From positions 1-53,900 of the IMG/VR virus record IMGVR_UViG_3300030329_005258: a stretch of DNA of 53,900 nucleotides, one strand, 5' to 3'. The notes below the pieces were generated by a model that was not told the origin of the DNA, made no database searches, and saw only the letters and a program-made list of their open reading frames with translations. Positions 1 through 53,900 of this stretch are shown here, in pieces. The position numbers and the translations under genes were made by a program. Positions within the stretch are counted from its first letter, which is position 1, and each line of letters starts with the position of its first letter. Source of the DNA: a virus.

Positions 1-597
1 TCTAAAGGAGATCATATTGCTGTTATTAAGTCTACAGTTCCTCCTGGCACTACTAGAAAATTTAATAAAATGTATACAAATTTAAAAGTTGTATTCTCAC
101 CAGAATTCTTGACAGAAGCAAACAGCATTGATGACTTTAAGAATCAAACTAGAATTATTGTAGGCGGAGAACGACCAGCTTCTACAATTGTTAAGAATAT
201 GTTTAGGATTGCGTTTCCAAAAATTCCTATTGTTAAAACTGGTTCGAATACTGCAGAAATGGTTAAGTATTTTACAAATTGTATTCTGGCAACAAAAGTC
301 AGTTTTGCAAACGAAATGAAACAAATATGTGAAAAAGCAGATATCGATTACGATAAAGTTGTTGAGTATGCTCTTTATGATGAGAGGATTGGGAGAACCC
401 ATCTTTCATCGCCGGGACCTGATGGTCATTTGGGTTTCGGCGGCTCGTGCTTTCCTAAAGATATCAATGCTTTAATTCACTTTGCAAATGAAGCCGGCGT
501 GGCACCAATGGTCTTGGGCGCTGTGTGGCAAAAGAATTTAGAGGTTCGTCCTGGAAAAGATTGGGAAAGTCTTAAGGGCCGCGCCGTTAGCGATTAA
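1..597 (+). CDS. UDP-glucose/GDP-mannose dehydrogenase family protein, 5' end missing
   Basis: The reading frame is open from base 1, so the gene starts upstream of the window. The first visible residues, VIKSTVPPGTT, match the end of the NAD-binding domain of nucleotide-sugar 6-dehydrogenases. These enzymes oxidise UDP-glucose (or a relative) to the uronic acid with two NAD+. The central helical domain follows, then the active-site motif GFGGSCFPKDINAL with the catalytic Cys at codon 448-450. The protein ends only 49 residues after that Cys, at DWESLKGRAVSD, so the C-terminal nucleotide-sugar-binding domain of full-length cellular enzymes is absent. No frameshift is visible and the end looks natural. 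The GGSCFPKD form fits UDP-glucose or GDP-mannose dehydrogenase better than the UDP-ManNAc type, but the substrate cannot be fixed from sequence. In a phage it could modify sugars for glycosylation or host surface changes. Confidence 0.85.
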   Translation, partial: SKGDHIAVIKSTVPPGTTRKFNKMYTNLKVVFSPEFLTEANSIDDFKNQTRIIVGGERPASTIVKNMFRIAFPKIPIVKTGSNTAEMVKYFTNCILATKVSFANEMKQICEKADIDYDKVVEYALYDERIGRTHLSSPGPDGHLGFGGSCFPKDINALIHFANEAGVAPMVLGAVWQKNLEVRPGKDWESLKGRAVSD

Positions 598-607
598 AGG
601 AGTTATT

Positions 608-859
608 ATGAATGCTAAAAAAGCTGAATCTAATCTACAAGATGTTAGTAGTGAAAAGTACAGAGAGTTGTCTTTATCGAATCATGCTGTTGGTTCTCTG
701 ATGATGTGTTTACAAAAATGTTTAATGGAACAAAGCGATATAACAGATATTTTGAAAAACTTAACTTTCATTGAGAAAGATGGTGTGTTGTTTTGCAAAA
801 ACGCGCCATTGGTTAAATTTAATTTTGATAATACATCAAATGAAGAGGAAGAAGATTAG
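608..859 (+). CDS. Hypothetical protein, 83 aa, acidic tail
   Basis: I do not recognise this small protein. It starts at an ATG preceded by an AAGGAG ribosome-binding site just after the dehydrogenase stop. It is mostly helical in appearance (NHAVGSLMMCLQKCLMEQ) and ends in a strongly acidic run, NEEEED. It is followed within two bases by the zinc-ribbon gene, so it belongs to the same transcription unit. No membrane segment or catalytic motif is visible. Confidence 0.7.
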   Translation: MNAKKAESNLQDVSSEKYRELSLSNHAVGSLMMCLQKCLMEQSDITDILKNLTFIEKDGVLFCKNAPLVKFNFDNTSNEEEED

Positions 860-861
860 AA

Positions 862-1131
862 GTGCCAAGATACACTTATCGCTGTGAAAAGTGTGAGGAA
901 GTTTTTGAAATAGTCCATTCAATGAACACAGAGTTGAAAAAAAAAGATGAATGTTCTAATGAGTGTGACTTGATAAAGGTTCCTTCAAGCGTAACAATAA
1001 TCAAAAAAGCAGCTGCACCTGGTAAAAATAAAGTTGGTGAAGTTGTAAAAAATTCAATTGAATCTTTTAAAGAAGATTTAAAAATTCAAAGGGAAGGTCT
1101 TTTGAATAAGGTTTACGAAGAAAATGATTAA
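862..1131 (+). CDS. FmdB-like zinc-ribbon protein, 89 aa
   Basis: The start MPRYTYRCEKCEEVFEIVHSM is characteristic of the FmdB/CxxC zinc-ribbon family: an aromatic-rich strand, the first knuckle CEKC (C8, C11), then a hydrophobic strand. The second knuckle is CSNEC, a C-x3-C spacing rather than the usual C-x2-C. A helical, charged C-terminal half follows. The start codon is GTG, two bases after the previous stop; the upstream GAGGAAGAAG can serve as ribosome-binding site. The family is regulatory by name, but its role in phages is unknown. The gene overlaps the next start by eight bases, which suggests translational coupling. Confidence 0.7.
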   Translation: MPRYTYRCEKCEEVFEIVHSMNTELKKKDECSNECDLIKVPSSVTIIKKAAAPGKNKVGEVVKNSIESFKEDLKIQREGLLNKVYEEND

Positions 1132-1513
1132 ATATTTATTAGCAATGTCGGTATTAATTAATTCTGTTTTAATAATAACAGTTACTGGTATAATGCCGTT
1201 TTTGCTGTTTTTATCTGCTGCTTTAATCATATTATTGTTGTGGTACACGAAAACACTGCTTAATAAAATTTCTGATATTAATAATGATATTGAAGAGATG
1301 TTTAAAAAATTTGCTGAATTTTCAATGCATGTGGAAGAGATATATTCTTTAGAGATGTTTTATGGGGATGAAACTTTAGAGGGTATGATTAAACACTCTA
1401 GAGATATACTGGATGAAATAAATCTTTACAGGCAAAAATTTTATTTAGACAGCGAAATAGTTGACGAAGAGGAAATTAATTTTGACGAAGAAGAGAAAGC
1501 CGAGGAAGAATAA
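1124..1513 (+). CDS. Two-helix membrane protein with acidic tail, 129 aa
   Basis: Two hydrophobic segments at about residues 4-24 and 25-46 form a membrane hairpin. A charged helical region follows, then a very acidic C-terminus (DEEEINFDEEEKAEEE). The start ATG lies inside the end of the zinc-ribbon gene. The 3' end overlaps the sigma-factor gene in another frame, so the acidic tail is encoded by the same bases that encode the basic N-terminus of the sigma factor. I do not recognise a family. A role in the host inner membrane is inferred only from the hydrophobic profile. Confidence 0.65.
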   Translation: MIKYLLAMSVLINSVLIITVTGIMPFLLFLSAALIILLLWYTKTLLNKISDINNDIEEMFKKFAEFSMHVEEIYSLEMFYGDETLEGMIKHSRDILDEINLYRQKFYLDSEIVDEEEINFDEEEKAEEE

Positions 1514-2171
1514 TTATTTTACCCAAGATCATGAAGATGCAATAGTTCAATATGCTTTAACAGATGATCTTAAAATTAGAACAACATTGTATATACAATT
1601 TATCGGACCAGTGTTTGATCAGATGGTTGATAAAATTGTTTACACATATAAGTTCACGAACCTTCCAAACATTGAGCCACTGAAAGATGAATGTAAGGTG
1701 TGGCTTACCACTATTTTAGATAAGTTTGAACCATCAAAAGGCTCAAAGGCGTTTTCGTATTTTAGTGTTATAACTAAAAATTGGTTTATTCACAAAGTCA
1801 AAAAGAATGCCAAACTCCTCAAGAAAGAAGTTCAGTATGATAATTTACCTGCTGAAATTGAAAAAACACATATGGTCACCTACAACCCTTATGAAAAAGA
1901 TAGGGAAAAGGCCGAATTTTGGATGCTTCTTGGCGGAGAAATTGACAAATGGAGTCAAATTAAATTAAAAGAGAAAGAAAAAAAGGTATTAGACGCCATA
2001 AGAATTCTTTTGGATAGTGTCGAAGAAATTGAAATTTTCAATAAAAAAGCTATTTATCTTTACATGAGAGAAATAACTGGATTGAATACGAAGCAAATTG
2101 TTAATAATTTAAATAAGATTCGATCCAAGTACAAACAATTTCGGAAAGACTGGGAAGATGGAAAAATCTAA
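1482..2171 (+). CDS. Late-transcription sigma factor, T4 gp55-like
   Basis: The protein reads KKRKPRKNNYFTQDHEDAIV, then a region with KFEPSKGSKAFSYFSVITKN. That is the sigma region-2-like signature of the T4 gp55 family (a bulky acidic loop followed by AFSYF and an aromatic stretch). gp55 proteins bind host RNA polymerase core and recognise the -10-like late promoter. The total is about 230 aa; T4 gp55 is 185 aa. No ATG fits: two TTG codons (1461 and 1482) lie in frame. I prefer 1482 because AAGAGGA sits about eight bases upstream. The first 32 bases overlap the preceding membrane-protein gene. The last 14 bases overlap the next gene. The family call is fairly firm; the start is not. Confidence 0.75.
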   Translation: MTKKRKPRKNNYFTQDHEDAIVQYALTDDLKIRTTLYIQFIGPVFDQMVDKIVYTYKFTNLPNIEPLKDECKVWLTTILDKFEPSKGSKAFSYFSVITKNWFIHKVKKNAKLLKKEVQYDNLPAEIEKTHMVTYNPYEKDREKAEFWMLLGGEIDKWSQIKLKEKEKKVLDAIRILLDSVEEIEIFNKKAIYLYMREITGLNTKQIVNNLNKIRSKYKQFRKDWEDGKI

Positions 2172-2463
2172 AAAAGGCAAAGCGAACATTGATAAATGTA
2201 TTGATGATGCGCTAGAAAACATTAATAATGATCGGGCAATGACCATGACTCTTTTGACGGATCTGATGGAATATATCAGAGGTCAAGAAGAGAGGCATCA
2301 GTTCGCCGGCCCTGTCGCTGCTAAGTATCTGGAAACGCTACAAAGATCGAATGAGCAGTTGGTCAAAATTTCAGCTTTACTTCATAAGAAAAGCAACTCC
2401 TCTGGCAATTTAACCAACATGGATAAAGACGAGATTTATTCCATAATCAACGACGAGGAATAA
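2158..2463 (+). CDS. Hypothetical helical protein, 101 aa
   Basis: I do not recognise this gene with confidence. It starts at an ATG within the end of the sigma-factor gene, with GGGAAG just upstream. The protein looks all-helical and soluble, with a conserved-looking stretch KYLETLQRSNEQLVKISALL and an acidic end (IYSIINDEE). Its place between the late sigma factor and the tail block suggests a late or regulatory role. A small-terminase-like role would be possible by size, but nothing in the sequence establishes it. Confidence 0.65.
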   Translation: MEKSKKGKANIDKCIDDALENINNDRAMTMTLLTDLMEYIRGQEERHQFAGPVAAKYLETLQRSNEQLVKISALLHKKSNSSGNLTNMDKDEIYSIINDEE

Positions 2464-2467
2464 ATGC

Positions 2468-4717
2468 ATGACGATATCGGGTAAAAATACACGAAAGAAT
2501 CGACGCGGCACTAGTATAGACAACAAAAGAGCTGCCGAAGAAGCTTTTCGTCTTGCCCGTCGCGCGGCAACTCCACGAATAGTTGATGATAATGAACAAA
2601 CATTATTGGCTGAAGTGGCATATGTACAAAAAAATCTCACTCAAGCTGAAGGAAAAGTAAAAGGTAATAGCTCAAAAGCTGCAATACATGACAAGAGAAG
2701 TTATTCTGCAATTACGAATACGGTAAATTATCACATTTATGCTTACATATATGATTTGGACACCGTAATAGGAAAAAAGAAACCTACTGAAGAAGACGGT
2801 GAAGAATTCGTTGAAATGTATAGAAGTGGTGTGCTTATTCGATGTGAACCACAAGATCCGGATTTGATCAAGAAACAAGGTTTGCCAAAAGTAAACGAGA
2901 AAATTTGGATTCGCTGTAATCCTTTAGATTCAAAAAAAGAAGGAATCTATATTGGTCGGTATAATAAAGGAGACTTTACTTCCGTTTTAACGACAACAAA
3001 AAAAGTTAGAAGATCATTATCTATATTAACGGGCGGAAAGCCACTGACTCCCGGTTCTAATCTCCATGGTTTAACTAGTGATATGCCACAAACTGAAAAA
3101 GTTGGGGATGTTCAATTTTCGGCCAGGCAACCTTCTGCATGGCTTAAGACGTGTGCAACTGAAAATGGTTGGGTAGCAAATTTGACCACAACCCAGTACG
3201 CACCGCCAGAATATAGAGAAATACCTAATCCGACAAATACTCCGGGACTGGGCGGCAAAATACCGTTTTATTCAGAACGAAATTTTGTTAACACTGCAGT
3301 TGCCGCTGGTGCCAATAAGCAAAACAGGTTATTTTCTATCGTATATCAAGATGGAGTACCTTCAATTCGCGCATTGTGGAGAGATTACATAAATATCTCA
3401 AAATCATCTATACATTATTATATAGATGCCAGATCTAAGGTACATGAGTTCGTAGACCCATCTAAGAAAGCCAATCATTGTTCTAATCAATCATGCCCTA
3501 GCAATAATGATTTAAGCATTGGAATTGGTTATTGTCACCACGCGCTGAGCTTCAATTATTTATACAGTGGAAAAGATATAAACAATTCTTTAAAAGCAGA
3601 ATATCGATTTTTGCTACAAAACGGCTATATGTTAATTGGTGCACCTAAGTATACTGGTATTCCATCACCACAAACTGTTTATGGTGCATCTTCAACCAAT
3701 GCTAGCTATTTTGATTCTTATATAATTGGTAGCAAAGAGGTGTTAGAGACTGGTTGGAAATTGACACAATGCTTAGCTAAAAAATATAATATACCAATTG
3801 GTGAAACGATACCACAACTTAAAATGGTTCATATGAATGGCCTTCCTGGTAACCTTGGCACTACAAATATCGATATTGGCTCAATAAATAGCGTGCCGTA
3901 TTTTTATAATTTAGAAAGGGACCTTAAAGGCTATGGTAAGATGTTGTGTGGCCATGAAGGGATGGTAAGATATCCAGGCATAAGGTCTATGTCATCTGCA
4001 ACCACGGGTCAATATGATGCTGGGAAAGTTCCTGAATTTTATGCTCTTTGTAGAATATCCGGCTATAATCCACAAGATGCATATTATGCTACACTGGGGT
4101 CAATGGTACTGCCGGGAATCACGAAAGGAGCAAATTTGGGGTCTTCTGAATATATTATTAATTCTGATGACTTTACAGAATTATTCGGTGATTTTTACAC
4201 AAAAAATTCGGCAGTCCCTCATCCATCAAACGCAACAGCCCGCACCGCGCTCTTACAATACGGCAAAAAAGTATATACCATAGCAGAATTCTATAGAAGC
4301 CTTATCTTATATAAAGATGCACATGCTGGAAATGTCGCTGATAAATTTAAACCAGGATTAATTGCAGCTGCAACTTTGGATGTCGATGAAAATAATCCGT
4401 GGCAAGAAATTGCGCTGTCACTAGCAGAGGAAACGAAGCCATGTCTTGAAATTTATGATACCCTTCGCATTAAAATTGCGGATCAAATGAAATTGTCCGA
4501 TCTTTCATTGACTAATGAAAAATTAAATGACTACGAATCAGATTTGGGACTCTATGTGACAAAATTAGCTTTAGATCTTTTTATATACGTTAGTAAAGAA
4601 TCAGATAACAATTCAATTGAAGATTGTTTAGACGATGATGAGGAAACATATGAATCTTTTGCTAAATCATTCAAGGATAAATACAAGTTTGACATTAAAA
4701 CAGTTGTAAATATCTGA
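2468..4717 (+). CDS. Baseplate hub/tail lysin candidate with amidase-like domain, 749 aa
   Basis: The middle of the protein resembles the amidase_2/PGRP fold of N-acetylmuramoyl-L-alanine amidases. SSIHYYIDARSKVHEFVDP (H316) aligns with the family's 'SyHyvId..G.v' segment. Then come NHC (H337), LSIGIG, and a late GHEG (H496) and YDAG (D517), similar to the 'GH...DPG' zinc-ligand pair. The first zinc histidine expected in strand 1 is not seen there (IVYQDG). The domain may therefore be degenerate or bind metal differently. The flanks (about 300 aa N-terminal, 230 aa C-terminal) are unrecognised. It is directly followed by a spike-like protein and the baseplate genes, which fits a tail-tip lysin or hub role. 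The start ATG has GAGG about ten bases upstream. Confidence 0.5.
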   Translation: MTISGKNTRKNRRGTSIDNKRAAEEAFRLARRAATPRIVDDNEQTLLAEVAYVQKNLTQAEGKVKGNSSKAAIHDKRSYSAITNTVNYHIYAYIYDLDTVIGKKKPTEEDGEEFVEMYRSGVLIRCEPQDPDLIKKQGLPKVNEKIWIRCNPLDSKKEGIYIGRYNKGDFTSVLTTTKKVRRSLSILTGGKPLTPGSNLHGLTSDMPQTEKVGDVQFSARQPSAWLKTCATENGWVANLTTTQYAPPEYREIPNPTNTPGLGGKIPFYSERNFVNTAVAAGANKQNRLFSIVYQDGVPSIRALWRDYINISKSSIHYYIDARSKVHEFVDPSKKANHCSNQSCPSNNDLSIGIGYCHHALSFNYLYSGKDINNSLKAEYRFLLQNGYMLIGAPKYTGIPSPQTVYGASSTNASYFDSYIIGSKEVLETGWKLTQCLAKKYNIPIGETIPQLKMVHMNGLPGNLGTTNIDIGSINSVPYFYNLERDLKGYGKMLCGHEGMVRYPGIRSMSSATTGQYDAGKVPEFYALCRISGYNPQDAYYATLGSMVLPGITKGANLGSSEYIINSDDFTELFGDFYTKNSAVPHPSNATARTALLQYGKKVYTIAEFYRSLILYKDAHAGNVADKFKPGLIAAATLDVDENNPWQEIALSLAEETKPCLEIYDTLRIKIADQMKLSDLSLTNEKLNDYESDLGLYVTKLALDLFIYVSKESDNNSIEDCLDDDEETYESFAKSFKDKYKFDIKTVVNI

Positions 4718-4778
4718 TAAACTGATATTTAATAAGTGAATGAAATTAGATGTTTATTAAAGAGAGGATATACATCAC
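4718..4778 (+). promoter_or_regulatory. Intergenic gap with AT-rich inverted repeat and possible late promoter
   Basis: This 61-base gap holds GATATTTAAT (4724-4733), related to a motif seen in other gaps before structural genes. It also holds an 8-bp inverted repeat, TTTAATAA (4728-4735) and TTATTAAA (4754-4761), with an 18-base loop. An AGAGAGG ribosome-binding site precedes the spike-like gene. The repeat is all A/T, so a strong hairpin is unlikely. Confidence 0.3.
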
Positions 4779-5840
4779 ATGACAACTTTAAAAGACGTTA
4801 CGAGCATTTTCACCAAAGGCGCAACAAAATCATGTATCAGTCAGGAAAAGAAAGACGTTGATTTTTCTGGATATCATCAAGCGCTTTTAGAAGCAAAAAA
4901 AGAAGCAGCCCAAAATGCCGGCGAAGAATACGACGAATACCTTGGAAAATTTTGTCACACAATGGCGGAAGTTGCTCCTGGCCAGCCCGGCGGCCCAAAA
5001 TTCAATCAAGCGCCGTGTGAAGAAGTGTGGGAAGGTGCCAACAATACATGCATCGTCCTCGGCCGCGATCGTACCGGTCCAATGGATACTGGCTATGGTG
5101 GCCAAGGACACACACAGTCAGGTATGATCGATATAGTTGTCGGTCGCGACGGCCCTTGCGCCGGATTGTTTGGTCTAGACCCAGAAACGAATGAACCATA
5201 TTATTTGGAACCTATTTTTAAAGATGAGATTATAGATGGTTACCCCTTGGTTAGTGATTCTGCTCGTATTTATATAAGCCAAAAAACTGATATTGATAAC
5301 GCTTTTGGACTTCGAAGTTCCTTGGGAGCACCGAATATACGGATCCGCTCGGGAATTGCAATGAAAGCTGATCTGATCAGAATAATTGGCAAAGAAGGTA
5401 TCAGGCTCGTAACAAAGTCGGCTGATTTCAATTCTTTAGGTGGTAAAATTGAGTCTGTGCGAGGGATTGATTTAGTTGCAGGAAATGACCCAACGGATTT
5501 ACAACCTATGGTAAAGGGCGACAATTTAGTTGGTTGTCTCAAGGGGATGCAAAAAAACTTACGTAAGTATTTTAGCATGATGGATTCATTTATCACCTAT
5601 CAAATGGAATTTAATTCCAAGGTTGCAAATCATAACCACACTACACAAGTTGGACCGGCTGCATTACCTACACTTCCCTCAATACCGGTTGTTATTGCAG
5701 GAATTAAGGCTCAAGCATCGTCTATGAAAACAAAAATGTCAGGTATGTTCAACGATATTAATTGGAGCGGTTGGGAAAGTAATTATTTATCCCCAGGTGC
5801 TTCAAATTCTATTTTAAGTAATTTCAATCACACAAATTAA
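4779..5840 (+). CDS. Tail spike/baseplate hub-like structural protein, 353 aa
   Basis: The N-terminal half is rich in Gly and Cys and contains GMIDIVVGRDGPCAG. The centre has alternating-hydrophobic strands (IRIRSGIAMKADLIRIIG, then KEGIRLVTKSADFNSLGG), the pattern of a needle-like beta-prism or beta-helix seen in gp5/VgrG-type spikes. Towards the C-terminus, a VANHNHTTQVGPAALPT segment resembles His/Gly/Pro patches common at spike tips and fibre junctions. The position between the amidase-like hub protein and the baseplate genes supports a central spike or hub component. T4 gp5 combines lysozyme and spike in one chain; here the two functions may be on separate genes. This assignment rests on pattern and context, not a clear family signature. 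Confidence 0.5.
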   Translation: MTTLKDVTSIFTKGATKSCISQEKKDVDFSGYHQALLEAKKEAAQNAGEEYDEYLGKFCHTMAEVAPGQPGGPKFNQAPCEEVWEGANNTCIVLGRDRTGPMDTGYGGQGHTQSGMIDIVVGRDGPCAGLFGLDPETNEPYYLEPIFKDEIIDGYPLVSDSARIYISQKTDIDNAFGLRSSLGAPNIRIRSGIAMKADLIRIIGKEGIRLVTKSADFNSLGGKIESVRGIDLVAGNDPTDLQPMVKGDNLVGCLKGMQKNLRKYFSMMDSFITYQMEFNSKVANHNHTTQVGPAALPTLPSIPVVIAGIKAQASSMKTKMSGMFNDINWSGWESNYLSPGASNSILSNFNHTN

Positions 5841-5849
5841 AGTTATAAA

Positions 5850-8800
5850 ATGGCAAAGGTACTAACAGCACATTACATATCTCCAGAAAGCTTTGAAAAG
5901 TGTATGGAAGAATTACCTGGACGTCCAGGTGTCCCTTTTTATCGTTTCCGCCCGCCGGGACAATCTGTAGATAAACAATATTATGAGCCAACTTATGGTA
6001 CTTATGAATGGATACCTTTTAAAGCTAATGCAATACAGACAAGTCCTACATTAGAAGGAGAGCCCCTCCCGGTTAAATGGTATCTTAAAGAAGGCGCACT
6101 TGCCGTTTTCGTGTCAAAAGTCTTTATTAAAGGACTACCTGGAGATCCTAACGAAAATGAAATTTCCCTCACAGAAGGTGTAGAAAATTTTGTTATGGTC
6201 CGCCTGCTTCATGGCGTTTCTGCCATAGCAGAAACGGTATATGACCAAGATACCGATGCAGAAATTGTTGTACAACCAACGATTGATCCAAATGGTAAGG
6301 CGGAAGATGTATTTGGATTAATAGATGTTAGGCATTATGATTCTATTGTCATGGACCCGACGTCCGAAACATCCGAGATTGACTATACTGGCGACACTGG
6401 TGATGAAGATTTGCGGCCAAAACTTCCAGACACTACAATTAATATCACTGCAAAAGAAGTAAAAGATAGTAATTTTTGGTGGCTTCCAAAATCATATAAT
6501 ATTTTTAGAAGTAGAGAGTTCTTTTCGAGAGATGGACTAATCAAAAAAGGAGTTCCTGCCGCCGATGTCAACTGGGATAAAAATACAAATTATAGTATTA
6601 AAATAATTGACTCTTATGGTTTTAAAGATGATGGCATAGAATCTTGTAATAAATCAAATGAAATTAAATGCCCGCTAGTCTTAGCTGCTAGATTACCAAC
6701 TGATTTAAATACAAATAAAGCTGCGGTATGGAGAGATAAAAATTCAACTCTTGGCGAGAATATTCTTGGCCAAGGCCGTGCAGATTATGGTTATATTTTG
6801 CGCTCCAATTTGATGTTATTAATGGGAGGAAGTCCAGAGAAAGTATTCAAATCCGCCCCTCCGGCTGCTGCGCAAAATACAACAATCTTACCAAGCGAAA
6901 GCGACATTGATCGACAAGATGTTTCTTGGTTTAATAAAACAAAATGCAAGTATTATGTAAAATTAACAACAGCATACGATGCGTCAATAAGTGGATATGC
7001 TTCTTTTCTAGAAAATTCTGGACTGGGAGGGGCTAGTGATCCTAAATTATCCGATGTAGATAAATATTTTAATCTAGAAATCAGACTTGGTGCATTTAGA
7101 TCATTATTACAAGAAAATAATAAAGTCGGCGCATCCACTCTTGATGCATGGATTAATGAAGATTCAGATGAAGTGGGTCTAAATAAAGATGCGAGAAAAG
7201 CACTATATGTTGCTTTTGAGAAAACTCAAATAGAACTTAAACAAGTATCACAAAGTTTAATGGGTAAAATTGAATGCATCGTCGCCGTACCCTCATCTGA
7301 GTTTGATAAAATACCTTCAAAACCCACTACGACTTCATATGCCTTGAGAGGCTCAGATTATCAGTTTATAACACGCTTTCACTTAGAGAAAAAGGGTGTT
7401 TCCTTGAAAGAAGTATTAGAAAGAGATAGTATCCCTCAAGGTGCTATTACATCTTTTAGGCCAACTATTGACGATATATTTGAATTAGGGCAATTTTTTG
7501 CTAATGAAGTGCAAACTCATTATATTAATGAATTTAAAGAACATATAACATTAGTCAATATTGATTTCAATCTAGAGGCATCAAATTTAACTAAGTTTTC
7601 TAGCGCTTTAAGGGTTTTGTTTGCAGAAAATGAGGTTGATATTGAATCGCTTTCTAGTGATGCTTACGTTGAAGTCGGCTTCAATAGTTCTTTTCTTCCT
7701 ACAATTGTATTATACGATAAGGGAGACGGCACTGGTACATATAAATTTAATAAGGGAATGCAAAATTTTAAAAACTTTGCAAGCAATAAAAGAACTAACC
7801 AATTAATTTTTGATATTGCTACTGATAAGTTAGTTGGCGCCGAAGGCTTGGGCGGAGAATTTGGTCGTAACAAAGAAATAATAAAAAAAATACACATGTT
7901 GCGCAAAACAATTAACGAAAATCGCGGCAGAGAACAAACATCAGGAGTATCTTCCGTAAATCAAGCATATGCCAATCTTTTTAAGGCCCTTGTCCCATCT
8001 CCTAAAACTAAAGCAAAAACACGCTCTACTTCCACAACTCCTTCCGAGCCTGCAAAGCGACCAAAGCCTCTTTCCCGAGGCCGGAAAAGTCACTCGCAGG
8101 TTAGAGAAGAGAACGGATCCATAGCAGCCACAATAAAAAATCAAAGAGATAAGAGAAAAACAGGATCACTTTTTAGTAAAGAAACAAACAAAGCTGTAGC
8201 AGATCTAGTCAAAACCAAAAGTCATTTTAATTTAATTCTAGATTCAAGAAACTTTTTTGGTAAAAAGGGCGTTTATGAGCAGGTGATGAAAAACACCAAT
8301 CTCAATGTATATTTAAAAGATTTGCTAGAGTGCGCTGGGATTGATTTAAAAGGAGATGACTTATTTGAAGTAATCTGTAATCAAGTTTTGCAAGCTCTTC
8401 CTATGGAAGATATAAAGAAAGAAGTTTTGGATGGTCTTGATGAGGCATCTGGCGAAGTTCAAGATTTTGTTAAAAAATCAATTGATGATTTATACGAAGA
8501 TATTAGTAGTGAAGATTTCGACCCAAATAAGTTCATGAATGGTCTAGGAAAAGTATTACAAAACGCTGACTTTAATTATGATCCTCTCCTTAAACAAGAT
8601 GAAGAATTGGCCGCAGCCCTGGGTGCCGCCGGCAAAAAAGCTGTTAATACTGGGGATCCAAGAAGTTCAAACCCTACTGGCGGAGTCAGCTCTTTAACAG
8701 GCTTAGCCTGTGGAGAAGAAACATTATCTGGAAATATTCCTGGTCAGATTATCCCAGGAGTAAAGCCTTCTAGCACAAATGTTGAGAAGAAAAATGTTCC

Positions 8801-11800
8801 TTATTTGATGGAAAATTCTTCTCAAGTCCCCGGGTCTCTTTCTTCCGGTGACGCAGTTTATATTTGGAAAGTATACCTAAATTTTAGATTTTCTCAAATT
8901 CAAGCTGGAAACCCAAATATTGCAAATCTTATTTTTACTGACGAAGATTTTAAAAAATATAAAACTAAATTCACCGAAAAAACAGCAAAAGCAACTGTAG
9001 AATATACAAATTTATTAAATCCAGATGATGAACTGGGGAAAAAAGGAATTGTATCTAAAAAAGCATATGAGGCTGCATCTGTTTGGTGGGCGGCAAGCAG
9101 CGGAGGCAACGTTGCAAAATATCAATCAGACCTTAACGCCGCGGCAGCTTTCGAAAGCGCTGCAAACAGAGTCAAGAAAGACAATATTAAAGAAATTCTA
9201 AATAAAGCAGTTGCTAAGTCTACATCGGCAAATGTTATAGAGTTATTAGCTGGACAACAACTCGCAATAAGATATCAAAAAAGTTTTAAATCTATAGATT
9301 TCCAAACGACAGCTGTGACACACTTGGTAACACTTTCTCTAGAACCCGCCGGCACAGCTTCCTCAGAAACAAATACGGAAGTACTTGTAGGTGAAATTTT
9401 AACAAGTTCAGACGATCCTGAATCTTCTCAAAAATCAGAAACAAAAGCAAAACAATTAACTGATGAAATCACAAATAGTACCTTTGTCGCCCTAAAAGAG
9501 TTGGGTCTAGACGCCGCTGCTGCTCCTGTTGTTAATTTTGCTTCTAGTGCGCCTCCAACAACGATTAAATCTTCTACTATGGTTGGAAAAATATCGACCG
9601 CAAATGCATCCCCCGGGCCGCAGAAAATAAATCATAAAGGCCCACTATCTGATGTTAAAGTACCACAAAATTGGGCAGAAGCTAAAGGGCAATTAGATGG
9701 TTTAATACGTAACGGGGCTTTTGACCAAGAAGGCCAAAAACAATTATTAATGGGTATGGTCGAAGCATATAAAGAAGATTTGGCAAAGTTTGTTGGAAAA
9801 CACTTAACTCCTGAATATCTCTGTGGAAGACTTGAGAGTTATATTATGGACTTCATGGTCGCCTTAAAAGACCCCGGGGCAGCTTTAGAAGCCGGCCTCG
9901 GTATGTTACTTCCAGATTTTAAAGGCATCAAATTAGACGGTATTCTGCAAGGTATAGGACATCTGTGGTTAGCTGCAGTAATGAAGGCCATTGATCAATC
10001 GCTTTTAGAGATGTCTAAATGGGCTGTACGATATATCCAACTTAATTGTGAACTAGCTATGGCAGAAGCCTCCGAAGCGCTAGCTAAAGAAATTGCAAAA
10101 ATAGACAGTGGTTTCTTAAAAGGCATGGCTGAATTTGGAGCAGGTCTTGTTAATATGAACAAACCATTGCCGCCTGAGCAAGCAGTAAATGTTGTTTTAG
10201 AAGTAGATGCAGTGACCACATCACCAACCGAAGAAATCACCGTAGGTCCAGATTTATACAAAGTTCAAAAAGGCTCTCAACAAGATCTAACTAAGACCAA
10301 TATAATGACAACTTATACTGCTCAATTTTTAGGCTTGATTAGGAATCAAGATATGGCCAAAAAAATATTCATTTCGGACGAAGAATATGAATCTGCAGGC
10401 TATGATGGTTCGAACAACATACCACCTCAAACAATTAATTCGTTAATGGCGCAACTTTTAATGTCGCTTAAAGCAAAAGAATTAATTCTTTTGTTTAGAG
10501 GGGACGCATCCCCAGAACTATTAAAGAATGTGTTGATTTTCATCGAGGAGAGATATCCGGGTGTTAATGTTCTTATTGATACAGTCGGAGCCGTGGCTTC
10601 ATTATTCGGATTTATTGGCGAGCATATTGACTTGGATCTTTTGATTGGTTCATTAACTGTAAAAACAGCAATTGAAGATGCTTGTGAATTAGAGGAATAC
10701 GACAGAGATCTCAATATTCTCTCTTCTCAGGCAGCCTTGGCGCTAGAAGAAGAAAATAGAAAGAAAAAGAAAGTAGTTGAAAAAACTGTTCAATTGATGA
10801 TGGAAAATGGACTGGTCAGTAAAACAATTACACCAGTAAAGCCTCCTGTTACAGATTTTATGGATTTTAATCCTCACACTAGTTTTTCAATGCGACTCGT
10901 TCGAGATACGATATTGGATTTCATTACTACAAACTATAGAAATGATGTTAGAAAATTACGCAGCGCCTTGTTTGATTTCAATATGCAAATGGGGGAGCCT
11001 GGATCTATACCGGAGGCCGGCTCATTTGGAGGAAAGAAACCTTCAGAACTGTATCAAGAATTTTTGGATTCTATGCCTAATCTGTTTTCTGGTGATACCT
11101 CCGATAGTTCAATTAAGTTCAATATAGATTATGATGTCTTTCCCGAATTAAAAAGTGTTTTGAGGGGAGATGACCCAGAAAGACAAACTTATAATTTAGC
11201 TTATAATGATAATGAAACAACTGAAAAGGCTGATTTTATATCAAATACAGATCAAGGATCTAATTTTAAAAATTTCTACAATAAGTTCATGGTAAAAGCA
11301 GAACATGTGAACGGGGAAATCAAAAGAAATACAAAATTTGCGTATGGTTTATTAATCGACGACTTTGTACCATCAAATCCAGAAGTTGATCCTCCAATCG
11401 GCGCATCACATAATTTTCTTTTGTTAGACCCTCCCGGGTCAATGCCTTCATTCGCCGGATATACCAGCGAAGCAGAGGCTTATAACCAGCAGTATCATGT
11501 TGCAGTCATTAAAAACAATAATACAGCATTTTACTGGTCTATGGGTCCCTTAGAAGACCCCACAGAATTTAGTGATTCTTTCTTGCAATCTATAGAAAAT
11601 ATTTATACCTTTGGAGATCCTTGTAATTTAAAAGACGAAGTTGTGCCACATAGTGTCAGGGAAGAGACAACATACATACCTCTGCCGGATGATTTTTATC
11701 CGGATTTGAAAGACCCTCTCATGGGCAATATAACGGGTTCTTTTCCGATGGATATTTCTTCTCTCAACCTCCCATCTAAGGGCGCACCTGCACAAGCTAA

Positions 11801-14800
11801 AATGTTTGCACGCTATGTAACCGCCATGATGAGTAAGAATATGTCGTCAAATAAAAAAGGCGTTTATGTATCTGAAAGTGAAAATTCTCTCAAAAATATT
11901 GAAGACGTAAAAATTGCTTTGCAATCTTATGTATTTCCACGATTTTCATTATCGATAATTCAGTCGTATGGTGAATATTTGTCAAGATCCAAATATTTTA
12001 AAACGACAGAATTATTTAAAATCACGAAATCTATTTGCGACCCAAGAAAAACAGCTTTTGATCTGCTCAAAATTGATGATATTAAAGACTATATTGCTCG
12101 AAGATGGGCACAAATAAATAGGAAAATGGTTCAAAAGGCAATTGATGACGCTTGGGACACTCCAGCAAATAAAGGAAAAGGAGAAAGCGATCCTCTAGGC
12201 GGAATTGACCCATTGACAGAAGCTATGCTTGAGGCAGTTGTAAAACTTACCTTTAGGACGTTCTTGGCTGAAATTCTAATACGAGGGATGTGGATTTTTG
12301 ATCGGTTTAAATTCGAAGAAGTGCTTGGTTCTGGAATGTTCTTGAATCTGTTCTCGGCTCAAATTGAAAAAAGTATTGGTGGACTTATTCCGGGCAGAGA
12401 TCCAAAAGTATTTAAAAACTTGTTTATGCGAGAATGTCGAAGTTTAGTAGACTTTTACTGGTCATCAGCTAGCTTTGGACCGGCCTCAGAGGATAAAGAT
12501 AAATTATCAACACTTGAAAAGAATGCAATCAGGAACAACGACAAAAAATTAATAAAGTATTTGGCTTCGGTAGAAATTAGAGAAGTCGGCGCCGACATGA
12601 ATAAAATATTTGCTAGAGATGCCGATCTTATGAAGGATGTGAAAGAAATTTTCTTTGATAGCTTAAATTATGGATTCATAAGAAATGACGGATCAATTTT
12701 TGTTGGTACAGATGGGATAAATAATTACAATGTCCCCCGCAGCGCTGCTTTGGTTGATTACGATCCTAATATCGAGCTAAGTATTGAAAATCAATATGAT
12801 AAATTGGGTGACACACCAACAGAAAATCCTGTTATAGAAATAGATAATATGTCAAACCAGCAATTTGCAGATGGCTCGAAACTGATAATGAATGGTAACT
12901 TTATGATAGAACCATACATCCGATTGGTTGATATAGAAAAACCACCTAAAGACCGCGGCAAGAATTTTGATACGTTTTCAGATACGGCTTTTGATCAATA
13001 TTTTGGTCCAAATAGTGAAATGTCTACTGGTTATAATGGCGCGTTTAATTCTTACACACGCCCACTTAAATATAGAGGCATATTGGCTATACGAGATTTA
13101 GAAAATCTTGCTAATGATTTAAAACAAACTATTATGTCCAACGAGACAGAGGCGCTACCAGATAAAAATCCTTTGAATTTTACTTTAAGTACATTTTATA
13201 AGGAAATAAAATATGGTGTGCGGTTGTCGATGGTTCTCCCAACATCCGGAGACGACGGATTTGATAAATTAGAGGAGATATTTAACAAACTAATAGATGA
13301 TGCTGATCTTGGAAATCAATTTGTGCCTCAAATACACAAAGCATATAGAGTATATAAAGAATTTATTGTAAAAGATGCAGAAGGAAATAAAGGATTTAAG
13401 AAACCGCTTTATGTACTTCCTTTAACATTCAAAGAAGTCGACGCGAAAGAGGGTTCCGGTGCGAATATAAATGAGTTTGCAGGCATTTCTGTGGCTTCTG
13501 ACTTATATAATAAAACATGGGATGAGTTAGCAACTGTACATCCTAAAAACCACTTCTTAAAAATATCACGAAGAGTCGAATATCCAAGCGATGCGGATAT
13601 TGTAAGAATAAAATATAATATGGGGTATCGAGATCCTGCTTATGAAAATTTTCAAGATGAGCTTGGTACTGTTGTACCGTTACCGATATATCCTGGTAAA
13701 GATCAATTTGGGTTGGATAGTGGTGGTTCTGTTGAAGGACATATTTTTAAAAATGCGGAAGATCTTGGATATCAAGTTAATTTTGCGTCAAAAGATGATG
13801 GTGTTGAAAAAGGCGGGAAAGGAATTGTCGACGCACAGAAAAAACTCAACGGCGCAAGTCTCTATCAGATAGAAAGAAACGCAGAGTATGCCTTACAAGG
13901 AGAATGGTATCACGGCGGAGATAACGAAGGTCATGAAGATTATCAAACAACGTTTGCCGACCGTCACCATATTTCTAGAGCTAAAGCGGCTTACAATCAC
14001 TTGCTTGTAACTCAATTTGCAAGAAACGAATTCGCCCAATGGATGGGTGTTGGAGTGGAATTAGACGAAGAAACTCACTATGTTGCTGAATTTGCGCAAT
14101 ATCGAACACCAAGTAGTCTTGAACGTCCATCAGCCTTAGACGCCGGAGGCGCATACAACCCAAAGGCCGGATATCATCCCGAAATATATGCAGGATTAAT
14201 CGGCCGGCCCGATTTCAATGTTCAGTTTGATGCAGATTGGGGAGTTCAAGGAGAGGAGTCATATCCACATGGCCCAGCCGATGATCTGGGGTGCAAAAAA
14301 TTTACATCTGCTGACTATAACGAGTTGGGCTTCGGACAATACGGAGAAAACCAATTATCATCTTACAGCACCGCAGATTATTCACCTGAAGGTACATTCG
14401 GTGGAGACGCTGCAAAGATGACTGACGAATACGGCAATCTTGTCGATGTCGAACAAAAAACTGATATGGAATATAATAACATTTTGGTTGCTGATTTTAA
14501 CAAAAATATGGCTGCATTTAAAATGACGCGTTGTCGGAAATCGCCCAGATATGATCAACCCGGCGCGGACTATCCAGGTGGTAAGGAGGCCGTTGGACAG
14601 GTAATTGATGGGCCCGAACAAGATGTCTATATGATGCCTTCAAAATACAATATTTCTGAGGTGTTTCCACCACACAAGTATGAGTTTACTTCTGTTCCTA
14701 CTTTAGATGGAGGTGATTATTTAAGCAAAGTCATAGAGCCATATGTAAAGTCTGTTATTCTCAAGAATTCTGAAGACGCTGGGGAAATAATCGGTGATTA

Positions 14801-17558
14801 TTATGAAAAATTATGCGGTGAACGAGAAGGCGCAGCAATTTGGGATTCGGATTCTCCTGAATATCGAAAATGGATGGAGTGCAAAAATTCAATTATTTAC
14901 AAGGATAACTCTTTTGTTAGAAATGCAGCACAAGAGACAGAATATAAGCATCCAGGTGGTATGCCAATAGTAGTACAGCGCAAAAGGCTTGTTGATCTAT
15001 ATAAAGTTGATGAACACTCTCACGTTTTTAGCGGTATTTATTCAGACATAATGTGGAATGACTGGAGAAATAGCTCAGTATATAAGAAAGCACAGTCATA
15101 TATAAAAGAACAATTTGAGGACACCGAAGCAGATGTTACAGTATGGGCACTACCGGCTCAATTTTCATTTAATGGGTATGATCAAATTCAAACTTCTAAA
15201 TTCAACTACGCTCCCGTTGAAGATAATATACCGGTACAAATACATCAAGAAAAAATATACGGTAAAACAAAAAGTATTATTGTTGGCTCACCAGCTATGG
15301 ATTACTTGTCTTTCAATCCAAAAATTACAGAAATTAATTTTAAAGGTAGTGTTGGTCCCCATAATAGTTATCTTCCAGCTAATAAACCCTATGTTACAAA
15401 TGCGTCTTCTTTAGAGGCTTCACAAATATGGGTTAAAAACGCAGATAGTATAGATTTTAGAGAACTGGCCAACAAGAAAACAGATTACATTCTGCAAAGA
15501 TTGGGCTTTATGCAGCCATTCTGGACAGGCAGAAGCAACACAGTTACATATGCGGCCGGTAATGCCGTAATTGCCGGCGGTGAAACAAAAAGTATACCTA
15601 TTTTTGATAAAAATTTGGTTGTTGATACTACAACTTTCTTGGATAAAAAACTCGCAAGAGATGATGACGGAAAATTAAAATACCCTGAGAAACCTTGGGA
15701 CATTGAAGGAGAAGTTGATATTATTCCCGAAGGAGGGGATCAATTCAATCCGGATACGGATTTCCTTTTAGTAGATGATTTAAAAACTCCCGCCCGGTTT
15801 AAAAAATATCCAAGATCAAGAATTGATACTTGGAGTTTATCAATATCACACCATTCTGATAATGTTTGGAAGACTCCAACGGTGGAAGATCTTTATGATG
15901 AGGGCGTCTTAGTTAGGAGACCGGACCAGTGGATTAGAAACCAAGATGGAATCACGGCCGTTAAAGAGAATAAATACAATTTAGTATTAGATGATAATAT
16001 GATCTTGAGCAAAGAGGATGTTGCTGGTCGGAAAATAAACCCTAAGTCGTGGTTTAAAGGGGAAGTAGTTGACACAGATCAAGTTGTGCAAGATTTGGTT
16101 GGAGAGGATATTTTTGTAGGAATATTCCCAGATAAAGAATCGATTGAAAACATAAGAGAAATATTTGCGGAAATTGCCAATGATGAATCGTCCAATGCTA
16201 ATGGATTCGGAAAACATTTCGGCGGATTAAATCAGTTTCATGAGCTTGGTGGAGACGGATTTGCTGACAAAGGCGGAAATGTTGAAATGTTTAAAATTGA
16301 AATCAAGGGTCTTGGAGAAATCAACGGCCCAGCAGAAAAAGGTTCAATAGGTGACGGCTTTGGCGACATTATTAGTAAATATTTTGCTGGGCCGTCTACT
16401 CATTGGAAGCAAACACAATATGGCGCGAACGAGGGCGCCCCGCCTTACTATCCAACATCCGAAACATTATCCAACCCACTAAGTGTCAACAGTGGTTTAG
16501 GAACAGCTCTAGGGCCAGATAATACACTTAAAAGCTCTGCTTGGCTACAAAAGATGATAAATCATGGTGGTATGCCTGTAGAGGATATAGTAGCAAATCC
16601 CTTTTATTATGCTTTTGGTTCAGACTCTCCAGGAGATGTTAAGTCTACAAAATATTTGTCTCATGATGAACTTCCAGCAGACTTAAAGAAGTATTATAAT
16701 AAAGGAGTAAACGGCTTTCCAGCAATAAAAATGACAGTTACTTCTGGAAATAGTTCTAGAGTAATTCAGTTATATCAAGTTGCCGTCCGTGCACCAGAAT
16801 TAATGAAATTGGGTAATAATTTTGATTTCGGTGCTAAATTTGAAGTAGTTTCTGAGCCGTCTGTTCCGGATGATCCATCGATTTGGTTTGATGAATTTTT
16901 CATGGGCACAGGAGAAACGAGTATATACGGCCACTTGAGAAGAGAAATGTTGGATTCTCAAGAATTCAAACTCTTGTTTAATTATGTGTTCCCTTTAAGA
17001 GAGTTTGCGTCCACAGTTAGTATGTACGTATTATTTTACGGCTTTTATAACGATAATTCTTTCTTAAACAAAATTAGTTCAAGGTTATTTTCAAATACAA
17101 AGAGCAGCTTAATGTCTGTGTTTGATATATTAAGTTCTGGCGGAGATCCTTATAGAGAATACTATCCTAGTTCTGAAATAACAGCAGCTATGCAGTCGCT
17201 TAAAAATGAGAATGTCGCATCAAATGGACTTGCGGACTCTAATGAAGCCATGACTGCCCAAGAGGGTATCGCTGCACAAATTAAAGATGAAGGTATGGTG
17301 CCCGGCTTTTTATCGACAGCCGGCTCTTTCGACTTGGATGGCGACGGTTTAACAAACATAAGAGTTCTCATGGAAATCATCGCAGGATTTTGCGATCCGG
17401 GCTTCGATTTCTTCCCAATTACTCCTTTTGGATGGGCTGCATTAATGTTAAGGCAAATGGAAAAAGATAAATTAAACGAAGAAGAAGATAAGCCAGATGT
17501 TCAGTTTGAAGCGCCCCCATATTCAAATCCTGACGCAGATCTTTGTGATACCGAGTAG
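5850..17558 (+). CDS. Giant virion structural protein of unknown function, 3,902 aa
   Basis: This is a single uninterrupted frame of 11.7 kb. I do not recognise a known family over its length. Visible features: an N-terminal beta-rich region; a basic, Pro/Ser/Thr-rich linker at about residues 718-750; a helical Ala-rich region with KSWAVRY-like amphipathic helices at about 1290-1450; long mixed alpha/beta stretches; and near the C-terminus a DLDGDGLTN loop (residues 3828-3836) resembling an EF-hand/dockerin calcium loop. No signal peptide is seen. It is not obviously a tape measure: there is no dominant long coiled coil and no hydrophobic membrane-insertion block. Its position between the spike-like gene and gp25/gp6 homologues makes a baseplate or tail-tip structural role most likely. 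Only a weak ribosome-binding site (AAAG) is visible nine bases after the previous stop. Confidence 0.75.
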   Translation: MAKVLTAHYISPESFEKCMEELPGRPGVPFYRFRPPGQSVDKQYYEPTYGTYEWIPFKANAIQTSPTLEGEPLPVKWYLKEGALAVFVSKVFIKGLPGDPNENEISLTEGVENFVMVRLLHGVSAIAETVYDQDTDAEIVVQPTIDPNGKAEDVFGLIDVRHYDSIVMDPTSETSEIDYTGDTGDEDLRPKLPDTTINITAKEVKDSNFWWLPKSYNIFRSREFFSRDGLIKKGVPAADVNWDKNTNYSIKIIDSYGFKDDGIESCNKSNEIKCPLVLAARLPTDLNTNKAAVWRDKNSTLGENILGQGRADYGYILRSNLMLLMGGSPEKVFKSAPPAAAQNTTILPSESDIDRQDVSWFNKTKCKYYVKLTTAYDASISGYASFLENSGLGGASDPKLSDVDKYFNLEIRLGAFRSLLQENNKVGASTLDAWINEDSDEVGLNKDARKALYVAFEKTQIELKQVSQSLMGKIECIVAVPSSEFDKIPSKPTTTSYALRGSDYQFITRFHLEKKGVSLKEVLERDSIPQGAITSFRPTIDDIFELGQFFANEVQTHYINEFKEHITLVNIDFNLEASNLTKFSSALRVLFAENEVDIESLSSDAYVEVGFNSSFLPTIVLYDKGDGTGTYKFNKGMQNFKNFASNKRTNQLIFDIATDKLVGAEGLGGEFGRNKEIIKKIHMLRKTINENRGREQTSGVSSVNQAYANLFKALVPSPKTKAKTRSTSTTPSEPAKRPKPLSRGRKSHSQVREENGSIAATIKNQRDKRKTGSLFSKETNKAVADLVKTKSHFNLILDSRNFFGKKGVYEQVMKNTNLNVYLKDLLECAGIDLKGDDLFEVICNQVLQALPMEDIKKEVLDGLDEASGEVQDFVKKSIDDLYEDISSEDFDPNKFMNGLGKVLQNADFNYDPLLKQDEELAAALGAAGKKAVNTGDPRSSNPTGGVSSLTGLACGEETLSGNIPGQIIPGVKPSSTNVEKKNVPYLMENSSQVPGSLSSGDAVYIWKVYLNFRFSQIQAGNPNIANLIFTDEDFKKYKTKFTEKTAKATVEYTNLLNPDDELGKKGIVSKKAYEAASVWWAASSGGNVAKYQSDLNAAAAFESAANRVKKDNIKEILNKAVAKSTSANVIELLAGQQLAIRYQKSFKSIDFQTTAVTHLVTLSLEPAGTASSETNTEVLVGEILTSSDDPESSQKSETKAKQLTDEITNSTFVALKELGLDAAAAPVVNFASSAPPTTIKSSTMVGKISTANASPGPQKINHKGPLSDVKVPQNWAEAKGQLDGLIRNGAFDQEGQKQLLMGMVEAYKEDLAKFVGKHLTPEYLCGRLESYIMDFMVALKDPGAALEAGLGMLLPDFKGIKLDGILQGIGHLWLAAVMKAIDQSLLEMSKWAVRYIQLNCELAMAEASEALAKEIAKIDSGFLKGMAEFGAGLVNMNKPLPPEQAVNVVLEVDAVTTSPTEEITVGPDLYKVQKGSQQDLTKTNIMTTYTAQFLGLIRNQDMAKKIFISDEEYESAGYDGSNNIPPQTINSLMAQLLMSLKAKELILLFRGDASPELLKNVLIFIEERYPGVNVLIDTVGAVASLFGFIGEHIDLDLLIGSLTVKTAIEDACELEEYDRDLNILSSQAALALEEENRKKKKVVEKTVQLMMENGLVSKTITPVKPPVTDFMDFNPHTSFSMRLVRDTILDFITTNYRNDVRKLRSALFDFNMQMGEPGSIPEAGSFGGKKPSELYQEFLDSMPNLFSGDTSDSSIKFNIDYDVFPELKSVLRGDDPERQTYNLAYNDNETTEKADFISNTDQGSNFKNFYNKFMVKAEHVNGEIKRNTKFAYGLLIDDFVPSNPEVDPPIGASHNFLLLDPPGSMPSFAGYTSEAEAYNQQYHVAVIKNNNTAFYWSMGPLEDPTEFSDSFLQSIENIYTFGDPCNLKDEVVPHSVREETTYIPLPDDFYPDLKDPLMGNITGSFPMDISSLNLPSKGAPAQAKMFARYVTAMMSKNMSSNKKGVYVSESENSLKNIEDVKIALQSYVFPRFSLSIIQSYGEYLSRSKYFKTTELFKITKSICDPRKTAFDLLKIDDIKDYIARRWAQINRKMVQKAIDDAWDTPANKGKGESDPLGGIDPLTEAMLEAVVKLTFRTFLAEILIRGMWIFDRFKFEEVLGSGMFLNLFSAQIEKSIGGLIPGRDPKVFKNLFMRECRSLVDFYWSSASFGPASEDKDKLSTLEKNAIRNNDKKLIKYLASVEIREVGADMNKIFARDADLMKDVKEIFFDSLNYGFIRNDGSIFVGTDGINNYNVPRSAALVDYDPNIELSIENQYDKLGDTPTENPVIEIDNMSNQQFADGSKLIMNGNFMIEPYIRLVDIEKPPKDRGKNFDTFSDTAFDQYFGPNSEMSTGYNGAFNSYTRPLKYRGILAIRDLENLANDLKQTIMSNETEALPDKNPLNFTLSTFYKEIKYGVRLSMVLPTSGDDGFDKLEEIFNKLIDDADLGNQFVPQIHKAYRVYKEFIVKDAEGNKGFKKPLYVLPLTFKEVDAKEGSGANINEFAGISVASDLYNKTWDELATVHPKNHFLKISRRVEYPSDADIVRIKYNMGYRDPAYENFQDELGTVVPLPIYPGKDQFGLDSGGSVEGHIFKNAEDLGYQVNFASKDDGVEKGGKGIVDAQKKLNGASLYQIERNAEYALQGEWYHGGDNEGHEDYQTTFADRHHISRAKAAYNHLLVTQFARNEFAQWMGVGVELDEETHYVAEFAQYRTPSSLERPSALDAGGAYNPKAGYHPEIYAGLIGRPDFNVQFDADWGVQGEESYPHGPADDLGCKKFTSADYNELGFGQYGENQLSSYSTADYSPEGTFGGDAAKMTDEYGNLVDVEQKTDMEYNNILVADFNKNMAAFKMTRCRKSPRYDQPGADYPGGKEAVGQVIDGPEQDVYMMPSKYNISEVFPPHKYEFTSVPTLDGGDYLSKVIEPYVKSVILKNSEDAGEIIGDYYEKLCGEREGAAIWDSDSPEYRKWMECKNSIIYKDNSFVRNAAQETEYKHPGGMPIVVQRKRLVDLYKVDEHSHVFSGIYSDIMWNDWRNSSVYKKAQSYIKEQFEDTEADVTVWALPAQFSFNGYDQIQTSKFNYAPVEDNIPVQIHQEKIYGKTKSIIVGSPAMDYLSFNPKITEINFKGSVGPHNSYLPANKPYVTNASSLEASQIWVKNADSIDFRELANKKTDYILQRLGFMQPFWTGRSNTVTYAAGNAVIAGGETKSIPIFDKNLVVDTTTFLDKKLARDDDGKLKYPEKPWDIEGEVDIIPEGGDQFNPDTDFLLVDDLKTPARFKKYPRSRIDTWSLSISHHSDNVWKTPTVEDLYDEGVLVRRPDQWIRNQDGITAVKENKYNLVLDDNMILSKEDVAGRKINPKSWFKGEVVDTDQVVQDLVGEDIFVGIFPDKESIENIREIFAEIANDESSNANGFGKHFGGLNQFHELGGDGFADKGGNVEMFKIEIKGLGEINGPAEKGSIGDGFGDIISKYFAGPSTHWKQTQYGANEGAPPYYPTSETLSNPLSVNSGLGTALGPDNTLKSSAWLQKMINHGGMPVEDIVANPFYYAFGSDSPGDVKSTKYLSHDELPADLKKYYNKGVNGFPAIKMTVTSGNSSRVIQLYQVAVRAPELMKLGNNFDFGAKFEVVSEPSVPDDPSIWFDEFFMGTGETSIYGHLRREMLDSQEFKLLFNYVFPLREFASTVSMYVLFYGFYNDNSFLNKISSRLFSNTKSSLMSVFDILSSGGDPYREYYPSSEITAAMQSLKNENVASNGLADSNEAMTAQEGIAAQIKDEGMVPGFLSTAGSFDLDGDGLTNIRVLMEIIAGFCDPGFDFFPITPFGWAALMLRQMEKDKLNEEEDKPDVQFEAPPYSNPDADLCDTE

Positions 17559-17618
17559 TAAAATTAATATATTAATTTCAACTTCTTGTCATAATTAATA
17601 TGAGGAGAACCATTTAAA
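17559..17618 (+). promoter_or_regulatory. Possible late promoter before gp25-like gene
   Basis: The 60-base gap contains TATATTAAT at 17568-17576, 43 bases before the ATG, and a strong GAGGAG ribosome-binding site at 17602-17607. The same nine-base motif precedes the last fibre gene at a similar distance (52606), and a one-mismatch version precedes the gene at 40739. Assignment as a gp55-type late promoter is inference. Confidence 0.35.
17561..17578. repeat. 18-bp perfect palindrome
   Basis: AAATTAATATATTAATTT is a perfect self-complementary palindrome beginning three bases after the stop of the giant gene. Its right half contains TATATTAAT. The inner AATTAATAT recurs directly at 17593-17601, close to the ribosome-binding site of the gp25-like gene. 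It could be a late promoter, an operator for a dimeric regulator, or chance in an AT-rich gap. Confidence 0.6.
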
Positions 17619-18011
17619 ATGTCAAAACCTGGATTCGCGCCAAGTCTTCCACTAATCGTTGATTATGAATATGGCCCATATAGATTACATAATAAACTAG
17701 AAGAAACTATTAAACAAAATTTAAAAATGCTTCTTTTAACGTCACCTGGCGAACGAGTTATGATACCGACTTATGGCGTTGGCTTGCGAGACTATCTATT
17801 TTCTCCCAATACTGATTTAACTCGTGACGATATTAAATCTGAAATAATGAGTCAAATTTCTATATTTATGCCTTTTTTACAAGAAGTAGATATAGACATT
17901 GCCGAAAGTCAATCGGACCTAAATGCTATCATACTTAAAATTTCCTACTATGTCGGGCCTGTAGGAAAAAGAGATTATATGGATCTCGTTTTGCGATCTA
18001 ATCTAGAATAA
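17619..18011 (+). CDS. Baseplate wedge protein, T4 gp25-like
   Basis: At 130 aa this matches the size of T4 gp25 (132 aa) and the related TssE of type VI secretion. The core motif LLLTSPGERVMIPTYGVGL, with the conserved Glu-Arg, followed by RDYLFSPN, is diagnostic of the gp25/lysozyme-like (non-enzymatic) family. gp25 sits in the inner baseplate wedge and helps initiate sheath assembly. The next gene encodes a gp6-like wedge protein, the same order seen in many contractile-tail phages. ATG start with GAGGAG upstream; 19 bases separate it from the next gene. Confidence 0.88.
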   Translation: MSKPGFAPSLPLIVDYEYGPYRLHNKLEETIKQNLKMLLLTSPGERVMIPTYGVGLRDYLFSPNTDLTRDDIKSEIMSQISIFMPFLQEVDIDIAESQSDLNAIILKISYYVGPVGKRDYMDLVLRSNLE

Positions 18012-18030
18012 ATTATTGGAGTTATAAAAA

Positions 18031-19836
18031 ATGTCATCTACATCAGGCAAGAAAGTTAGTGTTAAATACACAAATCGAGATTTCGACTCGATTAAAGATG
18101 ATTTGGTTAATTACGCGAAAAAGTATTACCCAAATCAACTTAAAGATTTTAACGAGGGATCTTTTGGTTCTCTCTTGTTGGATACTGTTGCATACGTTGG
18201 AGATTCGTTATCTTTTTATTTAGACTATCAGGTAAATGAAAGTTTTTTGCAAAATGCCAATGAACTACGCAATATTTTGCGGCATTCAAGACAATTAGGC
18301 TATAAACCAAAACCAGTTGCTAATTCCTTTGGTACAATTGACTTATATATTGCAGTCCCCGCCAGTACGACGGATAATACCCCAGATACAGAATTTTTGC
18401 CGATTATTAGGAGAGGAAGTACGTTTGCTAGCGCAGCTGGAACTGTTTTTTCTTTGGCGAGAGATGTGGATTTTTCAAATTCAAACACTATTTTTAAAGT
18501 TGCGAAAGTGAATACAGACAATGTTCCCACTGAATACGTGTTGAAAAATTCTGGCGTTGTGATATCAGGTCAAATCATAACGGATACATATACTCTTGGA
18601 GACTTTGTTAAATTTAACAAGCTTTATCTGAATGATACAAATATAACTGAAATCATTTCAGTTATGGATGATAGTGGGAATGAATATTTTCAAGTTGAAT
18701 ATCTTTCTCAAGATGTGATTCATAAATTGATTGCAAACACAGACCCCTCCACAGCCCCTGATGTGCCGTCTGTTCTTAAGCCTATGGCTGTTCCAAGAAG
18801 ATTTGTTCTAGAAAGAGATGAATATAATAATCCTTATTTACAATTTGGATCAGTATCTAATAAAGATATATTGAACAAAGATTTTATTGATCCAAATGAA
18901 GTTGTATTAGAACTCCATGGTCGAGATTATGTCACAGACAACAGTTTTGATCCAAGTAACATGTTTATTAACGATAAATTTGGAATTGCCCCATCGAATA
19001 CAACATTAACAATTACTTATAGATCGACTAATGCAGATAACGTAAACATCCCAGCCGGAAGTTTAACATCTCCTGTAGATCTTATTTTTTCATTTAAAAA
19101 TGAAATTTCAATTCCAAATGAAACGAGAGATCTAATCGTTGATAGCGTTGAATCTGATAATCCAAGCCCTATCACTGGCGACGTTAATGATGTGACAATC
19201 GAAGAAGCAAGAATTTTAGCTTTAGATAGCTTTGCAACTCAAAACAGAGCAGTGACAAAAAATGACTATGTAAGTCTGGTTTATAGAATGCCTCCAGAGC
19301 TTGGAGGGATCAAAAGAGTAAATGTTTTTCAAGATAATGATTCTTTGAAAAGAAATATTAATTTGTATGTTTTATCAGAAGACTCAGACGGAAATCTTAC
19401 AAGAACTAGCGGAATTATAAAGAATAATTTAAAAACTTGGCTTAATCAATATAAAATGATAAACGATTCAATTGACATCTTAGACGCGCATATTGTTAAT
19501 ATAGGAATTGATTTTTCTATTGTTGCGCAACCCAACATAAACAAGTATGATGCATTAGTGGCAGCTTTACAAAAATTACAATCTGAATTGCTTACTCCTA
19601 AATTTAATATGGGTGAGCCGTTCCTTATTACCGATGTATATAAACACTTAAAAGACGTGGATGAGGTTTTAGACGTCGTTGATGTTAATATAATTAACAG
19701 AACATCGGTATTGCACTCTGGTGTTTATTACGACATTCAGGCTAATAAGTCAATGGACGGTCGAATACTCAACTCCAAAGAAAACATATGTTTAGAAATA
19801 AAGTATGCTGACGATATTAAAGGGGTTGTTTTATAA
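18031..19836 (+). CDS. Baseplate wedge protein, T4 gp6/baseplate J-like
   Basis: The 601-aa product is close to T4 gp6 (660 aa). The N-terminal VKYTNRDFDSIKDDLVNYA, then FNEGSFGSLLLDTVAYVGD and SFYLDYQVNE, are typical of gp6-like baseplate J proteins. The mid region has IEEARILALDSFATQNRAVT followed by DYVSLVYRMPPELGGIKRVN, the conserved 'R.vT..DY' segment of the J family. gp6 dimers form the continuous ring linking baseplate wedges. GGAG precedes the ATG, and the stop overlaps the next start by one base (TAATG), indicating translational coupling. Confidence 0.88.
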   Translation: MSSTSGKKVSVKYTNRDFDSIKDDLVNYAKKYYPNQLKDFNEGSFGSLLLDTVAYVGDSLSFYLDYQVNESFLQNANELRNILRHSRQLGYKPKPVANSFGTIDLYIAVPASTTDNTPDTEFLPIIRRGSTFASAAGTVFSLARDVDFSNSNTIFKVAKVNTDNVPTEYVLKNSGVVISGQIITDTYTLGDFVKFNKLYLNDTNITEIISVMDDSGNEYFQVEYLSQDVIHKLIANTDPSTAPDVPSVLKPMAVPRRFVLERDEYNNPYLQFGSVSNKDILNKDFIDPNEVVLELHGRDYVTDNSFDPSNMFINDKFGIAPSNTTLTITYRSTNADNVNIPAGSLTSPVDLIFSFKNEISIPNETRDLIVDSVESDNPSPITGDVNDVTIEEARILALDSFATQNRAVTKNDYVSLVYRMPPELGGIKRVNVFQDNDSLKRNINLYVLSEDSDGNLTRTSGIIKNNLKTWLNQYKMINDSIDILDAHIVNIGIDFSIVAQPNINKYDALVAALQKLQSELLTPKFNMGEPFLITDVYKHLKDVDEVLDVVDVNIINRTSVLHSGVYYDIQANKSMDGRILNSKENICLEIKYADDIKGVVL

Positions 19837-21395
19837 TGACTATTAAAAGATATACAGCGACAAAAGATAATACAATAACCAATGCCTTTAAGGCAAATTT
19901 GGATTCACGAGGCTTTGATGCTAATATGGGCGCGTCTGATATACTTGAAGCGTTTTCTATTTTCGCACAGGCAAACACTAGTTCAGCTGAACTTTCGCGC
20001 GTCCTCATCCAATTTCCTACGAATCAAATGTCAATTGATAGAACTTCCGGATCATTACCAGCTTCTGGAAGCGTAAAATTTTATTTGAGAATGTTTAATG
20101 CTAAACATACACAGCCCCTCCCGCGAGACATGAAGTTGATGGTTTTACCTATTTCTCAATCTTGGGACGAAGGCTTTGGCTTGGATATGGAAGATTACAA
20201 AGATTTGGGTTTTCCAACAATCACTGGATCGACATGGATGACAGCTTCTTTTAGCAATCCGTGGCACACTCCGGGTGGTGATTATTATGCAAAGCCTGTA
20301 TTTTCACAATCATTTGCCGATGGTACTGAGGACTTAGAAGTTGAAGTTACTAGCTTGGTTGAAGAATGGCTAGCTGGAACAAAAACAAATTATGGTTTTG
20401 GTGTACACATTACGGGTAGCCAAGAAGCATATTCTACAGCTTCTTTAGATTCTGTTTTAACAAACACCGCAGGCGCAAAACAATCATATTATACTAAGAA
20501 ATTTCATGCAAGAAAAAGTGAATTTTTCTTTAAACGCCCAGTCGTCGAAGCACGATGGGATAATAAAATTACAGATGATAGAAACAATTTCTATTACAGC
20601 AGTTCGTTAGCTGACAGTGTTGATAACTTAAATACCTTATATCTATACAATTATGTGAAAGGAAACCTTAAGAATATTAAGGGTATAGGGAAAAAAGTGG
20701 CGATCTATGTAAGCTTATATTCAGGCAGTGTTGATAATGAAGTTCCTAATGGAAGCAAACTTTCTGCTTCTGGCGACGTTGCAGTTTTAGATGCAACCAT
20801 AGGAACAAACATCACTGGAGGATACGCCTGGCAAGGAACGGGCATTTATACGGCCTCTTTCGCATTAACAGGCAATACTGAGGGTATCCTTACAAAAGTG
20901 TTCGATGTGTGGCACGATGGCTCAGGATCGGTCCTTAAAGCCGGTACGGTGCAATATGCTACATCATCTTTCGAACCAAAATTCCTATCTGCTTCTATGG
21001 AGAGTCCAGGAAAAGATTATGTTACTAAAATAACGAATTTAAAAAGTGCATATTCTTCTGATGAAGAGGTGAGATTCAGAGTATTTAATCGGCCGAAAAA
21101 TTGGAACCCTAATATTTATACGGCAGCTGCCTCAACTGTACAAAATACAATCATTGAAAGTGCCTCTTTTAAAATTTATAGAATAAGAGATAATTATGAA
21201 GTTATTAGGCACAGCACTAGTTCGGTCGATAAAGAAACATTTTTATCATATGATAAAGGTGGTAATTATTTCGATTTGGATATGAGTATGTTTGAGCCTG
21301 ATTATGCATATGGAATTGAATTAGCATATCATGTCGGGGATAAATGGGTCGTTCAGAAAGATAAATTTAGATTTAGAGTGGAAGAGAAAAAATAA
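19836..21395 (+). CDS. Structural protein with carbohydrate-binding-like N-terminus, 519 aa
   Basis: The N-terminal about 190 residues (KDNTITNAFKANLDSRG, NMGASDILEAFSI, then SRVLIQFP) resemble the DNRLRE/CBM96-type beta-sandwich, where an 'N.G....l.v' strand is followed by 'R.ll.F'. Such domains bind polysaccharide or act as structural modules. The rest is beta-rich with many Ser/Thr/Gly and ends in VQKDKFRFRVEEKK. No enzyme motif is seen. It overlaps the gp6-like stop by one base and is followed at 13 bases by the second giant gene. This suggests a peripheral baseplate or fibre-attachment component. The domain reading is by eye and moderately uncertain. Confidence 0.55.
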   Translation: MTIKRYTATKDNTITNAFKANLDSRGFDANMGASDILEAFSIFAQANTSSAELSRVLIQFPTNQMSIDRTSGSLPASGSVKFYLRMFNAKHTQPLPRDMKLMVLPISQSWDEGFGLDMEDYKDLGFPTITGSTWMTASFSNPWHTPGGDYYAKPVFSQSFADGTEDLEVEVTSLVEEWLAGTKTNYGFGVHITGSQEAYSTASLDSVLTNTAGAKQSYYTKKFHARKSEFFFKRPVVEARWDNKITDDRNNFYYSSSLADSVDNLNTLYLYNYVKGNLKNIKGIGKKVAIYVSLYSGSVDNEVPNGSKLSASGDVAVLDATIGTNITGGYAWQGTGIYTASFALTGNTEGILTKVFDVWHDGSGSVLKAGTVQYATSSFEPKFLSASMESPGKDYVTKITNLKSAYSSDEEVRFRVFNRPKNWNPNIYTAAASTVQNTIIESASFKIYRIRDNYEVIRHSTSSVDKETFLSYDKGGNYFDLDMSMFEPDYAYGIELAYHVGDKWVVQKDKFRFRVEEKK

Positions 21396-21408
21396 TAGGT
21401 GTTAGAAG

Positions 21409-24400
21409 ATGTCTAAAAGTTTAAAAGAACTTTTTTCACAAAAAGCAAGTCAAAAAATTACAGGCGTATCTTCAAGTTTAAAACAACTTGGAGCAAAGAT
21501 CGAATCTGCTGATTATCTAAAAGTCAATAAGATTTTTAGAAATCGTGTGTATCCTCACGTCGATTTTTCAAAGCCCGATAAATGGGTTCGTTTTGGTTCT
21601 GCTAAAAAATATTATGAAGACGCTGTAAAAAACGTTTATGAATCATATCCTTATGATGGTTCTGAGAAAGAAAAATTAGAATGGCACAATTCTTCCTCTT
21701 TCTTTGAAAACTATGTCTTTGACAAGGAATACCCGAGAACAACCGGCTATGTAGGATTCCCAGGCTCGTCGTTTAGTTCAGCCGGATCCGGCTCTTATGG
21801 AACCCCTTCAAATAATGAATATATTCTTGTTACTGGTTCTATAAACAAAGATAATATTTATAATGCATCAAAAAATAGAACAGATAATCTTATTTTTGAC
21901 CTTTCAAAAGATGGGGCAACTGTAGAATTTTGGCTCAAGAAAGACGCTTGGTTAGGTGATTCTAAAACAAAGCGAGAAGTCATATTTGATCTATGGAATC
22001 AACAACCAAAAGCTTCAGCAGCTTATGGTCGTCTTCGTATTGAGATGGATTCAACTAGCGCAGATACTGTTTTTCTAATTTCTGCAGTGTCGGGTACTTC
22101 TGGAGTAAAAATAGCGCCAATTGGTACTTCGGGTTCGCATGGAGCAGCCTTTACAACAGCAAAAGTTGCCGACAGCAAGTGGCACCACTATGCGTTTACA
22201 TTTAAAAATGTTTCATCAAACGTACAGGCTGAAATGTATTACGATGGCGAATTTGTTGAATCGATTACAACAGGCTCTAATATTAATGGCGTTTCTGGCT
22301 CAATCGCATGGTCTGGATATACTAACAAACCAGTCGTCGCGACAATCGGATCTCTAGTATATAGAACTGCTTTTGATGCTGATTCAATTGCAAAAATTGG
22401 TCATGGTAAATTAAGTGGATCTATTGATGAATTCCGATATTGGAAAACATTAAGAACTGCTAAACAAATTGGATCAAATTATTTCGGACAAGTTGGTGGA
22501 GGAGTCAATAGTGATGATGCAAACACTTCGCTAGGTTTATATTATAAATTTAATGAAGGTATGAGCGGGATTTCAACTATAGATGATATTATATTAGATT
22601 ATTCCGGCCGCGTTGCTAATGGTAAGTATGTAGGTTTCGTTTCTGGTACTTATCAACGAAATACTGGTTCTGCGATGGTTTTATCTGGCAAAGCAAAATC
22701 AGAATTTGAAGATCCTATAATTTACAAGGCTCACCCAAAAGTAACAAATTATTATAATACAAAAATAAATTCAGGATCGGTTTATGACCATCAAAACCCA
22801 TCCAGTATTTATAATACGTTCCCTTCATGGATAACAGAAGAAGACAATTACGGTACTTTGTATAATTTAAGTCAGATTATTGCCAGTTATTTTGATAACT
22901 TATATTTGCAAATTAGAGAGCTACCAAAGATTAAAAATATTCATTATCCAAGTGGTAGTGAACAACCATATCCGTTTGCAAATTATTTATTGCAAGATAA
23001 AGGGATGTTTCTGGGCGAAATCTTTAATGATTCCAGTTTATTAGAAGACTATAAAAACCAATCTGAAGATTTTAATTTTAAAGAGAAACTAACGAACGTT
23101 AAAAATAGAATATATCAAAATATCTATAACAATCTTGAATATATCTATAAATCCAAAGGTACAGAAAAGTCCATACGAGCAATGTTGCGTTCAATGGGTC
23201 TATCTGACGACTTAGTTAAGATCAATTACTACGGTAACAATCTAGAATTCGAATTTAAAGATAATTTTAGATCATCGACTGTCAAAAAGAGGATTCTTAA
23301 TATAACTACGGGAAGTGCAACAGCCTCGATATATCAAGATTCTCAAAAATTTGATGATAATGATACAAATCAAAACGATAACGCACTTTCTTATTTGAAA
23401 GGTGGTGAAATCCTTAAATTCATTCCTTATACTTTAGAAGCAAACATATTCTTTCCAAAGAAATTTAAAGAAGGAACAAAGTTTTATTCCGGTATTCATT
23501 ATACCTCTTCTCTTTTTGGTATGCATACCGTTGATACATCAGGTATGGGCGCACACACTACGACTTGGGATAAATCCGGATTTGATGGTACGCATGCTTC
23601 CGCGGCTGACGCAATTGATATGAGCGGCTACCAGGCAGCCGGCGATCCTTCTACTAAATTTAACATAACTATTCCTGTTGCTGCTGGTGGATCAAATACT
23701 GCAATTACAATTAAATTTGATATATCGTCCGCCGGTTCTCCAACAAGCGCCGGCTCTGATCACATCACTATCGGAACAGCCGGCTCAAGCGACACTGATA
23801 ATGCAGCCCTTGTTATAAAAGCAATAAACGGCACAACCGATAGCAGAATTACATATGGTAATGGTTCAGGTGATGGTTCGTCTGGTACAGGCGTTCAGGG
23901 CATCACCGCCACCGCCGGTACTGCAGGTACGAAAGTTACCCTTACAATAGACGATGGTGGTACAGTTGGCAATATCAGCAGCGCTATAGCTCATGGCGCA
24001 GGAACTGTAAATCTTGTTGATGTAACAGATTTTACTGGCGGTGCGGTAGTTTCTTGGATTGATTATGCCAATACCCGTGTATTCGTTTCGCGACCAACGG
24101 CTTCACATTTAAAAGATTCAGGGTATGCTAGGTTCCATCTTGTAGCTGGCCATAATTCAATTGTTAATATGTCGAGTTCTTGGTTTGCTGATGTATATGA
24201 CAATCGCCATTGGAATGTCAATGTAAGACTGCGACCAAAGAACGATTCAGTTCACTTTTCCGTTGCAAATATGAATGTCTACAAAAGCCACGAATATGAA
24301 ATGGAATTCCATGGAGCCACTACAAAACTTGGTGAGGTTGATCAAGAATTCCATCTTACCAAAACGCTAACTTATGATCAAGCAACAGCCTTCCTTACGA

Positions 24401-27400
24401 GTTCTAAAAAAATATATGGCGGTGCCCATAGAACTAACTTTACTGGCTCTGTGATTTCCAGAACAGATAACAAAATGACATCATTGCGCTATTGGTTTAG
24501 TTATTTGAACAAAGAAGAGTTGCGATCACACGTCAAGGATATTAAAAATTATGGAGTTAATCATCCATATAAAAATGCAATTCTGCATTTAACAGGCGTC
24601 AGTTTATTAGACACAAAAGGTTACTTAAATACACTTTCTGGAACGTATATTCCGAAAATCAAAACTTTGGGGTTACATTGGAATTTTGAAAACGTGACGG
24701 GTTCCGACCCAGCCGGCCAGTTTATAATAAAAGACTTTTCTTCTGGCTCTGCTCTTTCTGAAACTTGGTTCCAATCGGCACCAACAGGCAATTATGGGCC
24801 ATTCGGTGAATATATAGATAGATATTATCCTGGCTTGGGACACTCTTTCTTTCCCGATGACAACGCAGCTGTTATTGAGGATTACGTGTATACCGCAAAG
24901 CAACAACTTCCGGAAGTTCTTAGCAGTGCAGACCAAATTGAGATTCGCAATTTCGACGATGATATCTTTACGCGCTCTTCGCGCCCGATGTCATATTTCG
25001 CTGCAATTGAAAAGAGCCCATATCAGATAGTTTCTGATGAAATGCTTGATATATTCGCCACTATGGTCGATTTTAACGACATTGTAGGCGCTCCCGTCAA
25101 CAAATATAGGCAAGAGTACAAAGAGCTTAATAAACTCCGTGAGCTATTCTTCCAGAGGGTTAAAAGAACAACTGATTTTGATAAATTCCTTGAGTTTTAT
25201 AAGTGGGTTGACTTTACTATTCATCGTATGTTACAAGATTTAATACCTGTTTCTGCCAATGTCTCTAGTGATATTAAAACTATATTAGAAAGTCATATTT
25301 TGGAAAGAAATAAGTATCAACACCGATATCCTGGGTTTAAAGCAATAAAAAATGACCCAGAAGGCACAATTGAAGTTATCAATAAGTATGCTAAATCTGG
25401 GTATTTAGATGCTGACGTTAGAAAACATACTGCCATTCAGAAATGGGCTGGAATATCAGATAACGTTGATTACGTAACAATTTTTAACGGTGGATTAGGC
25501 GGATATAGGAGCATTGAACACAGCGTTGACTCAACAACGAAAAAATTGGATGTTAATCGTGGAGTATTCAAAAGTATATACAGGGTAATTGACGATAGCA
25601 CCGGCGGCACCTCCACCGAAATTGACACAGCAAGAGAGAAGATAAGAAAATCTGTTCTCAAGAATGTTACGAAACAAACATTTGAGCCAATTGTCAGAGC
25701 AGGCGTAGACGTTGCAATCCGAAACCAGAACAATCAACATCTCAATAAGCGTATCAACTACATAAAGCAAACTTTCCCATTTAAAAATGAAGGGACAGAT
25801 GATTATATGTTGATTGAATCATCTCAGATCACATCAACGGCCTCAATTACCACTCCTGAGAACCCCCGTCGACAGATAAGTCCTGGTAAACAACGGCTGG
25901 CATTTAAAGCTTCTGTAATGCGTTATGACAAAACAGATGGCGTTGTGGGGGTCGAAGATGACAGCCTAAAAGGAGATTATGTTGCTCCATTTACTTTGTA
26001 TACATACGCCTCTACAGGTTCGCTTTCGGGATCAGCAGTAGATACTCTTTTTGAATCTGGTCATCAATTTACAAATTTACATGCGGACTTAATAGATCAA
26101 ACTGGAGAAGTATCTTTACAAGGCCCCTTCACGGAAAAACATGTCGGCGGAATGGCCCACAGGCATACAGATTTAAATACGAATGTTAGTGGCGCTATAT
26201 TAGATACTGAAGATACTAGAGCAGAAGCCTGGAGAATACGCTTTGGAAATGAAGGTAATTCTGCAACAGCAACTGACGCAATTGATATGGATGGATATCA
26301 GGCCGTTGGTGATCCTTCTAGTAAATTCAACATAACTATACCAGTTGTAGTGGGCGGGTCAAATACTACAATCACAATTAAGTTCGACATATCATCTGCT
26401 AGTTCTCCCACTAGCGCGGGCTCTAATCACATTACTATCGGAACAGCCGGCTCTGGTGACTCTGACAATGCTGCTCTTGTTATAAAAGCGATTAATGGTG
26501 AAACTGATGGCAGAATTACGTATGGCAACGCTTCTGGTGAAGGCTCTTCTGGCACTGGTATTCAAGGTATTACTGCATCGGCTGGCAGCACAGGTACAAA
26601 AGTTACTCTCACGATAGATCTTGGTGGTACATCAGGCAATATTAGCAGTGCTATAGCTCATGGCGCAGGAACTGTAAATCTTGTTGATGTAACAGATTTT
26701 TCTGGTGGAACCGACGCGCAGACGGCCAAAATATATGGTCCTGCTGCCGACGAAAACGCCGCAAAAGCTATTCACAAGCCAAGAGTAACGTTCTTTAGAG
26801 AAGGAAGGACAAAAAGACCGGTTAACATACGAAATATCGAAACGACGTCTTCTGTGAAGAATGGCCTGACAGTGGAAGGTAATTTCTATAAAAATTATGA
26901 AGTCGTTCAGACGGCAGGCGGAGATATTAATAATTTGTGGTTTGTTCACAATTCTGGCGCAATCGCAGCAACTGGAACTATTGAATCAATTGCTGTTTCT
27001 GGCGCAGTGGATTTTGAAATTGAAGATCGCACGTATTTGATAGATGGTAAAACAAGACAAAAAACTGTTATATATGAAAGATTCTCAGCCCCTGGTGGAC
27101 CAGAGGTAAATTCTTTGGGTTATTTAGATATCGCTTCTCGTCAATATAGTGTATACAATTCTTTAAATTACAGAAATAGTTTGGTTCGTGATGTTCTAAA
27201 CAGAAAATTCCTCAAGAATCACGAAGGGAAATATAGTGGTTCAGCTGAGTTTACACGATTTGCTGGCTCCCCGGGGTTTGATGCCATTCTTGGCGCTTCT
27301 TCGGTAATCGGCTCATTCCATGATACACATAATAATAGGGCGTGGAGACTTCAGAAATACGACAAGACGAAAAGTTATAAGCCTGGCACGGAAAGAGTCA

Positions 27401-30400
27401 CAACTGGTGCTATTTTTAATAATGCTTTTGTTTCTACGCCTATTCCGGCGTCTGATAGACAATATTCGTGGATAACGAAATCACTTAATACACACTTTCC
27501 TCATAATCTAGTTTCAGCATCTGCAGCCGACCTCGCAGCAGGAAATACTTCGCCGGCACTAGTACAAGACGCTTTGGGATATGCGCCATATGATGGTATT
27601 CTTTCAAGTTCGGCTAAAGGATATTATTCAGCTATTGAATTTGTAAGTGCAAGCTTGCATGTAGCTTTTTCTAGTAGTAAACTGAACGGCTGGAATTTTG
27701 GTATTCCCAAAAGTGTCATTTATAATAATAACGAATCGAATTATGGAATCGGCGCCGGAAATTTAGCTGTTCTCGGAGGTCCTGGCCGCAATATCTTGTT
27801 TACCGACTTTACTAACTTAAACCATATAGTTTATGAACCAATTTCATCAAGTGCTCACGTATTGGGTTATGAGGCGATGGATGTTCAAAACATTGATACT
27901 GGCAGTACCGCCCAAGGACATGTGAATTATTTTAATAAGGTATTCTTGTCTGGTGCTCAGCCGCAACTTCATATTGAAGCACTTCACGGAAGAAAAGGTT
28001 ACGGAGAGGAGGTATATACAGGCCAAGGTGCTTGGCAGCGCAATAAGCCAGGCGAAATTGCAGTATTGAACGCGATATTACTGAATAGAAATGGGCCATA
28101 TGGATATCCGACTTGGAAACAAATAAGAACAGGACAACATCCAATTGCTCGTTATTTAAGAAGAAACAACATCATAGATGTTCAAAGGAATCCTAAAACT
28201 TATATAGATGAAAATCGCAATATTTTTAAAGAGAGGTTTAATCCAAATTTTGATTCCTATACTGTTCCTCCTGTTGCAGAAAATCGCCGTCGCCCACTCA
28301 AATTTACTTTCTTGACAAAACCAGATAAAGCGAAAGACATTGATGCAGTTGAGGCTGGTGATCACGCGTATCAAACCAGTCCTTCATTAACCCCTGTTTT
28401 TGGTGATTTAATAGCATTAGAGGCAACCTATGGAAATAATTACGTATATTTCCCACAAGAAAAATTAAATAAGCAAGCCGGCGTCAAAGTAGACAAAAAA
28501 AGCACAGCATATGATGATTTGACGGGCATGTACCTCTATGGAGGCTTGGGTGATCAAAGCGAAATTAGCAGATTCGTGCGGTTAGATATAACTGAGAAAA
28601 TTTTCCCTAGAGAGGAGAATGAGTTTCTTTCAAAAACATATACCAGAAAGAACTTTCTTGTTGAATATTGGAATAGAGATCCTTCTTTGAGAAGAGGAAC
28701 TGGGTCTTTTAGACCTAAAGCTTTTGGAAAATTTACATGGGGCTGGGATGCATATAGTGTCGCAGGCTCTAATGAATATTCAATGCATACAGGAAGTATG
28801 TGGCCACTTGACGGCCCAAAAGATTTTACTAGTGCTTCAAGCCCGGAATGGGGGGCCAAGGTGGATAGTCCAACATCATACCCATGGATGATTGGCGCCG
28901 GCGAACTTCAGTGGATTCACAATGCGTCTTATGGCTCTTCCGGGATGCAGAATCGAAATTTTCTTGGCCCTGTATATATGAGACCAGCCTATGAAATAAC
29001 TGTTGACGATACTTATGGCCTATCGCCTCCAGGCTCTGGACATAGAAGGATTTTGGTTGCCGGCATGCCTAATTGGGACACCCCCGCCGGCTCGGCTATG
29101 ATTTCCGGTAGATCAAAAGAACCATTCCCGGAAGGGACATATGAACAGTGGTCAGAAAAGCTACGTCGACAGGGGCAAGGGTTTTCGCTTATACCAGAAT
29201 TCAGAATAAGTGAGCATATTGATACATATCTTAGCAATGTGGGAATTTTTAGATTTCTTGCAGATAATGAAGGATTTTTGACAGTAACCGGCTCGTCGGT
29301 TAATAATAGTGCGCAATGTGCTTTTGCTAAAGAATATCTACATACTGATTTTATTAAGCAATTTCATATTATTGATGAGCATAAAGAAACACCATTTGTT
29401 AATGGTAATAAAGTACAACGCGCAGAGGCATCTTCTTTAACTTTGAAATGTCAAGCGTTGATGAAATTCTTGCCTTATGAAGGTTTCCATCCTGCAGTCC
29501 GGACAGTACAATTGGCCAATTTGTTTTCGGCTTCTTATTTTCCATCTTCTACTGGGAGTGCAATCGGCACTGACGGTAGCAGCATAATCTCTTTTCTACC
29601 TGACCGACTTTCGCAATATAGACCAATTTTCCAACCTTATTTTTCACCAGGAATTTTGTATAATTCTATCAAAGCTGGAATAGCTGTTGATTATCCTGTT
29701 TTTCTTACCGACCACAAATTCAACAATACCTCTTCTTTGGGTGTGATCAGGATTACGGGCTCTAGAATGAACGACACTCAAGATATGTATAAAGGCCCCA
29801 ATAACAGCGGCGAAGCTAAAAATAAACAATACGGAGAATGGACTTTAGGGCGCCCAAGAGTTAAGGATAATTTTGACATGCGCTTGCCGTTTGAATCTTT
29901 ACTAGATCCAGCAGAAGCTATACTGGGTAAGAATTTAACAACTGGAGAACCAGAGAGTTCATCTTCAATAAGCCTTTGGTTAAGTTATGGACGACTTACA
30001 GCCTCGATACGTCAACCTCCTGTTGATCCGAGATATAAAATGGCAATGCATAATTTTATAGCCGAATCTCAAAATCTCTTCTGTGAAAAACAAATTATTA
30101 AATCAGATATTAGTGATCTACATCCTGATTTTGGTGTTATGTCGGGCGCCGCTCCTTATTCAATGTATGTTGTATTAAAGAAAGGTCATAAAAATATGAC
30201 ACCGTATAGTAGGCATTCTGCTTTCGGGTATCCCGTGGCGTCTGGATTTACAACAACAAACGCTGCTACAACCAATGCGCAGATACCAATTCCAGGCGCT
30301 GAAGCCGGAGGAGTGTCTCCGCTTCCCAAACTTGAGGCACTTTCTGCTAGTTACGCTGCTTTTACTCCACCTTACGAAGATATAGATTTTAAATCCGGTG

Positions 30401-31977
30401 AGCCTCTTTATAGCGGATCATTAGTTAAGATAAGTTTTTCTCCTAAACATCATGATCCAACGCTAGATAATGCTCGCTTCGACCTTCAGACAATTTTGTC
30501 CGGAGCGCAAGTAACTTATGCCAGAAATGGTTTTATCCCCAATGCTGCAGCCGGAATCAGCGCCATGGCAGGAACTTCCAGTATTGATAATGCAATGCAG
30601 ATTTCTGCTTCACTCAATCTTTTCTCAGTCGTAGAAGACTACCAAAAATCAGCATTACAAACACCCGCCGGTCTTATTGGAGGGGCACCAGATTTAGATC
30701 CAGATAAAGCCGGCCGAAAATGGGTTATTGAGCCTAAATGGCAGGTGCCAATATATAATTATAGAGGTTATAAAGAGTTTGCAGATGGCCAAGCTCTTGC
30801 TGGTGTTTCCGGTCAAGAAGTTTCGCAAGGTGGTATGATTGTAACAATTCCAACATTCGGAACAGGAACTATGACATTTGGCCAATGGCACCAATATGGA
30901 ATACCAGGAAATGTCGACGAAACAATAGGTATTGATATTGTTAACGTTCCCGGCGAAAAATCTTTAGCTGACGCAGTAGGACTAAGACAGGGGTGGTATC
31001 CATTATCGCGAATTGCTGAAAAGAGAGAAATACGTGAAGCAGTAGTGGCTATACCTTTTAGATTAATCAGGGGCAAGAAAATGTTCTTTAGGTTTGAAAG
31101 AGATAGAATTAATAAAGCCTTATATACAGAATTAATTGCAGATCCAGAAGAAAAAAGAAAACAAATCAGAGAAGTCGGCACGGAAGTCGTTGATATGGTT
31201 AAAAAAATGGAAAGGTATGTCATACCTCCTCAGTTTGATTTCTTGACTTTCGATGGCAAAAAAGAAAAAGAAGAGGTCAAGCCATTGGCTATGTATATTT
31301 TTGAATTCAGACATCAATTAACAGATACTGACTTATCAGATATGTGGCAAAATCTTGTACCGGACTTGGCCTATGACATCCCAGATGTACAAGAATCAGT
31401 GGTTAGGATAACACACCCACTGCTTACAGAGGCCATCAAGAAAGCACAAATCAGCGCGTCACCGATCGGATTATCACAAAATCAAGGCGATATAAAAAAG
31501 AAACTTGGATTTATTGAACTTCATGAAGATTTGCGCTGGATGGTTTTCAAAGTTAAACAAAAAGCAGCTACAAACTATTATCGTGAATTACGAAAAGACC
31601 GCGGCGACATTACTTTACAATTAGAAGAAAACACAAGACGATTTAATGGCAGAACGCGTGAAGAACACGATAATGCCAAACAATTTAAAACAAAAGAAGT
31701 TGTCCCATTATATAGTTATAACTGGCCGTATGACTTTTTTACGATGATTGAGTTAGTTAAAATGGACGCGACAATAAGACTTACACCACAAGATGTTGAA
31801 GAAACAAAACCAGATGCACTAATTGGAGGCCCCGGCGCGGGCTCTGCAAATCCGGTACAACAAGCACCAGCTGCCGCCGCAGCACCGCCCCCCGCAGCAG
31901 CCCCAGCCGCAAGCCCAGAAGGTGGTAATATTCTTGGCTTGGGTGGAATTGACCTCGGCCCCGCTGGAGACATATAG
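21409..31977 (+). CDS. Giant virion protein with LamG-like domain and duplicated module, 3,522 aa
   Basis: One 10.6-kb frame. Residues about 160-385 form a LamG/concanavalin A-like jellyroll: GATVEFWLKK, later SKWHHYAFTFKN, then MYYDGEFV and GSIDEFRYWKTLRTAKQI, the classical order of this lectin-like fold. A 145-residue Gly/Ser/Ala-rich module occurs twice, at about 734-878 and 1623-1767. Other regions are long and unrecognised. The C-terminus has an Ala/Pro-rich flexible stretch (residues about 3480-3510) and ends GGIDLGPAGDI. The location after wedge genes and the lectin-like domain point to a large baseplate-associated surface-binding or fibre-network protein. No catalytic site is seen. 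The start ATG has AGGTG upstream. Confidence 0.75.
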   Translation: MSKSLKELFSQKASQKITGVSSSLKQLGAKIESADYLKVNKIFRNRVYPHVDFSKPDKWVRFGSAKKYYEDAVKNVYESYPYDGSEKEKLEWHNSSSFFENYVFDKEYPRTTGYVGFPGSSFSSAGSGSYGTPSNNEYILVTGSINKDNIYNASKNRTDNLIFDLSKDGATVEFWLKKDAWLGDSKTKREVIFDLWNQQPKASAAYGRLRIEMDSTSADTVFLISAVSGTSGVKIAPIGTSGSHGAAFTTAKVADSKWHHYAFTFKNVSSNVQAEMYYDGEFVESITTGSNINGVSGSIAWSGYTNKPVVATIGSLVYRTAFDADSIAKIGHGKLSGSIDEFRYWKTLRTAKQIGSNYFGQVGGGVNSDDANTSLGLYYKFNEGMSGISTIDDIILDYSGRVANGKYVGFVSGTYQRNTGSAMVLSGKAKSEFEDPIIYKAHPKVTNYYNTKINSGSVYDHQNPSSIYNTFPSWITEEDNYGTLYNLSQIIASYFDNLYLQIRELPKIKNIHYPSGSEQPYPFANYLLQDKGMFLGEIFNDSSLLEDYKNQSEDFNFKEKLTNVKNRIYQNIYNNLEYIYKSKGTEKSIRAMLRSMGLSDDLVKINYYGNNLEFEFKDNFRSSTVKKRILNITTGSATASIYQDSQKFDDNDTNQNDNALSYLKGGEILKFIPYTLEANIFFPKKFKEGTKFYSGIHYTSSLFGMHTVDTSGMGAHTTTWDKSGFDGTHASAADAIDMSGYQAAGDPSTKFNITIPVAAGGSNTAITIKFDISSAGSPTSAGSDHITIGTAGSSDTDNAALVIKAINGTTDSRITYGNGSGDGSSGTGVQGITATAGTAGTKVTLTIDDGGTVGNISSAIAHGAGTVNLVDVTDFTGGAVVSWIDYANTRVFVSRPTASHLKDSGYARFHLVAGHNSIVNMSSSWFADVYDNRHWNVNVRLRPKNDSVHFSVANMNVYKSHEYEMEFHGATTKLGEVDQEFHLTKTLTYDQATAFLTSSKKIYGGAHRTNFTGSVISRTDNKMTSLRYWFSYLNKEELRSHVKDIKNYGVNHPYKNAILHLTGVSLLDTKGYLNTLSGTYIPKIKTLGLHWNFENVTGSDPAGQFIIKDFSSGSALSETWFQSAPTGNYGPFGEYIDRYYPGLGHSFFPDDNAAVIEDYVYTAKQQLPEVLSSADQIEIRNFDDDIFTRSSRPMSYFAAIEKSPYQIVSDEMLDIFATMVDFNDIVGAPVNKYRQEYKELNKLRELFFQRVKRTTDFDKFLEFYKWVDFTIHRMLQDLIPVSANVSSDIKTILESHILERNKYQHRYPGFKAIKNDPEGTIEVINKYAKSGYLDADVRKHTAIQKWAGISDNVDYVTIFNGGLGGYRSIEHSVDSTTKKLDVNRGVFKSIYRVIDDSTGGTSTEIDTAREKIRKSVLKNVTKQTFEPIVRAGVDVAIRNQNNQHLNKRINYIKQTFPFKNEGTDDYMLIESSQITSTASITTPENPRRQISPGKQRLAFKASVMRYDKTDGVVGVEDDSLKGDYVAPFTLYTYASTGSLSGSAVDTLFESGHQFTNLHADLIDQTGEVSLQGPFTEKHVGGMAHRHTDLNTNVSGAILDTEDTRAEAWRIRFGNEGNSATATDAIDMDGYQAVGDPSSKFNITIPVVVGGSNTTITIKFDISSASSPTSAGSNHITIGTAGSGDSDNAALVIKAINGETDGRITYGNASGEGSSGTGIQGITASAGSTGTKVTLTIDLGGTSGNISSAIAHGAGTVNLVDVTDFSGGTDAQTAKIYGPAADENAAKAIHKPRVTFFREGRTKRPVNIRNIETTSSVKNGLTVEGNFYKNYEVVQTAGGDINNLWFVHNSGAIAATGTIESIAVSGAVDFEIEDRTYLIDGKTRQKTVIYERFSAPGGPEVNSLGYLDIASRQYSVYNSLNYRNSLVRDVLNRKFLKNHEGKYSGSAEFTRFAGSPGFDAILGASSVIGSFHDTHNNRAWRLQKYDKTKSYKPGTERVTTGAIFNNAFVSTPIPASDRQYSWITKSLNTHFPHNLVSASAADLAAGNTSPALVQDALGYAPYDGILSSSAKGYYSAIEFVSASLHVAFSSSKLNGWNFGIPKSVIYNNNESNYGIGAGNLAVLGGPGRNILFTDFTNLNHIVYEPISSSAHVLGYEAMDVQNIDTGSTAQGHVNYFNKVFLSGAQPQLHIEALHGRKGYGEEVYTGQGAWQRNKPGEIAVLNAILLNRNGPYGYPTWKQIRTGQHPIARYLRRNNIIDVQRNPKTYIDENRNIFKERFNPNFDSYTVPPVAENRRRPLKFTFLTKPDKAKDIDAVEAGDHAYQTSPSLTPVFGDLIALEATYGNNYVYFPQEKLNKQAGVKVDKKSTAYDDLTGMYLYGGLGDQSEISRFVRLDITEKIFPREENEFLSKTYTRKNFLVEYWNRDPSLRRGTGSFRPKAFGKFTWGWDAYSVAGSNEYSMHTGSMWPLDGPKDFTSASSPEWGAKVDSPTSYPWMIGAGELQWIHNASYGSSGMQNRNFLGPVYMRPAYEITVDDTYGLSPPGSGHRRILVAGMPNWDTPAGSAMISGRSKEPFPEGTYEQWSEKLRRQGQGFSLIPEFRISEHIDTYLSNVGIFRFLADNEGFLTVTGSSVNNSAQCAFAKEYLHTDFIKQFHIIDEHKETPFVNGNKVQRAEASSLTLKCQALMKFLPYEGFHPAVRTVQLANLFSASYFPSSTGSAIGTDGSSIISFLPDRLSQYRPIFQPYFSPGILYNSIKAGIAVDYPVFLTDHKFNNTSSLGVIRITGSRMNDTQDMYKGPNNSGEAKNKQYGEWTLGRPRVKDNFDMRLPFESLLDPAEAILGKNLTTGEPESSSSISLWLSYGRLTASIRQPPVDPRYKMAMHNFIAESQNLFCEKQIIKSDISDLHPDFGVMSGAAPYSMYVVLKKGHKNMTPYSRHSAFGYPVASGFTTTNAATTNAQIPIPGAEAGGVSPLPKLEALSASYAAFTPPYEDIDFKSGEPLYSGSLVKISFSPKHHDPTLDNARFDLQTILSGAQVTYARNGFIPNAAAGISAMAGTSSIDNAMQISASLNLFSVVEDYQKSALQTPAGLIGGAPDLDPDKAGRKWVIEPKWQVPIYNYRGYKEFADGQALAGVSGQEVSQGGMIVTIPTFGTGTMTFGQWHQYGIPGNVDETIGIDIVNVPGEKSLADAVGLRQGWYPLSRIAEKREIREAVVAIPFRLIRGKKMFFRFERDRINKALYTELIADPEEKRKQIREVGTEVVDMVKKMERYVIPPQFDFLTFDGKKEKEEVKPLAMYIFEFRHQLTDTDLSDMWQNLVPDLAYDIPDVQESVVRITHPLLTEAIKKAQISASPIGLSQNQGDIKKKLGFIELHEDLRWMVFKVKQKAATNYYRELRKDRGDITLQLEENTRRFNGRTREEHDNAKQFKTKEVVPLYSYNWPYDFFTMIELVKMDATIRLTPQDVEETKPDALIGGPGAGSANPVQQAPAAAAAPPPAAAPAASPEGGNILGLGGIDLGPAGDI
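23608..24042 (+). repeat. Duplicated 145-aa module, copy 1
   Basis: In-frame coding repeat within the 3,522-aa protein. It begins DAIDMSGYQAAGDPS, includes FNITIPVAAGG and ITIKFDISSAGSPTSAG, and ends VNLVDVTDFTGG. The second copy at 26275-26709 matches along its full length with scattered substitutions. The sequence before (GFDGTHASA) and after (VSWIDYANTRVF) is unlike that around copy 2, so the module behaves as an inserted unit. Confidence 0.9.
26275..26709 (+). repeat. Duplicated 145-aa module, copy 2
   Basis: Second copy of the module, beginning DAIDMDGYQAVGDPS and ending VNLVDVTDFSGG. The start-to-start distance is 2,667 bases (889 codons). The final 51 bases before the Thr/Ser difference (26652-26702) are identical at DNA level to copy 1, while upstream parts differ at many third positions. 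Confidence 0.9.
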
Positions 31978-31986
31978 GAATAAAAT

Positions 31987-33078
31987 ATGGCATTTCTAGA
32001 CAAAAAACAAAATGTATACGATATCAAGCTTACTTCGCATGGGAAAAAACTCATTTCACTGGGCAAGTTTGATCCGGTTTACTATGCTTTTTTTGACGAT
32101 GACGTCATATATGATATGCGCTACACAACAGATGATTTTGTCGAAGATCAAAACACTACAGAAACGCGTATCAAAAGTGATACGCCTACCCTGGGTGCGT
32201 TATATAATTTTACTAGAGTTGAAGACAAGGACAGAAAAATCTTTCCAGGAGAAGTCAACAAAGCTTCTGAAGATTCTCCTGATCCAGAAAATCAAGAAGA
32301 TTCTTTTTTCGAATATGATCATGATAGAGAAGTAGGGATACTTAAAAATTATATTTTACAAGAACCTCTCGGCTCCTCGCAAGTTGGAGTTGAATATGTT
32401 CCTTCGTGGGACATAAAGACGTATATTGGAGAAATAAGCAGTTCTGTTAATCAACTTTATTCAAAAAGATTTCCAACGATAAATATACCTCAAATCGAAC
32501 TAGAGTGTAAATTTATTACAGTTGCCAAACACAGCCCTGTTTTAGAAGAAGATCCTTCGAGCTTGATTGGTATTAATAATGCTTTAAGAATGATTGGCGA
32601 AGAAGAAATTTTGGCTTTTGAAGATGGATCTTATTTTGATATAGAAAGGGGGGAGATTCTGCTAGAAATTTCTGAAGAAAATGTTGCCTACGAAGGAGAA
32701 AATTTTGAAGCAGAAATATTTTTGGTTGAGGACAAAGGATCACTCTCAGAAGAATGGAGTAGTTTATTTTATCCCCCGGATTTAAATGAGAGAAGTGCGT
32801 TTTATGCTTCTTATGTGAATTCTGATGACCGACAGGGGATTAAATATATTATGCCTCCTGCCGAACTTGAGCTATCAAATTTTTTGGATATATCATTTGA
32901 CGAAGAAATACCAGAAGAAGTTATATGTAATACAAAAGCTATGGAACAATATAAATCTAAAACCATTTTTTCAGATCTCAAAGTTAATTGTCAAAATATA
33001 GAGACTTTCGTCGATAAAGAACAGGTGCCTAACATATATTATGAAGAATATGGTGATGACTCAGGAGAGATTTGCTAA
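31987..33078 (+). CDS. Structural protein with MAFLD-type N-terminus, 363 aa
   Basis: The N-terminus MAFLDKKQNVYDIKLTSHG followed by KKLISLGKFDPVYYAFFDDD resembles that of the 328-aa protein at 40739. This suggests a shared docking domain. The rest is strongly acidic (for example EDSPDPENQEDSFFEYD and many EEE runs) and unrecognised. The position in the middle of the tail block supports a structural protein. The stop overlaps the next ATG by one base (TAATG). AGGAATAAAAT upstream provides a modest ribosome-binding site. Confidence 0.65.
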   Translation: MAFLDKKQNVYDIKLTSHGKKLISLGKFDPVYYAFFDDDVIYDMRYTTDDFVEDQNTTETRIKSDTPTLGALYNFTRVEDKDRKIFPGEVNKASEDSPDPENQEDSFFEYDHDREVGILKNYILQEPLGSSQVGVEYVPSWDIKTYIGEISSSVNQLYSKRFPTINIPQIELECKFITVAKHSPVLEEDPSSLIGINNALRMIGEEEILAFEDGSYFDIERGEILLEISEENVAYEGENFEAEIFLVEDKGSLSEEWSSLFYPPDLNERSAFYASYVNSDDRQGIKYIMPPAELELSNFLDISFDEEIPEEVICNTKAMEQYKSKTIFSDLKVNCQNIETFVDKEQVPNIYYEEYGDDSGEIC

Positions 33079-36000
33079 TGGCTCGTATTAATGAAAAATT
33101 TGGTGAATTGGTACCTGATGTTTTTATAGGAAATATTAAAATAGTCAAGTCATATAACTCGATTCAAGAAAGAAAAAACGCCAGAGTAGATTCTAATTTT
33201 GCGGATCCTGGCACAGATAATCGATATAAAAATGATTTAAAAGGTCGTATTTCCAGCAAGTCCGGAGGACAGCTTAAGGCTACTGTTCGTCTCTATCTTA
33301 AAGAAGTCGTGGGCAATGATTTCAAGACGTTTTGGTTTAGACAAGGTGGAATATATGAATTTCTCAAGATCAGAATTGTACAATCTTTATCTTCCGGTGT
33401 TACAAGAGATATAGTCAAAAATTTTACTGAAATATTACCAGGCGGTCATTTAGAAACTGTAGCAAATCAACAATCTGAAGGAGCAGCCTCTAGTCTTTCT
33501 TATAAAGACATAAAAGTTAATTCACTTTTACAGCCACTGTTCAAATATAAAACAATCACTGCAAACAACAGTTCTATTTATGACGTACCATTTGAGATAA
33601 CTTTCAATGTTATAGGAGATGATCCACAACATCTGGCATATCATGCTATATGTTATATCGATTCTCACTCTTCAGATGGGAGAAAAGTACGCAACAAGCT
33701 TCAAGCTAGATCATCAGGGCGCCCTTCGTCTGAGTTAATTATTGATTCTGGAAAACTCCAACATATCACAGGCTATTACACTAACGAGACTACTGGAAGA
33801 CTTCATTTGGGCCCAATGTATTCTTCTGAGGGAAGATTGTATTCCGGAACATCACCAGGAATAGGAAGAAATCAACTTTTAAAATCAAATATGATACCAA
33901 ATATAAAAGTCAAGGATTATAGAATAATAGACGAATTTGAGAAAATTCCGTTGGATTTTAAAAATTCTGATACTGACCCAGTTCGGCCAAATAAGACGCT
34001 GGCTTTGAAATCTAAGATTCAATATAACAAAAAAAATGATGACGTATTTTTTACAAATTTATTTTTAAGCCATAGAAATGATGGGAGCGCTGTGTTTTCT
34101 TTTGGGCTAGATATAAACAAGGTATTTGAAAATTATAGCTATCACAATAAGATTATGAAAAATCCTGATAAGTCTATTGCATCATCTTTTATTGATAATT
34201 CGTATATAAGAAAAATAAAGGTTATTCGTCGACGAGTTGAGGATGAATTAACTGGTGTCGATCGATTTGGCTTTAAAGCTTTGAAAGAGTTCAGAGGGCC
34301 AGATGGATCTTGTGACGACCATGTTGTTGTTGAAACTAAATCCCACCGATTGCGCGAGATTATTAGTAGAAAAATGAAAGCAACACATACAGAGGCCGAC
34401 ACTCTTGAAACGATCGGCGCCATCAAAGTGTCTAACGTATCTGTGGACAATGCTACTAATTTAGTTTATTTTAAATGTTTTGACAAACAATTATCAAAAG
34501 TAACAGACGGAATATATCAATATGGTGTCGAAATTGATATTGAAGATAATACAAGGTCTAAATTAGTTTCAACTTATAGATCTTTAGAGAGTGCAAGGTA
34601 TAAATATGAGAGATATTGTTCTTTGGCGAGAATGATGGGCTACAATCATTATAACAAAAAATACTCCACAGGGTTTATGAATGTTGCAAAGCAATATAGT
34701 GCCGAAGAGGGTATCGAGAGTCCTTGGTTAGCGCTATTAAAAGAATTCAATTCGGCAATTAATCTTTTTATGGGTCATCGCGGGGAGATTGACGCAATAT
34801 TTATGTCCAAATTTATGAGACTGCTTTATTCACTGTCTTGTCCGATATCTTCAGATTCTAGCGAGCCATTCATTGTCTTATCATTAGTCGACAAATTTCT
34901 TCGAAGGATAGCAGATATTCTAGGCATTGAAACAAACAGACAGCAAGTCTATAGAAAGAAAACTAGTGGACTATATACAAAAACAGTAGGTGAGACATCT
35001 CCTCTTCCAGTTTTTAAATTAGAAAAATATTTTGGTGCATCTTTATCCGGGAAGAGTAATACAAATTTGTCTAGTGAACTAGTCGACGCTGCAGCGCGAA
35101 AGGATTTCGGATATGAATATATATCTAATACGATAAGACCTCGTCCAAGACAAGCTCGTACCGCGGCGGGACAAACCGCCGAAGTAGTTGTTGATGATGA
35201 TTTTCAGTCTTATTCTGTCGAAGAAATTAATGATCGCTTTGAGACTGAAACTTTTAGATATTTTAATAAGCCAAGCCCCAATGTTGATATTAGAGTTGGC
35301 AACAAAGTATATACAAATCGCGATTTCGTTGGAGCTAATAGACATAGGTTCCTGGCGCCATCAGCAGTTGGCCTCGGCCGAGATCGAGAAGTTAACTTGG
35401 TAAGAGAAGAAGAAAATTTATTTAATGATGAAAAGAACGTTTCTGTATTTTTGGACGTCTTAAATCACAATTTCCATCGAGAGGCTAAACAAAGAGACAC
35501 GACAGATCCTCGATCTTCCCGTCGTCAACAAGTTAGAGATTTGTCTAGAGACTCTTCTAGCTCTAAATTAGAGGAGTATTTATCTCATAGAGATGTTCGA
35601 ATAACATCAGAAAGCAAACTAGCTGAAGAGCGCGAGCGAGATGAGGATGTAGAAAAAGAAGGGCGTCTTGTCCCCGCTAACGAATATTTGGTAAAAACTG
35701 CAAAAGTTCTCGTCAATAGCGACGAATGTAGTGATGATGATGAATTGGTTCAAGCAATTAATGACACAATCCTTGAAAAAAAATCTGTTGGTAGGGAAAT
35801 TGGTACAAATATCTCAAGACTTCGAACGGGAAAGAAAATTACAGTTGGTAGAGAACAATCCGGAAGAAATTTAGGTTTATCCTTATTGGGCGCTGAACAC
35901 ATGGACATTTTATCACCGCAAAAAGACCTTCAATTATGGGACCTTGAAAGGCCGGATAATGTGGTATCTCTCTTAAGAGAAGTTAAAAGTGAGCGGACTA

Positions 36001-36941
36001 GCAGAAGAGAGGCCGCCGGAGAAGTATTGGATCTCGGGCCCCGCGTCGACAGAAGAAGACCCGGCTCAGCAGATATTCCAGTTGAAAAACAAAATATGAT
36101 TAGAGAGTTGCCAATGCAAATAAAGTCTCTTTTACATTCTGGACTGAATGGTAACAGAAAGCCCGGCCGCCAAGCCGGCAGAAACGTGACAAAGTATGAT
36201 TTCAAGTCAGTTGGTCGAAAATTAGCAAAACGTGGTACCGGAGAAACTCAAGGAAAGAGAAGATATGATCCCTTGCAGGATGTAAACAAAGCATCCACTT
36301 TTTGGATGATGCATGGCCAACTGGCAGAGCTACAAGTTTATACAGGTCAGAAAACTACCAACGATCGAAAAGTTAATATGAAAGAGCCTGATTGGCGGCC
36401 CATGGACGAAAACACTTGGAGGCAAGTACAAGAAGGTGGAGAAACAATGTGTCGTTTGGTGCGGTACAAAAATGAAAAACTTTTTGGTAAATCACCTAAG
36501 ATGTTTGATATGCCTATTAATAATGAGTTGTTTGTCATAAAAGGTAAAGGCAAGAAAAGATCCAGGCCCGATACTGTGGCGCCAAGAGTTGCTGGCCCAA
36601 TAGATACCATGTTGTCGAAAATGGAAAAATATTTTACAGAAACGATTTACCAAGAATATACTACAACCTTGGTAGTACCATCCCAGAGATTTGCTGATGG
36701 AAAAAGAAGAGCGCGCCCGCGCCCACCGCTTCCAAATGAAGTAAGAGAAGAAAATGTTAATCAAAGACAAAAAGATAGAAACGTTGCAAGAAAAGCTAGT
36801 CCAAAAGAAACAAAGAATGTTATTGGTGTTACCGACACTAAAAAGAAGAAAAAGAAAGGTGGCAGAAAAACTCCTGGAATTAGAGGAAAAAAAGTAATTG
36901 GAGTTACTGATAATAAGACTCCCGGAGGAGGTTATCGATAA
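33078..36941 (+). CDS. Structural protein of unknown function, 1,287 aa, disordered basic C-terminus
   Basis: I chose ATG 33078 because it overlaps the preceding stop as TAATG; an in-frame TTG six bases upstream is less likely. The N-terminal about 350 residues look like a folded mixed domain (LKATVRLYLKEVVGNDFKTF, then FEITFNVIGDDPQHLAY). The region from about 690 to 1,000 is rich in Arg, Asp and Glu, probably extended or helical. The C-terminus is very basic and contains two copies of VIGVTD separated by a Lys/Gly-rich run. No known family is recognised. The stop overlaps the next gene by one base. A strong GGAGGAGG lies near the 3' end for the next start. Confidence 0.65.
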   Translation: MARINEKFGELVPDVFIGNIKIVKSYNSIQERKNARVDSNFADPGTDNRYKNDLKGRISSKSGGQLKATVRLYLKEVVGNDFKTFWFRQGGIYEFLKIRIVQSLSSGVTRDIVKNFTEILPGGHLETVANQQSEGAASSLSYKDIKVNSLLQPLFKYKTITANNSSIYDVPFEITFNVIGDDPQHLAYHAICYIDSHSSDGRKVRNKLQARSSGRPSSELIIDSGKLQHITGYYTNETTGRLHLGPMYSSEGRLYSGTSPGIGRNQLLKSNMIPNIKVKDYRIIDEFEKIPLDFKNSDTDPVRPNKTLALKSKIQYNKKNDDVFFTNLFLSHRNDGSAVFSFGLDINKVFENYSYHNKIMKNPDKSIASSFIDNSYIRKIKVIRRRVEDELTGVDRFGFKALKEFRGPDGSCDDHVVVETKSHRLREIISRKMKATHTEADTLETIGAIKVSNVSVDNATNLVYFKCFDKQLSKVTDGIYQYGVEIDIEDNTRSKLVSTYRSLESARYKYERYCSLARMMGYNHYNKKYSTGFMNVAKQYSAEEGIESPWLALLKEFNSAINLFMGHRGEIDAIFMSKFMRLLYSLSCPISSDSSEPFIVLSLVDKFLRRIADILGIETNRQQVYRKKTSGLYTKTVGETSPLPVFKLEKYFGASLSGKSNTNLSSELVDAAARKDFGYEYISNTIRPRPRQARTAAGQTAEVVVDDDFQSYSVEEINDRFETETFRYFNKPSPNVDIRVGNKVYTNRDFVGANRHRFLAPSAVGLGRDREVNLVREEENLFNDEKNVSVFLDVLNHNFHREAKQRDTTDPRSSRRQQVRDLSRDSSSSKLEEYLSHRDVRITSESKLAEERERDEDVEKEGRLVPANEYLVKTAKVLVNSDECSDDDELVQAINDTILEKKSVGREIGTNISRLRTGKKITVGREQSGRNLGLSLLGAEHMDILSPQKDLQLWDLERPDNVVSLLREVKSERTSRREAAGEVLDLGPRVDRRRPGSADIPVEKQNMIRELPMQIKSLLHSGLNGNRKPGRQAGRNVTKYDFKSVGRKLAKRGTGETQGKRRYDPLQDVNKASTFWMMHGQLAELQVYTGQKTTNDRKVNMKEPDWRPMDENTWRQVQEGGETMCRLVRYKNEKLFGKSPKMFDMPINNELFVIKGKGKKRSRPDTVAPRVAGPIDTMLSKMEKYFTETIYQEYTTTLVVPSQRFADGKRRARPRPPLPNEVREENVNQRQKDRNVARKASPKETKNVIGVTDTKKKKKKGGRKTPGIRGKKVIGVTDNKTPGGGYR

Positions 36942-39900
36942 TGGCAAAAACTAGATATTATATTAGTAATGGTATGTTCGGAAAAACATCTAGAGATGAT
37001 GTTGCTGATCTTCTCCGTCGTCATACTGGTTATTATTATACTTTATACAAACAAGAACAAAAATCTCCAAATTTAAATATCAACAAAATGACAGCCATAA
37101 TTGATGAACCAATTGAGAACGCGGAAGTAGAAGGTGGTTGTTATGATGTCAATAGTATATTTAAGGCATATCCGATTGCAATAAAATCAGATCTACTGGC
37201 AGACGGCTCCAAAGATGAAGCTGGCAGGACTTTGAAACAGTTTGAAGAAGCGGTATATGGTAAGGGCCCGGAAGAGGGAATGTCCCCTCTGGTACAGACC
37301 GATGCCGGCCTTTTTCCGTTTGGTTCGACGGGCATGTTTACAAAGAACTTTTTTGCAAGAAGGTATTATGATTATTCTTTTTCTCTAAATCTTGCAATAA
37401 ACAAGAAAAAGTTAGACGATAAGAAAACAAACACAATTTCTCCGACTTTTATGTTGGGGTCAAATTATAATTTTTATATAGAAGAATATGAACAACTAAC
37501 AAATGAGGTCGGCGTTGAAGAATCTTCAATGCCTTACATGTATAATTTTATTGATGAAATACATAACGGAGTAGGTAAAGATGCCTTGTCTTCTCTAAAA
37601 CAAGATAAAAGATTTTTCTGGAATGATCCAAAATGTCATATATTTCTGGGTGGAAGCACATCACCAGTTGGCCCTGTAATGGAGCCATTTCCTTATAACC
37701 TATTCAACAGCAAAGAATCGGGCTATAAGTTTAATTTTGCTTCATCAATGAAAAACACCTTGAGCCATATGGCTACTTTGGAAAAATATTTAATTCAACA
37801 CAAGGAACTGAGCGCCAACAAAAATGATGAGGATGCTTCTTTATATTCAGGCCAAGCGGAAAAAACGTCTAAAGTCCCTTTCAAGACTTATTTTAAAGAG
37901 TGGACAATGGAATATAAAAATCCTTCTGCTCCAATTCCCGGTTTAGGAGTTAATCCTGAAATTATTAATACAATAAATGTTGATTCGACTTTGAGGGTAA
38001 GGGAGCTTCTTAGAAATAAATATAGAAATATTATGGTTCGCCAAGTTGATTTATTAACATATAAAAAACCACAAGAAATGTTTCCAATGAATATTAATTT
38101 TTCTTTGGATAAGAACATACACACTATTCCTGGCGATCACACTAGAGTTAAGAAGCTGCTTATTAATCATTATCTGTACGAACCCTTGTGGATGAAGCTT
38201 CTCGATGATACCTCCATAGGCGCAACAACACAATGGGCGAATTATGGAGGCACCGGAGATCCGGCGTTCCTTGAAGCTGATCAGCAAGATATAAATTATT
38301 ATGATCCAGAATACTTGTATCCTTTGTTTTTGGACTCAAGAGATGACTTTTTTGAGCAAAGAACCGGATTTGAAAGATTTACTAAAGAAGATTCTGAAGA
38401 CGAAAATGAAAGTCCTTCTATTGTATCTGAAATGCCAATGAAGGTTAGAATGCTTGATTTTAAAGAGTTTGTTGAAGAGATGAAACAAATGGACAGTGAT
38501 TTTGTGTTTCCGCTGCCTCCATGGACTGATTTTGTTAAACAAGCAAGATACGCAGAAATTGGAGCAAAATCAATACATTCGGCGGAAGTACATGACCATT
38601 GGTTGAAAGCAATAACACAGACTGATAATACGAACTTTGCTGCAACACCTGGAAAAGCGGATGCTAGAGAGATGGGCGGCGGTGTTGGTCAAAAAACTGC
38701 CCAAGGAGAAGCAGGAAAGAAAGCCGGCAAAACTATAAATGCTATGGAAGCCGGTTTCGGCCTCGGCCCAGAAGGTGGGGGTGTAGATGGTAAATTAACA
38801 CTTGGACAAGCTGCAGATGCAACACCGAAAAGACACGCTCAGAAAAAACAAGAAGAACATGGCGGAATGCACGGTGGCAAAGCCGCCGGCGGCAAAGCAT
38901 TTCATCCTGATCCCACTGACGATGAAAAAAAAGACGACGCCGGAAATGGTAAAGAAGGCAGAACAGTTTATAATCAAGGCAATAAAAGAAATAACAATGA
39001 TTATAAGAGTCCAAATGCTGGAAATGGCACAGATACCAAGCTCCTGGGCGGTAATGGAGTAGCTCAAAACCCAGGAGGGGGACAGGGAATCAAAGCCGGC
39101 TTTGGTAATACAAATATACCAAAAGCAGCAATGAGAGACGAAGAAGATAAAGCTATGGAAGAACAAGCATTGATTCCGGAAGCAGCAGATTATCTATCGA
39201 CAGAGATTTATGAGTTTGTCAAGACAAAATTTTTTGATTATGTCTCAGCCGGAAATCCTCTCAGTCCAAAATATCAGACATACAAAGAAGTTCTTTTCTG
39301 GCGAGTATCTAAACACGAATTTGATCCCGCAACTGGCTCTCCAGACCCCAATCCTATCCAAAATACATATTTTCCTAATGTTACCGAGTCGATCGAATAT
39401 GCGGATACACAAGTCAAATATGACAAACAATATCACTATGTTGTACATGCAATTGTGTTTTTGATTGGTAAAAAATATTTTTATACGAACCCGCAAAACG
39501 CGTTTGTTACTCCAGACGGCTCTGCCTTCTCTACAACCTTTGATTTAATTGTAGAACCGGATGTGGTCATCGCTGATGTTCCCTATGTTTCTTTAGGAAC
39601 TATTTCTGCTATGTCACCGCCTCCATCTCCACCTTTTGTAGAATTTGTCCCCTTCAAAGGCGTATCTGACAGAGTATTAATATCTGTTAAAAATTCTAGT
39701 GTTTCTTCCAAGAGACTTCCAGTTCCTGTAGAACAAGAAGATCATGCGTATTATAAAAGATTGGTTGCAACACAAAACTTATCAGGTGAAGATGAAGGTA
39801 AAGTTTTCTTTAAATCAGATGATCCGGTTAAATCTTATAGGGTATATAGATTAAAGAAAAAGCCCAGTAAAATTAGTGATTTTGCCCACAGTTATACTGA

Positions 39901-40648
39901 AGTCGTCACAGATTTGGAGAATTTATCTTATAATGACACCGTTGAACCGAATACAAAATATTATTATATGTTCAGATCTCAAGACATCCACGGCGCCGTC
40001 TCTAACCCAAGCTATATTTATGAATTTGAGTTGGTTACTATGGTTGATGGTTTTCAAGGCGCTGGTCCTTTGGCTACTTATCCAATTATAAAAGCTTATT
40101 CGGTCGAAGAGTTTTTCAAAGGAAAACCTCTTCCGAAAAGAAAAAACTTCAGAAGGTATATTCATATAAGACCTTCTCAAAATCAACAAAAAATATCAAA
40201 TTACGCTCCTGACAGATCAGCGAAAGAAAAAAACTATGCTCCAGAATTTGGAGTAAATGTCCCTAAAAACAAACATGTTATAGGGTCAAAAATTTCTCAC
40301 GTTTCTGGTTCTTTGGGGACAAGAAAAATTAAAATTAGGTTAACATCTAAGTCAACAGGGCGTAAAATAGACTTAAATCTTAATTTTAATCATGTTCACG
40401 TACCTTACGATGATCAAAACCCAAAGAAGAATGATATGTTAGTTTCGGAAAAGAAAGCTAAATACACAGCAGGCAAAAATACAACGCCTCACAACTATCC
40501 TTTCCGTGCGCCTGACAATCGCGAGGCGACAAAAGCACCTTTGCGTTCACCAAAAACATATCCTGAAGGCCCACAAGGTCAACGCCCCGCAGTTGGGCGG
40601 AACGAACCTCCTGCAGCACCCGGTAACCGGGGAGGCAGAGGATACTGA
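36941..40648 (+). CDS. Structural protein with FN3-like domains, 1,235 aa
   Basis: The N-terminal about 560 residues are an unrecognised folded region. Residues about 565-740 form a low-complexity Gly/Lys/Asn-rich linker (GGMHGGKAAGGKAFHPDP and similar). After this come two segments with fibronectin type III character. One includes QNTYFPN then YADTQVKYDKQYHYVVHAIV. The other includes KSYRVYRLKKKPSK then YNDTVEPNTKYYYMFRSQD, matching the Y.v.r / Y.Y.v.A strand pattern of FN3. The C-terminal tail is Pro/Arg/Gly-rich and disordered. FN3 domains are common on phage tail surfaces and bind weakly to carbohydrate. Start ATG overlaps the previous stop with GGAGGAGG just upstream, a strong site. Confidence 0.65.
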   Translation: MAKTRYYISNGMFGKTSRDDVADLLRRHTGYYYTLYKQEQKSPNLNINKMTAIIDEPIENAEVEGGCYDVNSIFKAYPIAIKSDLLADGSKDEAGRTLKQFEEAVYGKGPEEGMSPLVQTDAGLFPFGSTGMFTKNFFARRYYDYSFSLNLAINKKKLDDKKTNTISPTFMLGSNYNFYIEEYEQLTNEVGVEESSMPYMYNFIDEIHNGVGKDALSSLKQDKRFFWNDPKCHIFLGGSTSPVGPVMEPFPYNLFNSKESGYKFNFASSMKNTLSHMATLEKYLIQHKELSANKNDEDASLYSGQAEKTSKVPFKTYFKEWTMEYKNPSAPIPGLGVNPEIINTINVDSTLRVRELLRNKYRNIMVRQVDLLTYKKPQEMFPMNINFSLDKNIHTIPGDHTRVKKLLINHYLYEPLWMKLLDDTSIGATTQWANYGGTGDPAFLEADQQDINYYDPEYLYPLFLDSRDDFFEQRTGFERFTKEDSEDENESPSIVSEMPMKVRMLDFKEFVEEMKQMDSDFVFPLPPWTDFVKQARYAEIGAKSIHSAEVHDHWLKAITQTDNTNFAATPGKADAREMGGGVGQKTAQGEAGKKAGKTINAMEAGFGLGPEGGGVDGKLTLGQAADATPKRHAQKKQEEHGGMHGGKAAGGKAFHPDPTDDEKKDDAGNGKEGRTVYNQGNKRNNNDYKSPNAGNGTDTKLLGGNGVAQNPGGGQGIKAGFGNTNIPKAAMRDEEDKAMEEQALIPEAADYLSTEIYEFVKTKFFDYVSAGNPLSPKYQTYKEVLFWRVSKHEFDPATGSPDPNPIQNTYFPNVTESIEYADTQVKYDKQYHYVVHAIVFLIGKKYFYTNPQNAFVTPDGSAFSTTFDLIVEPDVVIADVPYVSLGTISAMSPPPSPPFVEFVPFKGVSDRVLISVKNSSVSSKRLPVPVEQEDHAYYKRLVATQNLSGEDEGKVFFKSDDPVKSYRVYRLKKKPSKISDFAHSYTEVVTDLENLSYNDTVEPNTKYYYMFRSQDIHGAVSNPSYIYEFELVTMVDGFQGAGPLATYPIIKAYSVEEFFKGKPLPKRKNFRRYIHIRPSQNQQKISNYAPDRSAKEKNYAPEFGVNVPKNKHVIGSKISHVSGSLGTRKIKIRLTSKSTGRKIDLNLNFNHVHVPYDDQNPKKNDMLVSEKKAKYTAGKNTTPHNYPFRAPDNREATKAPLRSPKTYPEGPQGQRPAVGRNEPPAAPGNRGGRGY

Positions 40649-40738
40649 TAAACATTGCAACATATTAATATAATAATAAAAAATCAATATCTCATTTTAC
40701 TAACTAATTATTTTGAATGAATCAATAGGAGTACACTT
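40649..40738 (+). promoter_or_regulatory. AT-rich gap with possible late promoter
   Basis: This 90-base gap is nearly all A/T. It contains CATATTAAT at 40661-40669, one mismatch from the TATATTAAT found in two other gaps, about 70 bases before the ATG at 40739. AGGAG precedes the start codon. No hairpin with a T-run is visible, so I do not call a terminator. Confidence 0.3.
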
Positions 40739-41725
40739 ATGGCGTTTCTAGACAATTCTGGCGACATTATTTTAGATGCAGTTTTAACCGACGCAGGAAG
40801 GCTGGCGCTAGCCAGGGGCGACGGAAGTTTTAAAATTACACATTTTGCTGTTGGCGATGATGAAATCGACTACGGACTTTACAACAAGAACCATGCTAGT
40901 GGTAGTGCATATTATGATTTAGAAATTTTGCAAACTCCTGTTTTGGAAGCTACAACTAATAATGCCACTGCTCTTAAATCAAAATTGGTTTCTTATTCAG
41001 ATCCTAACCTTTTATATATGCCAGTGTTGAAATTAAACACTGTTGCTGACGGAAGGAGCACAAAATTTGCGGCCGACGCAATCCATAGTGGCATTTTTGT
41101 CATTGCAGTGGATCAGGAAACAATTAAGCAAGTTGGTAATGTTAATTCATACCCAGGCGTTTTACAAGGGTCTAATCCAGCCCGCCGCGCGTCATATATA
41201 CGCGTTGACCAAGGTTTGGATACAACAGACTTACCCAAAGACAGACGCTTATCACCTGATCAACTTGAAACACAATTCACTATTGAAATTGATAATAGAT
41301 TAGGGTTTCCTGTGTCATTACAAGGAAACACCAGACCAACACTTCGTTTTATCGATGATGATAATATTGCAACTTATTTAATTTCTAGTGCCCGCGATCG
41401 TTCTGGCGTATTAGCCTCTGCTGGTGGATTTATAAGTGATATTGTTGGTCAGACACGAGAAGAGATTTTGACAAAAGCTACCGACACAGAAAGTGTGTTA
41501 GATGGGCCCCCGGGTTCTAAGATTGAATTTAAAATTGGTTCGAGTTTGGACCTACAATCGGACGCAAATAATACACTTTTTAAGCGTTTAGGTAGCACGT
41601 CTACTTATACAGGAACTGGAGGGTCGTTTAATATATACTATATTGATACATTAATCAGATTGACAGCCGTTACGACTGGATATACTCTTGACGTTCCTGT
41701 TAGATTTATAAAGAAGTATACTTGA
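40739..41725 (+). CDS. Structural protein with MAFLD-type N-terminus, 328 aa
   Basis: The protein opens MAFLDNSGDIILDAVLTDAG then RLALARGDGSFKITHFAVGD and DEIDYGLYNKN. This conserved-looking N-terminal domain appears in divergent form at 31987. The remainder is beta-rich with a hydrophobic, repetitive-strand C-terminus (GGSFNIYYIDTLIRLTAV, then GYTLDVPVRFIKKYT), like an immunoglobulin-type or fibre-associated fold. The function is not known to me. The long AT-rich gap with a candidate promoter in front suggests independent, strong late expression, as for an abundant virion component. AGGAG lies seven bases before the ATG. Confidence 0.65.
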   Translation: MAFLDNSGDIILDAVLTDAGRLALARGDGSFKITHFAVGDDEIDYGLYNKNHASGSAYYDLEILQTPVLEATTNNATALKSKLVSYSDPNLLYMPVLKLNTVADGRSTKFAADAIHSGIFVIAVDQETIKQVGNVNSYPGVLQGSNPARRASYIRVDQGLDTTDLPKDRRLSPDQLETQFTIEIDNRLGFPVSLQGNTRPTLRFIDDDNIATYLISSARDRSGVLASAGGFISDIVGQTREEILTKATDTESVLDGPPGSKIEFKIGSSLDLQSDANNTLFKRLGSTSTYTGTGGSFNIYYIDTLIRLTAVTTGYTLDVPVRFIKKYT

Positions 41726-41746
41726 TAATTAATCGGAGAATAAAAG

Positions 41747-42910
41747 ATGGCATCAACTTATAAGACTTTTGGAAATGGAGACATCATCAACACTAGAACT
41801 TTGTTGCATGAGGCGATTCCTATTACCGGATCATTAATTTCTGGCACTTACTTGCCAAGCTACCCTGCAGAGGGCAATATTAAGAAGTTTTCGCATAATA
41901 TGTTTGAATCAGTTTATGATTATCCATATTTGAGTTCTTCTGCAAACCACCTTTTTGATATTACGATTGGTTATTCTTCGAATTCTCACGTTTCTTCTTC
42001 TAGTAATGTACAAAATGCTAAAAAAATCAATATTTACAACACCTTCGCACAACAATTGGTTGGTTACGAGGCCACCGGTTCGTCTAAGGTAATTAAGCAG
42101 TTCGACCGAGATGGAGATGAAAAGACAACGACCGACGACAAAATGCGGGAAGTCTACTTCCTTAGTTTTTCACGACTTCTTGTAAAAGATGAGATTAAGA
42201 AAGGTACTTTTAAATTAGATTTAGGGGTATCTGGAAATTTCTGGAAACCTTTTAGGGGAAATATTGTTCGAATTAATGATTCGCATGCCGCCGGCGCTGA
42301 TGGTAATTTCAAAATTAACTCGCCAGCTGGGGAATATGCCATCCTTAAGGCCAAAAACTTGGTTGGTTCTCCTCTTTTTGATTCTGGCACGAATGGTACT
42401 GCTGCTCCATGTGGCCTAATTTATTATCAGGCTGGAATTGTTGTTTTGACAGCTTCTTTATTTGGAACGAGTTCCACGGGTCACCCCGCAGGCATGCTCT
42501 CGGGTGGTGTCGCACTCGCTAGCAGCCCCGGTATCGACCTGGTTGGCACTGGATCCCAAGCTCACGCCGGCATACAGCCTCACCTAACCGGTTGCACTGT
42601 TTCCGGTGCAGCAGACGCTTTGCGAAATCGTATTTATAACCTTGAGTTCAACAATACGACCGAGCTTCATTCCACAATTTATTTCTGTCGCTTACATACG
42701 AACGATTTTAATTATAGTACAAATCCAACGTATCTTTCGAGCAGTAAGATTGTTACCAAAAATACTTCATTAGATAAGCCTGTAGCTTACATAACGACTG
42801 TTGGGCTATATGGGGCGAATAATCAGTTGCTCGCTGTTGCTAAGCTTTCAGAGCCTCTTAAAAAGACCCCTCAGAATGAGCTTACACTAAGAGTGCGATT
42901 GGATTATTAA
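41747..42910 (+). CDS. Structural protein, paralogue of the next gene, 387 aa
   Basis: The C-terminus VGLYGANNQLLAVAKLSEPL aligns with IGIYDKDRNLIAVAKLANPI in the following gene. Both proteins carry an internal 'EI(K/R)KGT..L' segment followed by a GLIYYQAG/GIVLYNEG-like strand. The two are therefore tandem paralogues. The sequence is rich in Ser, Gly and Asn, as in tail surface or fibre-attachment proteins. The mid region (residues about 240-290) is Gly/Ser/Ala-rich with notably GC-rich codons. No known family is recognised. CGGAG is the ribosome-binding site. Confidence 0.65.
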   Translation: MASTYKTFGNGDIINTRTLLHEAIPITGSLISGTYLPSYPAEGNIKKFSHNMFESVYDYPYLSSSANHLFDITIGYSSNSHVSSSSNVQNAKKINIYNTFAQQLVGYEATGSSKVIKQFDRDGDEKTTTDDKMREVYFLSFSRLLVKDEIKKGTFKLDLGVSGNFWKPFRGNIVRINDSHAAGADGNFKINSPAGEYAILKAKNLVGSPLFDSGTNGTAAPCGLIYYQAGIVVLTASLFGTSSTGHPAGMLSGGVALASSPGIDLVGTGSQAHAGIQPHLTGCTVSGAADALRNRIYNLEFNNTTELHSTIYFCRLHTNDFNYSTNPTYLSSSKIVTKNTSLDKPVAYITTVGLYGANNQLLAVAKLSEPLKKTPQNELTLRVRLDY

Positions 42911-42924
42911 AGGGGTGTGGTTTT

Positions 42925-44316
42925 ATGCCCTTTTATAGATTCAACAAGAATGATAAATTTATAAATATTATAAAAGCCTTTCCCAAGAGCCAGTTTACAA
43001 CTTGGAGCGGGTCTGTTTTTTATAATAACTCTAATCAGTCTGCTTCAAATACTAATGTTATCGACGGGCATATTAGTTTATATGAAATGAATGTTAATAG
43101 ATCTGGCGAGGTTGGATCGGGTCTGATATTTCCTTATAAAATTAAGGATACGGGCGATTTAACAGGCTTTGGAAATGTCGGATCAGATACATATTTTGTT
43201 GGATATGAGCAGGGAGATCTCATAAGTGGTTCTTACCCTTTGACGGCTTCTATTTTTAGAGAGCTGTTCAATTATACGACAAATGATTATTCTGTTGTTT
43301 ATGATAAAACCCAACCCGGGGCTAATAGCACACCTCTGGACGCACTTCCCAATGGAACGTATCCGCAAGCAGTTGTTACTGGATCCCAACAAGAAACAAA
43401 CGTAAAGATAGAAGAATTTTTTACATATAAAGGCCGCCGTCGACGCCACCTGGAAGCATTAAAAAATACGCTAAACCACTACACTTATTTGAGTCCTCAT
43501 TATGCCTATAGTTCTTCTTTAGAATATGCCAACCGCGATTTGAGCAAAGTTAAGGTTAATATGATAAGTATTCCTTCTTTGTTTTTTGGAAGTGAAATTA
43601 GAAAGGGAACCGTAAATTTAAAATTTTATGTAACTGGCACACTTGCTGGTGAATTGGTGGATATTAAAAGAAATGGTGAGCTTGTACAGGTTGGTCCGAC
43701 AGGAAGCGCCTTTAGTGGAACAACAGCGGGTATTGTCTTATATAATGAGGGGTTTATAATATTAACTGGGACTCATAATTTAGATTCAGCCCATTCCGGT
43801 GAAGATTATGTTGGACTCGGAGATGGCGGAGCCGACAATTATGTTAGCTGGCTTAATTACGGAGCGTCAATGCCAACAACCACTTTTTACAATTCAAACT
43901 TGACAAAATATTTATGGAAAAATCAAAAGGTCTACGCCCCTTCTTCTAGTTTTGAATTGAGCTTTAAGGGTACAAATAGAGTGCCAACGGTTACAATGTT
44001 TGCTCATGCCGAAAAAGGCATGCTAAATCACTCCAACAATATAACATATGTTGATTATAGAAGTTTATCATCATCTGCTGATTTTGGACCAAATACCAAC
44101 AAGGGCAGGTATTTAGAACACGATATGGTTAAAATTAAAAATACTGTTAAGAGTAGATTCAAGAACCATGCTGAAGATTTTGAAAAGCAAACTTTTATTT
44201 CAAAAATTGGCATTTATGATAAAGATAGAAACTTGATTGCAGTTGCAAAGTTAGCTAATCCTATTAAGAAAAAAGAAGATAGGGATATAACTTTTAAAAT
44301 GAAATTGGATATGTAA
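42925..44316 (+). CDS. Structural protein, paralogue of the preceding gene, 463 aa
   Basis: Tandem paralogue of the 387-aa protein (shared core and C-terminus: FGSEIRKGTVNLKFYV, then SKIGIYDKDRNLIAVAKLA). It is about 75 residues longer, mainly in the N-terminal half. There is a basic cluster GRRRRH at about residue 170. The product is likely a virion component interacting with the neighbouring proteins; its exact role is unknown. AAAGGGG precedes the ATG. The stop overlaps the start of the resolvase gene by one base (TAATG), linking the structural block to the DNA-metabolism genes. Confidence 0.65.
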   Translation: MPFYRFNKNDKFINIIKAFPKSQFTTWSGSVFYNNSNQSASNTNVIDGHISLYEMNVNRSGEVGSGLIFPYKIKDTGDLTGFGNVGSDTYFVGYEQGDLISGSYPLTASIFRELFNYTTNDYSVVYDKTQPGANSTPLDALPNGTYPQAVVTGSQQETNVKIEEFFTYKGRRRRHLEALKNTLNHYTYLSPHYAYSSSLEYANRDLSKVKVNMISIPSLFFGSEIRKGTVNLKFYVTGTLAGELVDIKRNGELVQVGPTGSAFSGTTAGIVLYNEGFIILTGTHNLDSAHSGEDYVGLGDGGADNYVSWLNYGASMPTTTFYNSNLTKYLWKNQKVYAPSSSFELSFKGTNRVPTVTMFAHAEKGMLNHSNNITYVDYRSLSSSADFGPNTNKGRYLEHDMVKIKNTVKSRFKNHAEDFEKQTFISKIGIYDKDRNLIAVAKLANPIKKKEDRDITFKMKLDM

Positions 44317-44843
44317 TGATATTGGGACTTGACGTGAGCACAAGCGTCACGGGTGCAACAATCCTCGACAAAGAAGGGAATGTTGTTTATAATGAAGCCT
44401 GGGACACTAGAAAATTTAAAAATTTCTTTGAGAAGGTAAAGCATGTTGAAAAATATATTAACCAGCTTCGTAGTGACGGTTACGGAATCGAAAGAGTATA
44501 TATCGAGCAATCTCTCCAAAGTTTCAGATCTGGATTCTCGTCGGCTAAAACTTTGTCAACTCTCGCTAGTTTTAATGGGGTGGTGTCATGGCTGGTATAT
44601 AGAATATTGCAGGCAGAACCAGAATACATAGCGGCAACTAGTGCAAGAAAGACTTGTGGATTAACAGTTTCCAGGGGTCAGAAAGGAAAAGAGGTTGTTA
44701 TGAAATATGTACTTGACAATGTGCCAGAAGTTATTATATCTTATACGAGGAATAATAATATCAAGCCAGAGTGTTACGATAAGGCAGATAGCTGGATCAT
44801 AGCAAAAGCTGGTTATAATCTATGTCAGAATCAAAAAAAGTAG
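44316..44843 (+). CDS. RuvC-like Holliday junction resolvase, 175 aa
   Basis: The RNase H-fold resolvase signature is complete. The N-terminal strand MILGLDVSTSVTG carries the first catalytic Asp (D6), VYIEQSLQSF carries E64, and the C-terminal helix CYDKADSWIIAKAG carries D155 and D158. This fits the RuvC/poxvirus A22-like family of metal-dependent endonucleases that cleave four-way junctions. In the phage it would resolve recombination and replication intermediates before packaging, the job done in T4 by the unrelated endonuclease VII (gp49). Length is typical of RuvC (about 170 aa). The gene overlaps the primase gene by 22 bases, so the two are co-translated. Confidence 0.82.
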   Translation: MILGLDVSTSVTGATILDKEGNVVYNEAWDTRKFKNFFEKVKHVEKYINQLRSDGYGIERVYIEQSLQSFRSGFSSAKTLSTLASFNGVVSWLVYRILQAEPEYIAATSARKTCGLTVSRGQKGKEVVMKYVLDNVPEVIISYTRNNNIKPECYDKADSWIIAKAGYNLCQNQKK

Positions 44844-45772
44844 AAATCTTAAGAAAGGTATTGGGATCGTTTTATCCCTCTGGAGAAGAGCGTCTTTTTT
44901 TCTGTCCTAAATGCTCACATCATAAACGCAAGCTTTCTGCAAACATTGAAAAGGATGTTTTTAAATGCTGGGTTTGCGACTACCATGGTCGTTCTTTGCG
45001 AAAACTAATTCGTAATTATGGTTCATTCAAAGACCTTACATCTTGGTCTGAGCTATCTAACGACATCGATGTTTCTTCTTTTGGTGAAAATCTTTTTGAT
45101 GAGGAAGAAGAAATATATGAACAGGTTGTTGATTTACCAAAAGAGTTTGTGTCACTGGCGAATAAGAGCCTTCCAATGTCAGCACTTATGGCCAAGAATT
45201 ATTTGATTAGTAGAGGATTAACTCGTCAGGACTTTGTTCGTTGGAAAATTGGCTATTGCACTGAAGGAGAATATAAAGAGCGCATTATTGTGCCGTCTTT
45301 CGGTTTGACCGGACGTCCGAACTATTTTATTGCTCGTTCGTACACTAATAACTGGAAAAAATATATGAACCCTCCAGCCGGAAGGAACATAATATTTAAT
45401 CATTTATTTGTTGATTTCGATGAAGATTTAATACTCGTCGAAGGAGTTTTCGATGCAATAATTGCAGGGCCCAATTCGCTTCCTATTCTTGGTTCAACGC
45501 TTAGGGAAGAATCTAAATTGTTTCAAGAAGTTGTAAGGAATGATTCAACAGTTTATTTGGCCCTTGATCCAGATGCAGAAAAGAAGTCCATGCGCCTGAT
45601 CAAAAGCCTTTTAAGTTATGGCATAGAAATACATAAAGTCAACATAGCGCCCTACAAGGACGTTGCAGAAATGTCAAAAGAAGAATTTCAGAAACGTAAA
45701 ACACAATCTGTTGTTATGGATTCTAACAACTATTTATTAGAGACATTGAATGCAAATTTGATGTCTATTTAG
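44822..45772 (+). CDS. DNA primase, DnaG-type zinc finger and TOPRIM
   Basis: An N-terminal zinc-binding domain is visible: CPKC at 28-31, then CWVC at 49-52, with a HH pair at 33-34. The TOPRIM catalytic domain follows: ILVEGVFDAI with the metal-binding Glu near residue 206, and LALDPDAEKKS with D-x-D near 249-251. The enzyme makes RNA primers for lagging-strand synthesis with the replicative helicase (T4 gp61 with gp41). At 316 aa it is close to T4 gp61 (342 aa). No helicase domain is fused. It starts inside the resolvase gene. The following helicase gene is not in this window. Confidence 0.87.
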   Translation: MSESKKVEILRKVLGSFYPSGEERLFFCPKCSHHKRKLSANIEKDVFKCWVCDYHGRSLRKLIRNYGSFKDLTSWSELSNDIDVSSFGENLFDEEEEIYEQVVDLPKEFVSLANKSLPMSALMAKNYLISRGLTRQDFVRWKIGYCTEGEYKERIIVPSFGLTGRPNYFIARSYTNNWKKYMNPPAGRNIIFNHLFVDFDEDLILVEGVFDAIIAGPNSLPILGSTLREESKLFQEVVRNDSTVYLALDPDAEKKSMRLIKSLLSYGIEIHKVNIAPYKDVAEMSKEEFQKRKTQSVVMDSNNYLLETLNANLMSI

Positions 45773-45789
45773 TTTTTGGAGGAATTAAA

Positions 45790-45879
45790 ATGAAAACTTT
45801 AATTGAATTTGTCAAGAAAAATTGGCTACTCGTTTCGGGTGCCGCCCTTGTTGCATTAGTCGCGTTACGTGGCTGCTAG
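45790..45879 (+). CDS. 29-aa membrane micropeptide
   Basis: A very short frame follows a near-perfect TTTTGGAGGAAT ribosome-binding site: MKTLIEFVKKNWLLVSGA then ALVALVALRGC and stop. It has a basic/amphipathic start and one hydrophobic segment (residues 12-26) ending in a Cys directly before the stop. The stop TAG overlaps the next GTG start as TAGTG, so its translation may drive the downstream gene. It could be a tiny membrane effector or simply a leader peptide. The strong ribosome-binding site is the main evidence for translation. Confidence 0.5.
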   Translation: MKTLIEFVKKNWLLVSGAALVALVALRGC

Positions 45880-46385
45880 TGCCCTATAAGGTAAAAGGCA
45901 AATGTGTCTACAAAAAAGACACTGGTGAGAAAGTTGGGTGCACTCGCGGCTCGGTAAAAAAATACCTTGCCGCGTTGCACGCCAACGTTGATGAAACAAA
46001 TGAAGAAAAATTAATAGAGAGCAAACATATTATGAAAATAAACAAAAAAAGACTCGTCGAGATTATCAAAGAAGAAGTAGAGAAAGATCTACTAGAAGAA
46101 GCATATTCCCCAGGAATAACAGAGCCAGTCAACTACGTGAGTCGTAATGAACACCCAAATGACATGAACTCCAGAGGTATCAACGACTTGGTTGATGCAT
46201 CGGACGCTCACCCAAAAGCCCTATTTAACAATTGTCAGATTGTGTCTAGAATTGTAGAAGAAATACCGTTTCATGATGTGCACAATGAAAGTGTTAGGGA
46301 AGGCTTAATTTCTGTCGCTGATGAACTAAGAGAAATATTAGATGATTTAGCAGAACAGTTGGAGTTTGAAGAGAAAGGTTACTAA
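45879..46385 (+). CDS. Hypothetical protein with two modules, 168 aa
   Basis: I start this gene at GTG 45879, which overlaps the micropeptide stop; a longer in-frame TTG start at 45822 would encode an unlikely Cys-rich peptide inside the micropeptide gene. The N-terminal module (PYKVKGKCVYKKDTGEKVGC, then TRGSVKKYLAALHANV) has two Cys and a basic face. A second module begins at an internal Met (46032), MKINKKRLVEIIKEEVEK, a motif I have seen as an N-terminus in other phage proteins. It continues with an acidic helical C-terminus. An internal start there is possible. The function is unknown. Confidence 0.55.
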   Translation: MPYKVKGKCVYKKDTGEKVGCTRGSVKKYLAALHANVDETNEEKLIESKHIMKINKKRLVEIIKEEVEKDLLEEAYSPGITEPVNYVSRNEHPNDMNSRGINDLVDASDAHPKALFNNCQIVSRIVEEIPFHDVHNESVREGLISVADELREILDDLAEQLEFEEKGY

Positions 46386-46398
46386 ATTTTATTTAACT

Positions 46399-46430
46399 TT
46401 GTAAAAAGTGTTATTATGTTTATAATAACA
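46399..46430 (+). promoter_or_regulatory. Sigma70-like promoter overlapping an inverted repeat
   Basis: TATAAT at 46421-46426 is a consensus -10 element. TTGTAA at 46399-46404 is a partial -35 with 16-base spacing. The -10 lies in a perfect inverted repeat, TGTTATTAT (46409-46417) / ATAATAACA (46422-46430), with a GTTT loop. This could be a host-type promoter with operator for the recombination nuclease gene, which starts 20 bases downstream. A weak AT hairpin is an alternative. Confidence 0.45.
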
Positions 46431-46450
46431 TCTGTAAACATGAGGGTTAG

Positions 46451-49400
46451 ATGAAATTTGCACACATAGCGGACACGCACATCCGTAACTTAAAATATCA
46501 TAAAGAATATCGTGCGGTCTTTAAGCAAATGTATGAAAAGCTTAGAGAACTGGAAGTCGACTACATTATTCATTGTGGCGACATTGCTCATACAAAGACA
46601 CAGATCAGTCCCGAATTCGTTGACATGTGTAGTGACTTTTTTAGGAGTTTGGCGGAGATCGCCCCTACATATGTCATATTGGGGAACCACGATGGCAACT
46701 TAAGAAATTCATATCGTCAAGACGCATTAACACCGATTGCTAATGCGTTGGATAATTCGAATTTAAAGTTGATTAAAGACTCTGGGGAGGTTAATCTCGA
46801 TGACACTTTTACGCTTAATATCTTATCTGTTTTTGATGCTGACAATTGGATGGATCCATCCGATGATTCCAAGGTTAACATTGCTCTTTACCACGGCTCC
46901 ATATCGAATTGTCAAACTGATGCTGGATGGATTATGGAGTATGGCGAAAACGATATATCTATTTTTGATAGATTTGATTACGCTTTTCTTGGTGACATTC
47001 ATAAAACAAACCAACGGCTTGATAAAGACGGCCGAATCCGATATTGTGGCTCCACTGTACAACAAAACCATGGAGAGACAGACGATAAAGGTTTTCTCGT
47101 ATGGGACATTAAAGATAAAGAAACGTTCTCAGTAGAACATCACATACTGGCCAATCCTAAGCCATTTAAGACAATTGTACTTACTCCAAAGGGCAGGATC
47201 CCAAAAGGTACTGAAATTCCGTCTAAGGCCCGTTTGCGGCTGGTTTCTGAGAATACCCTACCTTTGGATGCAATTCGCAAAGCAATTGACGTCGCAAAAG
47301 TTCGCTTTAAGCCAGAAGCTATAACATATTTATGCAGATCTGACGGAACTCGCGGTCTAGACGGCGATTCAAATTCTTTGATACAAGAAGACTTGCGAGA
47401 TATTGCCGTACAAGAAAGTCTGATAGAAGAATATATAAAAGACTTTCAAGTTGAAGATGACGTATTGCAAAAAGTTTATGATCTAAACAAGAAGTATAAT
47501 ACTCTAGTAGAAGAAGAGGAAGAGGTAAGCAGAAACGTTAACTGGAAACTTAAACGTATTGAGTGGGACAACTTATTTAATTACGGTGAAGGCAATAGCG
47601 TTGATTTTCAAGACTTGAACGGTGTTGTTGGAATTCTAGGAAAGAATTTCTCTGGCAAATCCAGTATTATCGACAGTCTTATGTACACACTTTATAACAC
47701 GACGTCGAAAAACAACAGAAGAAATTATAATGTTATCAATCAAAATAAAGACGAGTGTCGTGGATGTGTACAAATCGATATTGGCACTCGGACTTATAAG
47801 ATTGAAAGAACTAGCAAGAAATATGTTAAAAAACTGAAAGGCAAGGTTACCAACGAAGCAAAGACTGATGTTGAATTTACTGTTTATGACAACGCAACCG
47901 GTGTGGAGCAAGAATTAAATGGAACAACCAGAAATGAAACAGATAAAAATATCAGAAAGATTTTCGGCACTGTTGATGACTTCTTAATGACTTCCATGGC
48001 TTCTCAGCTTGGATCATTGAATTTTATTAGCGAAGGTTCAACCAAAAGAAAAGAGATTCTTGCTAAGTTTCTTGACCTAGAGATTTTTGATAAGAAATTT
48101 AAAATGGCTAAAGAATCCTCTGCGGATATTAAAGGTATGATACGCAGGATGGAAAAGCGCGATTTTGTACAAGAAGCAAAAGATGCTCGAACCGAGCTTG
48201 CGAGGAGCGAAACGGAAACCTCTTTAAAGCAAAAAGAATGCAAGAAGCTAGCTAACAAAATCAACAAGATGAATGACGATCTATCTGAATGCAGCAAACT
48301 AATATCTTCAATTCCAACGGAAATTATTGATATTGTTAGAGTTAATGAAAAGCTACAAGATCTGATAAATAAAGTTGATATTTTAGAATCGGATAGAGTT
48401 GGCTTTGAAGCAGAATTGACTGAAAAAGAGCAGTTTTACGACAAGATTGCTGCTTTTGTTGCTGATTTCGACGTCGAGTCATTACAAGAAAAACAATCTT
48501 TAATCAAGGAACATAGGAGCAGTATTGTTGCATTTGAATCTGAAATAGAGACAGAAAGCACAAGGCTTAAGTTATTGAAAAAGAAGGTAAAATTGCTTGA
48601 TGAGGTGCCTTGCGGAGAGGAGTTTTCACACTGCAAGTTTATAAAAGACGCTTATACTGCAAAAAAGAATATCATCCCGGTGCAGGACATAATCGATAAA
48701 TTGAATACCAGAGCCTCTGAAACATCCAAGTCAATTTCTGACCTCAACCCGGACAAATTAGAGGATCATTTTGATAAATTTCAAAAGATTACTAAAAAGA
48801 AGAATGTAACTCTTAATGAAATCAATGAGTTAAAGCTGGAAATTGAAAAAACAAAGACGCATGTTCTTAGGTTCAACCAAGAAAGAGGAATCTTGGAGAC
48901 AAAGAAGCAGGAATATGAAGAGAATAAGGAAGCTATTGAAAATCTTGAAACCCTGTTGCAACAAAAAATGGACTTGGAAGATAAAATCGCTGAGTTTAGG
49001 AAGAAATATGAAACTTGCCAACAAGAGTCTATGGAGCTTTACAAGCAGAATGGATTCTTGGAGCAAACTTTGGAACAGGTAAAATTGGATGAACAAGAGT
49101 ATGAAGATTTAAACGCAGAGTTCACCGCATTTGACCTTTTCCAGCGTTGTATGCACTCTAATGGTATATCTTATGATATTATTAAAAAGCGCCTTCCTCT
49201 GATTAATGAAGAGATATCAAAGATCTTAACAAACATTGTTGATTTTGATATACTATTCGACAATGGTGAAAACAAACTTGATATTTTGATCAAACATCCG
49301 CGTTTTGAACCTCGTCCAATTGAGATGGGTTCAGGTGCGGAGAAGACGATATGTGCGATGGCCATTCGTTTAGCTCTTTTAAATGTTTCGACACTTCCCA

Positions 49401-49600
49401 AAGGCGATGTCTTTATTCTTGATGAACCTGGCACCGCTTTAGACGAAGATAATATGGAAGGTTTTGTAAGAATTCTAGATATGATTGGTACACAATTTAA
49501 AACTGTTTTATTGATTTCACACCTAGATAGTCTTAAGGATACCGTGGAACAACAAATTACAATTGACAAAATTGATGGGTACGCACACGTAAACCATTAA
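46451..49600 (+). CDS. Fused SbcD-SbcC (gp47-gp46) recombination nuclease, 1,049 aa
   Basis: Residues 1-350 are an Mre11/SbcD-like calcineurin phosphoesterase: ADTH (D8, H10), CGDIAH (D44), GNHD (N79, H80, D81), LYHGS (H148) and GDIHK (D182, H184). Then comes the ABC ATPase of Rad50/SbcC: Walker A GKNFSGKSS near 397-405, a long coiled coil about 560-930 with a hook CGEEFSHC (C721, C728), signature MGSGAEKT near 958-965, and Walker B VFILDEPGTALDED near 987. The two are one frame joined by a Glu-rich linker (near residue 355). In T4 they are separate (gp47 339 aa, gp46 560 aa). The complex processes DNA ends for recombination-dependent replication. GAGGG precedes the ATG. Confidence 0.9.
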   Translation: MKFAHIADTHIRNLKYHKEYRAVFKQMYEKLRELEVDYIIHCGDIAHTKTQISPEFVDMCSDFFRSLAEIAPTYVILGNHDGNLRNSYRQDALTPIANALDNSNLKLIKDSGEVNLDDTFTLNILSVFDADNWMDPSDDSKVNIALYHGSISNCQTDAGWIMEYGENDISIFDRFDYAFLGDIHKTNQRLDKDGRIRYCGSTVQQNHGETDDKGFLVWDIKDKETFSVEHHILANPKPFKTIVLTPKGRIPKGTEIPSKARLRLVSENTLPLDAIRKAIDVAKVRFKPEAITYLCRSDGTRGLDGDSNSLIQEDLRDIAVQESLIEEYIKDFQVEDDVLQKVYDLNKKYNTLVEEEEEVSRNVNWKLKRIEWDNLFNYGEGNSVDFQDLNGVVGILGKNFSGKSSIIDSLMYTLYNTTSKNNRRNYNVINQNKDECRGCVQIDIGTRTYKIERTSKKYVKKLKGKVTNEAKTDVEFTVYDNATGVEQELNGTTRNETDKNIRKIFGTVDDFLMTSMASQLGSLNFISEGSTKRKEILAKFLDLEIFDKKFKMAKESSADIKGMIRRMEKRDFVQEAKDARTELARSETETSLKQKECKKLANKINKMNDDLSECSKLISSIPTEIIDIVRVNEKLQDLINKVDILESDRVGFEAELTEKEQFYDKIAAFVADFDVESLQEKQSLIKEHRSSIVAFESEIETESTRLKLLKKKVKLLDEVPCGEEFSHCKFIKDAYTAKKNIIPVQDIIDKLNTRASETSKSISDLNPDKLEDHFDKFQKITKKKNVTLNEINELKLEIEKTKTHVLRFNQERGILETKKQEYEENKEAIENLETLLQQKMDLEDKIAEFRKKYETCQQESMELYKQNGFLEQTLEQVKLDEQEYEDLNAEFTAFDLFQRCMHSNGISYDIIKKRLPLINEEISKILTNIVDFDILFDNGENKLDILIKHPRFEPRPIEMGSGAEKTICAMAIRLALLNVSTLPKGDVFILDEPGTALDEDNMEGFVRILDMIGTQFKTVLLISHLDSLKDTVEQQITIDKIDGYAHVNH

Positions 49601-49611
49601 GGAGAAATAAA

Positions 49612-49815
49612 ATGGAAAAAGTAAAAGCGTTTTTAGATAGAATGACAGAAAAGATTATTAGCCGCAAGTTTCTTGCGTGGGTCACCGCAACGGTACTGGC
49701 CTTGGAGGACGTTGTAGCATCCGAGGACTGGGTTGCTGTAACTGTAATGTACATCGGCTCAGAAGCGCTGGTTGATTTAGCTGCTCGTTGGAAGCACGGC
49801 CACTCTTCGAAATGA
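49612..49815 (+). CDS. Small membrane protein, holin candidate, 67 aa
   Basis: A short protein with two moderately hydrophobic helices (SRKFLAWVTATVLAL and EDWVAVTVMYIGSEALVDLA) joined by an acidic turn, and a basic C-terminus (ARWKHGHSSK). This resembles small phage membrane proteins with an SRKF.W...L start, often placed beside lysis genes. It lies directly before two further exported or anchored small proteins, so holin or antiholin is a reasonable reading but unproven. GGAGAAATAAA upstream is a good ribosome-binding site. Its stop overlaps the next start as ATGA. Confidence 0.55.
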   Translation: MEKVKAFLDRMTEKIISRKFLAWVTATVLALEDVVASEDWVAVTVMYIGSEALVDLAARWKHGHSSK

Positions 49816-50198
49816 TATTTCTAAAAAAAGCATGGGCCTGGTTTAAAACCCATTGGTATTTGCCTTTATTGCTTGTTCTTTTAGCGATAACTTATTTCTC
49901 AGGTAGAGCAAGAGTAAATAAAGTTCTTAGAATGTTCGAAGCGTCTAAAGAAAGCTATGAGAAACAAATTAAGGTAATTAATGAATCTCACGAGCAAGAG
50001 CTTAGAAAACAAGAAGAGCTTTATAACACTTATTTGAGCACTATGAAGAAATTGGAGAGGGACCATAATATAAACTTGGATGCCCTAGAGGAAGAAAAAA
50101 AGAAAAAGCTTGATGAAATGGTCAAAAAATATAAAGGCACACCTAAAGAGTTAGAGCAAGAACTGGGTGCAATGTTTGGACTAAGCGTATGGGACTGA
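49812..50198 (+). CDS. Membrane-anchored coiled-coil protein, i-spanin-like, 128 aa
   Basis: I chose ATG 49812, overlapping the previous stop as ATGA, over an in-frame TTG at 49788. A short positively charged N-terminus (KKAWAWFKTH) is followed by one transmembrane helix (WYLPLLLVLLAITYFSG). A long charged coiled coil then runs from about 50 to 105 (for example KQIKVINESHEQELRKQEEL). This is the topology of an inner-membrane spanin, which would link to an outer-membrane partner to disrupt the outer membrane at lysis. No sequence family is identified; the call rests on topology and neighbours. Confidence 0.5.
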   Translation: MIFLKKAWAWFKTHWYLPLLLVLLAITYFSGRARVNKVLRMFEASKESYEKQIKVINESHEQELRKQEELYNTYLSTMKKLERDHNINLDALEEEKKKKLDEMVKKYKGTPKELEQELGAMFGLSVWD

Positions 50199-50199
50199 G

Positions 50200-50679
50200 A
50201 TGAAAAATAAAATACTATCATTAATACTAACCGTTTTAATAGTGTTGATTCCTTTTCATGTACATGCTGGGCAACAAGATCCAGATGACTCATTGAATGT
50301 AAGTGGTAAATTAACGTATATTGGAAAGGGCGAGAAAACACCATTTGCTGGTATCTTGTTCGACATTCCTGCTGCTACAAAGCTTAAGATAGATAAACAA
50401 TTTATGACTCTTAAGTTTAAGCTTGAGCTTGATTTTCTTAAAAAGAAGCTTGAAGCAGATCACAAATTAGCGCTATCTAGACTACAATTGAAGCACGATA
50501 CACTTCAACAACGTACAGATTCTTTGCTCAAGATAAAAACAGAAGAAATAAATCGTTTACAGTCCCTAATTAAAAAAGATACTAGGAATTATTCGCATTG
50601 GTGGTTTGTAGGTGGAATCATAGCCGGTTGTTTACTTTCAATCGGAGTTTACTATGCTGCCGTTCAAGCTTCAAAATAA
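50200..50679 (+). CDS. Exported coiled-coil protein with C-terminal membrane anchor, 159 aa
   Basis: A signal peptide is visible: basic start, hydrophobic core LSLILTVLIVLIPF, and VHA|G cleavage after residue 23. The mature part begins GQQDPDD and includes GKGEKTPFAGILFDIPAATK. A coiled coil then runs at about 60-125. A C-terminal transmembrane helix (about 134-154, WWFVGGIIAGCLLSIGVYY) precedes a short tail. The product would thus be periplasmic, anchored at its C-terminus. It resembles a small-protein type found next to lysis genes in other phages. A spanin-like or lysis-timing role is inferred from context; it starts one base after the preceding gene. Confidence 0.55.
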   Translation: MKNKILSLILTVLIVLIPFHVHAGQQDPDDSLNVSGKLTYIGKGEKTPFAGILFDIPAATKLKIDKQFMTLKFKLELDFLKKKLEADHKLALSRLQLKHDTLQQRTDSLLKIKTEEINRLQSLIKKDTRNYSHWWFVGGIIAGCLLSIGVYYAAVQASK

Positions 50680-50694
50680 GAGGGACAGCATGAG

Positions 50695-52560
50695 ATGGTT
50701 AAAAGATCTTCTATCGGCAATTTAAGTTTTGCGAAACTTAAAAAGATAATTCAGGAAAATTCAGCGGCTGGTGGGGGAGACGTCGATGAGGCTTTTAAGA
50801 CCATAACAATTGCTGAAGATGGCGGTACCGCCTCTGGAGACAGTAGTATTGTTGCGGATGCAGCAGAAGACTCCTTAACAATAAAAGCTGGATCTAATAT
50901 TACAATTACTGGCGACTCATCCGGAGATGCAATTACAATCGCTTCAGCTGCAGCTAGCAATCCTTCGTTTGTTTCTAGTTCCGGTGATCTTAATATCGTT
51001 GGTGAATCAACTCTAGAAAGTACATTAAACGTTAGCGGCGCAATATCCGGAGCAGTCGGCGCCGCGAGCCTTAATTACACATGGGGATCCGATGCAAACA
51101 ACCATCTTAACAAATCTGGCGGCGCAGAATTAAATGGAAACTTATATGTGTCTGGTACTTTTACTGCCGGTGCATTCAGTCCCTCGACGCTCACTGTATC
51201 CGGGGAGATTTCTGGATCCGACGTGCTTAATATTGTTGGAGCGGCAACTCTTGAGAGTACACTTGACGTTACAGGTGCTATAAATTCTGCAGCCGGCGTC
51301 TCTGGTTCTTCAATGAGTGCTTCATATGCTCATTTTAATAATTTAACTGTCAATGATGCCGGCACAAACACAGCAAAAATCCTTGGAACGGGTGAAATAT
51401 CTAGCTCTGGACCTCTCAATGTCGTCGGTGCCACAACTTTAGAAAGTACATTAAATGTAAGTGGTGCTATTTCAGGCGCAACCGGATTAGCTAGTCTTGC
51501 ATATGTATGGGGATCAGATGCAAATGGTATATTAAACAAGTCGTCAGGCGCAGAATTAAATGGAAACTTATATGTCAGTGGTTCAATTATATGCGGCTCA
51601 ACAGTCTTTGCTCCGGCTTTCGAGGTTGGCGCAGGAACTGAAAGTTCTATAGATGGTTCTACTGTTGGGTTTACATCAAAGAAACTTTTTCTTTTAGGAA
51701 ATGATAATAACGCAGCGACTGAGGATCTCGGCCTCCTCATGGAAAGGGCCGGCCCGAATAAAGGAATGATATTTGACGAGAGCGCAGAAGAATTTGCTTT
51801 TATTAATACAACAGATGATGAAACTGCATCGGGCGCCGTTAATATTGATAGCTATGTTTCGTTGCATGCCCTTTCTGGTACTTTTGATGGGGTTTTATCT
51901 AGTATTAAGTTTGTATCATCAGGTGAAATATCAGGATCCGGACCTCTTAATGTTGTTGGGGCGGCGACACTAGAAAATGTTTTACATGTATCAGGCGCTG
52001 TATCTGGTGCAACCAGCTTGGCAGGCTTAAATATAGTTTGGGGCTCAGATGCAGATGCTAAATTAAATAAAAGCGGAGGCGCGGAGCTTCCTGGTAATTT
52101 ATATGTTACTGGTACAATAATTGGTGCTGGGGATGTTGGGTTGGCTGCCCAATTTACAGCGTCACTAGGTGCTTATTTTGGCGGAAATGTAGGTGTCGGA
52201 GTATCTAACCCATCTTACGCAGTAGAGTTGCCAAACAATGCTAACGCATCAGGACAAGTTAAAGCTAATGGATTTGTTTCATACTCCTCAGAGAGATTTA
52301 AGGGAAATATTCAAACAATTCAAAGCCCTTTGGAGACGGTTGAAAAGTTGAGAGGCGTTTCTTTTAATTGGATAGAAAATGGCAAAAAAGAAATAGGGTT
52401 GATTGCAGAAGAGGTAAGTAAAGTATTGCCAGAAATCGTCTCTTTTGAAGATAACCGACCAGCTGCTCTTGATTATCCAAAATTAACTGCGTTGCTTATC
52501 GAATGTGTTAAAGAGCAACAAAGAAAAATAGAAATTATGGAAAAGAAATTAGACCTTTAA
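50695..52560 (+). CDS. Tail fibre with S74 intramolecular chaperone, 621 aa
   Basis: The body is Gly/Ser/Ala-rich with repeated units: GEISGS..LN(I/V)VGAATLE and WGSDA..LNKS.GAEL.GNLYV.G (three copies of the latter, at 51082, 51508 and 52039). The C-terminal 90 residues are a peptidase S74 chaperone domain. SSERFKGNIQ carries the catalytic Ser (S532) and Lys (K536), followed by ETVEKLRGVSFNW, then IGLIAEEVSKVLPEIV and the closing coiled coil. This domain trimerises fibre or spike proteins, then cleaves itself off. The N-terminus, MVKRSSIGNLSFAKLKKII, is a candidate virion-attachment helix. An AGAGGG ribosome-binding site precedes the ATG. The next gene shares repeats with it. Confidence 0.82.
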   Translation: MVKRSSIGNLSFAKLKKIIQENSAAGGGDVDEAFKTITIAEDGGTASGDSSIVADAAEDSLTIKAGSNITITGDSSGDAITIASAAASNPSFVSSSGDLNIVGESTLESTLNVSGAISGAVGAASLNYTWGSDANNHLNKSGGAELNGNLYVSGTFTAGAFSPSTLTVSGEISGSDVLNIVGAATLESTLDVTGAINSAAGVSGSSMSASYAHFNNLTVNDAGTNTAKILGTGEISSSGPLNVVGATTLESTLNVSGAISGATGLASLAYVWGSDANGILNKSSGAELNGNLYVSGSIICGSTVFAPAFEVGAGTESSIDGSTVGFTSKKLFLLGNDNNAATEDLGLLMERAGPNKGMIFDESAEEFAFINTTDDETASGAVNIDSYVSLHALSGTFDGVLSSIKFVSSGEISGSGPLNVVGAATLENVLHVSGAVSGATSLAGLNIVWGSDADAKLNKSGGAELPGNLYVTGTIIGAGDVGLAAQFTASLGAYFGGNVGVGVSNPSYAVELPNNANASGQVKANGFVSYSSERFKGNIQTIQSPLETVEKLRGVSFNWIENGKKEIGLIAEEVSKVLPEIVSFEDNRPAALDYPKLTALLIECVKEQQRKIEIMEKKLDL

Positions 52561-52655
52561 GAAATAAACAAGTTTTTTGTAGAGAGAACCGCCTCGTAAT
52601 TACTATATATTAATGTCATAGAGACAATTGCATAAAATATCGGAGGGACCTATGC
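52561..52655 (+). promoter_or_regulatory. Gap with possible late promoter before second fibre gene
   Basis: The 95-base gap is the longest in the window. It contains TATATTAAT at 52606-52614, 42 bases before the preferred ATG, and a strong GGAGGG ribosome-binding site at 52642-52647. No clear terminator hairpin is visible after the first fibre gene. Confidence 0.35.
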
Positions 52656-53900
52656 ATGGCAACAAAACTAACGAATCATCTTCAGCTTGAAGAAATGTCC
52701 GCGCCAACCGCGGAAGACAACAACGGCGTACTGTACGTAAAAGCAGACGGAAATCTATACTTTAAATCAGCTGGCGGCTCAGGCGGAGCAGTAAGCGAAA
52801 CACAGCTTGGCGCTGCATCAGTTTCAAACCATACCGACAATCGTGTTATCACGAGTACTGGTACCGGACTAAACGGTGAAGCCAATCTAACATTTGATGG
52901 TTCAAAATTAGCTGTCGCGGGCGAAATCTCCGGATCTGGAGTACTTAATATTGTCGGCGCAGCCACTCTTGAAAGCACGCTCAGCGTCACCGGAGCAATC
53001 GGCTCTGCCGCTGGTGTTTCCGGGTCCTCTGTCAGTGCATCTTACGCACACTTTAATAGCCTTGGACTCAACCAGGGTGGTACAAACAGTATCACAATGG
53101 GTGCAGACGGAACAATTACTACAACTGGCAAGTTTGCTACGTCTGGTGAAATTTCTGGCTCTGGTGTCCTCAACATTGTCGGCGCAGCAACCCTAGAAAG
53201 TACGCTCAGTGTTACAGGTGCAATCGGCTCAGCTGCCGGCCTCTCTGGTTCTTCCGTAAGTGCCTCTTATGCACACTTTAATAGTTTTGGACTCAACCAA
53301 GGCGGCACCAATAGCATTACGATGGGTGGCGACGGAACAATTACTACCACTGGTAAATTTACCACATCTGGTGAAATCTCTGGCTCCGGAGATCTTAATA
53401 TCGTCGGCGCCGCAACTCTTGAAAGCACGCTGAGTGTTACTGGTGCTATTGGCTCTGCAGCCGGCCTCTCAGGTTCTTCTGTGAGTGCGTCCTACGGACA
53501 CTTTAATAGTTTTGGCATTAACGATGGCGGAACAAATAGTCTTGCAATAACTGGTGATGGAAAACTTTCCACAACCGGTGAAATTTCAAGTTCCGGCCCT
53601 CTCAATATCGGCGCCAATAGCCATCTCTTCGGCTATTTGCATGTTACTGGAGCAATCTTAAGTGCGGATAACATTTCAAGTTCACTCGGCGCATTGGCAG
53701 CCAAATCGGTTACTTTTGGTCATGCTGGCAATTCTTTCTTGAATGCTGGCGGCGGCGCAGAATTACAAGGTAATCTATACGTCTCTGGTAACTTGGTTAT
53801 TAATGGTACGACAACAACTGTCAATTCAACAACTGTAACGGTCGACGACCCTATCTTTACTCTTGGTGGTGATACTGCCCCTGGGTCGGATGACAACAAA
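52656..53900 (+). CDS. Tail fibre, repeat-rich, runs off the window
   Basis: The frame is open from ATG 52656 to the end with no stop, so at least 415 residues are present. An overlapping ATG at 52652 is in another frame. The N-terminus (MATKLTNHLQLEEMSAP, then NNGVLYVKADGNLYFKS) is followed by three tandem units of about 75 aa with GEISGSG, LNIVGAATLESTLSVTGAI and SASYAHFNS. The visible end is GNLVINGTTTTVNSTTVTVD followed by DPIFTLGG, a motif common before fibre knob regions. Repeats match those in the preceding fibre gene. Base composition is richer in G+C than in its neighbours. An S74 or receptor-binding end may lie beyond the window. Confidence 0.75.
   Translation, partial: MATKLTNHLQLEEMSAPTAEDNNGVLYVKADGNLYFKSAGGSGGAVSETQLGAASVSNHTDNRVITSTGTGLNGEANLTFDGSKLAVAGEISGSGVLNIVGAATLESTLSVTGAIGSAAGVSGSSVSASYAHFNSLGLNQGGTNSITMGADGTITTTGKFATSGEISGSGVLNIVGAATLESTLSVTGAIGSAAGLSGSSVSASYAHFNSFGLNQGGTNSITMGGDGTITTTGKFTTSGEISGSGDLNIVGAATLESTLSVTGAIGSAAGLSGSSVSASYGHFNSFGINDGGTNSLAITGDGKLSTTGEISSSGPLNIGANSHLFGYLHVTGAILSADNISSSLGALAAKSVTFGHAGNSFLNAGGGAELQGNLYVSGNLVINGTTTTVNSTTVTVDDPIFTLGGDTAPGSDDNK
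52920..53576 (+). repeat. Tandem coding repeats, 225/225/207 bp
   Basis: Three in-frame units begin at 52920, 53145 and 53370; a fourth, diverged start is at 53577. Each encodes GEISGSG, NIVGAATLESTLSVTGAI, SGSSVSASY and a TNS segment. The units are highly similar, with differences mainly at third codon positions. The third is 18 bases shorter. Confidence 0.88.

Follow-up and report, generated by a model that had tools for sequence, protein, structure and literature searches.

Known Mre11/Rad50 Fusions and Their Two-Gene Counterparts

Fusions of an Mre11-type nuclease with a Rad50-type ATPase are already known as a class. They were described in Mimivirus (R555) and in a Bacillus phage by Yoshida, Claverie and Ogata in 2011, who also proposed that the abundant marine homologues of R555 belong to phages (PMC3175470). 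In a tree built on a broader sample the fusions were not monophyletic (PMC3175470). Nothing further on phage Mre11/Rad50 fusions was found in the later open-access literature searched.

The window analyzed here (53,900 nucleotides) is part of a fragmentary virus record of 56.8 kb (IMG/VR IMGVR_UViG_3300030329_005258) from a marine T4-like phage. It carries an Mre11/SbcD-Rad50/SbcC fusion gene (46451-49600, stop codon included; the gene and all of its parts lie on the + strand). As in the R555 group, the Mre11 domain is N-terminal and the Rad50 domain C-terminal, the fusion, as judged from large relatives, is the only copy in the genome, and phage primases are found near the marine homologues; the GDxxH motif and the Asp in place of His206 are also common to both (H47 and D182 in the window protein; R555 residues from PMC3175470). 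Compared with R555 by its published description, the window protein is shorter (1,049 vs. 1,351 aa), with a shorter coiled coil and a CX6C apex, and this type of fusion occurs in T4-type tailed phages, not in an amoebal virus.

The same activities are expected from T4 gp47/gp46 and the split homologues of cyanophages, which follow the same order (Mre11, then Rad50) and likewise belong to T4-type phages with a gp23 capsid. In these systems, however, separate genes encode the two subunits, frequently with a small intervening ORF, and the proteins have a CXXC hook, a His at the GHxH position and the ATPase signature FSEGEK instead of the GSGAEK of the fusions. Escherichia coli SbcCD resembles the window protein in the fold of each half, but is encoded by two genes and has a far longer coiled coil (SbcC alone has 1,048 aa) and a CPLC hook. 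A tree calculated from 33 fused and 11 split sequences separates the two kinds by a branch with 96/93 support, which was recovered in 94% of bootstrap trees; this tree has long branches and a sample made up mostly of phages, and cannot overturn the published non-monophyly of the fusions (PMC3175470).

Domain Organization and Conserved Motifs

The fusion gene starts with ATG and runs for 1,049 aa as a single open frame free of internal stop codons. Residues 1-185 match the Pfam family Metallophos (E 2.8e-14) and residues 371-611 match AAA_23 (E 1.5e-11), while PHROG profiles assign SbcD to residues 1-358 and SbcC to residues 311-1044; both halves proposed by the first-pass annotation were thus recovered by profile searches. 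Its observation that the phosphoesterase and ABC-ATPase motifs share a single stop-free frame, in contrast to the two-gene T4 gp47/gp46 and E. coli SbcD/SbcC, is confirmed by these data and by the comparison given above. The protein is a true fusion in which the Mre11/SbcD-type phosphoesterase and the Rad50/SbcC-type ATPase are both complete, and its enzyme assignment is strong.

The N-terminal part, composed of the Mre11-type phosphoesterase and a capping region (approximately residues 1-300; 46451-47350), was delimited by Pfam, PHROG, conservation and a structural match to 7dog. It contains the complete motif set DxH, GD, GNHD, H and GxxH (D8-x-H10, G43-D44..H47, G78-N79-H80-D81, H148 and G181-D182-I-H184), with D182 as the one variant position. 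In the alignment of relatives the metal-site columns D8, H10, D44, H47, N79, H80, H148 and H184 are conserved, which suggests a working metal centre. Position 182, equivalent to His206 of Pyrococcus furiosus, is Asp in 188/188 fusion sequences, whereas His is found there in T4 gp47, in E. coli SbcD and in the majority of split homologues; the split Vibrio PG07 protein has Asp, like the fusions. Since Asp replaces His at this position, catalysis may differ.

The Rad50 half is composed of an N-terminal ATPase lobe (residues 364-543; 47540-48079; Pfam, conservation, model and structure match), an antiparallel coiled coil predicted in the AlphaFold2 model (residues 544-901; 48080-49153) and a C-terminal ATPase lobe (residues 906-1049; 49166-49597; conservation, model and structure match). 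The Rad50/SbcC motif set is complete: Walker A (GKNFSGKSS, 397-405), Q-loop (Q519), signature (S961-G962, reading GSGAEK, not LSGGE), Walker B and D-loop (FILDEPGTALD, 988-998; by conservation, Walker B covers 988-993 and the D-loop extends up to D998) and H-loop (H1024). Column conservation is complete (188/188 sequences) for H148, D182, H184, N399, K403, S404, Q519, C728, S961, G962, D991 and E992, and H1024 is retained in 187 of the 188.

The apex of the coiled coil carries C721-x6-C728 (CGEEFSHC; 48611-48634) in place of the canonical CXXC zinc hook, which is absent from the window protein; the claim made here therefore extends to a fusion with a Rad50-type ATPase as one of its halves, and not to a canonical Rad50. 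Among the 188 aligned members, Cys occupies both the 721 and 728 columns in 157 and a CXXC is present in the other 31. The two apex cysteines are thus always kept, in one spacing or the other, and the second one (C728) is found in all 188. Of the 157 non-CXXC members, 141 have CX6C, and the five others whose motif was listed have CX7C. It is conceivable, though we put this forward tentatively, that in the clade of the window protein the CXXC hook has given way to an apex of other spacing (CX6-7C; PCGxxFxxCKFI) that binds metal or forms a disulphide, and that the arms join by a new hook geometry. Metal may be bound at the CX6C apex.

The Asp at the His206-equivalent and the non-CXXC apex, both unlike the characterized enzymes, could also point to a fused protein that has lost its nuclease function and clamps or bridges DNA in a structural, SMC-like role. 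We consider this unlikely, as practically every member retains the remaining metal-site residues of the phosphoesterase and the same Asp is present in the split PG07 protein.

The Inter-Domain Junction

In the AlphaFold2 model a helix-loop-helix (HLH; residues 318-332 and 336-355; 47402-47515) is followed by an 8-residue linker (residues 356-363; 47516-47539), and the first Rad50 strand begins at residue 364. These linker boundaries agree with conservation and with the starts of split homologues, since the split SbcC-like proteins mostly begin opposite fusion residues 363-365, directly past the linker. The junction is gap-free in close relatives, and E357, R361, N362 and W365 are invariant in 65 of them, which places the linker under protein-level constraint.

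The first-pass annotation had pointed to a purine-rich stretch, GAAGAAGAGGAAGAG (47510-47524; codons Glu354-358), as the relic of a ribosome-binding site. The stretch is indeed present, but its reading as a relic did not withstand comparison with 81 relatives. At the aligned codons 354-361, 50/81 relatives have Shine-Dalgarno (SD)-like tetramers, whereas synonymous-codon shuffles would give 56.3 ± 4.0. Between residues 320 and 372, an internal ATG or GTG preceded by an SD-like motif was found in just 8/81 relatives, its position varying, and the set has no conserved internal start at the junction. The junction shows 1.04 times the codon identity expected, which is not above that of the rest of the gene and indicates no synonymous constraint. 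Given this lack of SD excess, the rare and scattered starts and the unraised codon identity, GAAGAAGAGGAAGAG is judged to be ordinary glutamate coding sequence.

The same data bear on whether two products are made, with a ribosome-binding site inside the gene, close to the junction, giving rise to a free Rad50 chain in addition to the fusion. The purine-rich stretch does lie approximately 15-30 nt upstream of the point at which split SbcC proteins start (363-365), and SD-like tetramers are frequent at the junction of the relatives; their number, however, shows zero excess over shuffled sequences, and neither the start codons nor the codon identity reveal a second initiation site. A second product is therefore very improbable.

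Distribution of the Fusion Among Relatives

A scan of viral contigs (IMG/VR) identified 437 relatives. In the best 80 of these (53-88% identity, with five at 86-88%) the same unbroken fusion is present as one ORF with both domains in frame. In a wider set, a single-ORF fusion was found at 187/194 loci. Six of the remaining seven loci are truncated at a contig end or interrupted by an N run, and the last one (L110) is split within the Mre11 domain, away from the junction. A further profile-based scan gave at least 591 confirmed relatives among at least 600 stretches. The fusion is common to hundreds of aquatic phages and represents the usual arrangement across a large clade of phages; together with the description of the class in 2011 (PMC3175470), this does not bear out the initial view of the fusion as exceptional.

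Fusions are also present in cultured phages. Microcystis phage Mel-JY01, Tenacibaculum phages pT24 and PTm1, Chryseobacterium phage MA9V-1 and Sphingomonas phage PAU (gp288) encode both domains in one CDS, annotated just as AAA domain protein, DNA repair, DNA repair exonuclease, metallo-phosphoesterase or gp288. The Mel-JY01 protein shares 29% identity with the window protein, and the fusions of the Bacteroidetes phages and PAU (approximately 1,300 aa) are much more distant. Unlike in the window protein, the apex in the cultured phages is of the CXXC type.

The window comes from a fragmentary record, and a missed stop codon or frameshift could in principle have joined two genes during assembly. 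The junction, however, is gap-free in the same way in 80 independent contigs and in an isolate (Mel-JY01), and divergent forms of it occur in the cultured pT24, PTm1, MA9V-1 and PAU. The unbroken fusion in 80/80 of the closest contigs and at 187/194 wider loci excludes the missed stop or frameshift near 47500-47560 that the first-pass annotation had named as the result that would speak against it, and the chance of an assembly artefact is practically negligible.

Two relatives show interruptions of the Mre11 domain. In the 484-kb phage LR756508.1 (L083:3944-8169), an insert of approximately 0.9 kb, located after GDIHK and before GSLIQQN, interrupts the Mre11 active-site region of the fusion gene. 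It holds a 305-aa ORF with a match to a TnsA-like endonuclease, and an Rfam search of this insert found no intron. An alternative genetic code was considered for LR756508 and LR756501 and rejected as unneeded, as code 15 gave no longer frame. In L110 (L110:3313-6547) the same site contains a short insert and a frame change, which divide the gene into two ORFs (221 and 860 aa) that overlap; this split may reflect the remnant of an insert, a frameshift or a genuine fission.

Structure Model and the 2+2 Complex

The AlphaFold2 model of the fusion, calculated from an alignment of 65 sequences, has a mean pLDDT of 81.5 and a pTM of 0.49, at which the relative placement of the domains is unsure. Its N-terminal part (residues 1-296) superimposes on Staphylococcus aureus SbcD (7dog; Z 24.0, 3.4 Å, 272 aligned residues) and its C-terminal part (residues 365-1049) on E. 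coli SbcC/Rad50 (7yzo; Z 30.6, rmsd 3.6 Å, 353 aligned residues). The structure matches listed by VIA-align are mostly Rad50/SMC heads, and other families may exist beyond those listed. Over the full length, the best viral structure matches (BFVD) come from repair proteins of giant viruses (Tupanvirus, Harvfovirus, Yasminevirus and Catovirus), which have a similar architecture and 17-23% identity.

In the model, the HLH (residues 318-355) occupies the place of the Rad50-binding domain of Mre11. Coevolution analysis of 188 sequences gave 349-556 as the strongest HLH-Rad50 pair, and 26 of the top 100 such pairs map to the coiled-coil root, where approximately 23 would be expected from column share; this weak signal, showing no clear enrichment, is suggestive only of docking of the HLH on the coiled-coil root.

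A covalent 1:1 arrangement had been thought to constrain the usual two-plus-two complex. In the Thermotoga complex the C-terminus of Mre11 lies approximately 28 Å, or 9-12 residues, from the N-terminus of Rad50 (PMC3175470). This published geometry permits the 8-residue linker of the model, and a pair of fused chains could thus assemble into nearly the same complex; the expected constraint need not arise.

Carriers and Genomic Context

The records of large relatives served to characterize the carriers, the window's own record being a 56.8-kb fragment. In 12/12 large relatives (records of 177-267 kb) there was one SbcC and one SbcD match each, co-located, and all 12 encode a gp23 capsid protein and a RecA-family recombinase. 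A PolA-type polymerase was matched in 10/12, seven of them above the curated cut-off. The capsid protein of one 189-kb record, whose fusion is 87% identical to that of the window, is nearest to those of LR756508, Flavobacterium phage immuto, Mel-JY01 and RM378. Based on the gp23 likeness of this one relative, the carriers look like Far-T4-like phages, a group described by Roux et al. (PMC4360716). SbcC and SbcD profiles gave no match in RM378 and immuto, but the same profiles also miss the divergent pT24, and absence is not implied.

Upstream of the fusion gene, the window encodes a RuvC-like Holliday junction resolvase (44316-44843, + strand; phrog_159, E 5.2e-7) and a DnaG-like primase (44822-45772, + strand; phrog_47, E 3.8e-40). 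Among the 58 loci with at least 2.5 kb of upstream sequence, a relative of the primase is present in 57 and of the resolvase in 56. A primase gene also lies directly upstream in Mel-JY01 and LR756508. The apparently Far-T4-like carriers, the conserved primase-fusion neighbourhood and the CX6-7C apex of most members look new. The gene context and the near-genome-length contigs support the 2011 proposal that the abundant marine R555-like sequences are of phage, not giant-virus, origin, and point to Far-T4-like phages as their carriers.

A plasmid search gave no match to the fusion. In GTDB, 16 loci matched, all except one of them MAG contigs, many short. The one locus inspected in a large chromosome record, that of a WOR-3 MAG (CP070664.1; L119, one of the wider-set loci cut by an N run), contains the fusion gene, the primase and a resolvase-like gene in an N-joined stretch with phage genes; it looks like a phage contig stitched between N runs of a bacterial MAG chromosome, likely by contamination.

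Predicted Function

The product of the gene is very probably an active single-chain Mre11-Rad50 (SbcDC) enzyme from a tailed phage that looks Far-T4-like, and we infer its dimerization, activity and role as follows. Two copies of the fusion would most likely dimerize via their ATPase heads, together with Mre11 surfaces, into the usual M2R2 head bearing a coiled-coil arm. Whether Mre11 can reach DNA ends, hairpins or blocked ends would be controlled by the binding and hydrolysis of ATP. The homodimer would trim DNA ends and feed them to the phage RecA/UvsX-like recombinase and RuvC-like resolvase, with a role in recombination-dependent replication and repair. As a short natural single-chain Mre11-Rad50 (1,049 aa) of fixed stoichiometry, the protein would suit structural and single-molecule work.

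Other Genes of the Window

Two very large ORFs of 3,902 aa (5850-17558) and 3,522 aa (21409-31977) have no Pfam matches, and the former also has no PHROG match; they possibly encode tail or adhesin proteins. A gp6-like baseplate wedge gene (18031-19836) is located between them. Downstream of the fusion gene, a 621-aa repetitive protein (50695-52560) with a C-terminal Peptidase_S74 (endosialidase chaperone) domain, identified by Pfam, is a probable tail fibre.
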